From positions 1-60,539 of the forward strand of contig JAABTQ010000017.1 in assembly GCA_011389745.1 (NCBI GenBank): a stretch of 60,539 nucleotides of DNA. Reading direction: 5' to 3'. The notes under the pieces are model-generated. The model was not told where the DNA came from. It made no database searches and saw only the letters and a list, made by a program, of their open reading frames with translations. Below are positions 1-60,539 of the stretch, one piece after another (positions within the stretch are counted from its first letter, which is position 1; each line of letters starts with the position of its first letter). Position numbers and translations under genes: made by a program. The stretch comes from Desulfobacteraceae bacterium. Its GTDB lineage: Bacteria > Desulfobacterota > Desulfobacteria > Desulfobacterales > SKZT01.

Positions 1-1
1 A

Positions 2-361
2 GACAATGCTTATAAGATTGTCACCGACCGCTGGCAAACCTTCACCCGGGAAGCCGTCACTCATGAACTCCTTGACAGGCTTTCCGCTTATTGCTCCGAG
101 TATCTTATTCACGCAGTGGATGTGGAAGGCAAATGCTCAGGAATTGAAATCGAGCTGGTAAAAATGCTGGGCGCCTGGCAGGGAATCCCCGTGACATACG
201 CCGGCGGGATTCATTCCATGAAAGACATCAACATAATTAAAGACCTGGGAAAAGGGTGTATTGATTTTACCGTGGGAAGCGCGCTCGATATTTTTGGTGG
301 AAAGGGTCTTGCCTACCGGGACTTGGCCAAGGTTTATGGTGGGATCAGGTCAAGTAAATGA
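2..361 (+). CDS. hisA: HisA, eukaryotic (HIS6) type, C-terminal part
   Basis: The reading frame is open from the window edge, so the gene begins outside; about 119 C-terminal residues are present. HisA isomerises ProFAR to PRFAR in cytoplasmic histidine synthesis. The segments DRWQTF, HAVDVEGKCSGIE, VTYAGGI and GSALDIFGG match the C-terminal half of the yeast HIS6-type enzyme rather than ordinary bacterial HisA; the family is a TIM barrel and the AGG and GSALD stretches are the late phosphate-binding loops. This form is known from fungi, plants and a minority of bacteria including Desulfobacterota. Nothing downstream in the window belongs to histidine synthesis, so its operon, if any, lies upstream. 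Confidence 0.88.
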   Translation, partial: DNAYKIVTDRWQTFTREAVTHELLDRLSAYCSEYLIHAVDVEGKCSGIEIELVKMLGAWQGIPVTYAGGIHSMKDINIIKDLGKGCIDFTVGSALDIFGGKGLAYRDLAKVYGGIRSSK

Positions 362-457
362 AATTGGGACCCCGATAAGCGAAATTTTCAGAATGACAAT
401 AACAATCGGTCCGTTAGGAACCCGTCAATTTTATAGGCAATCATACGTTTCTATCAA

Positions 458-518
458 AGGAGTGCGAAAGCCTTGCTTTTGCTATCATTTTAAAAAAATA
501 TCGGACTTTCACACTCCT
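458..518 (+). terminator. Hairpin downstream of hisA, possible terminator
   Basis: A 13-base arm at 458-470 pairs with 506-518 (12 of 13 positions), with a 35-base loop holding an A-run. It lies about 100 bases after the hisA stop. The loop is long and no clean T-tract follows, so a terminator role is tentative. Confidence 0.3.
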
Positions 519-597
519 GTTTCATATTAAAATAAAGGAATTTTCAAAAAGCACATTCAAAGCTGAGCCATAAAACTCCGCCTGGCTTGTCCATTAA

Positions 598-1884
598 CTA
601 TGGTTTGTAACCATCCGAGAGCGTTTTCAAAAAAGAGACGATAGCAGCCTCTTCCTCAGGAGTAAGCCCAAGATCGCCCAGTTCATCAACGTTGACGTTT
701 TCAGATACCTCAGGGGCCGGCCAGCAATCCGCATCAAGCGCCTCTGCTTCGGTATAGTCTCCCGGGCATTGGGGTTTTACATCACGTGTATTATAAAAAT
801 GAACGATTCCTTCGAGGGTTTTGAAGTATCCGTTGTGGCCATAGGCTTTCACCTCAAACACTGATGGCCGAAGGTCAGCGTTGCGAAGGGTTGGGACCTT
901 ATGCTTACCCCACTCCGCCATATACACCGATTCTGGGTAACCAACACTCTCCAAAAATCCCCCTAGGCCAGGGTCAACAAAATCCGGCGCAACACCGGCG
1001 GGATTGTCCGGATTCTGAGGAATTCCCAGGTTGTCGAAAGTGTAGTCGGTAAAAAGGGCTTTTTGGCCATTGCCGGTATGACACCTGTGGCACATACCTT
1101 TTCCCCGGAACAGAGCGTATCCACGCTGTTCCTCTTTTGTTAACTTTGCTTTGTTACTACCCATTTTCTTGAAGGTTTGGTCAAATTTCGAGCTGAAAGC
1201 ATTTACCTCGGGAGAGGCTTCGTAGTCGGCAATGGAAAGCGCAATGCGGTCATATGCCATATCGGATTTCGCCATGTCTTCAGGTGACAATGGGACTATA
1301 AAACCCTTGATAGCGCAACCCTTTTCAATGTCAATATCCGGCCAAGATATGTCACACGCATTGTTTCCCCAGACGTCTTTGAAGGAGACCGGGTATGAAG
1401 CATTGCAAACACGATACACTACGCAAGCGCTGTCGGGCAGGGCCTGCTCCACCGGGTTCAGGAACGGTCCCTGGGCCTGGTCGGCAGCCGGGTTGCCGAG
1501 CTTCTCCCCCGTGGCTCTTCCATCCCAGAAGTTGCCGCCCACGAAAAGCCCTTTTTTGTCCATGTGAAAAACAGGGCTTTGGGTGGCGTAAGCTGAACTT
1601 GGGGGCTTACGGTCGCCAAATTGATCCTTGATCGAGCCCTCATAAACTGCACCGCCTGAATTAATAGATGAATGGGGCCCTGTCCAGCCCCACGCAGGGT
1701 CATGGCATGATGCACAGGATTGATTGTTATTAATGGAGAGGTTTTCATCGAAAAAGATGGATTTGCCCAATTGCTCAATGTCGGTAAGTTCCTCCTGAGC
1801 GCCTGCGGCCATCGGCAAGCCCACACACATTACCAATGCAAACAAGGGAACCAACCATAATTTTGCCCTACGTTCGGTTTTCAT
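598..1884 (-). CDS. Di-haem cytochrome c peroxidase / MauG family protein
   Basis: Predicted periplasmic di-haem enzyme of the bacterial cytochrome c peroxidase/MauG superfamily, which reduces peroxide or oxidises a partner with electrons from small cytochromes. The 428-residue product starts at the ATG (1884) preceded by AGGAGG; a longer frame to 1926 has no such site. It has a Sec signal peptide (residues 1-30, ending AAGAQ) and two CxxCH haem sites, CASCH near residue 58 and CHRCH near residue 270. The segments FWDGRA and VPTLRNADLRPSVF with a following GHNG are family signatures. It stands alone, with repeat-bearing non-coding DNA upstream. The substrate cannot be told from sequence. Confidence 0.85.
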   Translation of the reverse strand: MKTERRAKLWLVPLFALVMCVGLPMAAGAQEELTDIEQLGKSIFFDENLSINNNQSCASCHDPAWGWTGPHSSINSGGAVYEGSIKDQFGDRKPPSSAYATQSPVFHMDKKGLFVGGNFWDGRATGEKLGNPAADQAQGPFLNPVEQALPDSACVVYRVCNASYPVSFKDVWGNNACDISWPDIDIEKGCAIKGFIVPLSPEDMAKSDMAYDRIALSIADYEASPEVNAFSSKFDQTFKKMGSNKAKLTKEEQRGYALFRGKGMCHRCHTGNGQKALFTDYTFDNLGIPQNPDNPAGVAPDFVDPGLGGFLESVGYPESVYMAEWGKHKVPTLRNADLRPSVFEVKAYGHNGYFKTLEGIVHFYNTRDVKPQCPGDYTEAEALDADCWPAPEVSENVNVDELGDLGLTPEEEAAIVSFLKTLSDGYKP

Positions 1885-1926
1885 TTCAACCTCCTTGATG
1901 GGGATAAACGGTTTATATAAAGCCAA

Positions 1927-2404
1927 GCATCATGTTGCACCACCACACAAATCTTTGAGGTCTATTTTCTGTTAAATATGGGGCATCCCTCCTTTCTTGG
2001 ATATGCATTACGATTCACATAAGGACACGAAAAGGTAATTTCGCGCAAAATGCAAAAGCCCGGCTATTGCACTCCGATTCTTAAGACTTCAAGGAAGTTA
2101 ATTTTGAGATGTCTACATACGCCGATTTCTATAGATTGGTCAACTTTTAATTTAACCCAATCTGAGCGTTTTTCCAAAAACCATTCGTCATTCCGATGAA
2201 ATCCGGAAACCCCGAGGTGGAACCCCCAAACTGGATACCGGCCTTCGCCGGTATGACGCCGCAACTTCTCCGAATTAAAATCGCTCCGTTTAGACTTTTA
2301 GAACCTGCGGATAAGAAAAAAATAATTTTCGTAACCCTTTGGTACCCTATAAATGCCGGTCAAAAATAATTCTTCTTGAAAAAACGACGGCAGCGCTTTT
2401 GAAG
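1927..2404. other. Non-coding gap with one dispersed repeat
   Basis: This 478-base stretch separates the peroxidase gene from the ABC exporter. A 66-codon open frame at 2064-2264 reads through a palindromic repeat and is not considered a gene. Apart from that repeat, listed separately, I see nothing else in it. Confidence 0.6.
2187..2257. repeat. Dispersed palindromic (REP-like) repeat
   Basis: The stretch opens with GTCATTCCGATGAAATCCGG and closes with a perfect hairpin, ATACCGGC-CTTC-GCCGGTAT type, at 2235-2254, followed by GACG. This layout is common in intergenic repeats of many proteobacterial genomes; translated, it gives the well-known spurious peptide RHTGEGRYPV. It lies in non-coding DNA between two genes. 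Confidence 0.6.
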
Positions 2405-3142
2405 CTAATCCCGTGCATGGTTGACACAGAGCATGGCAGCGATAAAAAAAATAATGCCGGCAACGACCAGGACGATAAAGTTTAAAAATTTAAAGGGTTG
2501 GCCGAATGATGCCGTTCGGATGGCTTCCGCGGCATGGGTCAAAGGTACGAAATAAAGAATTTTCTGGGCCCATTCCGGAAGATGTTCCAGGGGAAAGAAG
2601 GTGCCTCCCAGAAAGGCCATGGGAGTAATCACAAAGTTGTTCAGCAAGGCCTGGTCCGCATGTGATTTCACCAGCATGGCTACGGCAACCGCAAGGGATG
2701 CAAACACAAAGCTGTTGAGCATAAGTGCCAGAAAAAAATAAACATTATAGTTGAGCACCACCCCGAAAAGCATTCCCAGGACAACAATCACTCCGACAGC
2801 AAGCAGCGCACGGGTGATGCCGGCAAGAACTTCGCCAAGTACATAGGAGAAATTGCTTATGGGCGCCACCTGAAATTCCTCAAAAATATGCCAGTAAAAC
2901 CTGGCAATATTGATTTCGCCGGCAATGGCATAGGACTGGGTCATAGAACTCATGGCAACAAGACCGGGAATCAGAAATTCCAGATAGCTGTGATCGCCCA
3001 CCTGAACATGGCGGCCCATGGCATATCCGAATGCGATGAGATATAAGACGGGCATAACCGACCACGACAGCATTTGCCGAAAGATCCGTCGTTTGAGGAT
3101 CAGCACCTCCCGCAGATAGACAGCGTAAAACCCACGGATCAT
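2405..3142 (-). CDS. ABC-2 type transporter permease
   Basis: A 245-residue membrane protein with about six hydrophobic segments and the ABC-2 permease signature region around residues 160-200 (FVITPMAFLGGTFFPLEHLP). It forms the membrane half of an exporter with the ATPase encoded just upstream; the two genes overlap by four bases (ATGA), implying translational coupling. The family includes DrrB/NodJ-type drug, polysaccharide or lipid exporters. The substrate is not evident; no linked biosynthetic gene suggests one. Confidence 0.9.
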   Translation of the reverse strand: MIRGFYAVYLREVLILKRRIFRQMLSWSVMPVLYLIAFGYAMGRHVQVGDHSYLEFLIPGLVAMSSMTQSYAIAGEINIARFYWHIFEEFQVAPISNFSYVLGEVLAGITRALLAVGVIVVLGMLFGVVLNYNVYFFLALMLNSFVFASLAVAVAMLVKSHADQALLNNFVITPMAFLGGTFFPLEHLPEWAQKILYFVPLTHAAEAIRTASFGQPFKFLNFIVLVVAGIIFFIAAMLCVNHARD

Positions 3143-3975
3143 TTGACCCTCTTTCCGGTCAATGCCAGGAAAGCATCTTCCAAATTTACCCGTCGCAGTG
3201 TATATTGGTCATGCTGATCCCGGTTATACTGATCGGCTGTTTCGCGGGAATCGAAATAGACGGTTTCCATTTTGGTTTCAGTAAAACGGTCGATAGCCCA
3301 TTCTCCCTGGCGGGTCATAAGATTTTCAGGAGTATCCACCACAACGATTCGCCCCTCATCCAGAAATGCCACCCGATCGGCCAGAAATTCAGCTTCTTCA
3401 ATATAGTGCGTGGTCAGAAATATGGTGGTTCCTTTTTGCTGGATACGTTTGATCAGACTCCATATTTTCCGGCGAATATTCGCATCGAGTCCTACCGTGG
3501 GTTCATCCATGAAAAGTATCATGGGTTGGTGAAGCATGGCCCTGGCGATCATCAAACGACGCTGAAGTCCTCCGGAAAGTTCCTTGACCACACTGTCGGT
3601 TCTGTCGGAAAGTCCCACATACTCCATAAGTTCTTCTGCCTTCTGGTTTATGGATGTCCGGCTCATATCATAAAGAAGGCCATGGATAAGCAGGTTTTCA
3701 CAAACGGAAAGCTCCCGGTCCAGGTTGATGGACTGGGGTACCAATCCGAATTGCTGCTTGGCTGACAAGGATTGTTTTTGGATGGAAAACCCGTTTAAAT
3801 AGGCAGAACCGGAATCCGCGCGTGTCTGACCGGTCAGGATTTTGATAGTGGTTGTCTTGCCGGCGCCGTTGGGTCCAAGGTAGGCAAACAGCTCACCTGC
3901 TTGAACCTGTAAGTCTACTTCGTGCAATACCTGAACATCTTTATATTTTTTGACAAGCCTTTCAATTCGAATCAT
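3139..3975 (-). CDS. ABC transporter ATP-binding protein (CcmA/DrrA-like)
   Basis: A 278-residue cytoplasmic ATPase that powers the ABC-2 permease it overlaps. Visible motifs in order are Walker A GPNGAGKTTT (about residue 34), the Q-loop in LVPQSINL, the ABC signature LSGGLQRRL (about 140), Walker B ILFMDEPTVGLD and the H-loop in LTTHYIEEAE. The C-terminal 70 residues form the extension typical of DrrA/NodI-type exporters. It is the first gene of a two-gene operon. Substrate unknown. Confidence 0.92.
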   Translation of the reverse strand: MIRIERLVKKYKDVQVLHEVDLQVQAGELFAYLGPNGAGKTTTIKILTGQTRADSGSAYLNGFSIQKQSLSAKQQFGLVPQSINLDRELSVCENLLIHGLLYDMSRTSINQKAEELMEYVGLSDRTDSVVKELSGGLQRRLMIARAMLHQPMILFMDEPTVGLDANIRRKIWSLIKRIQQKGTTIFLTTHYIEEAEFLADRVAFLDEGRIVVVDTPENLMTRQGEWAIDRFTETKMETVYFDSRETADQYNRDQHDQYTLRRVNLEDAFLALTGKRVK

Positions 3976-4341
3976 CTATCCTCCGGACAAATTTTTATAA
4001 ACGTGTTCGACCAACTGCTTTATAGGTTTTCTTCCCGGCTGCGCCGAGCCCAACCGAAAAGTAAAAGGTTTCACGTGTTATTTTGTCATTCCAGTAAAGC
4101 CCGGGCACGAAGTAAAGCTTTTTTCAACGCTATCCGTTTTTTTCAGGCAGTCCCGGTCTCCGTCCTTCAGCCATCGGGGTCAAGCTAACCTTAATCATCA
4201 CCAATTTTATTTATCATACTTTAAATTTTTGTTAAATGGTTCAGGCACTAAATAACCTGAAAATCGATGTGGTCGAAATCCATAACGGGCTTTTGTGTCG
4301 GAAGCTTTTATGGTAAAGTAATACAAAAGGAGAGAAAACTC
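3976..4341. other. Divergent intergenic region
   Basis: This 366-base region lies between the start of the minus-strand ABC operon and the start of the plus-strand sugar dehydrogenase, so it should hold promoters for both. I could not identify convincing -35/-10 boxes or operators. A plus-strand frame extends the dehydrogenase upstream to 4267, but the Shine-Dalgarno site at 4329-4335 favours the ATG at 4342. Confidence 0.5.
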
Positions 4342-5526
4342 ATGAATTCGAAAGCTGCATTGGTCATCGTGGGATTTATATCGATCATCCTATGTTGGAC
4401 CCCCACTGTCCGGGCCTATAGTATGATGTCATGGTTCAAGGCCCGCATATCTCCTGCCCAAATTCCTTTTCTCAAAAATGAAGGAGAATCTTTCCGGGTG
4501 GAAACCGTTGCATTAGGCCTCGAAAGCCCCTGGGCAGTCGTCACATCACCCGATGGACGGCTTTTCATCACCGAACGTCCCGGACGTCTAAGGGTGTTTA
4601 AGGACGGCAGCCTTGATCTTCAGCCGGTTCGCGGGGTTCCTCAGGTTTTTTATGAAGGTCAGGGGGGGCTGCTGGATATGACTTTTCATCCCGATTTTTT
4701 CCACAACCAGTGGGTCTATCTTGCTTACACGATCATGGCTGAAAATGGCCCCATGACAAGGGTTTCCCGTTTTTCACTAACCGCGGAAGGACTCACCGAT
4801 AACCAATTGATTTTCCCAGGATTTCCAGGCAGCGATAAACCCAAGCACTTTGGATGCCGAATACGATTCGGCCTTGACGGCAAGCTATACATTACTCTGG
4901 GAGAACGTGGTGAGGGTCACCGTGCCCAGGATCTCATGGATCTCAATGGCAAAACCCTGAGACTTAACGATGACGGCACAATCCCAAAAGACAATCCATT
5001 TGTGGATTCCCGCCATTCACGTCAGGAGATCTTCTCTTATGGCAACCGTAACGCCCAGGGAATGGCTGTTCAGCCTGTTACCGGGGTTATTTTTCAAACT
5101 GAACACGGCCCTTCCTGGAATGATGCCCCCGGCGGCGGAGATGAGGTCAACCTGATAGTGGCTGGTGGCAACTATGGATGGCCATTGGTTCACCATCGCA
5201 AATCCATAAGCGGCATGATATCACCCTTATTGGAATATACCCCGGCCATCGCACCTGCCGGGGCCATGTTTTACACTGGCGATGTTTTTCACGCCTGGAA
5301 AGGAAACTTCTTTTTTACGACACTAGTGGGCCAAATGCTTGTTCGTGTTAAATTGGATGGCCAAAAGCCTGTTGGACAGCAATTTCTCCTCAAGGGGGAT
5401 TACGGGCGCCTGCGGGATGTGACTCAGGGGCCGGACGGGTTCATTTATGTGATTACATCGGATACGGATGCTTACGGGCCTGGTCGTCCGGAAGGCGACC
5501 GTCTGATCCGCCTGAGGCCGGAATAA
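4342..5526 (+). CDS. PQQ-dependent sugar dehydrogenase family protein (YliI/Asd type)
   Basis: A secreted beta-propeller protein of the soluble glucose/sorbosone dehydrogenase family (394 residues), expected to oxidise aldose sugars in the periplasm using PQQ. The start at 4342 has AAGGAGAG upstream and gives a signal peptide ending near residue 25 (VRAYS). Family segments in order: GLESPWAV, EGQGGLLDMTFHPDF, DGKLYITLGERG, NGKTLRLNDDGTIP, YGNRNAQGMA, GGDEVNLIVAGGNYGWP and a last blade with GNFFFTTLVGQML. No PQQ synthesis genes are in the window, so PQQ would come from elsewhere in the genome or the medium. Many homologues have no tested substrate, so sugar oxidation is a family-level call. 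Confidence 0.88.
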   Translation: MNSKAALVIVGFISIILCWTPTVRAYSMMSWFKARISPAQIPFLKNEGESFRVETVALGLESPWAVVTSPDGRLFITERPGRLRVFKDGSLDLQPVRGVPQVFYEGQGGLLDMTFHPDFFHNQWVYLAYTIMAENGPMTRVSRFSLTAEGLTDNQLIFPGFPGSDKPKHFGCRIRFGLDGKLYITLGERGEGHRAQDLMDLNGKTLRLNDDGTIPKDNPFVDSRHSRQEIFSYGNRNAQGMAVQPVTGVIFQTEHGPSWNDAPGGGDEVNLIVAGGNYGWPLVHHRKSISGMISPLLEYTPAIAPAGAMFYTGDVFHAWKGNFFFTTLVGQMLVRVKLDGQKPVGQQFLLKGDYGRLRDVTQGPDGFIYVITSDTDAYGPGRPEGDRLIRLRPE

Positions 5527-5681
5527 CGAAATCATCACCGAATTTCGTATGCCCCAATAATATAAAAATAGCATTTTTTCCAGTGGGTTAGTTTGACTAT
5601 TTGGCTCCTTCTGTTTCATGATTATTATTCAACCGAAGGGGCAAGTTTAGTTTTCTGATTATTAAAGAGGAGAACACCAAA

Positions 5682-5858
5682 ATGACCACCTTAAAATATG
5701 TTGGCGATATAGTCATTGATTCCACAGGACCACTCAGAAAAATACGGCTTCCCGATGGTCTCTATGTCGTGGGGGAACAAATGCTGATTGCGGTTGATAG
5801 TGAAGAGGAGGCCGATGATATCATAAAACAATTAAAGATGGATCTGGGCCAGGAATAA
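5682..5858 (+). CDS. Small hypothetical protein, 58 residues
   Basis: I do not recognise this protein. The ATG at 5682 has a good Shine-Dalgarno site (AAAGAGGAGAA). The sequence begins MTTLKYVGDIVIDSTGPLRK, and the middle (DGLYVVGEQMLIAVDSEEEA) ends in a charged helix DDIIKQLKMDLGQE. Alternating hydrophobic residues suggest a small beta-sheet followed by one helix; no signal peptide, cysteine or membrane segment is seen. It lies 155 bases after the sugar dehydrogenase on the same strand and converges with the flavocytochrome gene. Codon use and composition look coding. Confidence 0.55.
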   Translation: MTTLKYVGDIVIDSTGPLRKIRLPDGLYVVGEQMLIAVDSEEEADDIIKQLKMDLGQE

Positions 5859-5895
5859 ATCGCGGATAAGGTTTCGATACTGCCCAACTCTTTAC

Positions 5896-7227
5896 CTATC
5901 CTATAAAAGAAAAAATTTCCAGGTGTATTCGTTTATCGGGTACCCCAAGGTCCTTTAAATTGGCGATGACTGTTTCAACCAATCCCGGAGGCCCACAGAC
6001 ATAGAAAGCAGCATTTTTTAGCTTGTTTTTGCACAGTCTTTCAAGCTTTTCACGATCCAGCAGTCCGGTTTCCCCCGACCAATTTCCGGGTGGATTTTCC
6101 AGCACATGAACCAGGCTAAGGCGCGGATAATTGCTGTTTGCTATCTCATGGAGTTCTTTGCGAAAAACAATGTTGTTTTCATCCGAATTGGCATAGATGA
6201 ACAGGACTGATTTTTCCGATTCGATGTCATTCATGTGACGGAGCATGCTTCGCAACGGGGTTACCCCGATACCGCCGGCGATAAAAACGAGATCCTTTTC
6301 ATGAGGATGGTTCATATAAGAAAAACGGCCAAAAGGCCCGTGAACCGTAGCGGTATCTCCGGTCCGGGTTTTGCCTATGGTGGATGTAAAATCACCTAAT
6401 GATTTAATGGTAGAGGTAATAATCCCTGGTTCCGTGGGGCTTGAAGATATGGTCCAGTGGTGTTCTTCCTCGGGAAGATTCCTTCCTCGATGAAAAGTAA
6501 TAAAATGAAACTGCCCGGGAAAATAATCGTAAACTTTCTTTGTTCCTGCAGGTGGTACCAGGGTAATTGTCCAGACATCCCTTGTCTCCTGCTTTACCTT
6601 TAAAACCCGGTATGGCTTGCAGGCCAAAATGAGGGGACGAAAAATCCGATGGTAAAAAAGCAGGCCCAAAGCGACCATTGGAATAACCGGCCATACGTAT
6701 TTCAAAGGAGGATTCTTAAGATCCTGCCCTGCAAACCAGCTATGGAAAAATACAAGCACAAAAATCGACGGGGCAAGAATATCATGGTAGCAGCGCCATT
6801 TTTCAAACTTGATTCCAAGCGGCTTTTGAAACAGGCTCAGGGCAACATTAACCATGAGCAGCACCAGTACGATTTTCCCGACCCAGATGTACCAGGGAAG
6901 ATCTATCCCGATGAGAAGTTTCCATCCAATGCCCCCGCCTGCCAGCAAAACAGGATGCAGCACCAGAAGGCATAGGGCGAAAATTGCCATATTTCTGTGG
7001 AACCTTATCAACATATCCAAACCGAAAGGTGCTTCAATCCACTTGAAACGACCAGCGAGCACTGGCTGAAGCATTAAAATCATAAATGCGGTCAGGCCGA
7101 AGTTTTTTCCGATCTCATAAATGGTCCTGTTTTTAGACAGGATGTCAGGAAGTAAGTAATTGACCACGAGCAATGGGGACAATATGATGAGCATATACAA
7201 TATGATACGCCACAGACCTTTGAACAT
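5896..7227 (-). CDS. Ferric-reductase-like transmembrane flavocytochrome
   Basis: A 443-residue membrane oxidoreductase of the ferric reductase/NADPH oxidase superfamily, moving electrons from NAD(P)H through FAD and two b haems across the membrane. Residues 1-200 contain about six membrane helices with paired histidines (FHRNMAIFALCLLVLHP and CYHDILAPSIFVLVFFHSW). Residues 215-320 form the FAD domain (HHWTISSSP), and 320-443 the NAD domain (VFIAGGIGVTPLRSML; FYVCGPPGLVETV). The start ATG follows AGGAGAAAAAACC. It sits alone with nearby redox genes on the same strand. The acceptor (iron, oxygen, quinone) cannot be assigned. Confidence 0.88.
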   Translation of the reverse strand: MFKGLWRIILYMLIILSPLLVVNYLLPDILSKNRTIYEIGKNFGLTAFMILMLQPVLAGRFKWIEAPFGLDMLIRFHRNMAIFALCLLVLHPVLLAGGGIGWKLLIGIDLPWYIWVGKIVLVLLMVNVALSLFQKPLGIKFEKWRCYHDILAPSIFVLVFFHSWFAGQDLKNPPLKYVWPVIPMVALGLLFYHRIFRPLILACKPYRVLKVKQETRDVWTITLVPPAGTKKVYDYFPGQFHFITFHRGRNLPEEEHHWTISSSPTEPGIITSTIKSLGDFTSTIGKTRTGDTATVHGPFGRFSYMNHPHEKDLVFIAGGIGVTPLRSMLRHMNDIESEKSVLFIYANSDENNIVFRKELHEIANSNYPRLSLVHVLENPPGNWSGETGLLDREKLERLCKNKLKNAAFYVCGPPGLVETVIANLKDLGVPDKRIHLEIFSFIG

Positions 7228-7377
7228 GGTTTTTTCTCCTGTTTTGTTTTTGTGCTTTTATCCTAAAACAAGTTATAATTTTTATATCATACAGGAAAAA
7301 AAAGAAACATGAAAATTAAAGGACGTTGATACCCTGACACCCGAAACATGCAAGCTTCTATCTTGCGAGAAGCATCT

Positions 7378-7950
7378 TTAACCGGCGAGTTTTTCAGCCA
7401 ACTCTTCGGCCTGCTTGAAAATATCTTGCCGGTTTTTGAGATCCGACGGTTCCATGACTCCACAGGCATGGATCAGTTCACTTTTTTCGAATCCCATCCA
7501 TTTGTAGAACGTGGAATACCTGGGAAAAATGTCCTTAAAAGCTTCCTTGTCCGGACTACCCTGGGTCAGAATCATTACAAGGGTTTTGTCGCCCTCCAGA
7601 CGATGGATTTTGGCGGCATGCACATAGTCCGGCACCAAAAAGGAAAAATTGCGGTCAATAAATGCCTTGACCTGAGCGGACACATCACCATAATAGACCG
7701 GGGAAGCCAACACCAGAATATCCGAGTTCCGAACGGCCTCCAGCACCTCGGCCAGATCGTCTTTAAGCACACATTTATCGGATTTTCCCTTGCATCCGTA
7801 ACACGCCTGGCATCCCCGAAAATTGAGCTTGTTAAGTACCCAGGATTTAACGTTCGCTCCTTTGTTAACAGCAATCCCGCAGAATTTATTGGCGATGGCG
7901 GCACTGTTGCCCTTTACCCTGGGGCTGCCGTAGAGACAGACAATGTTCAT
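7378..7950 (-). CDS. NADPH-dependent FMN reductase / iron-sulfur flavoprotein-like
   Basis: A 190-residue cytoplasmic flavodoxin-fold protein. The N-terminal phosphate-binding loop for FMN is GSPRVKGNSAAIA, followed by a cysteine cluster CQACYGCKGKSDKC near residues 49-63 that resembles the compact 4Fe-4S motif of archaeal-type iron-sulfur flavoproteins. SPVYYGDVSAQVKAFIDR is the usual flavin-contact segment. Such proteins transfer electrons to quinones, nitro compounds or other acceptors. It lies between the flavocytochrome and the nitroreductase on the same strand, but gaps of about 100 bases or more leave operon membership open. Confidence 0.85.
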   Translation of the reverse strand: MNIVCLYGSPRVKGNSAAIANKFCGIAVNKGANVKSWVLNKLNFRGCQACYGCKGKSDKCVLKDDLAEVLEAVRNSDILVLASPVYYGDVSAQVKAFIDRNFSFLVPDYVHAAKIHRLEGDKTLVMILTQGSPDKEAFKDIFPRYSTFYKWMGFEKSELIHACGVMEPSDLKNRQDIFKQAEELAEKLAG

Positions 7951-8052
7951 TTTTTTCCTTATAATATAGAGTAAATTTATGTAGCAAGCTGAATTAGTTC
8001 GCTTTGCGGTATTCTTAACACATAAAACTTCAAAAAAATACTCATTATACAG

Positions 8053-8847
8053 TTATAACCATCGAACTTTCAGTGCCTGTCTCGGTGGAATCCGGTGATA
8101 TTTGAACCTGGGGTACCCGAGCATCAAAGCAGCGTAAACCTTATGGCCATTGGGAAGATTCAGGAATTGTTTCAGCGGATCATAATTTTTTGATGCCCGC
8201 ATGAAATATCCGGCCCAACACCCGCCAATACCCATGGAGTTGGCCGTTAATTCAAGGGTTGTGCATGCGATAGCACAATCCGCGGCCGGATTGATGCTGT
8301 TTTTTGCGGCATGGGCGATTGCCAGATTGGGGGCTCCCCGCAAAATAATGTCGTGGCCTTTGTCCCATGCTTCAATAATATCCGGAACCATGTTGAGCTT
8401 CCGTAGCCATTCGATGGTCAGGCCCGCCATCTGATAGATTTTAGGCCTGTCATCCACCAAAATCCAATGTACCGGCTGGAGATTTTTGGCTGTCGGTGAA
8501 TATTGAACCGTTTCCAAAAGTTTTTCGACAACCTCACGGGGAACCGGCCGATCCTTATAAACCCTGATGGATCGCCTTGTTTTCACCAGTTGGGAAATAG
8601 ATTCCGCACTGATGGGAATTTGCTTTGGAACCGGTTCACAGGATTCCGGTGAAACGCCTTCAAGGGTGATCGCCCCATTCGGGCAGACCGCCAGGCAATG
8701 GCCGCATTTTAAACATACAGCCTCGGCACCCGGAATCATCTCCGGAATGCCGTCAGCATCAGGCTTGAGAAGAAAGAACGGGCATTCCTCAATACAAATA
8801 CCATCTTTTCCGCACTTTTCTTGATCAATGATTAACATTTGCATCAT
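8053..8847 (-). CDS. Ferredoxin-nitroreductase fusion protein
   Basis: A 264-residue cytoplasmic flavoprotein. Residues 1-70 form a two-cluster ferredoxin domain (CGKDGICIEECP and CLKCGHCLAVCP); residues 85-264 form a nitroreductase domain with RRSIRVYKDRPV, YSPTAKNLQPVHW and GIGGCWAGYF. The family uses FMN and here would take electrons directly from its own iron-sulfur clusters. It is common in anaerobes, where substrates are seldom known. Three closely spaced ATGs at the start (8847, 8844, 8838) leave the first residue uncertain. It is followed on the same strand by the flavodoxin-like gene and preceded by the NarK-like gene 26 bases upstream, so it may share that transcript. Confidence 0.88.
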   Translation of the reverse strand: MMQMLIIDQEKCGKDGICIEECPFFLLKPDADGIPEMIPGAEAVCLKCGHCLAVCPNGAITLEGVSPESCEPVPKQIPISAESISQLVKTRRSIRVYKDRPVPREVVEKLLETVQYSPTAKNLQPVHWILVDDRPKIYQMAGLTIEWLRKLNMVPDIIEAWDKGHDIILRGAPNLAIAHAAKNSINPAADCAIACTTLELTANSMGIGGCWAGYFMRASKNYDPLKQFLNLPNGHKVYAALMLGYPRFKYHRIPPRQALKVRWL

Positions 8848-8873
8848 TTCCTATTTATCTCGCTTTCGTTTTT

Positions 8874-10151
8874 TCAGGGCGCATATCGGTATAAAACGGC
8901 AAATAAAATAAGCGATAACAGAGCCAGCACAAAGAAAACCGTAAAACCCTGAGCATATCCGGCAGGACCGCTGAGCTTTACAAACAGCGCCATCAGAGGA
9001 GGAATAACAAAACCGCCAAATGCGCCCAGGCCGCCCACGATACCGGCGGCCCCACCAACAGCCATTGGGCTGTATTTAGGTACTAATTTAAAGATAGCTG
9101 CATTGGCAAATCCCATGCCCAGGGCAAGAATCATCATACCAGTGATGGCAACAGTCATTAATCCGGTTGCCAGAAGCATCAGCAACGCTCCAATTGTCAT
9201 GGCAAGAAATGAGACCAGCACAACTTTTTCACCCCCCAAGCTATCCGAAGCAAAACCTCCAAAAACCCGTAAAAAGCTGCAGGATAATGAATAAAGCGCC
9301 GTCAACATTCCGGCCGTCACCAGGCTGGTGGAATAAAATTCGATCCAGTAGGTCGGCAACCAGACAGTTAGGGCCATAAATCCGCCAAAGCTGACAAAAT
9401 AAAAGAATGTCAATACCCAGGTACGCCAGTCCGAACCGGCTTTCTTAATGGAATCCATGGCTTTTCCGGAAGGGATCAATTCCTGGCCGCACACGATAAA
9501 CAAGGCATCCGGATCGATCTCGATTCCCATTTCCCGATACTGAAAGTACGGGGCATCCCTCATGAATACATAGACAAAAAAGATCAGGAAAACCAGCATC
9601 CCGAACCAGAAAATATAAGAATTTGTAAATCCCATCGCAACAACCATCCAGGGCAACACCAAGGCAAAAAGGCCGGGCGCCACATTACCCAATCCAGCGT
9701 AAACAGCCAGGGCGCGGCCTTGTTTTTTTTGAGGAAACCAGTATGATACCGACGGAACTCCCACTGAAAAAATGGCAATACCACATCCGCACAAAGTGCC
9801 GAATAAAAGAAACATGGGATAATGTTCGGCTCCCGGAACCGGGGCAATAGTAAACATCAGCGTGATACCGGCAACACCTGTTGCAGCAAGTGACAACAGA
9901 ATCAGGATCGGTATTTTTCCTCCAAACCGGTCCACCATGGCACCAAAAGGAATACGTAAGAGCGATCCGGTCAAGGCAGGGCAAGAAGCCAGCAATCCCA
10001 TCATCATAGGGCTGAGCCCCATGGACTGCTTGAGTTGAGCAACAATAGGCCCGTATGCCGAAACTCCGGCAAAGCCGGCGAAAAAAGACAGCGTGATCCA
10101 TACCAGAGCTTTCGTGGGACTCGATTTGGCAAAACAAACGTTTTCATTCAT
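8874..10151 (-). CDS. narK: NarK-type nitrate/nitrite transporter (MFS)
   Basis: A 425-residue major facilitator protein with 12 predicted membrane helices. RIPFGAMVDRFGGK after helix 2 is the MFS loop motif. The segment YAGLGNVAPGLFALVLPW resembles the glycine-rich nitrate signature of the nitrate-nitrite porter family, with a second Gly-rich motif (GGAAGIVGGLGAFGGFVIPP) late in the protein. It would import nitrate or export nitrite for the cytoplasmic nitrate reductase encoded about 1 kb upstream on the same strand. An oxalate/formate-type carrier is a less likely alternative. Confidence 0.78.
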   Translation of the reverse strand: MNENVCFAKSSPTKALVWITLSFFAGFAGVSAYGPIVAQLKQSMGLSPMMMGLLASCPALTGSLLRIPFGAMVDRFGGKIPILILLSLAATGVAGITLMFTIAPVPGAEHYPMFLLFGTLCGCGIAIFSVGVPSVSYWFPQKKQGRALAVYAGLGNVAPGLFALVLPWMVVAMGFTNSYIFWFGMLVFLIFFVYVFMRDAPYFQYREMGIEIDPDALFIVCGQELIPSGKAMDSIKKAGSDWRTWVLTFFYFVSFGGFMALTVWLPTYWIEFYSTSLVTAGMLTALYSLSCSFLRVFGGFASDSLGGEKVVLVSFLAMTIGALLMLLATGLMTVAITGMMILALGMGFANAAIFKLVPKYSPMAVGGAAGIVGGLGAFGGFVIPPLMALFVKLSGPAGYAQGFTVFFVLALLSLILFAVLYRYAP

Positions 10152-10269
10152 CTGGACTGATCCTTATTTGTCATTCTTGTGTGGGCCGGAATGACACTGA
10201 GTTGGTAATAAAATGACTCGACTTCCTTTGTTCCGTATATTTCGTAGTTTATTTCCGGACCGTCAATCC

Positions 10270-10710
10270 TCACTTCAGATTTTCCAGGTCAGCCAGATCC
10301 TGATGCCTGCCCGTGGCCTGCTTATTCTTTTTCAGGTTGGCAAGATCAATAAAATCCACGTTCACCCCGTCGATGGTGATGGTTGTTCTTACCGCATAAC
10401 ATGATTCAAAATCAACGCCTTTAAGCGATGTGAGCAGGTCTATCCGGTTTGGCGGATATCCCAGTTGAATTACCTGGGCGGGCGCAAGAAAATCTTCCGG
10501 TGTCAGACCCAGAGAGCCGAATCCGAATTGATGAAGCGCTTTTACGGCCTGTTTTGCGTTTTCCGGCGTCAACTCTATCCAAATGTCTATATCCTTTGTA
10601 TAACGCGGATGACCGTGAAGAGCGACGGCATATCCACCCACCACCAGATAGCGAACCCCGTTATCGTTTAATGATTCGATAAATTCTTTGAAGTCTTTGT
10701 TCAGAATCAT
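10270..10710 (-). CDS. Nucleotidyltransferase, MNT/AbiEii-like
   Basis: A 146-residue protein of the minimal nucleotidyltransferase superfamily. The catalytic stretch VVGGYAVALHGHPRYTKDIDIWIE carries the GG...D-x-D core, and NRIDLLTSLKGVDF supplies the later acidic position. The start at 10710 follows GGGGGGACAG; an earlier in-frame ATG lacks a comparable site. It overlaps the small upstream gene by 50 bases, suggesting coupled translation. Such pairs often behave as toxin-antitoxin modules, but many are uncharacterised. Confidence 0.75.
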   Translation of the reverse strand: MILNKDFKEFIESLNDNGVRYLVVGGYAVALHGHPRYTKDIDIWIELTPENAKQAVKALHQFGFGSLGLTPEDFLAPAQVIQLGYPPNRIDLLTSLKGVDFESCYAVRTTITIDGVNVDFIDLANLKKNKQATGRHQDLADLENLK

Positions 10711-10858
10711 CTGTCCCCCCGTGATATTCTCTTCGTATTTCCTCAAGGGCCGTCAGACGTTTTTCATACGGCTGGGTTTGCCAGTAGGCAAAATCAGTGG
10801 GCTGACGGTCCATGTCAAATTTTCGGTAAACCGTTTCAATACTGCGTGTTGAATCCAT
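10661..10858 (-). CDS. Small partner of the nucleotidyltransferase
   Basis: A 65-residue charged protein (MDSTRSIETVYRKFD ... RIYRIIKR) immediately upstream of, and overlapping, the nucleotidyltransferase. The segment FAYWQTQPYEKRLTALEEIRREYH is typical of short proteins found beside nucleotidyltransferases in bacterial genomes. It has no signal peptide or metal motif and is probably alpha-helical. An antitoxin or chaperone-like role is inferred only from position. The start is preceded by AGGAGGCC. Confidence 0.6.
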   Translation of the reverse strand: MDSTRSIETVYRKFDMDRQPTDFAYWQTQPYEKRLTALEEIRREYHGGTDDSEQRLQRIYRIIKR

Positions 10859-10875
10859 AAATGGCCTCCTTGTTC

Positions 10876-10947
10876 ACCACGAAACACACGAAATACACGA
10901 AATACACGAAAAAAGTCTTGTGGTTTTTTTTTCGTGCTTTTCGTGGT
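10876..10947. repeat. Dispersed inverted repeat (ACCACGAAA family)
   Basis: The left arm is ACCACGAAACACACGAAATACACGAAA with a short internal tandem unit (ACACGAAAT), and the right arm ends TTCGTGCTTTTCGTGGT. The arms pair around a short AT-rich centre. This kind of element is widespread between genes in Deltaproteobacteria and other groups and is often mistranslated as KHTKYTKYTK. It lies just upstream of the nucleotidyltransferase pair. Confidence 0.7.
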
Positions 10948-10989
10948 TTATCCAACAAGAACAGCAATTACCTGAATAAAGGGATTGTC

Positions 10990-11172
10990 TTACGTTGTCA
11001 TGGTTTCCTCAACCCATGTCCAGAACTCGTTGAAAATTTTATCAATTTCATGTTTTTCCTGTTCTTTCCGGCTGAGCTTAGCTATTCCTTCATAAAATTT
11101 GTAGATCAGCTCGGACAAAGAGAAAGCTGAGGTAATATTTAACCGCTTATCTGTCTTGGAAGAATTAAAAAT
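10990..11172 (-). CDS. Possible small protein or gene fragment after narI
   Basis: An open frame without an ATG, overlapping the narI stop by a few bases and ending at 10990. The peptide includes SLSELIYKFYEGIAKLS and IFNEFWTWVEETMTT, which has the amphipathic helix pattern of a real protein. Possible starts are ATT at 11172 or TTG at 11118; neither has a strong ribosome site. It may be a remnant, or a small gene with an unusual start. Function unknown. Confidence 0.3.
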   Translation of the reverse strand: MFNSSKTDKRLNITSAFSLSELIYKFYEGIAKLSRKEQEKHEIDKIFNEFWTWVEETMTT

Positions 11173-11839
11173 GTTCCACTTTTCGGCGCATCACTATCCA
11201 GGGCCTGAGAATATAAATAAATGGAGCACTCCAAATATGCACAAGGCGGCTGAACGGTGAAAAAGCCAACAGGGTAAAAGCCCCGAGAATATGAACCTTG
11301 TAGCTCAAAGGAACTTCCAGCATCAAATGAGGGGCCGGTGTGAACGTGACAATACTACGAATCCAGGGAGCAATGGTGTCCAGAAGGTAAAAATGGCCGA
11401 ACATCACGTTGAACAACCCTGCGCCGATAACAAAGATTAGGCCTCCCAATGTGATGTAATCATTGGTGGTTGTGGTTACCTTTAACCTCTCTCTTGTGAC
11501 ACGTCTCGCGAGCAGCATTACAGCGCCGACAAAGGCCGCAATTCCTACCGCAAGGCCCGACCAGTAAGCGATACGGGTGTGGGCCTGGCCGTCGATGCCG
11601 ACCGCATCAAACCATGTCTGAGGAATCAGAAGGCCACCGGCATGACCCACAAGCGTCAGAAGAATTCCCCAGTGAAATATGGTAATTCCGACATAAGTCT
11701 CGTTTTTTTCCAGAAACTGAGATGATTTGGCATTCCAGGAAAAAGGATCGGTCAGGTAGCGATAGGCATGTCCCAGCACAAAAACGGCAAGGCTGATATA
11801 CGGAAAAACAACAAAGGCCAGTGTATTCATCAGGTTCAT
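11165..11839 (-). CDS. narI: Respiratory nitrate reductase gamma subunit NarI
   Basis: The cytochrome b subunit that oxidises quinol and anchors NarGH at the inner face of the membrane. The 224-residue protein has five membrane helices. The two histidine pairs expected to bind the b haems are visible: FHWGILLTLVGH near residues 55-66, and KVHILGAFTLL with RLVHIW near 182-202. It is the last gene of narGHJI, 132 bases after narJ, a wider gap than elsewhere in the operon. Start ATG follows GAGGTGCTCTT. Confidence 0.93.
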   Translation of the reverse strand: MNLMNTLAFVVFPYISLAVFVLGHAYRYLTDPFSWNAKSSQFLEKNETYVGITIFHWGILLTLVGHAGGLLIPQTWFDAVGIDGQAHTRIAYWSGLAVGIAAFVGAVMLLARRVTRERLKVTTTTNDYITLGGLIFVIGAGLFNVMFGHFYLLDTIAPWIRSIVTFTPAPHLMLEVPLSYKVHILGAFTLLAFSPFSRLVHIWSAPFIYILRPWIVMRRKVEHF

Positions 11840-11971
11840 AAGAGCACCTCGATTGAATAAATTTTATAGCTTAATATTTTATTTTGACAGTCCAAAGTTC
11901 TACGTCATGCCGGGTTGATCCGGCATCCGGAAAAAATAACCTCTTGTGTGTTTAATCAAAAGCTACTGTTT

Positions 11972-12493
11972 TTATCCAGTCTCCGATTCAACGAAATCGA
12001 TCAAAATTTCAAACAACAGCCGGTAGGGGCTATCCGGATCATCGAAACCTTCGGCAATATTTTTAACCCCACCCATTTGGCTCCACAGCAAATCAATTCC
12101 TACCGGATCCGGACATTGGGCGAGAAATTCAAGCATCAGGGGAAGATAATCGGGCAGTTCTCCGGTAATTCTGTCATAACCGGCCTGACAATAAACCTGA
12201 TCCAGTTGCGCCAGAGCCCGTCCCCGTTCCTCGGTATCCCCAAGACTATGGTAAGTCAGGTTCAGGCAAGTCCTGGGGTTCATGTCGAAAATCCGGGTAT
12301 AATGCTCCTGCAAATGCATAAGGGGCATATGCTGGATACCTTTGACAAATCCAAGAAGCTTTCCTTTTTGCGAATCACTCACCTTATCGTTAAGTTCATT
12401 TTTCAAAGATAACAGCCCATCGACAAATTCATCATCCGGGTACAACAGCAACACCGAGATCAATTTCAGAAGAAAATGTTTATCCTGATTCAT
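11972..12493 (-). CDS. narJ: Nitrate reductase assembly chaperone NarJ
   Basis: A 173-residue cytoplasmic chaperone of the TorD/NarJ family that helps insert the molybdenum cofactor into NarG and is not part of the final enzyme. Family features are LISVLLLYPDDEF near the N-terminus, MPLMHLQEHYTRIFDMNP in the middle and LPDYLPLMLEFL later. The ATG at 12493 lies four bases after the narH stop; a longer frame overlapping narH is not needed. Its place between narH and narI is canonical. Confidence 0.9.
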   Translation of the reverse strand: MNQDKHFLLKLISVLLLYPDDEFVDGLLSLKNELNDKVSDSQKGKLLGFVKGIQHMPLMHLQEHYTRIFDMNPRTCLNLTYHSLGDTEERGRALAQLDQVYCQAGYDRITGELPDYLPLMLEFLAQCPDPVGIDLLWSQMGGVKNIAEGFDDPDSPYRLLFEILIDFVESETG

Positions 12494-12497
12494 TTTT

Positions 12498-13916
12498 TTA
12501 ACCCGGATATCCACTTTCTCCCTGATCGGTGTAAAGCTGATTTTCATCGGTTTCACTCTTAGTGGGTACCACAAAGCGATTTTCAAATTTTGCAATAGAC
12601 AACAATTCATACATGGAAACCGCCGATTCAACGCTAAGACCGACTGCCTCCAACACCGAGTCATCCGGAGATTTTTTTATCCGGACCGATCTCATATACT
12701 CCCGCATTGCCATCAGCCGTTTCAACGCCAGCCTCACCGGAGCCTCATCTCCGGCTGTCAGAAGGTTGGCCAGATAAGTAATGGGAATCCTCATGGAATC
12801 GATAACATCCAAGCCCTCCGCATCTTGGGTATGTTCACTGATCGGACTCAAGGGCGGAATGTACCATACCATGGGAAGTGTCCGATATTCCGGGTGCAAA
12901 GGCAGTGCGAGTTTCCACTCTTTGGCCAGCATGTAAACCGGAGACCGAAGAGCCGCATCCATAAAATTTTTTGGTATCCCCTGGCCGGCTGCCGATTTTT
13001 GGATCTCAGGATCTTTGGGGTCAAGAATCATATCCAGGTGAGCCGGATACACTTCCTGCTCTGTTTTTGCGGAGGCGGCCTCCTTGATCCGGTTAGCATC
13101 ATAAAGTATCACACCGACGTATCTGATTCGTCCAACGCAGCTCAACGCACAGAGAGTCGGCATCCCTGCTTCGATCCTGGGGTAGCAGAAAATACACTTT
13201 TCCGAACGTCCGGTTTGCCAGTTGAAATAGACCTTTTTGTAGGGACATCCCGAGACACAATAGCGCCATCCGCGGCACCTTTCCTGGTCCACCAGGACAA
13301 TACCGTCCTCCTCCCTTTTGTAAAGTGCTCCCGAAGGGCAGGAGGCCACGCAAGCCGGATTCAGGCAGTGCTCGCAAAGACGGGGAAGGTAAAACATAAA
13401 CACATTCCTGAACGCAAGGTAAATGGAATAATCCAGGTTCCTGAAATTGATATCATACCTCCCGGTTTCGCTGACACCCGCCAGATCATCCTCCCAGTTT
13501 GGCCCCCATTTGATCTGCATATTCTCTCCAGTGATCAAAGATTTTGGCCGCGTGGATGGCTGATGGTTTTTGCGGGGGCTGGAAATTAGATTCTCATAGT
13601 CATAAGTCCAGGGTTCGTAGTAATCGTCGATTACCGGCAAATCCGGATTGTGAAAGATATTTAATAGTTTTTGAGTCCGCCCGCCGGCAGTCAGTTTCAG
13701 ATTGCCCCATTTAAGGCGCCATCCGCCTTTATGGATTTCCTGGTTTTCCCATTTGCGGGGATATCCCATACCGGGTTTGCTTTCTACGTTGTTGAACCAC
13801 ATGTATTCGGTGCCCTTGCGATTGGTCCACACGTTTTTGCAAGGTATACTGCAGGTATGGCAGCCGAGACATTTGTCCAGATTCAACACCATTGCATACT
13901 GAGCTTTAATATTCAT
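12498..13916 (-). CDS. narH: Respiratory nitrate reductase beta subunit NarH
   Basis: The 472-residue iron-sulfur subunit that carries electrons from NarI haems to NarG. Four cysteine groups typical of three 4Fe-4S and one 3Fe-4S cluster are visible: CLGCHTCSIPC near residue 15, CEHCLNPACVASCP near 185, CRGWRYCVSGCP near 215 (the group with Trp in place of one Cys, as in NarH) and CIFCYPRIEAGMPTLC near 242. It overlaps narG by 11 bases. Length is slightly below the E. coli protein but all domains are present. Confidence 0.95.
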   Translation of the reverse strand: MNIKAQYAMVLNLDKCLGCHTCSIPCKNVWTNRKGTEYMWFNNVESKPGMGYPRKWENQEIHKGGWRLKWGNLKLTAGGRTQKLLNIFHNPDLPVIDDYYEPWTYDYENLISSPRKNHQPSTRPKSLITGENMQIKWGPNWEDDLAGVSETGRYDINFRNLDYSIYLAFRNVFMFYLPRLCEHCLNPACVASCPSGALYKREEDGIVLVDQERCRGWRYCVSGCPYKKVYFNWQTGRSEKCIFCYPRIEAGMPTLCALSCVGRIRYVGVILYDANRIKEAASAKTEQEVYPAHLDMILDPKDPEIQKSAAGQGIPKNFMDAALRSPVYMLAKEWKLALPLHPEYRTLPMVWYIPPLSPISEHTQDAEGLDVIDSMRIPITYLANLLTAGDEAPVRLALKRLMAMREYMRSVRIKKSPDDSVLEAVGLSVESAVSMYELLSIAKFENRFVVPTKSETDENQLYTDQGESGYPG

Positions 13917-16900
13917 ACCAGTCGATCTCCCGTGCTTTGCGAACCACGATCACCTCGTCCCGCTGGGAGCCGACAGGACCGTAGTAGTTGAATCCATAAC
14001 TCAGTTGAGCGTACCCGCCGATCATGTGGGTGGGTTTCACCATAATACGTGTCACACTGTTATGTGTTCCTCCCCGCTTGCCGGACATTTTGGAACCGGG
14101 TGTGTTGATCAGTCTTTCCTGGGCATGATACATGAATGCCTTGCCCGGCGGGATACGATGGCTGACCACGGCTTTGGCCATAATCACACCATTGACATTG
14201 AAGCACTCCAGCCAGTCGTTGTCTTTGATACTTAGCTTTTGCGCATCCTCGTTATTAATCCAGATAGCTTCTCCGCCCCTGAAAAGTGTCAGCATGGTGA
14301 GTGTGTCCGAATAAGTGCTGTGAATTGACCACTTGGAATGGGGGGTCAGGTAATTGAGGACCAACTCCTCCTGTTCATTTCGATCGAGCTTTGTTGAACC
14401 TGAAGCCTGCATATTCAAAGGCGGGCGAAAAGTCGGAAGACTTTCCCCGAAGTTTCTCATCCATGGGTGATCCTGATAAAAATGGGCCCGCCCGGTCAGG
14501 GTCCTGAAAGGAACCTTTTCTTCGATATTGATCACAAAAGGTGAATAGCGACGGTCTTCAGACTCGATACCGCTCCATATCGGCGAAGTAATAATTTTTC
14601 TGGGCTGAGCGCTGATATCGGCAAATGAATACTTTTCTCCCTTCCTGTCCATGCTGAGGTGTTTCAGCGCTAAACCGGTTCGCTTTTCAATAATCTCCCA
14701 CGACTTCACCGCAGTAGCTCCGTTGGTTTCCGGCGCCAGCGCAAGAATCGTCTCTGCCACCTGTTTGCCTGTCACCAGCTGCGGCATGCCCTGGCTCACG
14801 CCGGTTTCCGAGACAATCCCCAGCTTTTCTTTAAGTTCTTCATATTCCTGGTTGGCTTGCCAGGTGACTCCCTTGGAACCGATACCGGGAGTTGCCGCCA
14901 TAGGCCCTAAAGCGGTCATCATCTTATAGGTATTTGAAAAATCTCGGGTCACCACGGTCATGGAAGGCATGGTTTTTCCGGGTATCGCCTCTGTCTCACC
15001 CTTGCTCCAGTCCCTGACTTGTGCCTGGGAAATTTCAGCGGGGCTGTCATGCATCAAAGGCGTGGCCACCAGGTCTTTCATGGGACCAAGATGAACCGCG
15101 GCCAGATCGGAGAATTTTTCGGCAATAGCCTTGAACTGGTCCCAGTTGGTGCGTGATTCCCAGGGCGGATCAATGGCCGGGTTAAATGGGTGGATAAAGG
15201 GATGCATGTCCGTGGAACTCAGATCGTGCATCTCGTACCAGCCGGCAGCCGGAAGTGCCACATCAGCATACATAGCGCTGGTGGACATCCTCAGCTCCAG
15301 GGTGACCAGCAGATCAAGCTTGCCTTCCGGTGCAGGCTCCCTCCAAATAATTTCTTCCGGACGGATAGCACTGTCGGTATTAAACACGGCGCTGTCGGTT
15401 CCTAGAAGGTGTTTAAGAAAGTATTCGTGGCCCTTGCCGCTGGCTCCCAGAAGGTTGGCCCGCCACAGAAAAAGCACCCTTGGAAAATTGGCAGGATTGT
15501 CGGGATCTTCTATGGCAAAACGCATATCCCCTGATTTTAAACGGTCCACTGCAGCAGCAATGATTTTTTCGTCGGTGTCGGCACCTTTTTCGATCGCATC
15601 GCGGCAAATATTCAATGGATTTCGGTCAAACTGGGGATAGGACGGCAGCCATCCCAGCCGGACCGCAATCGCGTTATAATCGGCGGCATGACGGCTTTTG
15701 TTCCCATTGCTGAAAGGCGCCAGCATGGTGTGCATGTCATAATTATCATAGCGCCACTGGTCACTGGCAAAATAGTAAAAAGAAGTTCCGTTTTGTTGTC
15801 GGGGCGGCCTGAGCCAGTCAAGACCGAACGCCACCTGGGCCCACGCGGCCTGGGGACGGACTTTTTCCTGGCCCACATAATGAGCCCATCCCCCTCCGTT
15901 AACCCCCTGACAACCGCACAGGGTGGTAAGATTGAGAATAGAGCGGTAGATCATATCGCTGTGGTACCAATGATTTGTCCCTGCTCCTAAAAAAATCATG
16001 GATTTACCATGGGTTTGTTCCGCATTGAGAGCAAATTCTCTGGCCACACGGATAACATCCTGACGGGGCACCCCGGTGATAGCCTCCTGCCATGCCGGTG
16101 TATAAGGCTTTGGATCATCGTAGTCTCTGGGGTAGTCATCAGTGAGCATATCGGCCTGAGGCAGGGCTATTCCCAATTGGGCCGCCATAAGATCGAAAAC
16201 CGTGGCCACCAGGATCTCTCCGGCATCTGTTTTTACTTTTTTAATCGGCACCACCCCGGTTCTAATGTGAGCACCTTTAAAATCAAAAAATGGAAGCTGA
16301 ACCTTAACCCATTGGTCATTTTCCGGCGCCAGGCTGAGAGCCGGATCAACAACATCGCCGGTCTCTGAATCCCTGAGATGAAGATTCCATTTGCCTTCAT
16401 CGCTCCAACGAAATCCGATGCTTCCGTTGGGTACGACAAATTGCTGTCCATTGGTATCAAAAAAAACGGTTTTCCATTCCCCATGGACGATATCTTTGCC
16501 GAGATCCTCGGCCCTGAGCATGCTTCCCGCTACATATTCATCCGTTCGTGGTTCTAAAACAACCAGAAAAGGTAAGTCGGTATAAGCCTTGACATAATTA
16601 ATGAAATAATTGCATTTGCGGTCAATATAAAATTCCTTGAAAACCACGTGGGTCATGGCCATGGCCAGTGCGGCATCCGTTCCTGCTTTGGCCGGAAGCC
16701 AGGTGTCGGCAAATTTTACATACTCGGCATAATCCGGTGCTACAGCCGCCACCCGTGCCCCACGATACCGGGCTTCGGTAAAAAAGTGTGCATCCGGAGT
16801 TCGGGTCATGGGCAAATTGGTTCCCCAGACAATCATGTAAGTGGAATCATACCAGTCAGCACTTTCGGGAACATCGGTCTGCTCTCCCCATACCTGAGGC

Positions 16901-17613
16901 GAGGCTGGGGGAAGATCACAATACCAATCATAAAAGCTGAGCATCGAGGCGCCGATGAGGGAGAGGAATCGGGCCCCTGATGCGTAGCACACCATGGACA
17001 TGGCCGGAATCGGTGTGAACCCGAAAACCCTGTCCGGACCATATTTTTTGATGGTATGCACCAGGGATGCAGCCACCAGGGTTGAAGCCTCATCCCAGGA
17101 GACCCGGACAAATCCGCCTTTACCTCTTTCCTTCTGAAATGCCTGCCGTTTTTGAGGGTCCTGGACAATACTCTCCCAGGCCCTGACCGGATCACCACAT
17201 TCGGTCAGGGCATTACGCCACATCAGTAGAAGTTTTGATCTCACAAGGGGATGTTTTAACCTGACAGGGCTGTAGGTGTACCAGGAATAGGTGGCGCCAC
17301 GGGGGCACCCGCGCGGTTCATGGTTTGGAAAGCCGGTCCCGCAATCCGGATAATCCGTTCTCTGGGTTTCCCAGACGATGATTCCGTTTTTTACATAGAC
17401 ATCCCACGAACATGAACCGGTGCAGTTTACTCCGTGGGTGGAACGGACCTTTTTGTCATACTGCCATCTGTTTCGGTAAAACTTTTCCCAATCACGCTGT
17501 CCGCAACGAGCCTGAGCCCAATTGTCTGAGAGGGATTCTTCCCGGCAGCCGTACTTGTCACCTCGTGGACGAAAAAATCTCAGTGATTTGAGAAACCGAT
17601 TCTTGGGCATCAT
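13906..17613 (-). CDS. narG: Respiratory nitrate reductase alpha subunit NarG
   Basis: The 1235-residue catalytic subunit, reducing nitrate to nitrite at a bis-MGD molybdenum centre on the cytoplasmic side. The FS0 iron-sulfur site is STHGVNCTGSCSW (His60, Cys64, Cys68), followed by PNHEPRGCPRGATYSWY. VWGEQTDVPESADWYDS holds the predicted Mo-ligand Asp near residue 253, equivalent to E. coli Asp222. There is no twin-arginine signal, so this is the cytoplasm-facing NarG and not an archaeal-type periplasmic one. Two ATGs (17613, 17610) follow GGAGGTAA. It lies 69 bases after the Ttr-like catalytic gene and may share its transcript. Confidence 0.95.
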   Translation of the reverse strand: MMPKNRFLKSLRFFRPRGDKYGCREESLSDNWAQARCGQRDWEKFYRNRWQYDKKVRSTHGVNCTGSCSWDVYVKNGIIVWETQRTDYPDCGTGFPNHEPRGCPRGATYSWYTYSPVRLKHPLVRSKLLLMWRNALTECGDPVRAWESIVQDPQKRQAFQKERGKGGFVRVSWDEASTLVAASLVHTIKKYGPDRVFGFTPIPAMSMVCYASGARFLSLIGASMLSFYDWYCDLPPASPQVWGEQTDVPESADWYDSTYMIVWGTNLPMTRTPDAHFFTEARYRGARVAAVAPDYAEYVKFADTWLPAKAGTDAALAMAMTHVVFKEFYIDRKCNYFINYVKAYTDLPFLVVLEPRTDEYVAGSMLRAEDLGKDIVHGEWKTVFFDTNGQQFVVPNGSIGFRWSDEGKWNLHLRDSETGDVVDPALSLAPENDQWVKVQLPFFDFKGAHIRTGVVPIKKVKTDAGEILVATVFDLMAAQLGIALPQADMLTDDYPRDYDDPKPYTPAWQEAITGVPRQDVIRVAREFALNAEQTHGKSMIFLGAGTNHWYHSDMIYRSILNLTTLCGCQGVNGGGWAHYVGQEKVRPQAAWAQVAFGLDWLRPPRQQNGTSFYYFASDQWRYDNYDMHTMLAPFSNGNKSRHAADYNAIAVRLGWLPSYPQFDRNPLNICRDAIEKGADTDEKIIAAAVDRLKSGDMRFAIEDPDNPANFPRVLFLWRANLLGASGKGHEYFLKHLLGTDSAVFNTDSAIRPEEIIWREPAPEGKLDLLVTLELRMSTSAMYADVALPAAGWYEMHDLSSTDMHPFIHPFNPAIDPPWESRTNWDQFKAIAEKFSDLAAVHLGPMKDLVATPLMHDSPAEISQAQVRDWSKGETEAIPGKTMPSMTVVTRDFSNTYKMMTALGPMAATPGIGSKGVTWQANQEYEELKEKLGIVSETGVSQGMPQLVTGKQVAETILALAPETNGATAVKSWEIIEKRTGLALKHLSMDRKGEKYSFADISAQPRKIITSPIWSGIESEDRRYSPFVINIEEKVPFRTLTGRAHFYQDHPWMRNFGESLPTFRPPLNMQASGSTKLDRNEQEELVLNYLTPHSKWSIHSTYSDTLTMLTLFRGGEAIWINNEDAQKLSIKDNDWLECFNVNGVIMAKAVVSHRIPPGKAFMYHAQERLINTPGSKMSGKRGGTHNSVTRIMVKPTHMIGGYAQLSYGFNYYGPVGSQRDEVIVVRKAREIDWYEY

Positions 17614-17682
17614 TTACCTCCAAAGATTTTTATTTCCAATGTCAGGTCAAGCAATCCACCTTAAACTTTACTTTTTGAGAAA

Positions 17683-20600
17683 TCACGCCTTCATTAGCTT
17701 CACCTGGCTTTGATAAAAGACGGCGCTTCCCCCCACCACATCGCTCAACGTTGTATTCTTTAAGACAGGATCCACACGCATGGCGGCATTGGCATGGAAA
17801 CCTCTGGCACGGCGCTTGTCCTGTACAACTACGTGGCCGTCAATTTCAATAGTAATGGCACCCTGTGCCCAATGTCCATGTCCCAGGGAAAACGCAACCA
17901 CCCCGGGCCTGATACCCTCTATTGCCCGGACTTTACCCTGCATGGGAATACGTGTGCCATTGCCGAGATCCCATTCCCCACCCGGATTGCTTGCAGAAAC
18001 CATGCGGACCATATCCCCGGATTTGAAACCAAGCCGTCCGGCATCATGGGTGGAAATTTCCACAAAGTTTTCGGGATAAACGGCATTTAGCCAGTAGTTG
18101 CCCCCGGTCCTGGTCTTGGTTTGAGTAATATACTTGTATGTAATCAGAGTCATATCAAAGCCGTCTTCACGGTCATTGATAAGATTGCCCGTACAATCCG
18201 CGGGACCAGGCACAAAGTCGGCATGGGGATGATAGGGTTTGCCGGTCATGGAATTTTTGGTGGTGACCAGATTTTCGAAATACAGGCCGACCATCTTGTC
18301 ATAGGCGTTGACCAGCTGGTAATTCTTGTAGGCGTTTGCATAGCTCTGAAAACGTCCGCCGCGATTGAGGACATAGACCACATAAGGCCAGTTTTCCTCC
18401 CCCACCACATTTTTCCATCGTGTTGCATCAAAAACCCCTTTGGGCAAATGCCGCCGGGCTTGCTCAAAAATTCGTATTTCTTCAGCATCCGCAGCCGGGA
18501 CACGGTCGGACCCATCGGGTTTATCACCAAAAGCCACGTTTGCCACCATTCTAAGATACAAATCCTCCTCGCGTTTCATATGACCGCCCGGACCAAAAAT
18601 GTTCTCCCCATATCCAGGCACGCCGAGCTTTTCAGCAAAGGAGAGAATCATGGCTTCCATATTCATGGGCATCTGTTCGCCAAATACGGTCACGTTCTCA
18701 ATGACCGGCGCGACAGCCGGTTGGCGTATGGGAAAAACCTTTGGTGAAACAGAGGGATGCGCCCCGGGAAATTCCCAGCGTTCGAGATATGTGGTGTCCG
18801 GAAAGATGTAATCCGCGTACATGCTGGTTTCGCCCACCACGATGTCCGAAGCGATAAATAGTGGCAGTTTTGATGTATCGCGAAGGATATTGATCAGCGT
18901 GTGTCCCGAGGGCAGGGCATAGACCGGGGATCCCATGTACATTAACAAGGCTTTGATTTGGTACGGATACTGATCGCCGATGCTGGGGATGACCTCCTGG
19001 TAGATATCGCTGCAGAAAGGGTACCAGGTACGTTTTGCCGGGAAGCCCTCGAACAGGGTGGTTTTATCGTACACGGCACTGTGCCGGATAATGTTGACGC
19101 CCCAGGCCTTGATTCCACCGGCATATTGTTTTGTAACGTCAAAAGGCTTGCCGGGAAGGTCTCCTTTGTAGTTGTGAGTTGTGGCCTTGCACAGGCCACC
19201 CTGCCAGCCGATATTACCGATAAGCACGTTGACCGTATACCAGGCTGTCACGTTATAGAAACCACCGGTATGCTGTGATACCCCCCTGTGCAAATCGGCT
19301 ACGGATTTTTTGCCATGGCTGACAAACTCCCTGGCCATCTCGTGAAAATCCAGGGTACCGATTCCGGCAAGCTCGCACCACTCATCGATGCTTCGTTTCC
19401 TGGAAGCTTCATGAATGATCTGCAAAACACTCTTGACACGAATACCTTGAACGGTGGTATCCACCAACAGATCGCCTTCAGCAATCGTGTTTTCATCATT
19501 GGGATCAAAAGACAGATAGCCATCACCGGATTGGACCACAAAGGCGTCAAAGTTCCATGTGGTTTCGTCCTTTCCGGCTCTTTCCTCGAGTGGCCGCTCC
19601 AGGTCCGAACCACGAAGATATTTACCAGGTGAACCGTCCGAACCGATTTTTACCAGCCATGCGGCCTGTGACCAGGTAGGTTCGCGGTCAGCCCTGGCAG
19701 CGGCCTTGTTAGCATTGGTCAGGTAGGTAATATCATGACGGTTGTTATCGATAATCCATTGAATCATGGCCATGGCAATGGCTCCCACGCCATTTACCGG
19801 CTCCACCGGAAACCATTTCCACGCGCGTGCAGCGGTTTTCGAGCACCGCGGATCAATGACGGCGATCTTCATTCTGCCATCCACGGTCCCCTCGGTGACT
19901 TTTTGAGCGCGAAGCGGTGGGCCGTAATTGGCTTCAAACGGGTTGGCCCCCACAAATATGCAAAATTCAGCATTACCCGTATCGGCCTGCCAATAAAACT
20001 TGCCGCCGCCGGTAAGCTTGCCTTCCACAAACTGGTCGCTCATGGCCTTGCCGGAAAAATACAAAGAGCCCTGGCAAACCGTCGTATGCCCATGATAATT
20101 CACCGAACCGCAGGCTTTGCTGAAAAAATCCTTGATCAGATCGCCACGGCCGTTCTTGATACGGCCCCAATTGAAACAGAATTGATTGTTTTTAGGTCCC
20201 AGGTCCGGATGATCAGGATCGATGAGGTAATGAAGATTTTCGGCATGTTTGGCCTTGTAATCTTTGATATTCATTTTTTTTGCAGCTACCAGGGAAGCAT
20301 CTTCGGCAAGGGCTTTGGCAATACCCGGATCACGCAAAACCACGATGTCCTTGAGGCCGTCCACATGCCCCTCGCCAAAAAGGTCTCCGCCGTTGACAAT
20401 CTCTTCCACAGCATGATCAAATGAAATGATTTTCCATTTATTTTCACCGCGATTTCCGGATCTCTTAAGCACCTTGACTATACGATATGGGTCATACAGG
20501 GTTTGAATACCGGCTTGACCCTTAGGACAAAGCGAACCTTCGATGCGGGCCGCTTCTTTTACAGGTGTTTCCTCAGGAATCTGGGGAGTCATACACCAGG

Positions 20601-20898
20601 GGCTGTAGGGGTTTCCGTCGATCTTTTTCACCATCCCATCGACCACTTTCACTTTCATCCCACAATTGGTATTGCATTGCTGACAGGCCGAGTAGATCTG
20701 ATTTTCCGGAAGGTGATGGACATAGGTGTTGTCGATTTCTTCAGCCCATACACGGTTATCCGCCAGGAAAGGAGAGGCTACCCCGGAACAAAGCATCGTA
20801 CTGCCGAGCATCGCCGACGTTTTTATAAAATCGCGCCGACTTACCACCCAATCCGGATTTGAATTCATCACTCTTTCTTTAGATTTCTGATTCGGCAT
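17683..20898 (-). CDS. TAT-exported molybdopterin oxidoreductase, TtrA-like
   Basis: A 1071-residue periplasmic catalytic subunit of the DMSO-reductase superfamily. SRRDFIKTSAMLG is the twin-arginine signal. The first 4Fe-4S site is CQQCNTNC (Cys72, 75, 79) plus Cys124 in SLCPKG, with a long insertion between them. HTTVCQGSLYFSG carries a candidate Mo-ligand Cys near 275. Size, the insertion and the segment ADREPTWSQAAWLV are most like tetrathionate reductase TtrA and the related selenate/arsenate enzymes. It overlaps the NrfD-like gene by 20 bases. Substrate is uncertain: tetrathionate, another sulfur oxyanion, or arsenate/selenate. A second start at 20868 is possible. Confidence 0.8.
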   Translation of the reverse strand: MPNQKSKERVMNSNPDWVVSRRDFIKTSAMLGSTMLCSGVASPFLADNRVWAEEIDNTYVHHLPENQIYSACQQCNTNCGMKVKVVDGMVKKIDGNPYSPWCMTPQIPEETPVKEAARIEGSLCPKGQAGIQTLYDPYRIVKVLKRSGNRGENKWKIISFDHAVEEIVNGGDLFGEGHVDGLKDIVVLRDPGIAKALAEDASLVAAKKMNIKDYKAKHAENLHYLIDPDHPDLGPKNNQFCFNWGRIKNGRGDLIKDFFSKACGSVNYHGHTTVCQGSLYFSGKAMSDQFVEGKLTGGGKFYWQADTGNAEFCIFVGANPFEANYGPPLRAQKVTEGTVDGRMKIAVIDPRCSKTAARAWKWFPVEPVNGVGAIAMAMIQWIIDNNRHDITYLTNANKAAARADREPTWSQAAWLVKIGSDGSPGKYLRGSDLERPLEERAGKDETTWNFDAFVVQSGDGYLSFDPNDENTIAEGDLLVDTTVQGIRVKSVLQIIHEASRKRSIDEWCELAGIGTLDFHEMAREFVSHGKKSVADLHRGVSQHTGGFYNVTAWYTVNVLIGNIGWQGGLCKATTHNYKGDLPGKPFDVTKQYAGGIKAWGVNIIRHSAVYDKTTLFEGFPAKRTWYPFCSDIYQEVIPSIGDQYPYQIKALLMYMGSPVYALPSGHTLINILRDTSKLPLFIASDIVVGETSMYADYIFPDTTYLERWEFPGAHPSVSPKVFPIRQPAVAPVIENVTVFGEQMPMNMEAMILSFAEKLGVPGYGENIFGPGGHMKREEDLYLRMVANVAFGDKPDGSDRVPAADAEEIRIFEQARRHLPKGVFDATRWKNVVGEENWPYVVYVLNRGGRFQSYANAYKNYQLVNAYDKMVGLYFENLVTTKNSMTGKPYHPHADFVPGPADCTGNLINDREDGFDMTLITYKYITQTKTRTGGNYWLNAVYPENFVEISTHDAGRLGFKSGDMVRMVSASNPGGEWDLGNGTRIPMQGKVRAIEGIRPGVVAFSLGHGHWAQGAITIEIDGHVVVQDKRRARGFHANAAMRVDPVLKNTTLSDVVGGSAVFYQSQVKLMKA

Positions 20899-22138
20899 GA
20901 TTCATTCCTCCAATCTTAAAGTTGACGATCGGTAAATAACGTGTTCCCAAAAGAAATAACAGCAGACCGGCGGAAATGATCCAGATACTGACCAGCCACT
21001 CATTTAGATTGGGCGTATACTCGGTGGTCAGTCGGGCATGAACAAATGCGGACTCCAGTCCTTCCAGTTTATAGACCGCCAGATCCGGAATAACAAAGTT
21101 ATACCGGACCGAAATAAAGGTAATGAATATCAAAAAACATGACCAGGCCACTATTTTAGGGTGATGGGAATAAAACGTTAAAAGAATCAAGGGAATCAAA
21201 CTGCCGATTCCCAGATGAACAATCCAGAAGGTCCACCAGTTCGGGCCGATGGTGATGTGATTAAGGCTGGTCACTATATCGGTCCGTCCGGTTTGATATC
21301 CCACAAAAAATTGCATGGCTTCGAGTACAAGAAAAAGAGAGAGGAGAAAAAGAACCGAGCGTCCAAGATAAATTGAAAGGGTTTCTCGCAAGGCAATATC
21401 CTGCCCTCCGAACAGATAAGTTAGAACAGTGACCAGTGCCCCTCCGCTAAGCAATGCAGCCACTACGAACAACAAGGGGGTCAGAGCGCTGTTCCAGATC
21501 GGCCGGTTGATCAAAATGGCAAAAAAAGCGCCGTTTGCGGCATAAAACATCAATCCTACAGGAAGACTTATCCAGGCCAGTACATGAACCCTTCGATCGT
21601 CAGCCGCTTTCATTTCGTGGTCATAATGAGTCCGGCCAAAGGCAAGCAAACGATATACCGATTGAACTATTCCGGTCTGCCTGGGGGCTTCCCGGATAAT
21701 ATCGCCCCGCACCAGAAAATAGGTTTTCAAGGTGTAGATGATCCCCATGGCATTGAACAAAATGAACATCCAGGTCATCAGAGAAGAAAAACTCGGCGTG
21801 AGAAAAAATTGATAAAAGGCTCTGTGCATCGTACCGAGATCCAACAGGATAAATAACACTTCGCAAAATAAACAAATCAGAACCATGAAAGCCGAAAGAG
21901 GACCTATACTTTTGAAAGGTTTTATCCGCAGCAGGTAAGTCAGAATGGTCACCAGAAATGCACCAGCCGATAGTCCAAGAAAAAAGAGATAAAACGCCAC
22001 CCAAAGTCCCCAGGGTACATAACTGCCGAAAGCTACCGGATTTAACCCGTAAAGCAATCGGTAAAACATCCCAATGCTTCCGATTACCAATCCAGCCACT
22101 GCCAAAAAGCTAAGAAGGGGAAAAAACTTGTATTGCAT
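20879..22138 (-). CDS. NrfD/PsrC-like membrane anchor, TtrC-type
   Basis: A 419-residue integral membrane protein with about nine to ten predicted helices, of the NrfD/PsrC family, which exchanges electrons between the quinone pool and a periplasmic iron-sulfur subunit. Characteristic stretches are FGSYVPWGLWVAFYLFFLGLSAGAF and HVLAWISLPVGLMFYAANGAFF. It starts behind AGGAGGAATC, 10 bases after the iron-sulfur gene, and overlaps the catalytic gene, so the three are one operon and one complex. No haem-binding residues are expected in this family. Confidence 0.9.
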   Translation of the reverse strand: MQYKFFPLLSFLAVAGLVIGSIGMFYRLLYGLNPVAFGSYVPWGLWVAFYLFFLGLSAGAFLVTILTYLLRIKPFKSIGPLSAFMVLICLFCEVLFILLDLGTMHRAFYQFFLTPSFSSLMTWMFILFNAMGIIYTLKTYFLVRGDIIREAPRQTGIVQSVYRLLAFGRTHYDHEMKAADDRRVHVLAWISLPVGLMFYAANGAFFAILINRPIWNSALTPLLFVVAALLSGGALVTVLTYLFGGQDIALRETLSIYLGRSVLFLLSLFLVLEAMQFFVGYQTGRTDIVTSLNHITIGPNWWTFWIVHLGIGSLIPLILLTFYSHHPKIVAWSCFLIFITFISVRYNFVIPDLAVYKLEGLESAFVHARLTTEYTPNLNEWLVSIWIISAGLLLFLLGTRYLPIVNFKIGGMNHAESEI

Positions 22139-22148
22139 GATTCCTCCT

Positions 22149-22901
22149 TTATGCGAGATAGTAAACCGCCGGTTGAGTGCCCAGCTCTTCTTTAAGCTGA
22201 TAAGCGCGAGCAGACGCGATCATTTCAAACACCAGACTTTCAGGGTCATTTCGATTCCCAAAAATGGTAGCCCTGCCGATGCAGGTTGTCACACATGCAG
22301 GAAGCATATTCACTGCCAGACGATGGAGACAGAAATGACATTTCCGGGCATTGCCGATGGGCGAGCCTTTACCGCGTTTAGGCCACTTTTTACCATATTC
22401 TGTCGCCGGATCGGCCTCATAGCTCTCAGCCGCTGCATTTTTGCCGTAAACGACTTCATCCGCCTCGGTCACTCCCTCAGTGTACCAATCTCCGAAATCA
22501 GAGGTTCTGGCACTGTAGGGACAAGCCACCAGACAATAGCGGCAGCCGATACAACGTTTATAATTAACCACCACCACTCCGGCCTCATTTTTGTAAGTAG
22601 CGGTTACGGGGCAAACTTTTGTGCATGGGGGATTCTGACATTGAAGGCAGGGACGGGGAACAAATTTTCTGGCCACGGCCGGATATGTCCCTTTTTCGTT
22701 TTCTAATACCGGCCTGTAAACCACACCGGGAGGTAGTTTGTTTTCTGCAACACAGGCAATGGTGCAGGCATGACAACCGATGCATTTGGCCAAATCGATC
22801 ACCATGCCCCACTTGACTTTTTTCGGGTCTTCACTCGTTGCGCGATCTAAATCGCGCTGCATTCTAACCAGGGAATCCTCTACAGCCAAAAATCTGCTCA
22901 T
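22149..22901 (-). CDS. 4Fe-4S electron-transfer subunit, TtrB/DmsB-like
   Basis: A 250-residue iron-sulfur subunit with four cysteine groups for four 4Fe-4S clusters: [37 protein letters not shown] and [20 protein letters not shown]. It would carry electrons from the NrfD-like anchor to the TtrA-like catalytic subunit. No N-terminal twin-arginine motif is visible ([14 protein letters not shown]), so export would be by piggy-back on the catalytic subunit. It is the first gene of the operon, and starts behind GAGGAGGGCCC. Confidence 0.9.
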
Positions 22902-23075
22902 GGGCCCTCCTCTTTAATTCGGTGTGCGAATACAACATATTCCTTTTGGACTCGGTGATTTTTTGGAGTTACTCTACCATCATGAATGAGTGAATGCCAA
23001 GGAAAAATATTCAATTTTAACAAGGGTTTTAGGGAACATGTCTGCTATATCTGGATTTCCCTTTCCATCTTAACC

Positions 23076-23310
23076 GTCATTCTGAGCAGGCCAACCATAC
23101 CGTCTGTCAATCGGTTCTAAATTTCAGGCCGACGAAGAATCTTTCGTTTCCGCTGGCACGGTGTTTTCATTCGCCGTCTTCCAGGTCAACTTTGAATTTC
23201 GGTGCAGACTTTAAACCGGAGATTCTTCGGTCGCCGTGGTTTCAACCACCATATCGGCAAGTATTTTCTTTTTAACCATCAGCCACTGCGAGTCGCTCCC
23301 TCAGAATGAC
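23076..23310. repeat. Repeat copy 1 of a 235-base element
   Basis: The element is bounded by GTCATTCTGAG on the left and CTCAGAATGAC on the right, perfect inverted ends of 11 bases. Inside, GAAGAATCTTTCG and GAGATTCTTCGGTC form a second, looser inverted pair. The same unit follows 15 bases later with few differences. It has the layout of a non-autonomous palindromic element and no coding capacity. Confidence 0.75.
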
Positions 23311-23325
23311 AAATCCTAAGCCGAT

Positions 23326-23559
23326 GTCATTCTGAGGAGGCTGGCAACACTGTCTGTCAGTTGGTCTGAATTACCCGCCGACGAAGAATCTTTCGTTCCT
23401 GCACGCACGGTGTTTTCATTCGCCGTCTTCCAGGTCAACTTTGAATTTCGGTGCAGACTTTAAACCGGAGATTCTTCGGTCGCTGTGGTTTCAACCAACA
23501 TATCGGCAAGTATTTTCTTTTTAACCATCAGCCACTGCGAGTCGCTCCCTCAGAATGAC
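23326..23559. repeat. Repeat copy 2 of the 235-base element
   Basis: This 234-base copy has the same bounding inverted ends (GTCATTCTGAG/CTCAGAATGAC). It matches copy 1 almost base for base over the last 150 positions and differs more near the left end. The direct arrangement with a 15-base spacer suggests tandem duplication or insertion of one copy beside the other. Confidence 0.75.
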
Positions 23560-23669
23560 AGACAAATGATGACTTCCGAAACTCAAAATTCATTTCATTT
23601 CCCAAAATTCGTTATCATCAGAAAAAAAAGCTTGATAGAAACTCAATTGCCGCCATTCGCTCGGATTAA

Positions 23670-26402
23670 TCAGGGCTCTATTCGTTTCAGCTGATTCAGC
23701 ACCTCCTGAAGTTTATCGACGGCTTCCTGCAATCCCTGGCGAAGGGTTTCCACTATCTCCGGTTTCAATCCGGAAATATCCGGTTCCATGGGTATATCAG
23801 CATCAATTTCAGCCGTCACCGGAGCGACAGGTGGCAAGTGTCCCACCAGTGCATCGATGGAGGCATTCAGAGATTGATGCATCACCACCTGACTTGTATC
23901 AGCCAGAATAATGCGCCTGAGTTCCGGAAAATCAAGCGTTTCGGGTTTTAAAAAGACCGGTTCGGCGTAAAGGAGCGAATCGCCAATGGGAATAACCAAC
24001 AGGATACCCCGAAAAACCTCGGACCCCACCTGCCCCCATAAGGTGAACTGTTCGGAAATAACCGCATCATTGTCGATACGGGCCTCGATCTGATTGGGAC
24101 CGTCCACGTGGCGACCTGTGGGAAACCGAAACAGTACCAGCTCACCATAATGGTCCCCATCACTTCGGGCGGCCATCCACCCCACCAGGTTATGCCGGTT
24201 GACCGGTGTGAAAGGCTGAATAATGAGAAACTCTTCTTTTTCCTCTCCGGGCAATCGAGCCACAATGTAATAGGGCTTGAGCGCTTCAGTCTGGCCAAAA
24301 GACGACTGCACGGGAATGGACCACTGATCTTCCTTATTATAAAAAACAACGGGGTCTTCCATCTGATACTGAAGCAGCATCTCAGTCTGCACGGTGAACA
24401 TGTCCAGGGGATAACGAATATGGGGTTTTAAAAACTCCGGCATTTCATCCATGGGTTTGAAAAGACCGGGAAAAATGGCCTGATATGTAAGAATCAATGG
24501 ATCATCCGGATCAGCGACATAATAGTCTATACTTCCGTGATAAGCATCCACGACAGCCTTGACACTGTTTCTAATATAGTTGAATCTGCCCATCCAGGGT
24601 GTGGAATAAGGATATCGGTTGGTAACCGTGTAAGCGTCCTGGATCCAGAAAAGTCGTCCGTCGGCCACCACACTGTAAGCTTCCTGGTCTCTCATTAAAA
24701 AGGGGGTTACAGTGGAAAAGCGCTCCTGAATTGTGCGACGGTATTGAATAAGACTATCCGGATTGATTTCTCCCGATATCAGGATATTGATGTCCGCAAA
24801 CTGCCAGGCATAAAAGAAACGGCGAAAAAAGGAATTCAACTCAACCCCACCAGTGCCATCATACCTCGTGTAAACCGGACCCTCCTTACCAGGATAGTTG
24901 AATTCCTGCATTTTGCTTCGAACAATTAAATAATCCAGACTCTTGAGGCCGTAATAAATTTCGGGACGTTCCAGGGCAATATTTCCCTTTGGCGGCAGAT
25001 CCCTGATAAAAAAGCCGGGCCTTCCGCCGGATTCGACTTCGGTGACAGGGCTCATGGCCACACCGTAACCGTGGGTAAATTGAAGACGTTTGTTGACCCA
25101 CCGCTGGGCTTCCACCGGAAGCTTCTCCGCGGAAAGTTCCCGGGTAGCCAGCATGACCTGCCGGAGCTGATCATCTTGAGTGTAGCGGTCCGTATGCACT
25201 TTTAAAAAGTCATAATAGAGCCGAAAAAACTGAATCTGGTTGTAGCTTTGAAGCAAAGGCCCTTCATCCCATAGCCGGATATTTTGAATGGTTCCCTGGT
25301 TTTCGGCGACCGTTTTCGGATCCACCTTGCCAAGGGCTGGATGACTCCCTGTTTTTAGCTCACCTAGTCCATAAGCCTGCCGGGTATACTCGATGTTGTT
25401 TGCCAGGTAGGGTCTTTCACGGGCCAATTCGCTCGGTTCCACTTTCAGACGCTGGAATACACCCGGAATAACATTTCCACCCACAAGGGTGAAAACGACC
25501 CACAGCGTCACAGCTATGGTCGGAATTTTATTACCTTTGGAATAGGCGCCCACCACAAGTAAAATAGCACTTACAAAAGCCACAAAGGTCAAAATTGTTC
25601 GTGCCGGAAGGGTGACATGGTCATCGGTGTACCCGACACCAAATACTGCTCCGGTAGGTGAATACAAAAGGTCATAGCGATCCAGCCAGTGCCCTGCACC
25701 TACCAGTACGAAAAGTACTGCACCCAGAATGGCCAGATGAGATCTGACGGCCCCTCGAAGTGCAAATATTTCTCCCCGAAGGGTATAAGTCATATAATAA
25801 TAGGCCACAACAATGAGCATTATCGCCACGATCACGTTCATGAGCCATGAACGAAGAAGACCTATGGCTGGAAGAGCAAAAATATGAAATGAAAAGTCCC
25901 TTTGAAAAATCGGATCGGCTTCATTAAAGGGGATTCTGTTCAGATAACGCAGGATGTTATCCCACTCGGCCGGAAGTCTTGTGGCCAGCAAAAATCCACC
26001 TAAAATCATCAAGATGCCGGTAACCCAAAGCAAGAGTTTTCGGGCAGCAGCATATTTATCAGGTGAAAGTTTTTTACCCGCAAAGGGCCACATTTTCCCG
26101 GTGGATTTATGGGCTGCATATAGATTGGGAGCAGCCAGAAGCATGAAAATAACGGTTCCGATTAAAAACAAAATAATTTTGGCAGCCATTACCTTCAACA
26201 ACACTGCCTCGTAACCAAGATTACTGAACCATAGATAGTCGGTGTAAAATTTGCGCCCCCAGTTCAATCCACCCCAGACAAAAAATAATACCAGTGCCGG
26301 AATACCCCAGCGAATCAGGCGATTAAACTTTGAAAAATCGATGTCTTCGAGATTGAATTGCGGGTATTGATCCCGGTTATCACTACCAAAAAAACTTTTC
26401 AT
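23670..26402 (-). CDS. UPF0182 family membrane protein
   Basis: A very large membrane protein (910 residues from the ATG at 26402; an upstream ATG at 26432 lacks a ribosome site). Residues 20-290 hold about seven membrane helices, including YTDYLWFSNLGYEAVL, a hallmark of the UPF0182 family. The rest is a long extracytoplasmic region with family segments such as DGRLFWIQDAYTVTNRYPYS and FNYIRNSVKAVVDAYHGSIDYY, ending in a short helical tail. Its function is unknown in all organisms. It stands alone between two repeat-rich gaps. Confidence 0.9.
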   Translation of the reverse strand: MKSFFGSDNRDQYPQFNLEDIDFSKFNRLIRWGIPALVLFFVWGGLNWGRKFYTDYLWFSNLGYEAVLLKVMAAKIILFLIGTVIFMLLAAPNLYAAHKSTGKMWPFAGKKLSPDKYAAARKLLLWVTGILMILGGFLLATRLPAEWDNILRYLNRIPFNEADPIFQRDFSFHIFALPAIGLLRSWLMNVIVAIMLIVVAYYYMTYTLRGEIFALRGAVRSHLAILGAVLFVLVGAGHWLDRYDLLYSPTGAVFGVGYTDDHVTLPARTILTFVAFVSAILLVVGAYSKGNKIPTIAVTLWVVFTLVGGNVIPGVFQRLKVEPSELARERPYLANNIEYTRQAYGLGELKTGSHPALGKVDPKTVAENQGTIQNIRLWDEGPLLQSYNQIQFFRLYYDFLKVHTDRYTQDDQLRQVMLATRELSAEKLPVEAQRWVNKRLQFTHGYGVAMSPVTEVESGGRPGFFIRDLPPKGNIALERPEIYYGLKSLDYLIVRSKMQEFNYPGKEGPVYTRYDGTGGVELNSFFRRFFYAWQFADINILISGEINPDSLIQYRRTIQERFSTVTPFLMRDQEAYSVVADGRLFWIQDAYTVTNRYPYSTPWMGRFNYIRNSVKAVVDAYHGSIDYYVADPDDPLILTYQAIFPGLFKPMDEMPEFLKPHIRYPLDMFTVQTEMLLQYQMEDPVVFYNKEDQWSIPVQSSFGQTEALKPYYIVARLPGEEKEEFLIIQPFTPVNRHNLVGWMAARSDGDHYGELVLFRFPTGRHVDGPNQIEARIDNDAVISEQFTLWGQVGSEVFRGILLVIPIGDSLLYAEPVFLKPETLDFPELRRIILADTSQVVMHQSLNASIDALVGHLPPVAPVTAEIDADIPMEPDISGLKPEIVETLRQGLQEAVDKLQEVLNQLKRIEP

Positions 26403-26635
26403 GTTTGTCCCGTTATATAAAAAGGCATCCATTGGCCGATTGTGTCTGAACTTGCCTAAATGCCCGATTGGACCTGCTTTTTGACAAAATGATTTTGGGG
26501 AACGTTCTGGTTGCGCTATGATGAACTGGTGCAGGCCTTTACCTCTCCATCTTCAGAACAACCTAAACAAATGTGGCGTCTTAAAATCTCCGAAAGTATT
26601 CCCCAATAAATAAATAATTATTTCATAAGGATTAC

Positions 26636-26875
26636 ATGGAGTCAACATTTACAGAGATTGAAAAGGCAATGCGGGATTCTTTTTCCAGCCACGCTTCTGG
26701 TGTTGGTGGTATTCAAATCGGGATCGAATTTTCGTCAAAAGGCAGATTAAATCGTCAGTTTGGCCTTGTTTTATTGAACGTGTACCTGCTGGTCACCTAT
26801 CTAATTGCTCTGGGTCAGAATTTCGGTGATGTATTTATGATTCTATCAAAAAATGTCAAAATCCATGTTTTTTAA
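26636..26875 (+). CDS. Doubtful small protein, 79 residues
   Basis: I do not recognise this frame. It begins MESTFTEIEKAMRDSF with AAGGA upstream and has one hydrophobic stretch (FGLVLLNVYLLVTYLIALG) that could be a membrane helix. It ends just before the large inverted repeat. No neighbour supports a role. It may be a real small membrane protein or a chance frame. Confidence 0.25.
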   Translation: MESTFTEIEKAMRDSFSSHASGVGGIQIGIEFSSKGRLNRQFGLVLLNVYLLVTYLIALGQNFGDVFMILSKNVKIHVF

Positions 26876-26901
26876 ATCATTTGAGCGTTGAAGGCGCAAG
26901 A

Positions 26902-27073
26902 CATATCAGCCCAGGGCAACGCCCTGGGGCAGCAAGCCCCAAATGAGGGAAGCCCTGAAAGGGCGTGACATAAAATGTCATTCCGCACGATGCCTACGGT
27001 CGTATGTCACGCCCTTTCAGGGCTTATGTTTCTTTAATTATTTTTCCCCAGGGCGTTGCCCTGGGCTGATATG
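26902..27073. repeat. 172-base nested inverted repeat
   Basis: The outer arms, 26902-26929 and 27046-27073, are perfect 28-base inverted copies containing CCCAGGGCAACGCCCTGGG, itself palindromic. The inner arms, 26951-26970 and 27005-27024, are perfect 20-base inverted copies around AGCCCTGAAAGGGCGTGAC. The single-strand form would fold into a long stem with side hairpins. Such GCCCTGAAAGGGC/CCCAGGGC elements recur in many bacterial genomes. Confidence 0.85.
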
Positions 27074-27149
27074 TAACGGCCTTTCAGGCCTGACTTTTTG
27101 CGTCATCGTATTTATGCCAATTTGCACTAAGCTACGCAAGCTTGAAAAT

Positions 27150-27404
27150 TTAGGGGTAGATCAGGCATTCTCCCTTTCGGGTCAATTTAAGACCTGAAGG
27201 TAAACCCTTACCATTGACCTGTTCCAAAATCCCTGCCTGAATCAGTTCTTCTATAGCCCGATAGAAAAATTCCCTTTCATAGACATTCAGTCGTTTGATC
27301 AGGTCGGCTATCCAACGGGCAGGTAGAATTTCACGATCTGTATCCACAAACGTTTTGAATTTATTCAAAATACATCTTTTGATATCTTTTTTGGCTGAAT
27401 CCAT
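27150..27404 (-). CDS. Small hypothetical protein, possible winged helix
   Basis: An 84-residue cytoplasmic protein starting behind AAAGGAGC at good spacing. The order of predicted helices (ILNKFKTFVD, ARWIADLIKRL, REFFYRAIEELIQAGILEQV) followed by a short hairpin (GLKLTRKGECLI) resembles a winged-helix fold, as in small DNA-binding regulators. No ligand or metal residues stand out. It is a single gene next to the divergent glycoside-active enzyme gene. Function not known; a regulatory role is inference from fold-like pattern only. Confidence 0.55.
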   Translation of the reverse strand: MDSAKKDIKRCILNKFKTFVDTDREILPARWIADLIKRLNVYEREFFYRAIEELIQAGILEQVNGKGLPSGLKLTRKGECLIYP

Positions 27405-27672
27405 TGGTAATTTGCTCCTTTGCCGGGTCAGAAAATGTCATTTATGTTAATGTTCATGTTTTAGAACTTATCCGGCGCATCAAATAGCTCAAATGTTTTA
27501 AAATCAGGTTACATTTTTAATAACATTTGGTTAGATTGTTCTTTTCATTACATACCTATAAATAGCCTTTTTGTTGTTGATCCCGGAAAAGGAAATTATT
27601 ATGATCATATTAGTTTTGGATTAAAATTTTATTAGAAACCTTCAGCAAATTTGATTATGGCAAATACCATTC

Positions 27673-30600
27673 ATGGGCGGATACCAGACCACATTAAAAA
27701 AACAGTTTTTTCTGTTCCTGATCATCATCGGGATCTGGATGCTTTGGTTGCCCAGACCTTTTCAGCATGCTTCACCGTCGGCCGAAACACCCCATAAAGT
27801 CCATATCGCCTTTGGTTTCCATGTCAATCTTTATCACTCCTTTCGCGGCGATACCAACGATGAAAACGGATTCGGCCAGGATACCCGTGTTATCCGTCAC
27901 ATCATAAAGGAACTGGACGGTTTTAACCGCAGAGGGATTCCTGTGAGCGCCACATGGGATTTTGACAACCTGTTTTCTCTCCAGGAGATTCTGCCCGCCC
28001 ATGCCCCGGATATCATCAGCGATATACAACGCCGGGTAAGGGAAAACAGGGATGAAGTGATTCTAATGTCCTACAACAACGGCATGATGTCTGCCATGAA
28101 TCATGAGGAATTCAGCATATCCATGCAGAGGGCCGTCACCAACGCGCAGGGAAGTGGGGTGCAGGACCTTTTCGGTCAGGTCCCCCGTGTGGTGCGACCA
28201 CAGGAAATGATGACCACACCCGGAAATTTTGACCTTTATCAAAGCCTGGGAATTCCATATGTATCCCTGTACTACAGCGCCACCCCATTCGACGCATTCC
28301 GGGTCTTCTCCAGGGAATTGACACCCACCGAGGCTTATAATCCAGTCCGTTACCACAATCCGGTTAGCGGTGAGCGGATTATTATCATGCCCACTTATCA
28401 CCCCGGCGATCTGGTGGAGCATATCAGCCTGCGGCACTGGGCGGAGAAGCTGCATAGGCTCCAGGCTGAAGGAGCAATCGACCGGGATGTTTTATTGTTC
28501 ATCAATTTCGATGCAGACGCTGAATTCTGGACCGGCGTTGACTTGCCCCGGCATCTCAAATGGCTTCCCAATACCGGTGGTCTTGGCCAATTGATTCATT
28601 CATTGGCCGATCTCAATTTTGTCACATTTTCCAAGGTAACTGAATATCTGGACAAACATCCTCCGGTCGGTACAATCCATTTTAGCCAGGATACCGCCGA
28701 CGGCAATTTTCATGGATATAATTCCTGGGCTGAAAAATCCTACGTGTCTGATTACTGGACCCGTATAGTCCGAAACCGGCGTGTCCATTGGACGGCTCAA
28801 AAGGTATTTGCCATCGAATATGGGGATGCCATGTCCCCTGAACTTGATAATCTGCTGGAAAGGTCATTTGAAATCCGGATGAGGGCGTTGTCCACCACCC
28901 ATTTCGGCCTGGCCACCCCTTTTCTGGCCCGGCAGCGGGAAGAGGTAATGGAATTTTTTCTGGAACAACTGGATGAGTGCACCCGCCTGATAGAGGCCCG
29001 GGTTTCCTCCCGGGCAGAATCGCTGATTCGAGAGGCTTCGCCGCCCCTTGTGGCCACCGTTCACGGCAGCCTGGTGGATACTTTCCTGCATGTGGAACAT
29101 GGTGACATCAACAATCCGTCAGGTGATCGCATTCTGGAGTTTACGCTGCCGACGGCCGGCCCGGATGGCAAACGCTATTTTCTTGCCGACACCAACGGAC
29201 GTATCCTTTCCGCCAATATTGAAAAAAAAGATCGATCTTTTGATGGGTCATACGACAGCGTTTCACTGCGGGTTAGTAAAAACCAGGCCATGCCCGACGG
29301 CATTTATTTTCTTTATACAGATGATTCTTTTGCTCCGCCCGTTTCAGATGAAAAGTTATTTGCGAGCCCCCACCTTCTTAAAAATGAATTTATCAGGGTC
29401 CATTTTGATGAAAACGGTCACGTTGCCGGGGTAATCCAGGATCGTACAGTACAACTGGAAGCAGAGAGTATGGTGCCGTTTATCATTCATGACGGGAAAC
29501 GCTATGCTCCGACCCCCTTGACCATTACTCCGGAAGAGACCGGAAATAACGGATTTGTTTCCGTGCGCATCCGGGGGCACTGGGAAGGCCCCCCGGGCAT
29601 TACCCGAAAACCGGGATGGGTAGACTACCGGTTTCGGCTGATAAGCGGGATTCCTTATCTTTTTATCGACGGGGAAGTCCGCTATCCGGACACCAATCGC
29701 CGGGACGTGATCTTTCCGGAAAAACCCATGCTCGCCCGCAAAATTGATATTGGATGGGAATCCGTTGCTCCTTTAGAACTCAGGTTTGCCGGCCGCGCCC
29801 AAAAAAAAGAACCCTTTTATATCCATAAGCGAAATTTTCTCGGTAAAGAAGATGCCTATGCCGTGGATTACTACCGCCACTCGCCCAAAAACCTGAATGT
29901 TGACGGCATCAATAACCACGTTACTTCGGAATATTCCGCCGTCACCACAGGGAATCGCGGCATGGCCATAGCCATGAACACACAGGTCAATGCCAACTTT
30001 GCCTTTTGTCCGTTTCAAATGACTCATTTACCGGATACCGATGAATTTGTTATTCGTGCCAATCCTTTCGGAACCTACCATGGCGACCAGATCATGCCGC
30101 CGACCATGGGCAATCGTTTGGGATATGAAGCCGTTCTGATTTCGGCTCCCCATCTTCACGGTGCCGGGCCGACCTATAACGGATATTCCGATCGGTTCGA
30201 ACTGATGATTACATTTTTTGAAGGTGACACTATTCCGGAAGATCTGAAACAGGATCTGATCGCCTTTGCCCGTAGGCCTGCAACAATCGGGACATCCAAT
30301 ATGGAAACTGCACGGAAAGAACCTCGGTCATTTCTGCCACCGGCCGGGTTTATTGCCCTTCCGTACCGCGATGGTATCCTTTTTCACTGGGAAACGGCCG
30401 GGTCGCCCGAGATGCAATATTGTATCCGATACAAGGCAATTCCAGGATCGCAGGAAAAGTCGTCCGTCACTACAGGCAGCACGATTTTTGTCAACACATC
30501 CGATTTCTTGCCTGCAGGCAGCCGCTTTGCTGCCACCATCGAAGCAGTGTATCCCGACGGCCGTTTATCAGAGCGATCCCCTGAAATTTTTTTCCATCCG

Positions 30601-30699
30601 GCCCAACAAACAAATCCATCCATAGACATTCCCCATGATTTTCTGGCCAAAATTCTCTGGGCCAACACCTCTGCGTGGATCAGGCATAATCTGCTTTGA
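27673..30699 (+). CDS. Large membrane-anchored glycoside hydrolase, GH38/GH57-like
   Basis: A 1008-residue protein with an N-terminal hydrophobic anchor (FFLFLIIIGIWMLWLP, residues 12-27). Residues 43-350 look like the barrel of the glycoside hydrolase/deacetylase superfamily used by GH38 and GH57 enzymes: HIAFGFHVNLYHSFRGD, VSATWDFDNLF, EVILMSYNNG and the acidic NFDADAEFW. A helical stretch (about 410-450) and a long beta-rich C-terminal part follow, as in alpha-mannosidases. A fibronectin-like tail (GSPEMQYCIRYKAIPG) closes the protein. Expected to act on glycans outside the cytoplasm; the exact substrate and family are not certain. It is monocistronic, without a clear ribosome site. Confidence 0.6.
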   Translation: MGGYQTTLKKQFFLFLIIIGIWMLWLPRPFQHASPSAETPHKVHIAFGFHVNLYHSFRGDTNDENGFGQDTRVIRHIIKELDGFNRRGIPVSATWDFDNLFSLQEILPAHAPDIISDIQRRVRENRDEVILMSYNNGMMSAMNHEEFSISMQRAVTNAQGSGVQDLFGQVPRVVRPQEMMTTPGNFDLYQSLGIPYVSLYYSATPFDAFRVFSRELTPTEAYNPVRYHNPVSGERIIIMPTYHPGDLVEHISLRHWAEKLHRLQAEGAIDRDVLLFINFDADAEFWTGVDLPRHLKWLPNTGGLGQLIHSLADLNFVTFSKVTEYLDKHPPVGTIHFSQDTADGNFHGYNSWAEKSYVSDYWTRIVRNRRVHWTAQKVFAIEYGDAMSPELDNLLERSFEIRMRALSTTHFGLATPFLARQREEVMEFFLEQLDECTRLIEARVSSRAESLIREASPPLVATVHGSLVDTFLHVEHGDINNPSGDRILEFTLPTAGPDGKRYFLADTNGRILSANIEKKDRSFDGSYDSVSLRVSKNQAMPDGIYFLYTDDSFAPPVSDEKLFASPHLLKNEFIRVHFDENGHVAGVIQDRTVQLEAESMVPFIIHDGKRYAPTPLTITPEETGNNGFVSVRIRGHWEGPPGITRKPGWVDYRFRLISGIPYLFIDGEVRYPDTNRRDVIFPEKPMLARKIDIGWESVAPLELRFAGRAQKKEPFYIHKRNFLGKEDAYAVDYYRHSPKNLNVDGINNHVTSEYSAVTTGNRGMAIAMNTQVNANFAFCPFQMTHLPDTDEFVIRANPFGTYHGDQIMPPTMGNRLGYEAVLISAPHLHGAGPTYNGYSDRFELMITFFEGDTIPEDLKQDLIAFARRPATIGTSNMETARKEPRSFLPPAGFIALPYRDGILFHWETAGSPEMQYCIRYKAIPGSQEKSSVTTGSTIFVNTSDFLPAGSRFAATIEAVYPDGRLSERSPEIFFHPAQQTNPSIDIPHDFLAKILWANTSAWIRHNLL

Positions 30700-30914
30700 C
30701 GCCTTGTTTCAGTATCTGTGGGGATGGATTGACAGTATTAACCAGTATAAATCCCGAAAAAAAGGCAAAAATTAAAGCCGGGACAAAATAATAAACACTA
30801 AAATTCAAAACGTCTTACAATATAAAATTCTGGCTATCGAATTAAAAACCATCATCTTTTTCCTTTCAATTATGAACCCTTTTGGATGAAAAAAAAGTGA
30901 AATCAACGATAAAA

Positions 30915-32450
30915 TTATTTGACGGATTTTGCCCGGTCCAGGTTTCTATACTGGATGGCCTCATAGATATGTTCCGAATTGATTGATTCTTCGGAGGAAA
31001 GATCCGCGATGGTTCGTGCAATCTTCAAAATGCGATTATAGGCTCTGGCTGAAAGTCCAAGCTTGTCGATTGCATTTTCCAACAGCTTTGATGATGTGTT
31101 ATTGATCCGGCAATATTTTTTGATATGACGGTTGCTCATTTGGGCGTTGCAGTAAATGTTGGTTCTCGCCAAACGTTTTGACTGGATTTTCCGGGCACTG
31201 GATATACGCTTTCGGATTTCAACTGATGGCTCCTGCAATGTCTTTGAAATAAGATCTCTATATTTGATTGCAGGAACCTCTATATGAATATCGATACGAT
31301 CGAGCAATGGGCCTGATATTTTGGAGCGATAGCGGTTGATTTGCATAAAATTGCATATACACTCATGGTTTGGGTCGGTAAGATATCCGCATGGACATGG
31401 GTTCATTGCAGCAACAAGCATGAAACTTGAAGGATATGTTATGGTGGTAGTGGCTCTGGATATTGTAACACGCTGATCTTCCAGAGGCTGCCGAAGGACC
31501 TCGAGGACATGAGTCTTAAATTCGGCAAGTTCATCTAAAAAAAGAACACCGTTGTGGGCAAGGCTCACTTCTCCAGGTTTGGGTATTCTTCCGCCGCCGA
31601 TCAGTCCGGCATCCGATATGGTGTGGTGGGGTGATCTGAAAGGCCTTTTGGTTATCAGAGCTTCGCCTTTATTTAGCAATCCGGTTACACTGTAAATTTT
31701 GGTGGTTTCGATTGCTTCCTCAAAACTAAACTCCGGCAAAATAGTGGGAACTCGTCTTGCCAGCATGGTCTTGCCGGAGCCCGGAGGTCCAACCATAATA
31801 ATGTTGTGACTGCCGGCGCAGGCCACCTCCATTGCCCTTTTAGCGTTTTCCTGGCCCATGACTTCTGAAAAATCAGTCTCATATTGAGCTTCATGATTAA
31901 AACAAGTTGTCTCTTCGGAGCGTTCCGGTTCGATTAAGGAGGTTCCCCGAAGAAACTCCACGAGTTGGGACAGCCTTTTCACCGGATAAACCTGGATGCC
32001 CTTTACAACTGCAGCCTCTTTGCGGTTATCATAAGGAACGATGATTCCTTTATACCCGGCATTTTTTGCAGTAATAGCCATCGGTAACGAGCCTTTAACC
32101 GGCTTGACTCGCCCATCCAGCGACAATTCTCCCAGAATCATGTATTGCATCAGTTCATCCTGAGGAATAATGCCGGACGCACACAGGATTCCCAAAGCCA
32201 CCGGAAGATCAAAACCGGTACCCTCTTTTTTGATGCCTGCCGGTGCAAGATTGACTGTGATGCGGTCATAGGAAAATTCATAGCCGGAGTTGTTGATGGC
32301 CGACTTGACACGCTCCTTGCTCTCTTTGACGGATGCTTCCGGAAGCCCTACAGTGGTAAAGGATGGAAGCCCGTGGGAAATGTCAACCTCCACCTCAACA
32401 GGATATGCGTCGATTCCGATGACAGCGCTGCTTAAAACTTTTGCCAGCAA
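30915..32450 (-). CDS. YifB/ComM family Mg-chelatase-like AAA+ ATPase
   Basis: A 511-residue protein with the three-part YifB/ComM layout: an N-terminal Lon-protease-like fold ([25 protein letters not shown]), a central AAA+ ATPase (Walker [12 protein letters not shown] near residue 217, Walker [12 protein letters not shown] near 295) and a C-terminal domain with the cysteine set [15 protein letters not shown] and [18 protein letters not shown]. ComM is a hexameric helicase that promotes branch migration during natural transformation; other YifB proteins are untested. It is a single gene. Confidence 0.93.
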
Positions 32451-32551
32451 TATGCCTCCCGCAATAAAGGTTTAATCAGTATTCATCCTCATCAGGTCTC
32501 CTTGGTATATCCTGATGATTTTCAATTGAACCGGGGTGTTCTTCTTTTTAA

Positions 32552-33613
32552 CTACTTTTTTTCCTGGTCGAACAGCGCCTTTTCCATCGCAAGCACCTTT
32601 TCGCGATAAGGTTTATCTTTTTTTTCGCGGGGAACAACAATAGTGAAAGTTGCTCCCTTACCGGAAATGCTTGAAACCCTTATATCACCGCCCATATCGC
32701 GAAGAATTTTTTTGCAGGAGGCAAGGGATAAGCCGGACCCGTCTTTTTTAGTGGTAAAAAAAGGCTTGAAAATTTTGTAAAGATGCTCCGGATTGATGCC
32801 CTCACCCTGATCTTGAACCTGAACTTCACAATGAGTTCCTTTCCGTAAGGATCGGATCCGAATCTTTTGGCGAGGGGTGCTGAATTCCAGGGCATTTGTA
32901 AGCAGAATATCCAGCACCCATCCGATCTTGTCCACGTCAACCATTGATGGACATCCGGCTTCATCAAGGTCGCTTTCAATAATAACATCCGCTTGCCGGG
33001 CCTTTTCCCGATTTTTTGCGATTCTTTGCCGAATCAATTGGTTCAGGTCGCTTGATATCGCTCGGATTTCTTCCTGAGGAACATATGACGTCAGATTATC
33101 CACAAGGCGATCAAGTCTTTGCAGCTCCCCGTGAAAATTCAAGTCGAGTTCGGTGCAGGCGAAATTTCCTGCGTCCCTGGTCAACTTTTTAAGCGCTTCG
33201 ACGATGTTTTTGATTTCATATGCCATTGCCGATGCAGCCCTTCCGAGGACTGTGAGTTTTTCAGCCAGGATAAGCTTTTCCCCTTGCTTTTTTTGCCGCT
33301 CCACCAGCCATCCGACTAAAAAAGCGATCAAATTGAAAAAAACGATTTGGGTGAAAACAGCCGCTCCTCCCATGTGGGCACTCTCCGAAAGCAACATCTG
33401 GGGAGCGTAAATCAAGCTGATACAAATAGATACTGCCAGCGCAAATTTCAAACCGAACCAGAAACCGGCCAACAAAATGGGTATTGTGAAAAGCTCCCTG
33501 TGGATAATATGAATCTCCGTGCTTGCGTGTATGGGAATATAGTGCAAAGCCGCAATGATTGCGGTTAAAATAACAATTGCCGATATTTTCGAAGATTTTG
33601 CCGTCGTCTCCAT
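32552..33613 (-). CDS. Histidine-kinase-like protein lacking the phospho-acceptor His
   Basis: A 353-residue membrane sensor. Residues 10-105 hold four membrane helices; a helical linker follows, then a dimerisation-like helix pair and an ATPase domain with N-box (LLTNALEFS), G1 (QDQGEGI), F-box (FKPFFTTKK) and G2 (GSGLSLAS). In the H-box position the sequence is AMAYEIKNI, so the normally phosphorylated His is Tyr132. No response regulator gene lies nearby. It is 115 bases downstream of the copper ATPase on the same strand. It may bind ATP and act by contact with another kinase, or be inactive. A partial second copy lies at 49.9-50.4 kb. Confidence 0.8.
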   Translation of the reverse strand: METTAKSSKISAIVILTAIIAALHYIPIHASTEIHIIHRELFTIPILLAGFWFGLKFALAVSICISLIYAPQMLLSESAHMGGAAVFTQIVFFNLIAFLVGWLVERQKKQGEKLILAEKLTVLGRAASAMAYEIKNIVEALKKLTRDAGNFACTELDLNFHGELQRLDRLVDNLTSYVPQEEIRAISSDLNQLIRQRIAKNREKARQADVIIESDLDEAGCPSMVDVDKIGWVLDILLTNALEFSTPRQKIRIRSLRKGTHCEVQVQDQGEGINPEHLYKIFKPFFTTKKDGSGLSLASCKKILRDMGGDIRVSSISGKGATFTIVVPREKKDKPYREKVLAMEKALFDQEKK

Positions 33614-33728
33614 TTGGCTTCTCCCAATATATATTCAAGCATAAGCACTTTTCATGCATTGTCGAACAACTCTTTTTTAGCTGTCATGACCACAAACAAG
33701 CAACCTAAAAGTATGAAAAGATTTCGAT

Positions 33729-35831
33729 TCATTTGGCGATCCTAAGGAATCTCGCATTAATGGCAACGATCACCGTACTTAAGGACATAAGGACCGCCCC
33801 CATGGCCGGAGACAACAGGATGCCGTATGTATACAGGACACCTGCCGCAAGGGGTATGGCAAATATATTGTATCCCGTGGCCCACGCAAGATTCTGCATC
33901 ATCTTCCGATAGGTTGCCCGTGAAAGGCCTATAATGGCGACGGCATCTAAGGGATTGCTGTGAACCAGGATGATATCCGCTGTCTGGACCGCCACATCCG
34001 TTCCCGCGCCGATGGCGATGCCCACATCCGCTTGTGCCAATGCCGGTGCGTCGTTTACGCCGTCTCCGGTCATGGCCACAACCAACCCGCGCGACTGGAC
34101 CTCCTTGACCTTTTCGGCTTTGTCCCGGGGCAGAACCTCCGCAAAATACTCGTCCAGGCCGATTTCTTCCGAGACCCATTTGGCCACCAGATTGTTGTCG
34201 CCGGTGAGCATCATGCATTGAATGCCCATCTCCCTGAGTTTGGACAGGGCTTCCTTCGATTCCTCCCGAATGATATCCGCCAGGGCGATGGCGCCTATGA
34301 GTTCTTCGTCGATCAAGACAAAAACCACGGTTTTGCCCTGGGAATTAAATGTATCGATCCGCTCGTCTTTCATCGGTATATCGTTTTCCTTGAGAAAACC
34401 GGGGCTCACGACCTTGACTTCTCTGCCGTCCACCTTACCCTGAGCGCCTTTTCCCGGTATGGACTTAAAATTTTCCACCCTCGGCGGTTTTTCAACTGAA
34501 GCGACGATTCCCTTGGCGATTGGATGCTCTGAATGCATTTCAATCGCGGCGGCGTACTTGAGCAGCTCTTTTTCATCCGTCCCGTCTGCCAAAACAACGG
34601 TGTCGGTTACGCCAAATTCACCTCTGGTCAGGGTGCCCGTTTTGTCAAAGATAATCGCTTGGATGTTACGGCTTTTCTCAAACGCAGTCCGGTCCCGGAT
34701 GAGAAGACCGTTTTTGGCGGCAAGCGCGGTGGATACGGCGACCACAAGCGGTACGGCAAGCCCTAAAGCATGGGGGCAGGTGATCACCATGACGGTTACC
34801 GTCCGTTCCAGCGCGAAGGCGAAATCCTTGCCCATCAAGGCCAACCAAACGATCAGTGTGATCGCGCCTCCGGACAGGGCAATAATCGTCAGCCATAGCG
34901 CCGCCCGGTTGGCCAGATCCTGGCTTCGGGATTTGCTTTGCTGGGCTTGTTCGACCAGATCGATCACCTGGGACAGAAAGGAATCTTTCCCGGTTTTTTG
35001 AACTTCGGTGGTGATGGAACCCTCGCCGTTGATGGAGCCCCCGATGACCTTGGCGCCGGCCTGTTTTTCTACCGGCTTGGATTCCCCCGTCAGCATGGCT
35101 TCGTTGACCGAGCTTTCGCCTTCCACCACCTCGCCGTCGACCGGCACTTTTTCTCCCGGTTTGATCAGCACACGATCACCGGATTTAAGCTCTTCGATCG
35201 GCACATCCTCGGTGCTGCCGTCCTCCATGACCTTATGGGCGTCGGAAGGCATCAGCTTTGCTAGTTCCTCCAGGGCGCGAGAGGCCCCCATAACAGACCT
35301 CATCTCAATCCAGTGTCCCAAAAGCATGATGTCGATCAGCGTGGCCAGTTCCCAGAAAAACACCTTCCCGCTCAAGCCGAAAACCACCACGCTGCTATAC
35401 CCGTAGGCCGTGGCGATGGCGACGGCAATTAAGGTCATCATTCCGGGCTGTTTTTTTTGCAACTCGTCAAAGAGCCCTTTCAGAAACGGCCAACCGCCGT
35501 AAAAGAACACAAACGAGGAAAGCACCCACAACACATAGATATCGCCGGGAAAACCGAGCGCCTGTTTGAATCCCAGAAAAGTCTGGATCATCGGAGACAA
35601 GACCAGAATAGGCACCGTCGCACCCAAAGAGATCCAGAAACGTTTTCTGAAGTCGGCCACCATTTGGGCATGGTGATCGCCGCCCTTGTGGCCTTCGTGA
35701 GACTTGTTTTTTTTGTGATCACCGTGTTTCACCCCGTTATGGCCCTCATGCATCTCATGGCCTTCATGTTGGCCGGAGCTGCCCTTGGATGGATCACCTC
35801 CTCCGCGTTTGTGAGTATTTTCTTTTGCCAT
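33729..35831 (-). CDS. copB: Copper-translocating P-type ATPase, CopB type (CPH)
   Basis: A 700-residue inner-membrane pump that exports copper or silver. The N-terminus (residues 1-60) is His-rich (HEGHEMHEGH, GDHHA) in place of CxxC metal-binding domains. In order follow TGES (actuator), the membrane motif TCPHALGLAVP with CPH instead of CPC, DKTGTLTRGE (phosphorylated Asp), HP in SEHPIAKGI and [19 protein letters not shown] pumps are the IB-3 subgroup. The start ATG follows GAGGAGAAAGAAGC, 14 bases after the YHS-lactate dehydrogenase gene, so the two are an operon. Confidence 0.93.
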   Translation of the reverse strand: MAKENTHKRGGGDPSKGSSGQHEGHEMHEGHNGVKHGDHKKNKSHEGHKGGDHHAQMVADFRKRFWISLGATVPILVLSPMIQTFLGFKQALGFPGDIYVLWVLSSFVFFYGGWPFLKGLFDELQKKQPGMMTLIAVAIATAYGYSSVVVFGLSGKVFFWELATLIDIMLLGHWIEMRSVMGASRALEELAKLMPSDAHKVMEDGSTEDVPIEELKSGDRVLIKPGEKVPVDGEVVEGESSVNEAMLTGESKPVEKQAGAKVIGGSINGEGSITTEVQKTGKDSFLSQVIDLVEQAQQSKSRSQDLANRAALWLTIIALSGGAITLIVWLALMGKDFAFALERTVTVMVITCPHALGLAVPLVVAVSTALAAKNGLLIRDRTAFEKSRNIQAIIFDKTGTLTRGEFGVTDTVVLADGTDEKELLKYAAAIEMHSEHPIAKGIVASVEKPPRVENFKSIPGKGAQGKVDGREVKVVSPGFLKENDIPMKDERIDTFNSQGKTVVFVLIDEELIGAIALADIIREESKEALSKLREMGIQCMMLTGDNNLVAKWVSEEIGLDEYFAEVLPRDKAEKVKEVQSRGLVVAMTGDGVNDAPALAQADVGIAIGAGTDVAVQTADIILVHSNPLDAVAIIGLSRATYRKMMQNLAWATGYNIFAIPLAAGVLYTYGILLSPAMGAVLMSLSTVIVAINARFLRIAK

Positions 35832-35845
35832 GCTTCTTTCTCCTC

Positions 35846-36943
35846 TCAGATATCGAGTTCACCGATTATTTTTTTTAAAGTTTCTGCGGAAGTCCGTAGA
35901 TTGTGACGCTCGGCTTCATCCAGGTTTATCTCAATGTGCTTTGAAATGCCGTTTATGTTTAAAATGGTGGGTATGCTCAGACAAACATCTGATATGCCGT
36001 AGTAATTATTGATCAAGCTGGAAACTGTCAGGACACTGTTCTCGTCTCGCAGAATGCTGCCGGCAATTCGCTCGACGGCAAGTGCGATGGCGAAATTGGT
36101 GTGCCCTTTCCGACTGATTATTTCGTATGCCGCATTTTTTACCTGGCCAAAAATCTCATCCATTTCCTCAGGCGAGCAATTCCTTTCACAAGCAAAACAA
36201 TGTTTTTTTAAGGCCAAGCCGGCAATATTGGCCTGGCTCCAGACAGGCACCTCGCTATCACCGTGCTCGCCAATAATGTAGGCATGGACGTTACGGGGGT
36301 CGACCCGACAATGGCGGCTGAGCAAAAATCTGAAACGTGCGGTGTCGAGAGTGGTCCCTGATCCTATGACCCGATTCATGGAAAAATGAGAGACCTTGAG
36401 TGCAACATAGGTCAGAATATCCACGGGGTTGGATACGATCAGCAACGTTTTTGGTTCATGTGCCGTGATTTTGGGAATGATGTCCTTGAAAATTTCAGTG
36501 TTTTTGCGCACGAGATCCAGCCGTGTCTCACCCGGTTTTTGAGCCGCGCCAGCGGTAACGACAACAATATCCGCACCCTTGCAATCGGAATAATTCCCCG
36601 CGTAAATTCTTGTCGGTGAAACAAAGGAAAGGCCATGATTCAGGTCCATGGCATGGCCCTCGGCTAAGTCGGAGTCCAAGTCGACAAGGGCTATGGTTGA
36701 AGCAAGACTGCTCATCATAAGAGCAAAGCAGATGGTCGCACCCACCTGTCCGGCCCCCACAACAACCACTTTGCGGGTTTTCGAGAGTTCATTTTCCGGT
36801 ATATTTGAATATTTTTCCGGATTCCTCTCGAATTTCACCTTGCAGTCCTCGCTACAGAAAAAATACTCTTCCCCCATATACATGGTTTTTTGTCGAGCCT
36901 GTGCGTCCTCAATCTCCATACCGCAAACCGGATCTTTTGCCAT
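35846..36943 (-). CDS. YHS-domain / L-lactate dehydrogenase fusion
   Basis: A 365-residue cytoplasmic protein. Residues 1-46 are a YHS domain (DPVCGMEIED, FFCSEDCKVKFERNPEKY; Cys7, Cys30, Cys34), a metal-binding unit usually joined to copper ATPases. From residue 57 it is a full lactate/malate dehydrogenase: NAD loop VVVGAGQVGATI, substrate loop TAGAAQKPGETR (Gln135 indicates lactate rather than malate; Arg141 is the catalytic loop Arg), GSGTTLDTARFR and catalytic IGEHGDSEVP (His227). All catalytic residues are kept. One continuous frame without frameshift joins the parts, and the gene has its own ribosome site (GGGGAAGG). It directly precedes the copper ATPase. A copper-responsive or copper-protected lactate enzyme is inference. 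Confidence 0.85.
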   Translation of the reverse strand: MAKDPVCGMEIEDAQARQKTMYMGEEYFFCSEDCKVKFERNPEKYSNIPENELSKTRKVVVVGAGQVGATICFALMMSSLASTIALVDLDSDLAEGHAMDLNHGLSFVSPTRIYAGNYSDCKGADIVVVTAGAAQKPGETRLDLVRKNTEIFKDIIPKITAHEPKTLLIVSNPVDILTYVALKVSHFSMNRVIGSGTTLDTARFRFLLSRHCRVDPRNVHAYIIGEHGDSEVPVWSQANIAGLALKKHCFACERNCSPEEMDEIFGQVKNAAYEIISRKGHTNFAIALAVERIAGSILRDENSVLTVSSLINNYYGISDVCLSIPTILNINGISKHIEINLDEAERHNLRTSAETLKKIIGELDI

Positions 36944-37037
36944 AAGCCTTCCCCTTATTTAAGCTGTTTTACCTCACACCAGAGTTCGGACCAAAGCCCT
37001 CGAACAAAACCCTCCCTCAATTTTGGGGCATCCTGCC

Positions 37038-37245
37038 TACCTCTTTTGTCTATCAAGCCCAAAATTGTAGATACTTGCATTGGTAGCGCCAGTCAGCCAT
37101 CCGAGAATAATATCTCCACCAGCCCCATGGCCATCTCCCACCACGGAATATCGGTCCTGATGATGGATGTGACATCGATGCCGTGCATCAGGCTGTTGAA
37201 AAAAAGGATGCTCGCCTCTTTCCCCACTCTTTTAAAATCTATAAC
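37038..37245 (-). pseudogene. Frameshifted small membrane protein, DUF5676-like
   Basis: Two overlapping frames, joined by a one-base shift near 37110-37125, give a plausible C-terminal half of a small membrane protein: KEASILFFNSLMHGIDVTS, IPWWEMAMGLVE, then LGWLTGATNASIYNFGLD. The pattern (HGID, a Gly-rich helix, a terminal YN) is like DUF5676-type two-helix membrane proteins that often occur in copper-resistance clusters. No start codon region is preserved. Assignment from memory of the family is tentative. Confidence 0.4.
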
Positions 37246-37293
37246 TGATCAGCTTTTCCGTAATGCCGATATTGGTGGCGGCCATAAGCGTCA

Positions 37294-38043
37294 TCAGCAA
37301 GGGCAATCGTGGAACGGAGTATAATATTGCTGCTTGCGTTTTGCCTCTTTCTCACTAAGCCAGTGAGCCCGGGTTACCATCCCAATGCCCCCAAGGACCA
37401 GCGCAAACCCTACGAGATGTATCCAGTAGAATTGATCGCCAAGCCAAAAGTATGACACAAGCAGACCACTGGCCGGCATGGCTCCCATGAATCCGGATGC
37501 AGTGCCGACCTTAACCGCTTTTAGGCCAAGGAACCAGAGCATCGTTCCAATTCCAAACGGACCGATACCCCACCAAAAAAGTGCTATCCATTGTTGTGTC
37601 GTTGGCCTTGAAAAGTTAAAACTGGCGGCCTGATAGATTCCCGGAACTGCAAATAACAAGACTGCAACCCAGCCCGCCAAAGGCAGGAGGATGAGCGGTC
37701 TGACATTACCCGACACTTTTTTTGCAAACAGCGAGTAGGCTGTGGCGCTGCAGACTGCCCCGAAAACCAGCAAGCTGCCCGAAACGAGCTCAACGATCCC
37801 CGAGGCCTGTATTGATTTGCCCGATGTGTTGATGACAAGAACCCCAATCACTGAAAAAATGACTGCCATGATTTTGCGCCAATCCAAGTTGTCACCGAGA
37901 AACAAGGTTGCACCTATTTCAAAAGGCTCCCATGACTTGCCTTCGCCCGCTGCCCGGCTTTCGAGAAACTCATCAAAAAGCCTCTTCCAAGAAGCGGCGT
38001 GCACTTTTGCGGTCTTCGTAACCACCCCGTCCAGATCGAGCAT
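37294..38043 (-). pseudogene. Chimera of a HAD phosphatase start and an EamA transporter end
   Basis: One frame of 249 residues made of two unrelated parts. Residues 1-43 (MLDLDGVVTKTAKVHAASWK ... SWEPF) are the start of a beta-phosphoglucomutase-like HAD hydrolase, and upstream in-frame codons (ITRKNYDAV) continue that similarity up to a stop. From about residue 46 the sequence is the second part of a DMT/EamA transporter, with five to six membrane helices (LDWRKIMAVIFSVIGVLVIN; GIGPFGIGTMLWFLGL; LVGFALVLGGIGM). Both source genes are truncated at the joint. The product probably has no original function, though a membrane protein could still be made. Confidence 0.7.
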
Positions 38044-38109
38044 GACGGCATCGTAGTTTTTCCTGGTGATATCGATGATATGCGGTTAGCGGAGTATATT
38101 GTTTCTCCA

Positions 38110-38484
38110 TTACTTGTCGCACATGTCGACCGCCTCCGGATGCGCCTCGTGGAATGCCTGGATCAGATGCTTGTGTACCCGGTGGTCATCCGGCTTCAGG
38201 TCCTGCTTGAGCATTTCCTTGACGAGGCGGAGGCGGTTGTCCCTGTAGAAGCCAGCCTCGAGTTCCCCGTGGCGGGCCATGCAACGGATATCCTCGTATG
38301 GACTGTCCGCCATCCGGGTATGCAGTTCGGCTGCGCTGACCTTCATGTTGATATGCTCGTTGTAGAACATGGTTCGATCGATAACCGCTTCGCAGTCCTT
38401 CCATTTGTCCTCTTCGGCGTGAGCCAGGGACATCGCCAATACCAGAACTGCCACCGTAAGCATTGATTTCTGTAGTAATTTCAT
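38110..38484 (-). CDS. Secreted hypothetical protein, 124 residues
   Basis: A signal peptide (residues 1-23, MKLLQKSMLTVAVLVLAMSLAHA) precedes a helical, charged domain of about 100 residues with three cysteines (DCEAV, IRCMARHG, MCDK). The ATG follows AAAGGAAAGATCTT. I do not recognise the family. It is expected in the periplasm; the cysteine spacing and the surrounding copper genes make a metal-related role possible but unproven. Confidence 0.6.
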   Translation of the reverse strand: MKLLQKSMLTVAVLVLAMSLAHAEEDKWKDCEAVIDRTMFYNEHINMKVSAAELHTRMADSPYEDIRCMARHGELEAGFYRDNRLRLVKEMLKQDLKPDDHRVHKHLIQAFHEAHPEAVDMCDK

Positions 38485-38765
38485 AAGATCTTTCCTTTCT
38501 TGTTACGAGTTCATAATCCCGGCTGCATGACGGCCACCCAACCGGCGGATGCCAGCACTGTCGCGACCAGCCAGAAGAGGATTCGGGGAAGCCGGGGCCA
38601 GTCGTTACCTGTGCTGTCAGGCTATACCAAGTTCGTTTGCACTGTGTTTCCGGCACACCGGTCTTCATTCCTCAGCATCCCTCATGACAGCTCCCCCTCA
38701 TAGTGCCGGCCAGCGGTGATGATTATCACCAGTGGCCTTACACGGATATTCGATTTGCTGCCATG
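38485..38765. other. Gap with a membrane-segment remnant
   Basis: In the minus-strand frame ending at 38511 there is a 36-codon open stretch with a helix-like end (RILFWLVATVLASAGWVAVM), bounded upstream by a stop. It has no start codon and looks like the tail of a lost membrane protein. The rest of the 281 bases shows nothing recognisable. Confidence 0.3.
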
Positions 38766-39938
38766 CTAATCCCATTCGGCAGGCTCCTCAGCGCCTTTGA
38801 ATCCTTCGCACATGCATCTCTTGTGGGCGTCATGCACGGCGCTTGCAGCCGAGTTTTCTCTTTCATCCGGACCGCCAGGAAATGGGGCTGTCTTACCAGA
38901 GGCAAGGAAGTCGTTGGTAATCCCCAGAGATTGATCTGTCTTTTTGATGGATTGCGATCCGTCTTTTTCGATACCTGCCAATGCGCGGATCGCGTCAATA
39001 TTTTCGGGAATGGTGATCGCCTCGTTGTGCACCTGGTAGGTTAGGTAGATTTCGCCATTGTCAACCGCCATGCTGTCTTCCCAGACTGCGACTTCCCACA
39101 TGTCGGCCCTGGTCCGGCCCAAATCCCTCATCAGCTCAATCACTGAGTTCAGCGCCACCAGATTGTCCCGGGCGCGTATGAAAGCGATGCGCGGCGCAAG
39201 TGTCAGTACTTCATGCACTTCGTCCAGGCTCGTTGCTTTTGTCGTCTCAATCATGGTGAAATGAATGTGGCTGAGATTGTGTGATCCAGCGCCCGCCATG
39301 GTGACGAGATTTAACTCGGGAATGACTGTTTTGGCATCCGGACCCTGATGGCTGGGGACCTTGGCCTCCGGAATCACGGTGTTGATAATGCCCTCTTTAT
39401 GACTCTCCCAGGGGTCGGTCGCCCGGCGGAGGATGACCGTTCGTGCACGTTTCACCAGGCCGCGCTGATGAAAAGCGCCGAGCACCCGGACCAGAGCAGT
39501 GGTGTTACATGAGACCACCCGCGTGCTCTGCCTGCCGACTGCCCCCTCATAGTTTGCCTGGGCGACGAAGGAATAGCCGGCAACTTCGTGTTTCTCGCCC
39601 CCTTCGTAGATTGCCTTCACTCCGGCTTTTTCGTACAAAGCCCGGTTTTTCGCGGCTATCTTCTTGGGGGTGCAATCCACAACAACATCGGACTGACCCA
39701 GCAGAGTTTCCAAGAGTCCCTCAACAGGTATGCCGGCGGCCTTCATTTCCTCAAGTTTGTCGGAAGTGGAAGCAAAGATCCGATAGCCCTTCTCCACAGC
39801 GACCCGGATACGATAATCGTGAATAATGTCGCAGATTCCGGCCAATTCCATATCATTTTGCAAAACAACTGCATCGGCTACACGTTTGCCTATTACCCCG
39901 TAACCGTTTACGGCGACTTTTACTCTTTTATCCGGCAT
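38766..39938 (-). CDS. Type II (archaeal-type) glyceraldehyde-3-phosphate dehydrogenase
   Basis: A 390-residue cytoplasmic enzyme of the archaeal GAPDH class, which is distinct from usual bacterial GapA. It oxidises GAP to 1,3-bisphosphoglycerate with NAD(P). The Rossmann start is VAVNGYGVIGKRVADAV, and the catalytic Cys is in VVSCNTTALVRVL (Cys144). GAGSHNLSHIHFTM and LGRTRADMWEVAVWED are family segments. About 48 residues after KKTDQSLGI exceed the usual length and look unrelated, possibly from read-through into foreign DNA. Start follows AAAGGGAGGTTTATC. It is isolated among copper genes, with no glycolysis gene nearby. Confidence 0.85.
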   Translation of the reverse strand: MPDKRVKVAVNGYGVIGKRVADAVVLQNDMELAGICDIIHDYRIRVAVEKGYRIFASTSDKLEEMKAAGIPVEGLLETLLGQSDVVVDCTPKKIAAKNRALYEKAGVKAIYEGGEKHEVAGYSFVAQANYEGAVGRQSTRVVSCNTTALVRVLGAFHQRGLVKRARTVILRRATDPWESHKEGIINTVIPEAKVPSHQGPDAKTVIPELNLVTMAGAGSHNLSHIHFTMIETTKATSLDEVHEVLTLAPRIAFIRARDNLVALNSVIELMRDLGRTRADMWEVAVWEDSMAVDNGEIYLTYQVHNEAITIPENIDAIRALAGIEKDGSQSIKKTDQSLGITNDFLASGKTAPFPGGPDERENSAASAVHDAHKRCMCEGFKGAEEPAEWD

Positions 39939-40244
39939 GATAAACCTCCCTTTTTATATTACAAATTGTGTCCAAATTTCGATTTCTCATTTGGCTTCTT
40001 TCCGGCAGAAGAATCTCCGGTCAACCTTGTGACACATTTGCTGTTCGTATTGATTTGCATTTTTCCATCGATCACCTTGCCAATATTTCCGCAAGCTCAA
40101 GAAGACTCAAGTCCAGTGTTTTCCGCTGGGGAACCACTTCACTTACGCACTTCATGCGGGTTGTCCTTGTTAACGATATTTGGCCTTCGAAATTTTTGGA
40201 CGGATTTTTTCCTCATGCAATTTCGACAAAACAGACTGGTAACC
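39939..40244. other. Gap upstream of the GAPDH gene
   Basis: About 306 bases between the seven-haem cytochrome stop and the GAPDH start. Short minus-strand frames are present, the longest ending near 39960, but none has a start with a ribosome site or a recognisable motif. A promoter for the GAPDH gene is likely here but I could not locate it. Confidence 0.4.
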
Positions 40245-40850
40245 TTAACGCATCCTCAAGTGTCGCCAGTCGTGTGTAACGTGACAACGCCGGCACTGTC
40301 TCAGATCAACTTCGACATCCTCACTTTTAATCGATGGATGGGTTGCGAGAATCATAGACTGGAATTCACTATACCCGTGAGATCGAGGTGCTCGGTGACA
40401 CTTGTTGCAGTTGCCCCTATCTTCGGAAGGATGACGGAAACCATCTATTTTCCATTTGTTGATACTATGACAGACCCTGCAATCGTTTCCAAACAGCCTG
40501 TCATGTGGGTCAAGGTGACAGGTTTTGCATCCTAAATCTTGATGCAGTAGGGTGTGATCCATACGGGAAATCTTTTGCATTGGAGCATGTTCCTTGTGGC
40601 ATGCGACACAGTTTTTTTCCGCCAGATGGAAACGAATCGTCGGCCTGAGCTGAGATGGGTCGTAAAATTCATGGCAATTCAAACACATCTCATCGGAAAT
40701 ACCTCGCCATGGAACATGGCAATCATTGCAACTCGCATTTTCCCGATGCATTGAACTCAGTTGGCCGGGCTGCGCAGCCTGCTCATTGGAGAAAAGCCAG
40801 ATGGAAAAAAGGATGAGAAAAAGTGCCATAATAATATGTAGAATTTTCAT
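40245..40850 (-). CDS. Seven-haem c-type cytochrome, membrane-anchored
   Basis: A 201-residue protein from the ATG at 40850, which overlaps the upstream gene as ATGA. One N-terminal membrane segment (ILHIIMALFLILFSIWLF) is followed by seven CxxCH haem sites: CNDCH, CLNCH, CVACH, CKTCH, CRVCH, CNKCH and CRRCH. Many additional His residues (e.g. FHLAEKNC, MDHTLLHQD) could be distal ligands, in the manner of class III/NapC-NrfH-like cytochromes. It is the last gene of a four-gene unit and would receive electrons from the b-type membrane protein and pass them to a periplasmic acceptor. The acceptor is not known. Confidence 0.85.
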   Translation of the reverse strand: MKILHIIMALFLILFSIWLFSNEQAAQPGQLSSMHRENASCNDCHVPWRGISDEMCLNCHEFYDPSQLRPTIRFHLAEKNCVACHKEHAPMQKISRMDHTLLHQDLGCKTCHLDPHDRLFGNDCRVCHSINKWKIDGFRHPSEDRGNCNKCHRAPRSHGYSEFQSMILATHPSIKSEDVEVDLRQCRRCHVTHDWRHLRMR

Positions 40851-41569
40851 GGCAGCCACCTCAGGCCGTAATAGATCGTAGACATAACGTGAACCAGAAT
40901 CATGGCAAACAGAAAAACAGTCAGATAGATATGTAATCTCAGCCATTTCCCAAAAAGGGCTTTGGTTTTTACATAGCCTTGTAGAGTGTATTCCGTATCC
41001 ACGATTGAATGAGCGAGCACCAGCAGTTCATCACAACGGCTTGCCTCAATCGCATCGTAATTGGTTTCAGCATCAACAGCAGTTTCTGTCAATCCATCAA
41101 GTCCAATAATGGAAGCGCACGCCTGTCTGTCGATTTGTGACTTCCTAAGCGCGAGTTCCTTTCGCATCTCATTAATGGCTCTTTTTTGATCCTTTATAGA
41201 TCGATTGACTTTTCTGAAAAGATAGCGCCCAACCAAGCCGCTTAAAACAATTGCAACCATGGACAGAAACGCGAGCGACCCTGTCCAACTGGCATATGTG
41301 TGCCCTGAGTGGACAATGACCAAGGACGGTCCACTCAGGCCGGCATAAATATGAAATTTGAGAGGATTTTGTCTGCCTTTTTTGCCAAACACCCGTTTGC
41401 GGAAAGGGTAGAGCAGTGTATATCCCATAATGAACGTTCCAAGGATGCCTATCAAATGCCCGGGTAGACTACCACTGAAAGAAAAGATCGGTATCCACAA
41501 AAATACAACCAGTAAAAACAAGAACAGCACTGTCAAAAGGAAGGTGATGTTCTTTTCATTGAAAACCAT
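40847..41569 (-). CDS. Membrane protein with two His-bearing helix regions, probable b-type cytochrome
   Basis: A 240-residue protein with about five membrane helices. HIYAGLSGPSLVIVHSGH (about residue 73-90) and LRLHIYLTVFLFAMILVHVMS (about 211-230) each carry two His residues at haem-b spacing. Between them is a charged cytoplasmic coiled segment (residues 120-200, RSIKDQKRAINEMRKELA). It starts on the stop of the ferredoxin gene (TAATG) and overlaps the cytochrome c gene. A role in moving electrons from the ferredoxin or quinone to the seven-haem cytochrome is inferred from order and coupling. Confidence 0.7.
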   Translation of the reverse strand: MVFNEKNITFLLTVLFLFLLVVFLWIPIFSFSGSLPGHLIGILGTFIMGYTLLYPFRKRVFGKKGRQNPLKFHIYAGLSGPSLVIVHSGHTYASWTGSLAFLSMVAIVLSGLVGRYLFRKVNRSIKDQKRAINEMRKELALRKSQIDRQACASIIGLDGLTETAVDAETNYDAIEASRCDELLVLAHSIVDTEYTLQGYVKTKALFGKWLRLHIYLTVFLFAMILVHVMSTIYYGLRWLP

Positions 41570-41835
41570 TAGGCCTCCAATACAATATCGCTTTTGGGCA
41601 CCGAGACACAGGTCAAGATAAAGCCGTTCCGGATTTCTTCATCCTCCAGTCCGTCTTCGGTTTCCATATCAACCTCGCCGGCGAGCAATTTCACTTTGCA
41701 GGTACCGCAAAATCCTTGTCGGCATTCATACTCTATATCGATGCCGTTTTCTTCGGCGAGTTCTAAAATACTTTCGAAGCGATCATCCCATTTCAAAATT
41801 TTATCCGACGTTTGAAACTTGATCGTATAGTCCAT
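41569..41835 (-). CDS. 2Fe-2S plant-type ferredoxin
   Basis: An 88-residue cytoplasmic ferredoxin. The cluster ligands are Cys38, Cys43 and Cys46 (ECRQGFCGTC) and Cys76 (FILTC), the plant-type spacing. Its acidic C-terminal half (DMETEDGLEDEEI) fits docking to a partner. The gene starts one base after the stop of the small membrane protein gene and its stop overlaps the b-type cytochrome start, so it is translationally tied to both. A ferredoxin reading into a membrane cytochrome is the likely role. Confidence 0.9.
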   Translation of the reverse strand: MDYTIKFQTSDKILKWDDRFESILELAEENGIDIEYECRQGFCGTCKVKLLAGEVDMETEDGLEDEEIRNGFILTCVSVPKSDIVLEA

Positions 41836-41836
41836 T

Positions 41837-42208
41837 CTATTCCTCCTTCAGTAAGGCTTTGAGAATTTTCTTGGTCTGTTTATTACGGATATACATCGCG
41901 ACTAACGTTGCGATGAAAAAGACAATCAAGAATACCATGGTGATGAAATGAGCCCACGACATCCCCCAAACACCTTCTTTATATTCTTGAAATTTTGGGG
42001 AGATTTTCATTTCATTTCGAAACCATTGAATATCGTCCTCAGAGAGTTCATCAGCCCATGCGACTCGATGAAAAGAGAAGGATGAAATCTCGGATTGTAT
42101 GCAATTTGGCATGTGCCCGCCACCGACTGATAAAAGGGCAAAGGTCAATATTAAAACAGCATGCGAAAATCGAATTCTTTGCCAAACCGATTTATACGAA
42201 TATCTCAT
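41837..42208 (-). CDS. Small membrane protein of the ferredoxin-cytochrome operon
   Basis: A 123-residue protein with an N-terminal signal-like segment (residues 12-50), a short soluble part (ELSEDDIQWFRNEMKISPKFQEY) and a C-terminal membrane helix (FITMVFLIVFFIATLVAMYI) ending in a Lys-rich cytoplasmic tail. I do not recognise it. It is the first gene of the tight four-gene unit and could be an assembly or structural subunit. No haem, iron-sulfur or copper motif is seen. Confidence 0.6.
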   Translation of the reverse strand: MRYSYKSVWQRIRFSHAVLILTFALLSVGGGHMPNCIQSEISSFSFHRVAWADELSEDDIQWFRNEMKISPKFQEYKEGVWGMSWAHFITMVFLIVFFIATLVAMYIRNKQTKKILKALLKEE

Positions 42209-42349
42209 GGCTTATCCTCAGCCTCCCTTTTATGCTTACATCTTACAAAGGCAATTTTTGCGCTGTGCCTGTATATCATCATTTTCATACCAGTGAATCC
42301 GATTGTAGCCGTTTGGGTTGTTGCATAAAAATTGCCCCCCCAAATGAAA

Positions 42350-43198
42350 TCAAAACCACATCCTCACCCCGACCACAAAGGAAGTAACGTCGATATCTTC
42401 ACCGTCGGCCTCCGCCAGATCCGCAGTTTCGCCGAGTTTACGATTCCAGGATACTCCGATGTAGGGCGCAAATTCCCGGCGGATTTCGTAGCGCAGCCGA
42501 AGTCCCAGTTCGATGTCGTTGAAGCCCTGGCCGACGCCATATTCTTCGATCTCCTGTAAGGCGATGCTGGTTTCGAATCGCGGCTGCAGGATCAGCCTCT
42601 GGCTGAGCAGCAAGTCATATTCGGCCTCCAAGGCCGCAGAAACGTCACCGTCCTCGCTGACATATGCGGTGGCCTCCACTTCGAACCAGAGCGGCGCCAT
42701 CCCCTGAACGCCAAAAGCGGCGAAAGTCCGGTCGGGATCAGGCTTGAAATCGTGGCGTATGCCGACCTGTGCGTCCCAAAAGGAAGCAATGTTGCGGCTG
42801 TAAAACAGCTCGGTTTGAGCCTCCTCGAATTCTTCTTCATCGATCAGCCATGTCCCCTCGCTCTTGAACCATAACTTGTTGTAGTCCGTGCCGACCCAGG
42901 CCTGCACATCCCAAAGCATCAGGTCTTTTCCTTCTCCGGTCTGGTATTCCAGGCGGTCTGCGCTAAAAACGGCGAAGACCTCGTTGTCGTGAACAGGCTG
43001 CACACCGAAGTTTTCCTGGGCCCCTGATTGAGCATCGTCGGCGTATTTTCGAATCGCTTCACCTTTCTCCGGATGGGTATTCACCTCGTGATAGTCTGCT
43101 GGAAAGCCCCGATCCCCGGGATTCGTGTAAGAACTGTCCGCGGCCGGGGCCGCTGCCGGTAAAAACGCCAGAAACAGAATTATCAACCAAGTTTTCAT
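42350..43198 (-). CDS. pcoB: Copper resistance outer-membrane protein CopB/PcoB
   Basis: A 282-residue beta-barrel protein with a signal peptide (MKTWLIILFLAFLPAAAPAAD). The segments DNEVFAVFSADRLEYQTGEG, DVQAWVGTDYNKLWFKSEG, FSRN-like ELFYSRNIASFWDAQVGIRHD and GLRLRYEIRREFAPYIGVSW are typical of CopB. The final residue is Phe, as in outer-membrane barrels. CopB works with the multicopper oxidase CopA, encoded 16 bases upstream. The ATG at 43198 follows AAGGAGAAGG. The usual N-terminal Met/His-rich repeat of CopB is missing here. Confidence 0.92.
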   Translation of the reverse strand: MKTWLIILFLAFLPAAAPAADSSYTNPGDRGFPADYHEVNTHPEKGEAIRKYADDAQSGAQENFGVQPVHDNEVFAVFSADRLEYQTGEGKDLMLWDVQAWVGTDYNKLWFKSEGTWLIDEEEFEEAQTELFYSRNIASFWDAQVGIRHDFKPDPDRTFAAFGVQGMAPLWFEVEATAYVSEDGDVSAALEAEYDLLLSQRLILQPRFETSIALQEIEEYGVGQGFNDIELGLRLRYEIRREFAPYIGVSWNRKLGETADLAEADGEDIDVTSFVVGVRMWF

Positions 43199-43214
43199 TG
43201 CAGTCCTTCTCCTT

Positions 43215-44969
43215 TCAAGCAACCCGAACCACTTGAAACATACCCGCTTCCATGTGGTATAGCAGGTGGCAGTGGAAGGCCCAATCGCCCTTTTCGATCG
43301 GCGTGATCAGGGCGGAGAGCACTTCGCCGGGTTTGGTTAGAATCGTGTGTTTGAACGGGAGTTTGTCTGCGCCGTTTTCAAGCTGCATCCACATGCCGTG
43401 CAGGTGGATGGGATGCTCCATCATGGTATGGTTGACCAAAAAGAGACGCAGCCGCTCGTTGTGCCGAAAGAGATAGGGCCCGGGATGTTCGCTGAACTTT
43501 TTGCCGTCGAAGGAGAACATGTACCGCTCCATGTTGGCGGTGATATTGATGGTCATCTCCCGGTCGACGGTTTCAGAGTATTGCTGGGGTTCAGTGGAAA
43601 TGAGATCGTCGTAGGTGAGTACCCGCCAGCCGTCCTCGCCCAGGCCGAGGCCCGGTTCGTCGAGGCGGTACTTGGTATTCATGATCACCATGGCCACATT
43701 TGTATTTCCCTTGTCCGGCTTGAAAGGAGTCGGCCCGTTGGGGCCTGGGATTCTTGGATCGTGCCGCGAAGGATTGTTCCCGCCATCCATTTTGCCATGA
43801 TCCATGCCGGCCATCCCGCCGTGGTCCATGGCCCCCATGCCGATATCCTCCAACCGCCTTACCGGGCGAGGCCGCAGTGCGGGCACCGGTGCCTCTATTC
43901 CTGCTTCGGGGGTCAGAGTGCCTCGGGTGTAACCGCTGCGATCCAAAGATTCTGCGAAAAGGGTAAATGCCCGATCTTCTCTGGGTCGCACCAGCACATC
44001 GTAGGTTTCGGCTACCCCAATGCGAAACTCGTGAACCAAAACCGGACGCACCGCCTTGCCGTCGGCCATGACCACCTCCATCTCCAGACCCGGAATGCGC
44101 ACATCGTAATTGGTGGTGGTGGAGGCGTTGATGAAGCGCAGGCGGATAGTTTCGCCCGGGTTGAAAAGGGCCGTCCAGTTCATGTCCGGCGAGTGGCCGT
44201 TCATAAGGTACGTGTAGGTGTATGCGGTCACGTCGGCCAAATCGACCGGGCTCATGCGCATCCTGCCCCAGGCCGTGCGGTCTGCGACCGTATCGGCAAA
44301 GCCGCGTTCACCGATGTCGCTGAAAAAATCCCATACAGTGCGGCGCTGGAAATTATAATAATGGCCCACCAGATTAATGTGGCGGAAGATCGTCTCCGGG
44401 TCTTCGAATGACCAGTCGGAAAGCACCACCGGGTAGTCCCGGTCGTAGTCGAACGGTTCCCCGTCTTTCGGGTCAATGATCAGGGGGCCGTAGGTGCCGG
44501 TCTGCTCCTGGAACCGGGAGTGGCTGTGGTACCAGTAGGTGCCGGCCTGTTTGACCCGGTACCGGTATTCGTAGGTCTCTCCCGGCCGGATGCCGTTGAA
44601 GTTCACCCCCGGAACCCCGTCCATCCGAAAAGGCACCAGGATTCCGTGCCAGTGGATGGAAGCATGCTCTGTGTCCATCAACCGGTTGGTCACATTGAGG
44701 ATCACATCATCCCCCTCCCGCAGATGCACCAACGGCCCCGGAACCGTGCCGTTGATTCCGGTGGATATCCCTTTACGTCCGTCGATTGTTATGGGAGAAT
44801 ATCCGATGGCCAGGTCATACCGGCTTTTTGCAGCGATTTTGTCAATACCGCTATCGGCTGATTTTGCCCATACCGGCAAGGGCCAGGACAATTTCAGGCC
44901 AGCCATAAAAAGGCCTGCTCCCGTTCCCTTGATAAAGGTTCGACGCGTCATGCCGCATGCTTTTTCCAT
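43215..44969 (-). CDS. pcoA: Copper resistance multicopper oxidase CopA/PcoA
   Basis: A 584-residue periplasmic oxidase that detoxifies Cu(I) by oxidation and binds copper. It has a twin-arginine signal (MTRRTFIKGTGAGLF). Copper-site motifs are HWHG (near residue 105), WYHSHSRFQEQ, HPIHLHGMW and HCHLLYHMEAGMF, covering the type 1 and trinuclear sites. The Met/His-rich loop MDHGGMAGMDHGKMDGG near residue 390 is the Cu(I)-binding region. It is the first gene of the copAB pair. A fragment of a second copy lies about 1.6 kb upstream. Confidence 0.94.
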   Translation of the reverse strand: MEKACGMTRRTFIKGTGAGLFMAGLKLSWPLPVWAKSADSGIDKIAAKSRYDLAIGYSPITIDGRKGISTGINGTVPGPLVHLREGDDVILNVTNRLMDTEHASIHWHGILVPFRMDGVPGVNFNGIRPGETYEYRYRVKQAGTYWYHSHSRFQEQTGTYGPLIIDPKDGEPFDYDRDYPVVLSDWSFEDPETIFRHINLVGHYYNFQRRTVWDFFSDIGERGFADTVADRTAWGRMRMSPVDLADVTAYTYTYLMNGHSPDMNWTALFNPGETIRLRFINASTTTNYDVRIPGLEMEVVMADGKAVRPVLVHEFRIGVAETYDVLVRPREDRAFTLFAESLDRSGYTRGTLTPEAGIEAPVPALRPRPVRRLEDIGMGAMDHGGMAGMDHGKMDGGNNPSRHDPRIPGPNGPTPFKPDKGNTNVAMVIMNTKYRLDEPGLGLGEDGWRVLTYDDLISTEPQQYSETVDREMTINITANMERYMFSFDGKKFSEHPGPYLFRHNERLRLFLVNHTMMEHPIHLHGMWMQLENGADKLPFKHTILTKPGEVLSALITPIEKGDWAFHCHLLYHMEAGMFQVVRVA

Positions 44970-45101
44970 ACCCGTCTCCTTTTGTCAATTATATGCAAGA
45001 TAGATAACGATCATGCAAAGGTCTGACCCCTTTTGTGTCCCCTTTAGACCCCATATTGAGGGTCTCCTTCCGAGGCTTGGTCGTTGAGGCCGCTCGCTCG
45101 T

Positions 45102-45659
45102 TCACTGCACCACCTGTTCGATCTTGCGCTCCATTTCGGGGGTTATTTCGGTGGAACGAGGGGGAAGCTTCGCCTCTCCCCGTTCTCCATTTTGTGCAAT
45201 ATCATTTAGGAGCAGGTTCATCTCGGCTATTTCGCGGACCTGAGCCGCAATGATCTCGTCTGCCAGTTTGCGAACGCGTGGATCGCTGATGCTCGCCTTC
45301 CGAGCGTTGTTTATGGCAATTGAGTGGTGGGGGATCATAGACTTCATAAAGCCGACATCCCCGATAAACATCTGACTTCTATTCGCGAACAGCAAAAGCA
45401 CGCCTAATAGTATGGACAAAACAAGAACAGCGATTTTGGCCCCCTTCCCTTTGTACATCGGCCACATGAAAGACAGCATCACGAGGCTCATGAAGCACCC
45501 CATTACCAATGAGGCGATCAGGCGGTTTAAACTGAACAGTGCGTGGTCGAGTGAGTAGACGAGCTGATACATCAAGAAAATCATGATGATAGTTGAAGTC
45601 ACGATCATCGCCGCAAATCGGATCCAGCTCATTTTCGTCATCTGCTTTTGATTGTCCAT
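45102..45659 (-). CDS. DUF305 family membrane protein
   Basis: A 185-residue protein with three membrane helices (residues 12-32, 42-62, 73-92) and a periplasmic DUF305 domain: [17 protein letters not shown] (His-His pair) and [19 protein letters not shown]305 proteins are ferritin-like four-helix units often linked to copper export and silver/copper resistance. The gene follows GAAGGAGGAACACA and lies upstream of copA on the same strand. The His and Met positions suggest metal binding, not demonstrated here. Confidence 0.85.
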
Positions 45660-45712
45660 TTGTGTTCCTCCTTCGAGAATGAAGTCGGTGTTGCCGGTTA
45701 TAAATGCTTTTG

Positions 45713-46504
45713 TTACCAGGCTTCACTGTCTTTCGTAAATTTTGCCCTCGGTTGATCTGTAACATATGCAGCCGCATCAAGCGCTTGTTCTTTTGTAAGG
45801 TGAGGATTTCCCTTTGGCATATTATTATAAGCAAATGCAGCCATAACCTCTAATCTGGACATCCCGGCGCCATCGGTAAAAGAATCGTTACCCCATAAGG
45901 GAGGTCCGCTCATTCTGTGGTTTTCAGACTTGCTACCTTGTCCGCTCTCTCCATGACATTTGGCACAGATTGTTCCGTAAATTTCCTTACCAGCTTCCTT
46001 AACCGGTTCGTGGTCGCTCTCTAATTTCTGAAGTCCAAGCCAGGGAATATCTGCGTAAATCGGAATTCCTTTTGAAATCCACTGGTAGTATGTAAGCAAA
46101 GCGGTCATTTCCTTACTATCTCCAGGGAGAGGCTTTCCTTTCAAACTGCGCATAAAACAATTGTTAACACGCGTTATTAAATCTACAGCATAATCCTGTC
46201 GTTCTCTATATTTAGGATATTTAGCGGCGACGCCAACATAAGAAATACCGCCGTTTTTGCCTCCTTTTGTAATGCCACCATCAAAATGACAGTTATGGCA
46301 GTTGAGATCGTTGCCCACATAATCGGCCGCATACTTTTGCGTATTCATTAGGATATTGTATCCAAGCATAACTGCGTTGCGGATTTGATCGGGAGCGTCT
46401 TCAGGTTTAGGTGGATCGTATACTACCTTTTTCTCTTCTTGGCTGAATGCTAAAATAAATGGGACAAGTAATACAAATAATAAAAAATATAGCTTGCTTT
46501 TCAT
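45713..46504 (-). CDS. Di-haem c-type cytochrome, TsdA-like thiosulfate dehydrogenase
   Basis: A 263-residue periplasmic cytochrome starting at the ATG at 46504 (GGAGGG upstream), with signal peptide ending near LAFSQ. Two haem sites are LNCHNCHF (about residue 70) and CAKCHGE (about residue 180). Between them, [24 protein letters not shown] matches the TsdA region that provides the unusual Cys axial ligand, together with PKYRERQ. TsdA oxidises two thiosulfate to tetrathionate, or the reverse. The possible link to the Ttr-like reductase in this window is noted as inference. The 5' side abuts a copA remnant. Confidence 0.75.
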
Positions 46505-46541
46505 TTTGCCCTCCATGACAAATAAGATATGTTGGAAAATC

Positions 46542-46904
46542 TTATCGATTATTTTTGGGAAAAGGAACCAGGATACCGTGCCCGTGGATGGAAGCATGCT
46601 CTGTGTCCATCAACCGGTTGGTCACATTGAGGATTACATCGTCGCCCTCCCGCAAGTGCACCAGCGATCCCGGCACCGAGCCGTTGATTCCGGTGGATAT
46701 CCCTTTACGTCCATCGATTCGAATCGGCGAATACCCGATGATGGTAAGGTCGTAACGGCGCCGGCGCGTCGCTTGCGTGATCCCGGAATTTGCGGTAAGC
46801 GCCCATGCCGGCAGAGGCAGGGCGCAGTGAAGACCCGCCAGAAAGAGTCCCGCCCCGGTTGCCTTAATAAAGGCACGCCGGGAGATGTCCTAATTAACGC
46901 TCAT
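46542..46904 (-). pseudogene. 5' remnant of a second copA multicopper oxidase
   Basis: The stretch translates as RRAFIKATGAGLFLAG ... YDL ... GYSPIRIDGRKGISTGIN ... GDDVILNVTNRLMDTEHASI, paralleling the first 115 residues of CopA at 44.6-45 kb with high identity. The fifth codon of the frame is a stop (TAG), the HWHG motif reads HGHG, and similarity ends abruptly at VPF, 38 bases before the TsdA-like start. No copper-site region beyond the first motif remains, so it is dead. Confidence 0.85.
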
Positions 46905-46935
46905 GCCACTCTCCTTCCTTGCATCCGCTTAAATC

Positions 46936-47481
46936 TCAATATCCCGATCGGCCGCCGCCCGGACAAGCCCAGCCGCGGTCTCCAAACTCCTGTCGGCATT
47001 GGGTCAGATACTCGTCGTGTTTCCGGTCCAATTTGGAGCGTAGTTCCGCTATTTGATCCGACAGCGCTTTTACCTTCTCAGGATCTGGATTTTTCTGGTC
47101 CCAGAGCGCCTCCAGCTCCAATTGTTTTGAGCTCAGCTCCTGTCGCAGCGGTAAGGTCTCCTGCATAAACCGGGAGCGCGTCTCGCGCCATTGCTCGCGC
47201 TGTTCAAGGGGCATGTCCTGCCAGCCTTGCTGGTCAGGATCCATCCCTCTACCATACCCGCGCATCCCACGGCCCATGTCGCGATCATGGCCCATCATTC
47301 CGGATCCTCGCCCGTGGTTCCCCGATCCTGGGCCCATCATTCCCGGCCCCATGCCTTCAGTTCCGTATCCGGAACCTGAAGAGGATGGGTTTTGTGTCTG
47401 CACCGGTTGATTTTCAGCCGCCCACAAGGGGGCAGCCAGCAAAAGCGATATTGCCAGACAACTCAATATTATGTTTCTCAT
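46936..47481 (-). CDS. ZraP/CpxP-like periplasmic metal-binding protein
   Basis: A 181-residue protein with signal peptide (ending PLWA). Residues 40-85 are Gly/Met/His-rich (GMGPGMMGPGSG, GMMGHDRDMGRGM); residues 90-165 are a charged helical hairpin (MPLEQREQWRETRSRFMQETLPLRQEL, LDRKHDEYLTQC) like the LTXXQ/ZraP fold. Such proteins bind zinc or copper and act as chaperones or sensors' partners in the periplasm. The start is the ATG at 47481 after AAGGAG; a TTG six bases upstream is not needed. Confidence 0.8.
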   Translation of the reverse strand: MRNIILSCLAISLLLAAPLWAAENQPVQTQNPSSSGSGYGTEGMGPGMMGPGSGNHGRGSGMMGHDRDMGRGMRGYGRGMDPDQQGWQDMPLEQREQWRETRSRFMQETLPLRQELSSKQLELEALWDQKNPDPEKVKALSDQIAELRSKLDRKHDEYLTQCRQEFGDRGWACPGGGRSGY

Positions 47482-47558
47482 GATCAATCTCCTTTTTGTT
47501 CAGTTTTTGAGCTTTTACATTCTTAAAGGCCATGGATTTTCGATGCAACGGAGGCTGC

Positions 47559-48239
47559 TTATAATCCCTGGGCCTCCAGTTTTTTGAGTTGTTCCTGATT
47601 GAGGACACCTTTTAGTTTACGAAGATAATCCAAACTCGTCAGAAACATCTCAGCTTTGGCTTCAGCTTCTTTGACGAACACCTCTTTGACTTGCTGTGGG
47701 TTTACCTCTTTGTCCCAACTCAGGCCGGCCAGCTCGATTTGCAGCTTCATGCGCTGCGCCCATAGATCCGCCATTTTCTCCAATCGTTCCCGTGCCAGGC
47801 CGCGCACCTGGTCCCACTGCTCGGGTGTCAGGTTCAGGCCATCAAGCATGCGGGCCATGTGAGCCATTCCGCGGGGATCGCCTGCACGGCCTTTCATGCC
47901 GCAGCCCATTTGCCCCATCATTTTTCCCATGCCGCCGGGACCTCCCGTCATGTGCGACATCATCATGCCCATCATGCCCTGGTCCATCATGCCCATCATC
48001 CCCTGGCCACTTGCATCATCCGGCCCGCCCATCATCCCCATCATACCGGGGCCGCCGCCGGATGCAGGACCCGGCATCTTGCCGGAGCCGGAGGATTCGG
48101 TTGAAGCAGGCGCCTTTTCCGTCGCGCCCGGCTGGTGGTGCTCCTCCACAGCCATGCTGCTTTGGACCCCAATGAAACCGGATACCCCCAAAACAGCGAT
48201 TGCAACCAATACGTTCATCATCAAAGATTTTTTCTTCAT
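47559..48239 (-). CDS. Met-rich Spy/CpxP-like periplasmic protein
   Basis: A 226-residue exported protein (signal residues 1-30, SSMAVEEHHQ). The middle (60-115) is extremely Met/Gly-rich (GMMGMMDQGMMGMMMSHMTGG), a pattern used to bind Cu(I). The C-terminal part (LNLTPEQWDQVRGLARERLEKM ... LRKLKGVLNQEQLKKLE) has the LTxxQ motifs of the Spy family. It is probably in the same transcript as the ZraP-like gene 71 bases downstream. Start follows AAAGGAGCAAAAG. Confidence 0.82.
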   Translation of the reverse strand: MKKKSLMMNVLVAIAVLGVSGFIGVQSSMAVEEHHQPGATEKAPASTESSGSGKMPGPASGGGPGMMGMMGGPDDASGQGMMGMMDQGMMGMMMSHMTGGPGGMGKMMGQMGCGMKGRAGDPRGMAHMARMLDGLNLTPEQWDQVRGLARERLEKMADLWAQRMKLQIELAGLSWDKEVNPQQVKEVFVKEAEAKAEMFLTSLDYLRKLKGVLNQEQLKKLEAQGL

Positions 48240-48308
48240 CTTTTGCTCCTTTCTCTCTGTGCTGTTTAGTCCATGCCGAGGACCCCATAAAAAAAGCCAT
48301 TGTCCATA

Positions 48309-48893
48309 TCAGTGGTGCTCCTGCTCTGTTTCGCCATGAGCCGGAGGTTCACTCCCGTGACCATGTCCTCCCCCTCCTTCCGAGCTCATCTTTTGGACCT
48401 GACGACGGTATTCTTCAGGAGACCTTTGCGGAATCTCCATCGTCAGCGCAACGAGTCCATACAATTCGGAGTCGCTGTGAGTCGGACCGAACGCGGGCAT
48501 TCCCGTCATTTTGATGCCGTGATTCACGATCCAGTATATTTCCGCTTGGCTACGCTCTTCCTGCACATGCCCGGAAATCATGCTTGGGGGGGGTGGATAA
48601 AGACCCTTGGCAAATTCCTCAGGTTGGTAGTCCGGTGCCCCATGACAGAGCCTGCACATTTCGTGGTAGTGAATAAAGGCGGCTTCCATGAGTTTCGCGT
48701 CATCCGAATCCGTCGTGCCGATATCATCACTGTGCACTGAAATGGAGCGGTCACGTAGCATCTCCATAAAGGAATGCGTGATACCCCAGTGGGGCTTTGT
48801 AGCAGCGATATTGTAAATGCCGGACCAGGCGAACAACAGCGCACCCACTCCCAAAACAGCCAGTGTAATGGCAATGCCCAACACACATTTCAT
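48309..48893 (-). CDS. Mono-haem c-type cytochrome, membrane-anchored
   Basis: A 194-residue protein with an N-terminal anchor (residues 4-26), one haem site (YHEMCRLCHGAPDY, near residue 81) and a probable Met axial ligand in GIKMTGMPAFGPTHSDSELYGLVAL. The His/Gly-rich C-terminus (GGGGHGHGSEPPAHGE) may bind metal. The fold is that of a class I cytochrome c often found in copper and arsenic resistance clusters. Upstream of the Spy-like gene by 69 bases on the same strand; start follows TAGGAGATGAACG. Confidence 0.8.
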   Translation of the reverse strand: MKCVLGIAITLAVLGVGALLFAWSGIYNIAATKPHWGITHSFMEMLRDRSISVHSDDIGTTDSDDAKLMEAAFIHYHEMCRLCHGAPDYQPEEFAKGLYPPPPSMISGHVQEERSQAEIYWIVNHGIKMTGMPAFGPTHSDSELYGLVALTMEIPQRSPEEYRRQVQKMSSEGGGGHGHGSEPPAHGETEQEHH

Positions 48894-49008
48894 CGTTCAT
48901 CTCCTATCTTTTATACTCTCCCAAAAAGGGTCCAACCAGTGGTCCGGCCTCTCGTCTCTCGTCGCACGGCATAAAAAATCATTTTCATTGTTCTACCTGT
49001 CATGTCCC

Positions 49009-49197
49009 GTTTTTTCTTCAAGGTGTCCTTGACATCGATTTTCGTCAAAATCCCGAAACCTTCTTCTTTCAGGGCCTGTGTTACCCTGGAGATAGCCTCT
49101 TCGAATCCTGAATGAATCGTTTGCTGTAATAATAGGTCATAACCAGCTCCTTTCATCCGGACAAAATAGCTGCGACCGGACTCAGCTTTCAATTTCC
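49009..49197 (-). pseudogene. Partial, frameshifted second copy of the DUF302 gene
   Basis: This segment repeats 50798-50987 with few changes. It includes the end of the SHOCT gene, the intergenic ribosome site and the first half of the DUF302 gene. In the run CGTTTTG of the intact copy one T is missing (49129 region), shifting the frame after TIHS. The copy stops within the DUF302 gene after TLKKK, where unrelated sequence begins. Confidence 0.85.
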
Positions 49198-49304
49198 CTT
49201 TCAGCTATCTTCCATTAGGCCCTGTTCTTGAAGGTACCTGGAAGGATGATCAAATCGTTGAAGGTTGCCAAGGTAATACCGGCGAATGGTTTTTGAATTG
49301 GTCT

Positions 49305-49334
49305 AAAAGGGCGACTTGACCCGGTCGCCCTTTT
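49305..49334 (-). terminator. Rho-independent terminator-like hairpin
   Basis: A perfect 11-base stem (AAAAGGGCGAC with GTCGCCCTTTT) around an 8-base loop lies 25 bases after the stop of the minus-strand gene at 49359. On the minus strand it ends in CCCTTTTAG, giving a short U-run; it could work for either strand. Confidence 0.7.
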
Positions 49335-49358
49335 GTGATTCCGTGACGGATTCCATTA

Positions 49359-49790
49359 TTAACCGCCGCCGCCTTTATACATTTCCTGCTGCTGCTTCCA
49401 GCTCCATACCTGACGGTACTGACTGCCTTCTTTGACCTCTAGTTTGTCCACCCAGATCTCGTGATCCTTGATTTCTCCACTGACCCGAACCGACCTGGTC
49501 GCGTATCTGGCTTTTGTTATCCTGCTCAAATTGGTTAGAAAATAGTGGTCGCCGTTAGGTAAAAGCAGCACAAAATCATGTTCCATGGTGATATGCGCTT
49601 CGTCCGCGGGGCACTCGAGTTTATAATGCACACAGTTGGCACCCTGGAGCGTTCCTTCGTAGGTAACATCCTTGCCGGCTGCGACCGTTGCAGGAATTAT
49701 CAGTATCACAGCGAGAATAAACGCAAACCCACCACGACCCAAAGTATTTTTCCTGATTAAATTTAATAGTTGCTTAATTCCTCTTTTCAT
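49359..49790 (-). CDS. Exported hypothetical protein, 143 residues
   Basis: The ATG at 49790 follows GGAGGACAAA and encodes an N-terminal hydrophobic segment (GGFAFILAVILIIPATVAAG) followed by a beta-rich domain of about 105 residues. Two cysteines lie in GANCVHYKLECPADE, then ITMEHDFVLLLPNGDHYFLTNL and a Trp/Gln-rich end. Its layout is like small periplasmic OB-fold proteins; I do not recognise the family. It is followed by a terminator-like hairpin, suggesting a single-gene transcript. Confidence 0.65.
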   Translation of the reverse strand: MKRGIKQLLNLIRKNTLGRGGFAFILAVILIIPATVAAGKDVTYEGTLQGANCVHYKLECPADEAHITMEHDFVLLLPNGDHYFLTNLSRITKARYATRSVRVSGEIKDHEIWVDKLEVKEGSQYRQVWSWKQQQEMYKGGGG

Positions 49791-49938
49791 TTTGTCCTCC
49801 ATACTTCAGTGCGTAATTTCCATCAGCAATGTTTCAATTCAGCAAACCATTATGGCGCAAGATCGCCCGTTCATAAAAATATTTTAATAGCTCATTGGAA
49901 TACAATGCTATACAAAAACTTAAAAAATACAATAAAAT

Positions 49939-50436
49939 TCATTTCGAACCCTTATTCTTTTCCTGTTCGAACAGCGCCTTTTCCATCGCAAGCACCTTTT
50001 CACGATAAGGTTTATCCTTTTTTTTGCGGGGCACCACAATCGTGAAAGTTGCTCCCTTGCCGGAAATGCTTGAAACCCTTATATCACCGCCCATATCGCG
50101 AAGAATTTTTTTACAGGAGGCAAGTGATAAGCCGGAACCGTCTTTTTTAGTGGTAAAAAAGGGTTTGAAGATTTTGTGAAGATGCTCCGGATTGATGCCC
50201 GCACCCTGATCTTGAACCTGCACTTCACAATGAGTTCCTTTCCATAAGGATCGGATCCGAATCTTTTGGCGAGGGGCTCTGAATTCCAGGGCATTTGTAA
50301 TCAAAATATCCAGGACCCTTCCGATCTTGTCCACGTCAACCATTGATGGAAATCCAGCTTCATCAAGGTCGCTTTCAATAATAACATCTGCTTGCCGGGC
50401 CTTTTCCCTATTTTTTGCGATTTTTTGCCGAATCAA
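49939..50436 (-). pseudogene. Partial copy of the kinase-like gene (ATPase domain only)
   Basis: The 165 codons match the C-terminal part of the gene at 32552-33613 from about residue 193 onward, almost residue for residue (IRQKIAKNREKARQADV ... FKPFFTTKKDGSGLSL). The start of similarity is abrupt at GATTCGGCAAAA (50430-50436). The membrane part, linker and Tyr-bearing helix are absent. The last residues differ (NKGSK). It may still be translated from an upstream start, but lacks any sensor part. Confidence 0.88.
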
Positions 50437-50543
50437 CCAAGCGCCGCGCCAGAGTCTGCATCGACTTCCTCTGCAAAGAGCCCCACGTCGTTGGCAGAGG
50501 AAAGCAGATGATCAAAACACCGCCGCGTGACATCTGCTGCAAG
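50433..50543 (-). pseudogene. Fragment of a GH15 glucoamylase-like gene
   Basis: Directly after the DUF302 stop, the same frame reads LAADVTRRCFDHLLSSAND and VGLFAEEVDADSG before ending at the joint with the kinase fragment. The pattern ANDVGLFAEE-D-x-x-x-G-x-x-LG is a strongly conserved segment near the C-terminus of bacterial GH15 enzymes, normally followed by NFPQAFSH. Only about 35 codons remain and nothing else of the gene is visible nearby. Confidence 0.6.
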
Positions 50544-50930
50544 TCATGTATTTTCGATTGCCTTTTTCAGCTTATGCCCAATTGTCTCGGCGATTTTCTG
50601 CAGTTCGGGATTGTCTATCGCTTTCATTGACGCAAGCGGGTCAATTGCCGCAATTTCAACGCCACCATTGGCAGCTTCCTGAATGATTACATTGCAGGGC
50701 AACATCATGCCGACTTTGTCCTCCGCCTGTAGAGCCTTGTAGGCAAAAGGAGGGTTGCAGGCGCCCAGTATCCGGTAGTTTCTGAAGTCAACGTCCAGTT
50801 TTTTCTTCAAGGTGCCCTTGACATCGATTTCCATCAAAATCCCGAAACCTTCTTCCTTCAGGGCTTGTGTTACCCTGGAGATAGCCTCTTCGAATCCTGA
50901 ATGAATCGTTTTGCTGTAATAATAGGTCAT
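50544..50930 (-). CDS. DUF302 family protein
   Basis: A 128-residue cytoplasmic protein of the DUF302 family (function not established; often linked to metal and redox clusters). Family features are FEEAISRVTQALKEEGFGIL, the switch ILGACNPPFAYKAL and VGMMLPCNVIIQE with conserved Cys. It starts behind GGAGCTGGTT, 41 bases after the SHOCT gene. A broken half-copy lies 1.6 kb downstream on the same strand. Confidence 0.85.
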   Translation of the reverse strand: MTYYYSKTIHSGFEEAISRVTQALKEEGFGILMEIDVKGTLKKKLDVDFRNYRILGACNPPFAYKALQAEDKVGMMLPCNVIIQEAANGGVEIAAIDPLASMKAIDNPELQKIAETIGHKLKKAIENT

Positions 50931-50971
50931 AACCAGCTCCTTTCATCCGGACAAAATAGCTGCGACCGGAC

Positions 50972-51295
50972 TCAGCTTTCAATTTCCTTTTTAAGTTTGT
51001 CAAATTCTTCTTTTGTTATCTCGCCTTTGGCGTATCGTTTCTTCAAAATTTCCGTTGGACTTTCTCCTGTCGAGTTTATCGAATTTCCTGTTGTTTTGCC
51101 GCGATTAATAACAAAATAGATGACGACTGCTAACACAACGATCAAGATAAGCCACATAAACATTCCTCCATAACCTCCGTATCCCATCATATGATCCCAT
51201 CCACTCATGGATCGATTGACCGGCCGATGGGTACACCCGGAGAAGAACACCATTAAAATCGCTGACATGAAGAAGGCAAAAGGCCTGGTTCCCAT
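50972..51295 (-). CDS. SHOCT-domain small membrane protein
   Basis: A 107-residue protein with an N-terminal hydrophobic signal ending in FFSGC (possible lipoprotein site), a Gly/Tyr/Met segment (HMMGYGGYGGMFM), a membrane helix (WLILIVVLAVVIYFVI) and a C-terminal SHOCT domain (PTEILKKRYAKGEITKEEFDKLKKEI). SHOCT domains are short oligomerisation units. This combination is common next to copper and heavy-metal genes. It is likely co-transcribed with the DUF302 gene. Confidence 0.85.
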   Translation of the reverse strand: MGTRPFAFFMSAILMVFFSGCTHRPVNRSMSGWDHMMGYGGYGGMFMWLILIVVLAVVIYFVINRGKTTGNSINSTGESPTEILKKRYAKGEITKEEFDKLKKEIES

Positions 51296-51712
51296 AGTTA
51301 TACCCCCTGTTGAAGATTAGACCTCTTTCGGCCAATACCTCGCTTTTTTTGAGAGCATCATCGTTGAAGTCTACAGCTAACTTTTCTTTTTTTTAACATA
51401 GATTGTGAATTGAAAATGGCCTATAGGGTGTACCATGTATTTCCCTAATAAATGTTCTGTATTTCTTTCTTCAAACTTACCGAAAAAATTAAGTAAAGGA
51501 GAAAATTTGAAAGCGGAATTTTCATAAACAAAATGTGCTGGAATTGGTTTCAATTTTTTAAACTTTGTTTTCTTTTTTTCTCAATTTTTTGTGGGAGGCC
51601 CTTCATGCCGTTTATCTTTATCAGAGACATGATTTCGACGCCTCCAATTATGTTCCCATGCTTTTGTATTGGAGTTTTTCGGCCATGACGGAACATGACC
51701 TTTCATCAGTAG
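51296..51712. other. AT-rich intergenic region
   Basis: About 417 bases between the SHOCT gene and the 3' end of the second multicopper oxidase gene. It is markedly richer in A and T than its neighbours. It should hold the promoter of the SHOCT-DUF302 unit. One short plus-strand fragment (51565 onward) is listed separately; nothing else is seen. Confidence 0.5.
51565..51690 (+). pseudogene. Possible fragment of a membrane protein
   Basis: A plus-strand frame with a TTG start reads FLNFLWEALHAVYLYQ, then NYVPMLLYWSFSAM, a pattern like the first helices of a multi-helix membrane protein. An upstream frame (MCWNWFQFF) could be joined by a shift in the T-run at 51571-51580. It runs into the 3' end of the multicopper oxidase gene on the other strand, where similarity to any protein stops making sense. 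Identity not known. Confidence 0.25.
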
Positions 51713-53277
51713 TTAATATTCCCTCACAAAATAATTGCGCATCATTCCCATATCCTCATGTTCCAGGTTGTGACAATGGTACAAAAACATTCCCGGATAA
51801 TCATCAAAATCAACCAATATTCTGATTCGTTCACCGGGCATCAGCAAAATCGTATCTTTCCAGCCTTCATCCACATAGCCTTCATGAGCAACGCCGCCGC
51901 GTTCAATAACACGGAACTGTTTACCATGCAGGTGAATGGGATGGGGCATGTTCATCATATTAATCATTCCACCCCCGGTGTTGTTGAATTCCCATATCTC
52001 CGTCGTGTCCAATCGGACTATCTCGTCGTCTGCCACCTCCTCCATTTGAAACACCCGACCGTTGATGGTCCATTGCATATGTCGCATCGTGAGATAAAAT
52101 TGCCGGGGACGAAAATAGTTCACAGCGTCTTTAGGTCTGACAGGCCCGATCTCGGAAAGTATGTCCGGGAGACGGTAATTTGTTTTCACAGGTTGGGTCA
52201 CATACACCTTAAGTACGGAAAAGGCCGCACCATTTGGAAGGTTTAGATTTTGGCCTATTCGCCCGCCCATCATCATGCCGCGGCCCATTCGCCCCCCACC
52301 CATGCCACCGGCATCGAAGGGAAGGCTTAAAAGGGATGTGTTATAGCCGACCGGATTATTACTGAAATCAGCCCAGATCTCCAACCGTTCTCCGGGGCTT
52401 AAAAACGCGTAGCTTCTGAGGATAGGCCTTTCCAGCAATCCACCGTCCGTACCAATAATGGTTAGCGGCCGGCCGTCTTCCCATGCCAGCTTATAAATAC
52501 GTGAATTGGAGCCGTTCAGCAGGCGTAACCGATAGGCACCGGTCGATACGGGGAGCGTGAAATCCGGCATGCCGTTAATCATTATCATATCCCCCAAAAA
52601 TCCGGTCATCCGCTCCATTCTTTGGCCCGACATGTATACCAGCTGATTGCCTGAATCGAACGTTCGGTCCTGAATCACCAGTGGAACATCATATTCACCA
52701 TCGGGAAGACCTAAGTCCTGCTCTTCCTCGTCGGACACGAGAAAAAGGCCTGCCAGACCCCGATACACCTGTGGCCCGGTTCTGCCGTGAGGGTGCGGAT
52801 GATACCAATAGGTTCCGGCTCTGTTCTTGACCTCGAACTCATACAAATAGGATTGTCCCTGCGGAATGACATAGCGCGGGTGGCCGTCCATGATCGCGGG
52901 TACATGCAGGCCATGCCAGTGCACGATAGACTCTTCCGGAATGGCGTTATTGAAGCGAATCCGTATCTTTTCACCCTGATGGACTTTGATGATCGGGCCA
53001 AGATAGCTACGGGGCATTTCAACAATCCGGGCACGGTCGCCTTTGTGCACCGTTGCATGGTAGCGCCAAACCCTGGTGGGGTTTCCCGGAAAAACAGAAA
53101 CCTTGCCGGGGCGCGATGAATAAACCCTGTTTCTATATTTTGTCCGGCTGCGAAACCATCGAATCCCGGCCAGAGCCCGCCCGCCATCAATCCCAGTGAT
53201 CCATAGCCGGCCAATTTCAAAAATTGCCTTCTGGAATGCACGTTATAAAATCCTATGTCTGTGTTTCTGTCTTTCAT
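51713..53277 (-). pseudogene. Second multicopper oxidase with one frameshift
   Basis: A second oxidase of CueO/SufI type, about 520 codons. The start ATG (53277) follows GCAGGAGGCTGGCG and the twin-arginine signal is SRRQFLKLAGYGSLG. In the first frame the protein ends in nonsense after FIHRAP; in a second frame it continues GKVSVFPGNPTRVWRYHATV and runs to 51713. The joint is near 53105-53112 in CGCCCCGGCAAGG. Copper sites HWHG, HPHPHG, HPIHLHG and HCHNLEHEDMGMM are intact in the second frame, with a Met/Gly loop GGGRMGRGMMMGG. It may be a true mutation or a sequencing error. Confidence 0.85.
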
Positions 53278-53297
53278 CGCCAGCCTCCTGCGGGGCC

Positions 53298-53374
53298 TAC
53301 CGGAGTATCTCTTTTTTAATGGATTCAAATTCATCCCGGATGATTTCTCCTTTGGCATAGCGTTTCTTTTTCTT
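53298..53374 (-). pseudogene. Tail fragment of a SHOCT-domain gene
   Basis: The frame reads KKRYAKGEIIRDEFESIKKEIL and stop, clearly the C-terminal half of a SHOCT domain like that of the protein at 50972-51295, but with different codons and residues. A stop codon lies just upstream, so no complete gene remains. It sits between the lipoprotein gene and the second multicopper oxidase. Confidence 0.75.
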
Positions 53375-53414
53375 TCACCTCAATGGTAATTCAGGATGAG
53401 ATGAATATGCTCCA

Positions 53415-53675
53415 TCACCATCCACAGTATCCGCCCCGGCCATTCCCGTAGCCTGGCGTGCGGCGGTGGTAGCCACTGCCGTCGGGGCCATACATAGTGC
53501 CGTAGGAGCCGCTATTGCGATAATCATCGCCGCTTCCAGCACCATGATATCCATCATAGCCATATCGGTAGGGGTTATGGCCGATTCCGCAACCCGCCAG
53601 TACCGTTAATGCAAGTCCCAAAATCGCAATAAGCATGATTGGCCTTATTGCCGTTTTCAAAAAATTTGTTTTCAT
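53415..53675 (-). CDS. Small Gly/Tyr-rich lipoprotein
   Basis: An 86-residue protein. Residues 1-29 form a lipoprotein signal ending VLAGC, so the mature part would be lipid-anchored. The rest is rich in Gly, Tyr, His and Ser (YGYDGYHGAGSGDDY, YGNGRGGYCGW), of low complexity, with no known domain. It could bind metal through Tyr/His or be structural. The ribosome site is weak (AAAGATGAG). It lies upstream of the SHOCT remnant and oxidase on the same strand. Confidence 0.6.
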   Translation of the reverse strand: MKTNFLKTAIRPIMLIAILGLALTVLAGCGIGHNPYRYGYDGYHGAGSGDDYRNSGSYGTMYGPDGSGYHRRTPGYGNGRGGYCGW

Positions 53676-53881
53676 CGTCTCATCTTTCTATCGAGTCATC
53701 CTTTGTTGGAGTCGTCAACGGGTTTCCTGTATCGGCCACAAAGACAAGTCCGGCCATTTTCAATACGTCACTCTGCCCTGAAACGCGAAGTGCGCAAGGG
53801 TCTGTCGTACCTGGTTCCGTTCTCCCCTTCAAGTGTTATTATTGTATGAGGCATGACGCCCTTTCCCTCAATCAGTGCATG

Positions 53882-55489
53882 TCACGTAATCTTTACACGC
53901 CTCAACCGGAGTGCATTGCCGACCACCGAGACGGATGAAAGGCTCATGGCTGCCGCAGCGATAATGGGAGACAACAGGATACCCAGGAAGGGATATAACA
54001 CTCCGGCCGCAACCGGCACACCCAGAGAGTTGTATATAAAGGCGAAGAAGAGGTTTTGTTTGATGTTCGCCATGGTGGCGCGTGAAAGCTTCCTGGCGCG
54101 GACGGTACCGGTCAGATCGCCCTTGACCAGGGTGACGCCGGCCGATTCCATGGCCACATCGGTGCCGGTGCCCATGGCAATGCCGACCTGGGCTTGGGCC
54201 AAGGCGGGCGCATCATTGATGCCGTCACCGGCCATGGCTACCATGCGGCCCTCGGCCTGGAACTTCTTGACGGCTTCGGCCTTCTGGTCGGGCAGCACCT
54301 CGGCCACCACCTGATCGATACCCAGTTTCGCGGCCACCGCCTCGGCCGTAGCCCGGTTGTCGCCGGTCAACATCACCACCATAAGCCCCTCGTCGTGCAG
54401 CGCTCGGATGGCGGCGGGCGTGGTTTCCTTGATCGGGTCGGACACCGCCAGCAACCCGGCAAGCTTGCCGTCGGCGGCAACGAACATAACCGTCTGGGCT
54501 TCCTTGCGCATCTCTTCAGCGCGCTTGGCAAGTTCGGCGGTGGCAACGCCGAAATCTTCCATCAATCTGAGGTTGCCTATCAGCACTTTAACGCCATCGA
54601 CGGCCCCGGAAACCCCCTTGCCGGTGTGCGACTCAAAATCAACTGCGTCCACAGGTTTTACGTCACGTTCGACGGCCCCGGCCACGATGGCTGCGGCCAA
54701 TGGATGTTCGCTCGCTTTTTCGAGGTCGGCGGCAAACTTCAGGAGGTTTTCCTCGTTCATGCCGTCCGCCGGCACCACCCCGGTCAGTTTTGGCTTGCCA
54801 AGGGTCAGGGTGCCGGTCTTGTCCACCACCAGGGTATTAATTTTACGCATAGTCTCAATGGCCTCGGCGTTCTTGAACAGCACCCCCATGGTGGCGCCCT
54901 TGCCGGTGGCCACCATGATCGACATGGGAGTGGCGAGTCCCAGGGCGCACGGGCAGGCAATGATCAGCACCGAGACCGCGACGATCAAGGCGTGGGCCAG
55001 GCGTGGCTCAGGGCCGAAATAAAACCAGACGCTGAAGGCTGTAAGCGAAATAGCAATGACGATAGGCACAAAATATCCGGCAACAAGATCAGCCAGCTTC
55101 TGGATCGGCGCCCGGGAGCGTTGGGCCTCCCCGACCATCTGGACGATCTGGGCAAGCAGGGTATCGCTGCCCACCTTTTCCGCCCGCATGGTAAGCGCGC
55201 CGGTGGCATTGACCGTGGCGCCGATCACTTTGTCGCCCTCCTGTTTTTTGACCGGGATCGGCTCACCCGAGATCATCGATTCATCAACTGAACTCGTACC
55301 ATCGACCACTGTACCGTCCACCGGCACCTTTTCACCCGGTCTGATCCTGAGCACATCACCGACCTGAACGTGCTCCAGGGGAATGTCTGTTTCGCTGCCG
55401 TCTTCATTAATTTTTCGTGCCGTTTTCGGGGCCAGGCCAAGGAGCACTTTGATGGCGGCCCCGGTCTGGCTGCGGGCCCGAAGTTCCAT
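53882..55489 (-). pseudogene. CopA-type Cu(I) P-type ATPase lacking its N-terminus
   Basis: The frame covers 535 residues beginning [19 protein letters not shown], which in CopA pumps is the loop after membrane helix 4. The actuator motif (ISGEP), [11 protein letters not shown] (CPC copper site), [16 protein letters not shown] and [16 protein letters not shown] are intact up to a normal C-terminus. The metal-binding domain and first four helices are missing; upstream codons (FWTQQV) are not ATPase-like, so the joint is at about 55495-55500. Without these helices transport is unlikely. Confidence 0.85.
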
Positions 55490-55503
55490 GACCTGCTGGG
55501 TCC

Positions 55504-55605
55504 AGAATTGTTGAGAAAGACGGCACGGTTATCGATGAAGTCCTGGTCGACAAACAATCCGGAACGATCCAATCACTGCGAGGGCAAATCGGAGCGGAGG
55601 GTTGA
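55504..55605 (+). pseudogene. C-terminal fragment of a PepSY-like protein
   Basis: Immediately beyond the ATPase joint, on the opposite strand, the frame reads [19 protein letters not shown] then TIQSLRGQIGAEG and stops. The pattern of a beta-hairpin with VDKQSG resembles the end of a PepSY domain. There is no start, so the gene is truncated at the same joint that removed the ATPase N-terminus. The kinase gene starts 8 bases later. Confidence 0.4.
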
Positions 55606-55612
55606 AGCGGTA

Positions 55613-57481
55613 ATGGGTCTGGAAACACATGATATAACTAAAACATGCAAAGCCACGCTTAAGGTCGGCGATGTGCTCAACAACAAGTGGGTCATCCTCG
55701 GCTTTATCGGCAAGGGCGGAATGGGCGAGGTCTATCGTGCGCACCAAAGCAACCTGAATCGTGATGTCGCGATCAAGGTCGTTTCACAGGAATGGCTCGA
55801 ATCCATTGACGAGGGAGAGGAAGAGGCAGAGACACTGGTCCAGCGGTTCAGGCGGGAAGTCCAGGCAATGGCCCAGATTCGTCACCCCAATATCTTGCAG
55901 GTTTTCGACTACGATACCATCACCGTAAAAAAGTGCGATCAGGACACGTCCATAGAGTACATCGCCATGGAATACATTCCGGGCGGGTCTCTAAGAGACA
56001 CCATGTCTGAGGAAGGATTCTATCCGGAAGAGGATCTTATCAAAGGGTGGGTGAGACGGTATTTTTTTCCTGTGCTGACGGGTGTGATGGCACTGCACGA
56101 CAGCGGCATCGTGCACCGCGATCTCAAGCCTGAAAATATCCTCATGGACCAGGATACGCCCAAAATCGCCGATTTCGGTCTGGCGCGTTCGAGCAGAAGT
56201 CAATGGGCGTGAAAGGTTCGCCTCACTACATGTCTCCGGAACATTTTTTCGATTTCAAAAGGGCCGATCAGCGCGCCGATGTCTATTCCCTGGGCAAAAT
56301 CCTTTTTGAAGCGGTCGGAGGCAAAATCAAGTCTGGGACGACGCCGTTTAAAAGCACAAAGCTGGAGTTTCAAAAAAAGACCGAAAAATCGTCTGGCCCC
56401 CATTCCGCATCCCTTTTTTCGAACCCCAAATGGGTATGGGCAGGTATCTTTATCGCGGTGCTATCGGTCATGTCGATGACCATCTGGCATCTGATGGGCG
56501 AACCCGGTTTGCGACCGCAAAAGGGTGACGTATCGACATCCACCAGCCAACACGAAATCAAATCACGGCCGGGTAACGAGACAAACACGGAAACGGCGGT
56601 TGCCAGGGAAGACTCTTTCATGTCTGAACACCTTGGTAAACAGCACCTTATTCAAGGAGGAGCTTTTACGATTCCCGATGTCGTGGAAGGCAATAATGAG
56701 CAATCGGTTCAGGTCGAACCCTTTTATATCGACGATTTCTTCGTCACGAATCAGCAGTTTGTCGATTTTTTGAATCACAACCTGTCACGAATCAGCATAG
56801 AAAATGGCGTGGTGAAAGGCAGTGGGGCAAACTGGTTTTTGTTGGGCGAGGTGCTTTCGGGATACGAACCGATCGTTTACCGCAACAGCGAATTCCACAT
56901 AAGCTATCCAGCCTATACGTCCAGCCCCGTCCTTCGCGCTACTGGTTATGGCGCTTCGGCTTTCGCTCAATATTTTGGCAGACGATTACCGACACCAGTG
57001 GAAATGCTTTTTGCTATGGTCAAGGGGACGGATAGCTCGAACGTGAACGCGGACCCCTCAAGAGATGTGAGTGTACCGCCAATGGAAGGTGTGATACGGG
57101 AGATGGGAGACGGGCAAAACGAAATGGAGAATTGGCCGGGAGAGGATCGGAGCAGCGCATCTCCTGAGCGAAATCCAAGAGCCAAAGGCAGCGCTGAACC
57201 CATGGTTTCCGATTTTCTACTGTCAGCCGCGTCTTTTTCACCGAATCTGTTGGGCATAAAAGGGCTGAACCATGAAATCGGTGAATGGGTTTATACAGAG
57301 GGGCAAGGTCAGCCATCCGGGGACGCATCGAAAACACTATGCGGTTATCGGGGGGGTCGAGGGGGCTCCGGAGGATAAATATTCTTTACCCTCGGTCGTT
57401 AAGCGTTTTCCTTGGGAGGGATTCGAGGAAATTGGTTTCAGAACAGTTGAAAGCGCCGCTGTTGGCGATTCGGCGAAATGA
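55613..57481 (+). pseudogene. Ser/Thr kinase - FGE-sulfatase domain fusion with two frameshifts
   Basis: The start ATG (55613) opens a Hanks-type kinase: GFIGKGGMGEVYRA (P-loop), AIKVVSQE (Lys), HRDLKPENIL (catalytic loop) and ADFGLAR. Here the frame shifts (near 56186-56200); the second frame continues KSMGVKGSPHYMSPEHF to the kinase end. A membrane helix follows (WVWAGIFIAVLSVMSMTIW, about 56425-56490), then a formylglycine-generating-enzyme-like domain (VEPFYIDDFFVTNQQFVDFLN, FAQYFGRRLPTPVEML). A second shift near 57340 puts the true end (YAVIGGVEGAPEDK ... EEIGFRTVE) in another frame. Kinase-FGE fusions are known in bacteria; this one cannot be made as one chain unless the shifts are sequencing errors. 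Confidence 0.8.
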
Positions 57482-57496
57482 GAGAGGCGTTGAGTT

Positions 57497-57916
57497 ATGA
57501 GAATAGCGATGATATCGGATATTCATAGCAATTTTGAAGCATTTGGCCGCTGCATGGAAGATATTGAGCAGTCGGGTGTTGATCGAGTTGTCAATCTCGG
57601 CGACGCCATCGGATATGGTCCGCAACCGGAGGAAGTCCTTGACCTGTTGGAAAAAAAGTGCATACCGAATATTCTCGGCAACCACGAACTGGCTGTGCTG
57701 GATAAAAAATATCGTGGCGATTTTTCAACCCAAGCGTTACGCTCCCTGGAACAGACCCTGAAATATTTAACATCCACGTCGATGCGATATTTAAAGAGTC
57801 TACCTTTATGTCGAGAGCTGGAAGGGGCGCTCATGGTGCATGGTTGCCCGCCTGATTCACCGACGAATTACTTGAACCACATGAGTTTTTCAGAAATCAA
57901 GGAGACCTTTACGTAA
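57497..57916 (+). pseudogene. Metallophosphoesterase, C-terminally truncated
   Basis: 139 residues of a calcineurin-like phosphoesterase of the YfcE/MJ0912 type: ISDIHSNFEAF (first metal site), NLGDAIGYGPQPEEV (GD) and NILGNHELAVL (GNHE) are intact, and VHGCPPDS contains the third His. The family normally runs to about 230-250 residues with a GHTH motif, which is missing: the frame ends after SFSEIKETFT. The following DNA belongs to an ATPase fragment. Start ATG follows GAGAGGCGTTGAGTT. It might fold in part but lacks the last metal ligand. Confidence 0.78.
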
Positions 57917-57948
57917 TTTATAAATTGGCGTCTCGTGATAGATAATAG

Positions 57949-58368
57949 CGAGGAAACAAGGTCCGCATTTTCGAACAAATTCTTGCAGATACCAAAAATG
58001 GCGGCAAGGTTGCCTTTGTGGGAGATGGTATTAACGATGCGCCGGTCTTGGCGCGAGCCGATGTAGGGGTGGCCATGGGTGGTCTGGGTTCGGATGCTGC
58101 CATCGAAACCGCCGATGTGGTACTGATGACTGACGCGCCTTCTAAGATGGCCGAAGCGGTCAGGCTCGCCAGGCACACCCGGCGAATCGTTTGGCAAAAT
58201 ATCGCGTTGGCATTTTCCGTTAAAGGCATATTTATTTTTTTAGGAGCTGTAGGGATGGCAACCATGTGGGAAGCTGTATTTGCCGACATGGGAACTGCAC
58301 TTCTTGCATTGCTTAATGCAACGCGGACGCTTCGTGAACACCCTGCATTGAACGGGGAATCAGATTAA
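57949..58368 (+). pseudogene. C-terminal fragment of a Zn/Cd-type P-type ATPase
   Basis: The frame, closed upstream by a stop at 57946, reads FEQILADTKNGGKVAFV, then [20 protein letters not shown], then GSDAAIETADVVLMTD and the last two membrane helices (NIALAFSVKGIFIFLGAVG, EAVFADMGTALLALLNATR). This is the end of a ZntA/CadA-type pump. All other domains are missing. It follows the truncated phosphoesterase by 32 bases. Confidence 0.88.
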
Positions 58369-58878
58369 GAATCCTTCCTTTATTCACAAAAAGGAACCGA
58401 TTGTTATTCTGATTTACATCAACTAAAGTCAGAAACATCAGCGTTGTTCGGCAAGATCTTAAATCGACAACGATAGGTCTTTTCACCTTTGGTTTTTTCC
58501 GCACTTTATCCAGCCGCCCAATGCGGTAGGTTGGCAAGCGCTTACATTTTAATTTTAACCCGGAAATTCCATAATCCGACGGTCTTAACCGGTAGTCATT
58601 GACCACACCTTAAGCATTTATTCTTGACAGACAGGAATTTTCTATATACAGAGTTTTAATCAAGTAAGTTATGATCCATAAACCCAATTTGTGCGATTTT
58701 ATCAGTAACTACCTGTCATTTCGGTTCTCGCCGTTATGACATGAACAAGTACCCCAAAATAAAAACCGATCAAGGCAAAAAAATAACAAAGAGGTGGTGG
58801 TTCTCCTTGTTTTATCTTTTAATAACATGGAACATGATGCACATTGGCGGACTCATCTTCATAAACAGGAGGTGTTCG
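58369..58878. other. Gap upstream of the porin gene
   Basis: About 510 bases. A TTGACA box at 58624 with TATACA at 58645 (15-base spacing) is a weak promoter candidate for the porin. An in-frame extension of the porin to 58741 is possible but has no ribosome site or signal-like start. No other element is seen. Confidence 0.4.
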
Positions 58879-60069
58879 ATGAGCTTTTTACGAAAAACAG
58901 GGACGATTTTTCTGGTGTGTTTTTTATTAGCAGGAAACTATGCCTATGGAGGGTACAAATTCGAATTGGGAGATCAGGACAAAGGAGAAATCGGATTCTG
59001 GTCGCAGGTCTGGTATCAGTTTGTGGAGGACGGCAAAGACAGCAATAACGACGGAATCCACGATAAGGACCTGAATGATTTTATGATTCGAAGGGCATAT
59101 TTATACATTCGAGGAGAAGTGACTCCATATCTGGGTTTTTTCACTCACATCGCCGGCGATCGGATCGGCCAGGATGACCTGGATGACTCATCTCTCGGAT
59201 TGGGAAGCGGGGTGGCGATCAGGGATATGTGGATCACGCTCAAGCTTCATGAGGCTTTCAAAATTCAGGCCGGCCGTATGTACGTTCCTCTCACCCGAAA
59301 CTATGGAACCACATCGACCATGTCGCTTCTTACAACCGATCTCGATTGGGGTCAAGGCGGTATTCGCAGCAACATCTTTTACCCGAGTAAAGTCGGACGG
59401 GATGACGGGGTCACGCTGTGGGGCAATATCCATGGTGGATTGATCCAGTATCGTTTCATGGTCGGGGATGGAGATGAAAGCATGGCCGGAAATCCCGATG
59501 ACAAACTGAGATTTGCCGGAAGAATCAGCGCAAGCTTATTCGAGCCTGAAACGGGATGGTTTAATCCGGGCACATATCTGGGAAAAAAACGTGTACTGTC
59601 TCTTGGGGCGGGTGTCGATTCCCAGAATGACCTGGTATTTGGAACTGAAAGAGGCGATTATCTTTCATGGACAGCGGATGTTTTCTATGATCAGCCTTTG
59701 GGAAGTTATGGCGCACTGACATTTGAAGGTGCTTATATCGATATCAAAAATGGTCCCATCCCTATTACCTTTACTCAGCAAGCCCTCGGAGACGATGCTT
59801 CCATCATTTCGTTAAAGGCCGGATATCTTTGCCCGGTGCAGGTGGGTCCCGGCCAGTTTCAACCTTTTGGCCACTGGCAGCGAATTTCCGTTGATGAAAG
59901 CGGGAAGGATGATACAAATGTTTATGGTTTCGGCTTGAACTATTTCATCAAAGGACAGGCAAACAAAGTCAGCGTAGACTTCACGTTTGTGGATCAGAAG
60001 GATGAAATTCCCAGCCGGAATGTTCGTGACCACTTTATTTTGACTTTCCAGCTTGCTGCCGGATTCTAG
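58879..60069 (+). CDS. OprP/OprO-like outer-membrane porin
   Basis: A 396-residue beta-barrel protein with signal peptide (MSFLRKTGTIFLVCFLLAGNYAYGG), starting at the ATG at 58879 after AGGAGGTG. FMIRRAYLYIRGEVTPYLGFFTHI and IRDMWITLKLHEAFKIQAGRMYVPLTR are typical of phosphate-selective porin O/P family members. An Asn/Asp-rich loop (KDSNNDGIHDKDLND) may bind calcium. The C-terminus ends in Phe (LAAGF), the barrel-assembly signal. The family conducts anions; the substrate here is not known. It is complete and has no partner gene in the window. Confidence 0.85.
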   Translation: MSFLRKTGTIFLVCFLLAGNYAYGGYKFELGDQDKGEIGFWSQVWYQFVEDGKDSNNDGIHDKDLNDFMIRRAYLYIRGEVTPYLGFFTHIAGDRIGQDDLDDSSLGLGSGVAIRDMWITLKLHEAFKIQAGRMYVPLTRNYGTTSTMSLLTTDLDWGQGGIRSNIFYPSKVGRDDGVTLWGNIHGGLIQYRFMVGDGDESMAGNPDDKLRFAGRISASLFEPETGWFNPGTYLGKKRVLSLGAGVDSQNDLVFGTERGDYLSWTADVFYDQPLGSYGALTFEGAYIDIKNGPIPITFTQQALGDDASIISLKAGYLCPVQVGPGQFQPFGHWQRISVDESGKDDTNVYGFGLNYFIKGQANKVSVDFTFVDQKDEIPSRNVRDHFILTFQLAAGF

Positions 60070-60539
60070 CCGGAGACCTTCAGGTGGGGCTTCTGTTCGC
60101 TTTTTATGGACTGCAGCACCTATTGCGTGCAATTTTTACCCATTCAGCCTCGGGGCGGGATTTTCCAGGCTTTTCACCTTCCCGCCCCACATAGTCTTCA
60201 ACCATTGTAACGAACCATGAATTAGAGACATTTACCCTTTTCGTATGGTGCTTTTGTGGGGACGTTGCGATCGAAAAAAGGCCTCTGTCTCATTCCTCTT
60301 ATCTGGACGGTTTTTTAATGAAAGATTATTTTTGAAACATCTTTAGCACCTCGAAATCCCACTGTCTCGAAGGCCTCCCAAGGGAGTCGTTTTAATAAAG
60401 ACAATGTTCAGGACTCTTGATCTCTGGTAATTTAGAATCGACACCTGTTGCGCAAAAACAGGCATATTATTTTACTAGCTCATAGACAATTCGCATATCC
60501 GTACCCGGATACCGGGTATTTGTCTCGTTTAGCTTTTTA
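60070..60539. other. Right-edge non-coding region with one hairpin
   Basis: No gene was recognised in the last 470 bases. A 9-base perfect stem (GGGGCGGGA at 60152-60160 with TCCCGCCCC at 60180-60188) lies about 80 bases after the porin stop and might terminate it, though no T-run follows. The remainder holds no clear element. Confidence 0.45.

Follow-up and report, generated by a model that had tools for sequence, protein, structure and literature searches.

A YHS–lactate dehydrogenase fusion in a copper island of a Desulfobacteraceae bacterium, with a possible metal-responsive role

The locus and the domains of the fusion protein

The window, by which we mean the whole 60,539-nucleotide stretch that was analysed (contig JAABTQ010000017.1 of a Desulfobacteraceae bacterium), carries on its reverse strand a gene that joins a YHS domain to a lactate dehydrogenase (LDH), next to genes for copper handling. 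The features are as follows.

35846..36943, minus strand: YHS–LDH fusion gene, 365 aa (ORF, family profiles, intact homologues)
36944..36959, minus strand: putative ribosome binding site AATAAGGGGAAGGCTT (sequence reading)
36803..36937, minus strand: YHS domain, residues 3-47 (Pfam, 63.6 bits), with putative ligands D4, C7, C30 and C34
36773..36802, minus strand: linker, residues 48-57, about 10 residues, length kept, pLDDT below 50 at 48-54
36362..36772, minus strand: LDH NAD-binding domain, residues 58-194 (Pfam Ldh_1_N), holding Q135 and R141
35861..36355, minus strand: LDH C-terminal domain, residues 197-361 (Pfam Ldh_1_C), holding D200, R203, H227 and R205/H220
33729..35831, minus strand: P1B-3 (CPH) copper ATPase with a His-rich N terminus (Pfam; TIGR01511, 642.8 bits)
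32552..33613, minus strand: sensor histidine kinase, next after the ATPase (family profiles)
42350..43222, minus strand: CopB copper resistance protein (PF05275, 305.4 bits), same island
43215..44969, minus strand: multicopper oxidase, same island (family profile)
51713..53050, minus strand: second multicopper oxidase, same island (family profile)

The fusion is a single uninterrupted frame in the ORF list, opening with an ATG preceded by GGGGAAGG. Its continuity had been claimed in an earlier note made from the letters alone, and it holds, with both domains over their Pfam cut-offs (for YHS, PF04945, the gathering cut-off is 30.3 bits). The whole protein scores 391.6 bits with TIGR01771 (L-LDH-NAD) against a curated cut-off of 303.55, and residues 58-361 make up a complete NAD-type L-lactate dehydrogenase. 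The residues listed in that note (C7, C30, C34, Q135, R141 and H227) are all as stated; D4, the likely fourth ligand, was absent from its list and completes a putative set of one Asp and three Cys in the YHS domain.

The specificity and catalytic residues Q135, R141, D200, R203 and H227 are present, and we take them to be LDH positions Gln102, Arg109, Asp168, Arg171 and His195. Position 102 is Gln in lactate enzymes and Arg in malate enzymes; malate dehydrogenase identity is ruled out by this Gln together with the TIGR01771 score. By profile and residues the LDH part is an NAD-dependent L-lactate dehydrogenase, with activity predicted. R205 and H220, presumably residues of the fructose-1,6-bisphosphate (FBP) site, are both found in four of the five intact fusions, the window included, while Gln replaces the His in genome G344. 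The protein thus resembles FBP-binding bacterial L-LDHs (TIGR01771; PDB 4m1q, 1a5z) in fold and in the kept catalytic residues, but differs from them in its N-terminal YHS domain: the best 60 of 161 PDB matches start at residue 47 or later, that is, they lack the YHS domain.

An AlphaFold2 model of the fusion (mean pLDDT 89) has both parts folded around a stretch, residues 48-54, with values below 50, and Foldseek matched the LDH part to known L-LDHs, best to 4m1q (TM 0.96 by target length). The YHS domain modelled alone was of low confidence (pLDDT 51.8) and was left out of the interpretation. A separate LDH product from an internal start is unlikely, because residues 40-64 hold no ATG or TTG codon and their only GTG codons, at V59 and V62, have no recognisable Shine-Dalgarno sequence before them. 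We also considered CxxCxxxC at 249-256 as a second metal site specific to the fusion and rejected it, similar Cys stretches being present in many unfused LDHs.

Distribution of intact and broken copies

Intact fusions were found in four other genomes, G024, G346, G344 and G633, which span three further families and whose proteins are 92, 89, 64 and 60% identical to that of the window. The G024 fusion sequence is that of JAABSP010000018.1 and the G346 fusion sequence that of SLPT01000192.1. An assembly joint at residues 46-57, which the earlier note had considered possible, is not what we see: the same in-frame junction recurs in these two records and in G344 and G633, which excludes both a misassembly and a frameshift between the two domains. 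The architecture is likewise not confined to one genome, as that note had allowed it might be.

The genome samples searched (order, class, family and phylum) overlap. Matches over residues 1-365 came from 4 of 389 genomes in the order search, namely G024, G346, G344 and the own genome, G000, and full-length matches from 2 of 395 in the phylum search, again with the own genome, the other one being G633. At finer scale, the fusion is present in 2 of 36 genomes of the family of G346, in one of three of the window's family (the own genome alone) and in one of three of the order of G633; it was not found in G002, the other genome of the window's genus examined. When the N-terminal 110 residues were searched against the class, 4 of 389 genomes matched over 1-110, one of them through a truncated copy in G237, and G343 matched over residues 1-58 only. 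The one scan of genome contigs that was not confined to the phylum used peptides of one sequence, with low sensitivity for other phyla, and gave three relatives, two of them fused. The ten plasmid matches listed, out of 161, include no fusion and start at residue 50 or later, and no relative of the fusion was found in viral contigs. Given so few full-length matches, the fusion is rare and patchy.

Broken copies are also present. The match of the truncated G237 fusion (C567) to the window ends after residue 216, in G287 the LDH is preceded by a YHS relic that contains a stop, LDH pieces remain in G707, G731 and G154, and the G001 copy is interrupted by a contig end. The G287 relic is supported by shuffling, as 0 of 300 shuffles reached its score; candidate relics before the unfused LDHs of G237 (C114), G257 and G429 had no such support, since 61, 147 and 279 of 300 shuffles did so. 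In G343 the YHS domain is joined to an IS66 C-terminal element; at L076 1501-1839 the domain and its linker run in frame into this element of the transposase. Some of the breaks could be assembly faults, the genomes being drafts. Unless draft assembly made them, the broken copies in G707, G731, G154 and G237 suggest that the fusion is dispensable.

YHS domains are widespread: a PF04945 scan of 146 genomes of the order gave 67 places, with YHS in 48 of the 146. Besides the two LDH fusions, 16 of the 67 were examined by reading: eight copper ATPase N termini, seven small proteins of less than 175 aa and one efflux-adaptor-like protein. The other 49 places, which include a frame of 421 aa in G063, lie outside this set; within it (the 16 and the two fusions), LDH is the only metabolic enzyme partner of YHS. 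In the adaptor-like case (L107 295-1653, in G127), by reading a CusB-type efflux adaptor, YHS is placed differently again, its match lying at the distal end of the protein.

Copper genes and other neighbours

The ATPase lies 14 bases downstream of the fusion, with GAGGAGAAAGAAGC as the gap. It has CPH at 352, GYN(x)4P at 653, MSLST at 682 and 11 His among its first 60 residues, and so meets all four features named for the P1B-3 type (CPH, GYN(x)4P, MSxST and a His-rich N terminus) in PMC5552934. That source describes P1B-3 ATPases as reported for Cu2+, and Enterococcus hirae CopB, also CPH, as reported to move Cu+ (PMC5552934). Pfam calls neither a YHS nor an HMA domain in the window ATPase. 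Both the gap and the copper ATPase neighbourhood had been read correctly in the earlier note; the window holds this CPH ATPase, the two multicopper oxidases and CopB, and a further P-type ATPase.

The G024 locus has a multicopper oxidase, CopB and a CPH ATPase 92% identical to that of the window; its fusion is followed by an SBF-family transporter (ACR3-like by reading) and then an ArsR-type regulator. There a remnant of the 3' end of a lost second YHS–LDH stands before the ATPase (L041 4713), and a 106-base internal piece of an ATPase (L041 9501-9606) follows the intact fusion. From these two remnants, the G024 ancestor probably had the gene order of the window. In G346 an HMA-domain gene lies upstream, and the match continues into the 5' end of an ATPase gene. 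No copper gene was recognised on the 9.4 kb contig of G344, where four neighbours were assigned by Pfam and the rest by eye (EamA by reading, rubrerythrin-like, USP and GH65), or in the 16 kb of G633, where one neighbour was assigned by Pfam and the rest by eye (TerB, and genes unrelated by reading).

Copper genes therefore stand beside three of the five intact fusions (window, G024 and G346), and because these three loci are near-copies of one another they count as one history. In G707 an LDH relic lies directly before an ATPase 79% identical to that of the window, which extends the LDH–ATPase adjacency to greater divergence. What remains of the copper-linked enzyme proposed in the earlier note is a real, recurring fusion with intact residues and with copper neighbours in the window and G024; a fixed place in a copper operon does not remain, in view of G344 and G633.

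The copper island appears to rearrange repeatedly. At 37294-38043 (minus strand) the window has a chimera of a beta-phosphoglucomutase-like HAD N terminus (a weak match) and the C-terminal half of EamA, and the EamA block 37922-37293 has identical borders in L041 and L042 and nearly identical ones in L076. By reading, a histidine-kinase C terminus (32552-33613 and 49939-50436) and a small DUF302-like protein (48911-49192 and 50544-50930) are apparently duplicated. A type II (archaeal-type) GAPDH gene lies near the fusion (38766-39938, minus strand), and GAPDH and SOD genes are found near the truncated fusion in G237.

Conservation and selection

Six fusion rows were aligned, the five intact copies and the truncated one of G237. 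D4, C7, C30 and C34 are invariant in all six, although YHS identity drops to 34-53% between divergent copies. In all, 13 of the 47 positions of the domain do not vary; under a uniform draw, these would include all four ligands with a probability of 0.004. Linker length is constant within one residue, whereas linker identity is 0-56%, and 0-22% between divergent copies.

The LDH part is under purifying selection: of 15 pairs, 8 allowed dN/dS to be computed and gave 0.06-0.12 (0.06-0.11 in the three computable comparisons with the window), with synonymous sites near saturation in deep pairs. For YHS the ratio was computable in 12 of the 15 pairs, nine of which lie at 0.17-0.38; against the window it is 0.35 for G346, 0.26 for G344 and 0.27 for G633. 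Higher values were obtained in three pairs, namely 0.85 for window–G024 (about 11 substitutions), 1.41 for G024–G346 (about 16 substitutions) and 0.61 for G346–G344. Judging from the invariant ligands and these ratios, the YHS domain seems to have been under long-term constraint, though a weaker one than the LDH, and because of the three higher values, two of them from few substitutions, recent constraint is unproven.

The faster evolution of YHS is what one would expect if deletion-prone rearrangements in the island had attached the domain to LDH and it were a near-neutral, tolerated N-terminal extension. Such an origin would also agree with the YHS-less close relatives and with the chimeric or truncated genes of the island family, such as the bPGM–EamA gene at 37294-38043, the YHS–IS66 gene of G343 and the ATPase and LDH relics of G024. 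Neutral extensions decay, however, and between the window and G633 the junction, the linker length and the four putative ligands are kept although the domains have diverged to 34% (YHS) and 66% (LDH) identity. We regard a near-neutral fusion as distinctly unlikely.

The same data bear on the possibility that YHS serves as a metal buffer, or hands metal to the neighbouring P1B-3 ATPase in the manner of a chaperone, while the LDH tetramer acts chiefly as a soluble carrier and its catalysis does not respond. The flexible linker of near-constant length would suit this, as would the ATPase being the immediate neighbour; moreover, the window ATPase has a His-rich N terminus but no Pfam YHS or HMA domain, whereas copper ATPases of related genomes bear their own N-terminal YHS. 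A pure carrier should lose catalytic residues, yet the LDH has kept them under the stronger purifying selection described above (dN/dS 0.06-0.11), and the fusions of G344 and G633 have no recognised ATPase nearby. We regard buffering or delivery as unlikely.

Origin, transfer and host

In a tree of 50 rows, all five fused ones fall within a ten-row clade (support 95/84) that also holds the unfused LDHs of G257 and G237 (C114), the relic-bearing LDH of G287 and two truncated rows. At least three changes are needed for the five fused rows and 0% of bootstrap trees have a single change, so that a single gain requires later losses; in this count truncated rows without an N terminus were taken as unfused, and short fragments (such as L047, L078 and L067) and the truncated fusion L044 were omitted from the tree. 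The history is compatible with one gain and two losses.

Among the sequences fetched, the best non-fused match of the window YHS is the YHS of a CopA ATPase in G257, where about 2.3 kb separate this ATPase from an unfused LDH that belongs to the fusion clade. A plausible source of the YHS part, though not a proven one, is therefore the N terminus of a YHS-CopA ATPase that neighboured an LDH gene in the way seen in G257. YHS-CopA ATPases (e.g., L046 11313-13988, 891 aa) carry the same YHS at their extreme N terminus (MA-DPVCGM), but there it is attached to a membrane pump containing two HMA stretches and not to a dehydrogenase.

The fusion gene seems to be horizontally mobile, because the window and G024, which belong to different families, have fusions with 92% identity and a dS of 0.21, while their RecA proteins are 72% identical and saturated; for comparison, the same-genus RecA pair G000–G002 has a dS of 1.26. 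No RecA over the cut-off was found in G346. The genes beside the fusion have other histories, as judged from EamA, which is 94% identical between G024 and G344 while their fusions are 64% identical. In single cases misbinning of contigs could be the explanation instead of transfer: the contig of G346 measures 3.7 kb, and the G+C content of the window, 48.9%, exceeds that of five other stretches of its own genome (41.4-48.8%).

The host is probably a sulfate reducer, since dsrA is found over the cut-off in its genome; the window also has genes that read as respiratory nitrate reductase (NarGHI-like, 11165-17613, minus strand). The genome encodes an MDH-like protein (C17; L012) with Arg at the specificity position, a likely malate dehydrogenase, and a second, unfused LDH-family protein (C18) with Gln there. 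Because of this second Gln-type LDH, the fused one is probably an addition and not the housekeeping enzyme.

Proposed function

In the open-access literature we found no paper on a YHS–LDH fusion, an architecture that subscription papers or protein-architecture databases may nevertheless list, and only one soluble enzyme–YHS fusion with a measured copper response. This is a class IIIc adenylyl cyclase of Mycobacterium phlei with a C-terminal YHS domain and ligands D178/C181/C204/C208 (PMC4626032). According to that report, 1-10 µM Cu2+, with Mg2+, stimulates or switches on the full-length enzyme in vitro, the catalytic domain alone is unaffected by low micromolar Cu2+, and copper is the only activating metal among those tested (PMC4626032). 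The ligands of the fusion (positions 4/7/30/34, D-x2-C-x22-C-x3-C, 3/23/4) have the spacing given there for the cyclase. In both proteins a short linker, of 8 residues in the cyclase and about 10 in the fusion, connects YHS to an enzyme that is soluble and oligomeric; unlike the cyclase, the fusion has an LDH as partner, YHS at the N terminus and a metal response that is predicted rather than measured.

Based on this comparison, we tentatively propose that the protein may be an accessory LDH of a copper island with a metal-responsive regulatory YHS domain, a reading that we hold as possible. In this reading D4/C7/C30/C34 of the N-terminal, TRASH-like YHS would coordinate a soft transition metal, copper being the likeliest, and the LDH tetramer would display four such domains on short flexible tethers. 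Metal occupancy would then change the activity or stability of LDH, as in the M. phlei cyclase, and cytoplasmic copper would in this way be coupled to the flux from pyruvate to lactate, which regenerates NAD+ and needs no iron-sulfur enzyme. In Desulfobacterota the fusion probably had a single origin, and may then have spread and decayed with copper-resistance islands. The ligand spacing is identical to that of the cyclase, and copper bound to YHS would accordingly modulate LDH; the identity of the metal, the regulation with its sign, the physiological role and the origin of the YHS part are inferred.

Alternatively, the domain could take up a soft ligand other than copper, such as zinc, iron or arsenite, or act as a protein-interaction finger, linking LDH to general metal or oxidative stress. 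This is quite improbable: copper genes lie beside three of the five intact loci, and the cyclase, the closest studied enzyme–YHS fusion, was activated by copper only among the metals tested (PMC4626032). In its favour are the SBF-family transporter and ArsR-type regulator after the G024 fusion, SOD and GAPDH near the truncated G237 copy, the USP, GH65 and rubrerythrin-like genes in G344 and TerB in G633.

For copper gating itself, we counted as opposing evidence that two of the five intact loci (G344 and G633) have no recognised copper gene, and that the clade relatives G257 and G237 (C114) have no YHS while G287 has a broken relic; LDH can thus do without YHS. Since the cyclase responds to Cu2+ and the P1B-3 type is reported for Cu2+, an assay with Cu(I) only could miss an effect.

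Copper toxicity disables iron-sulfur enzymes. If copper activates the enzyme, the fusion would be an iron-sulfur-free electron sink for pyruvate. An inhibiting sign would agree with Staphylococcus aureus L-LDH, which 1.5 mM Cu is reported to turn off rather than on (PMC6350627). A lactate enzyme under copper control has a parallel in the lactate oxidase LctO of Lactococcus lactis, which is controlled by CopR (PMC5651008); such control is proposed here for the fusion, whereas LctO is described as an NAD-independent oxidase with transcriptional control.

LctO is not known to have a YHS domain. A copper-gated LDH, doubtful as it is, would combine a post-translational switch by cytosolic copper, a portable YHS domain, mobile copper islands and an iron-sulfur-free pyruvate outlet for anaerobes. 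By analogy, YHS–LDH would be a further case of the YHS-regulated kind of enzyme, and, if it can be expressed and its activity followed through NADH absorbance, the function of YHS would become open to direct test. It could reveal direct control of metabolism by copper, rather than control through transcription.
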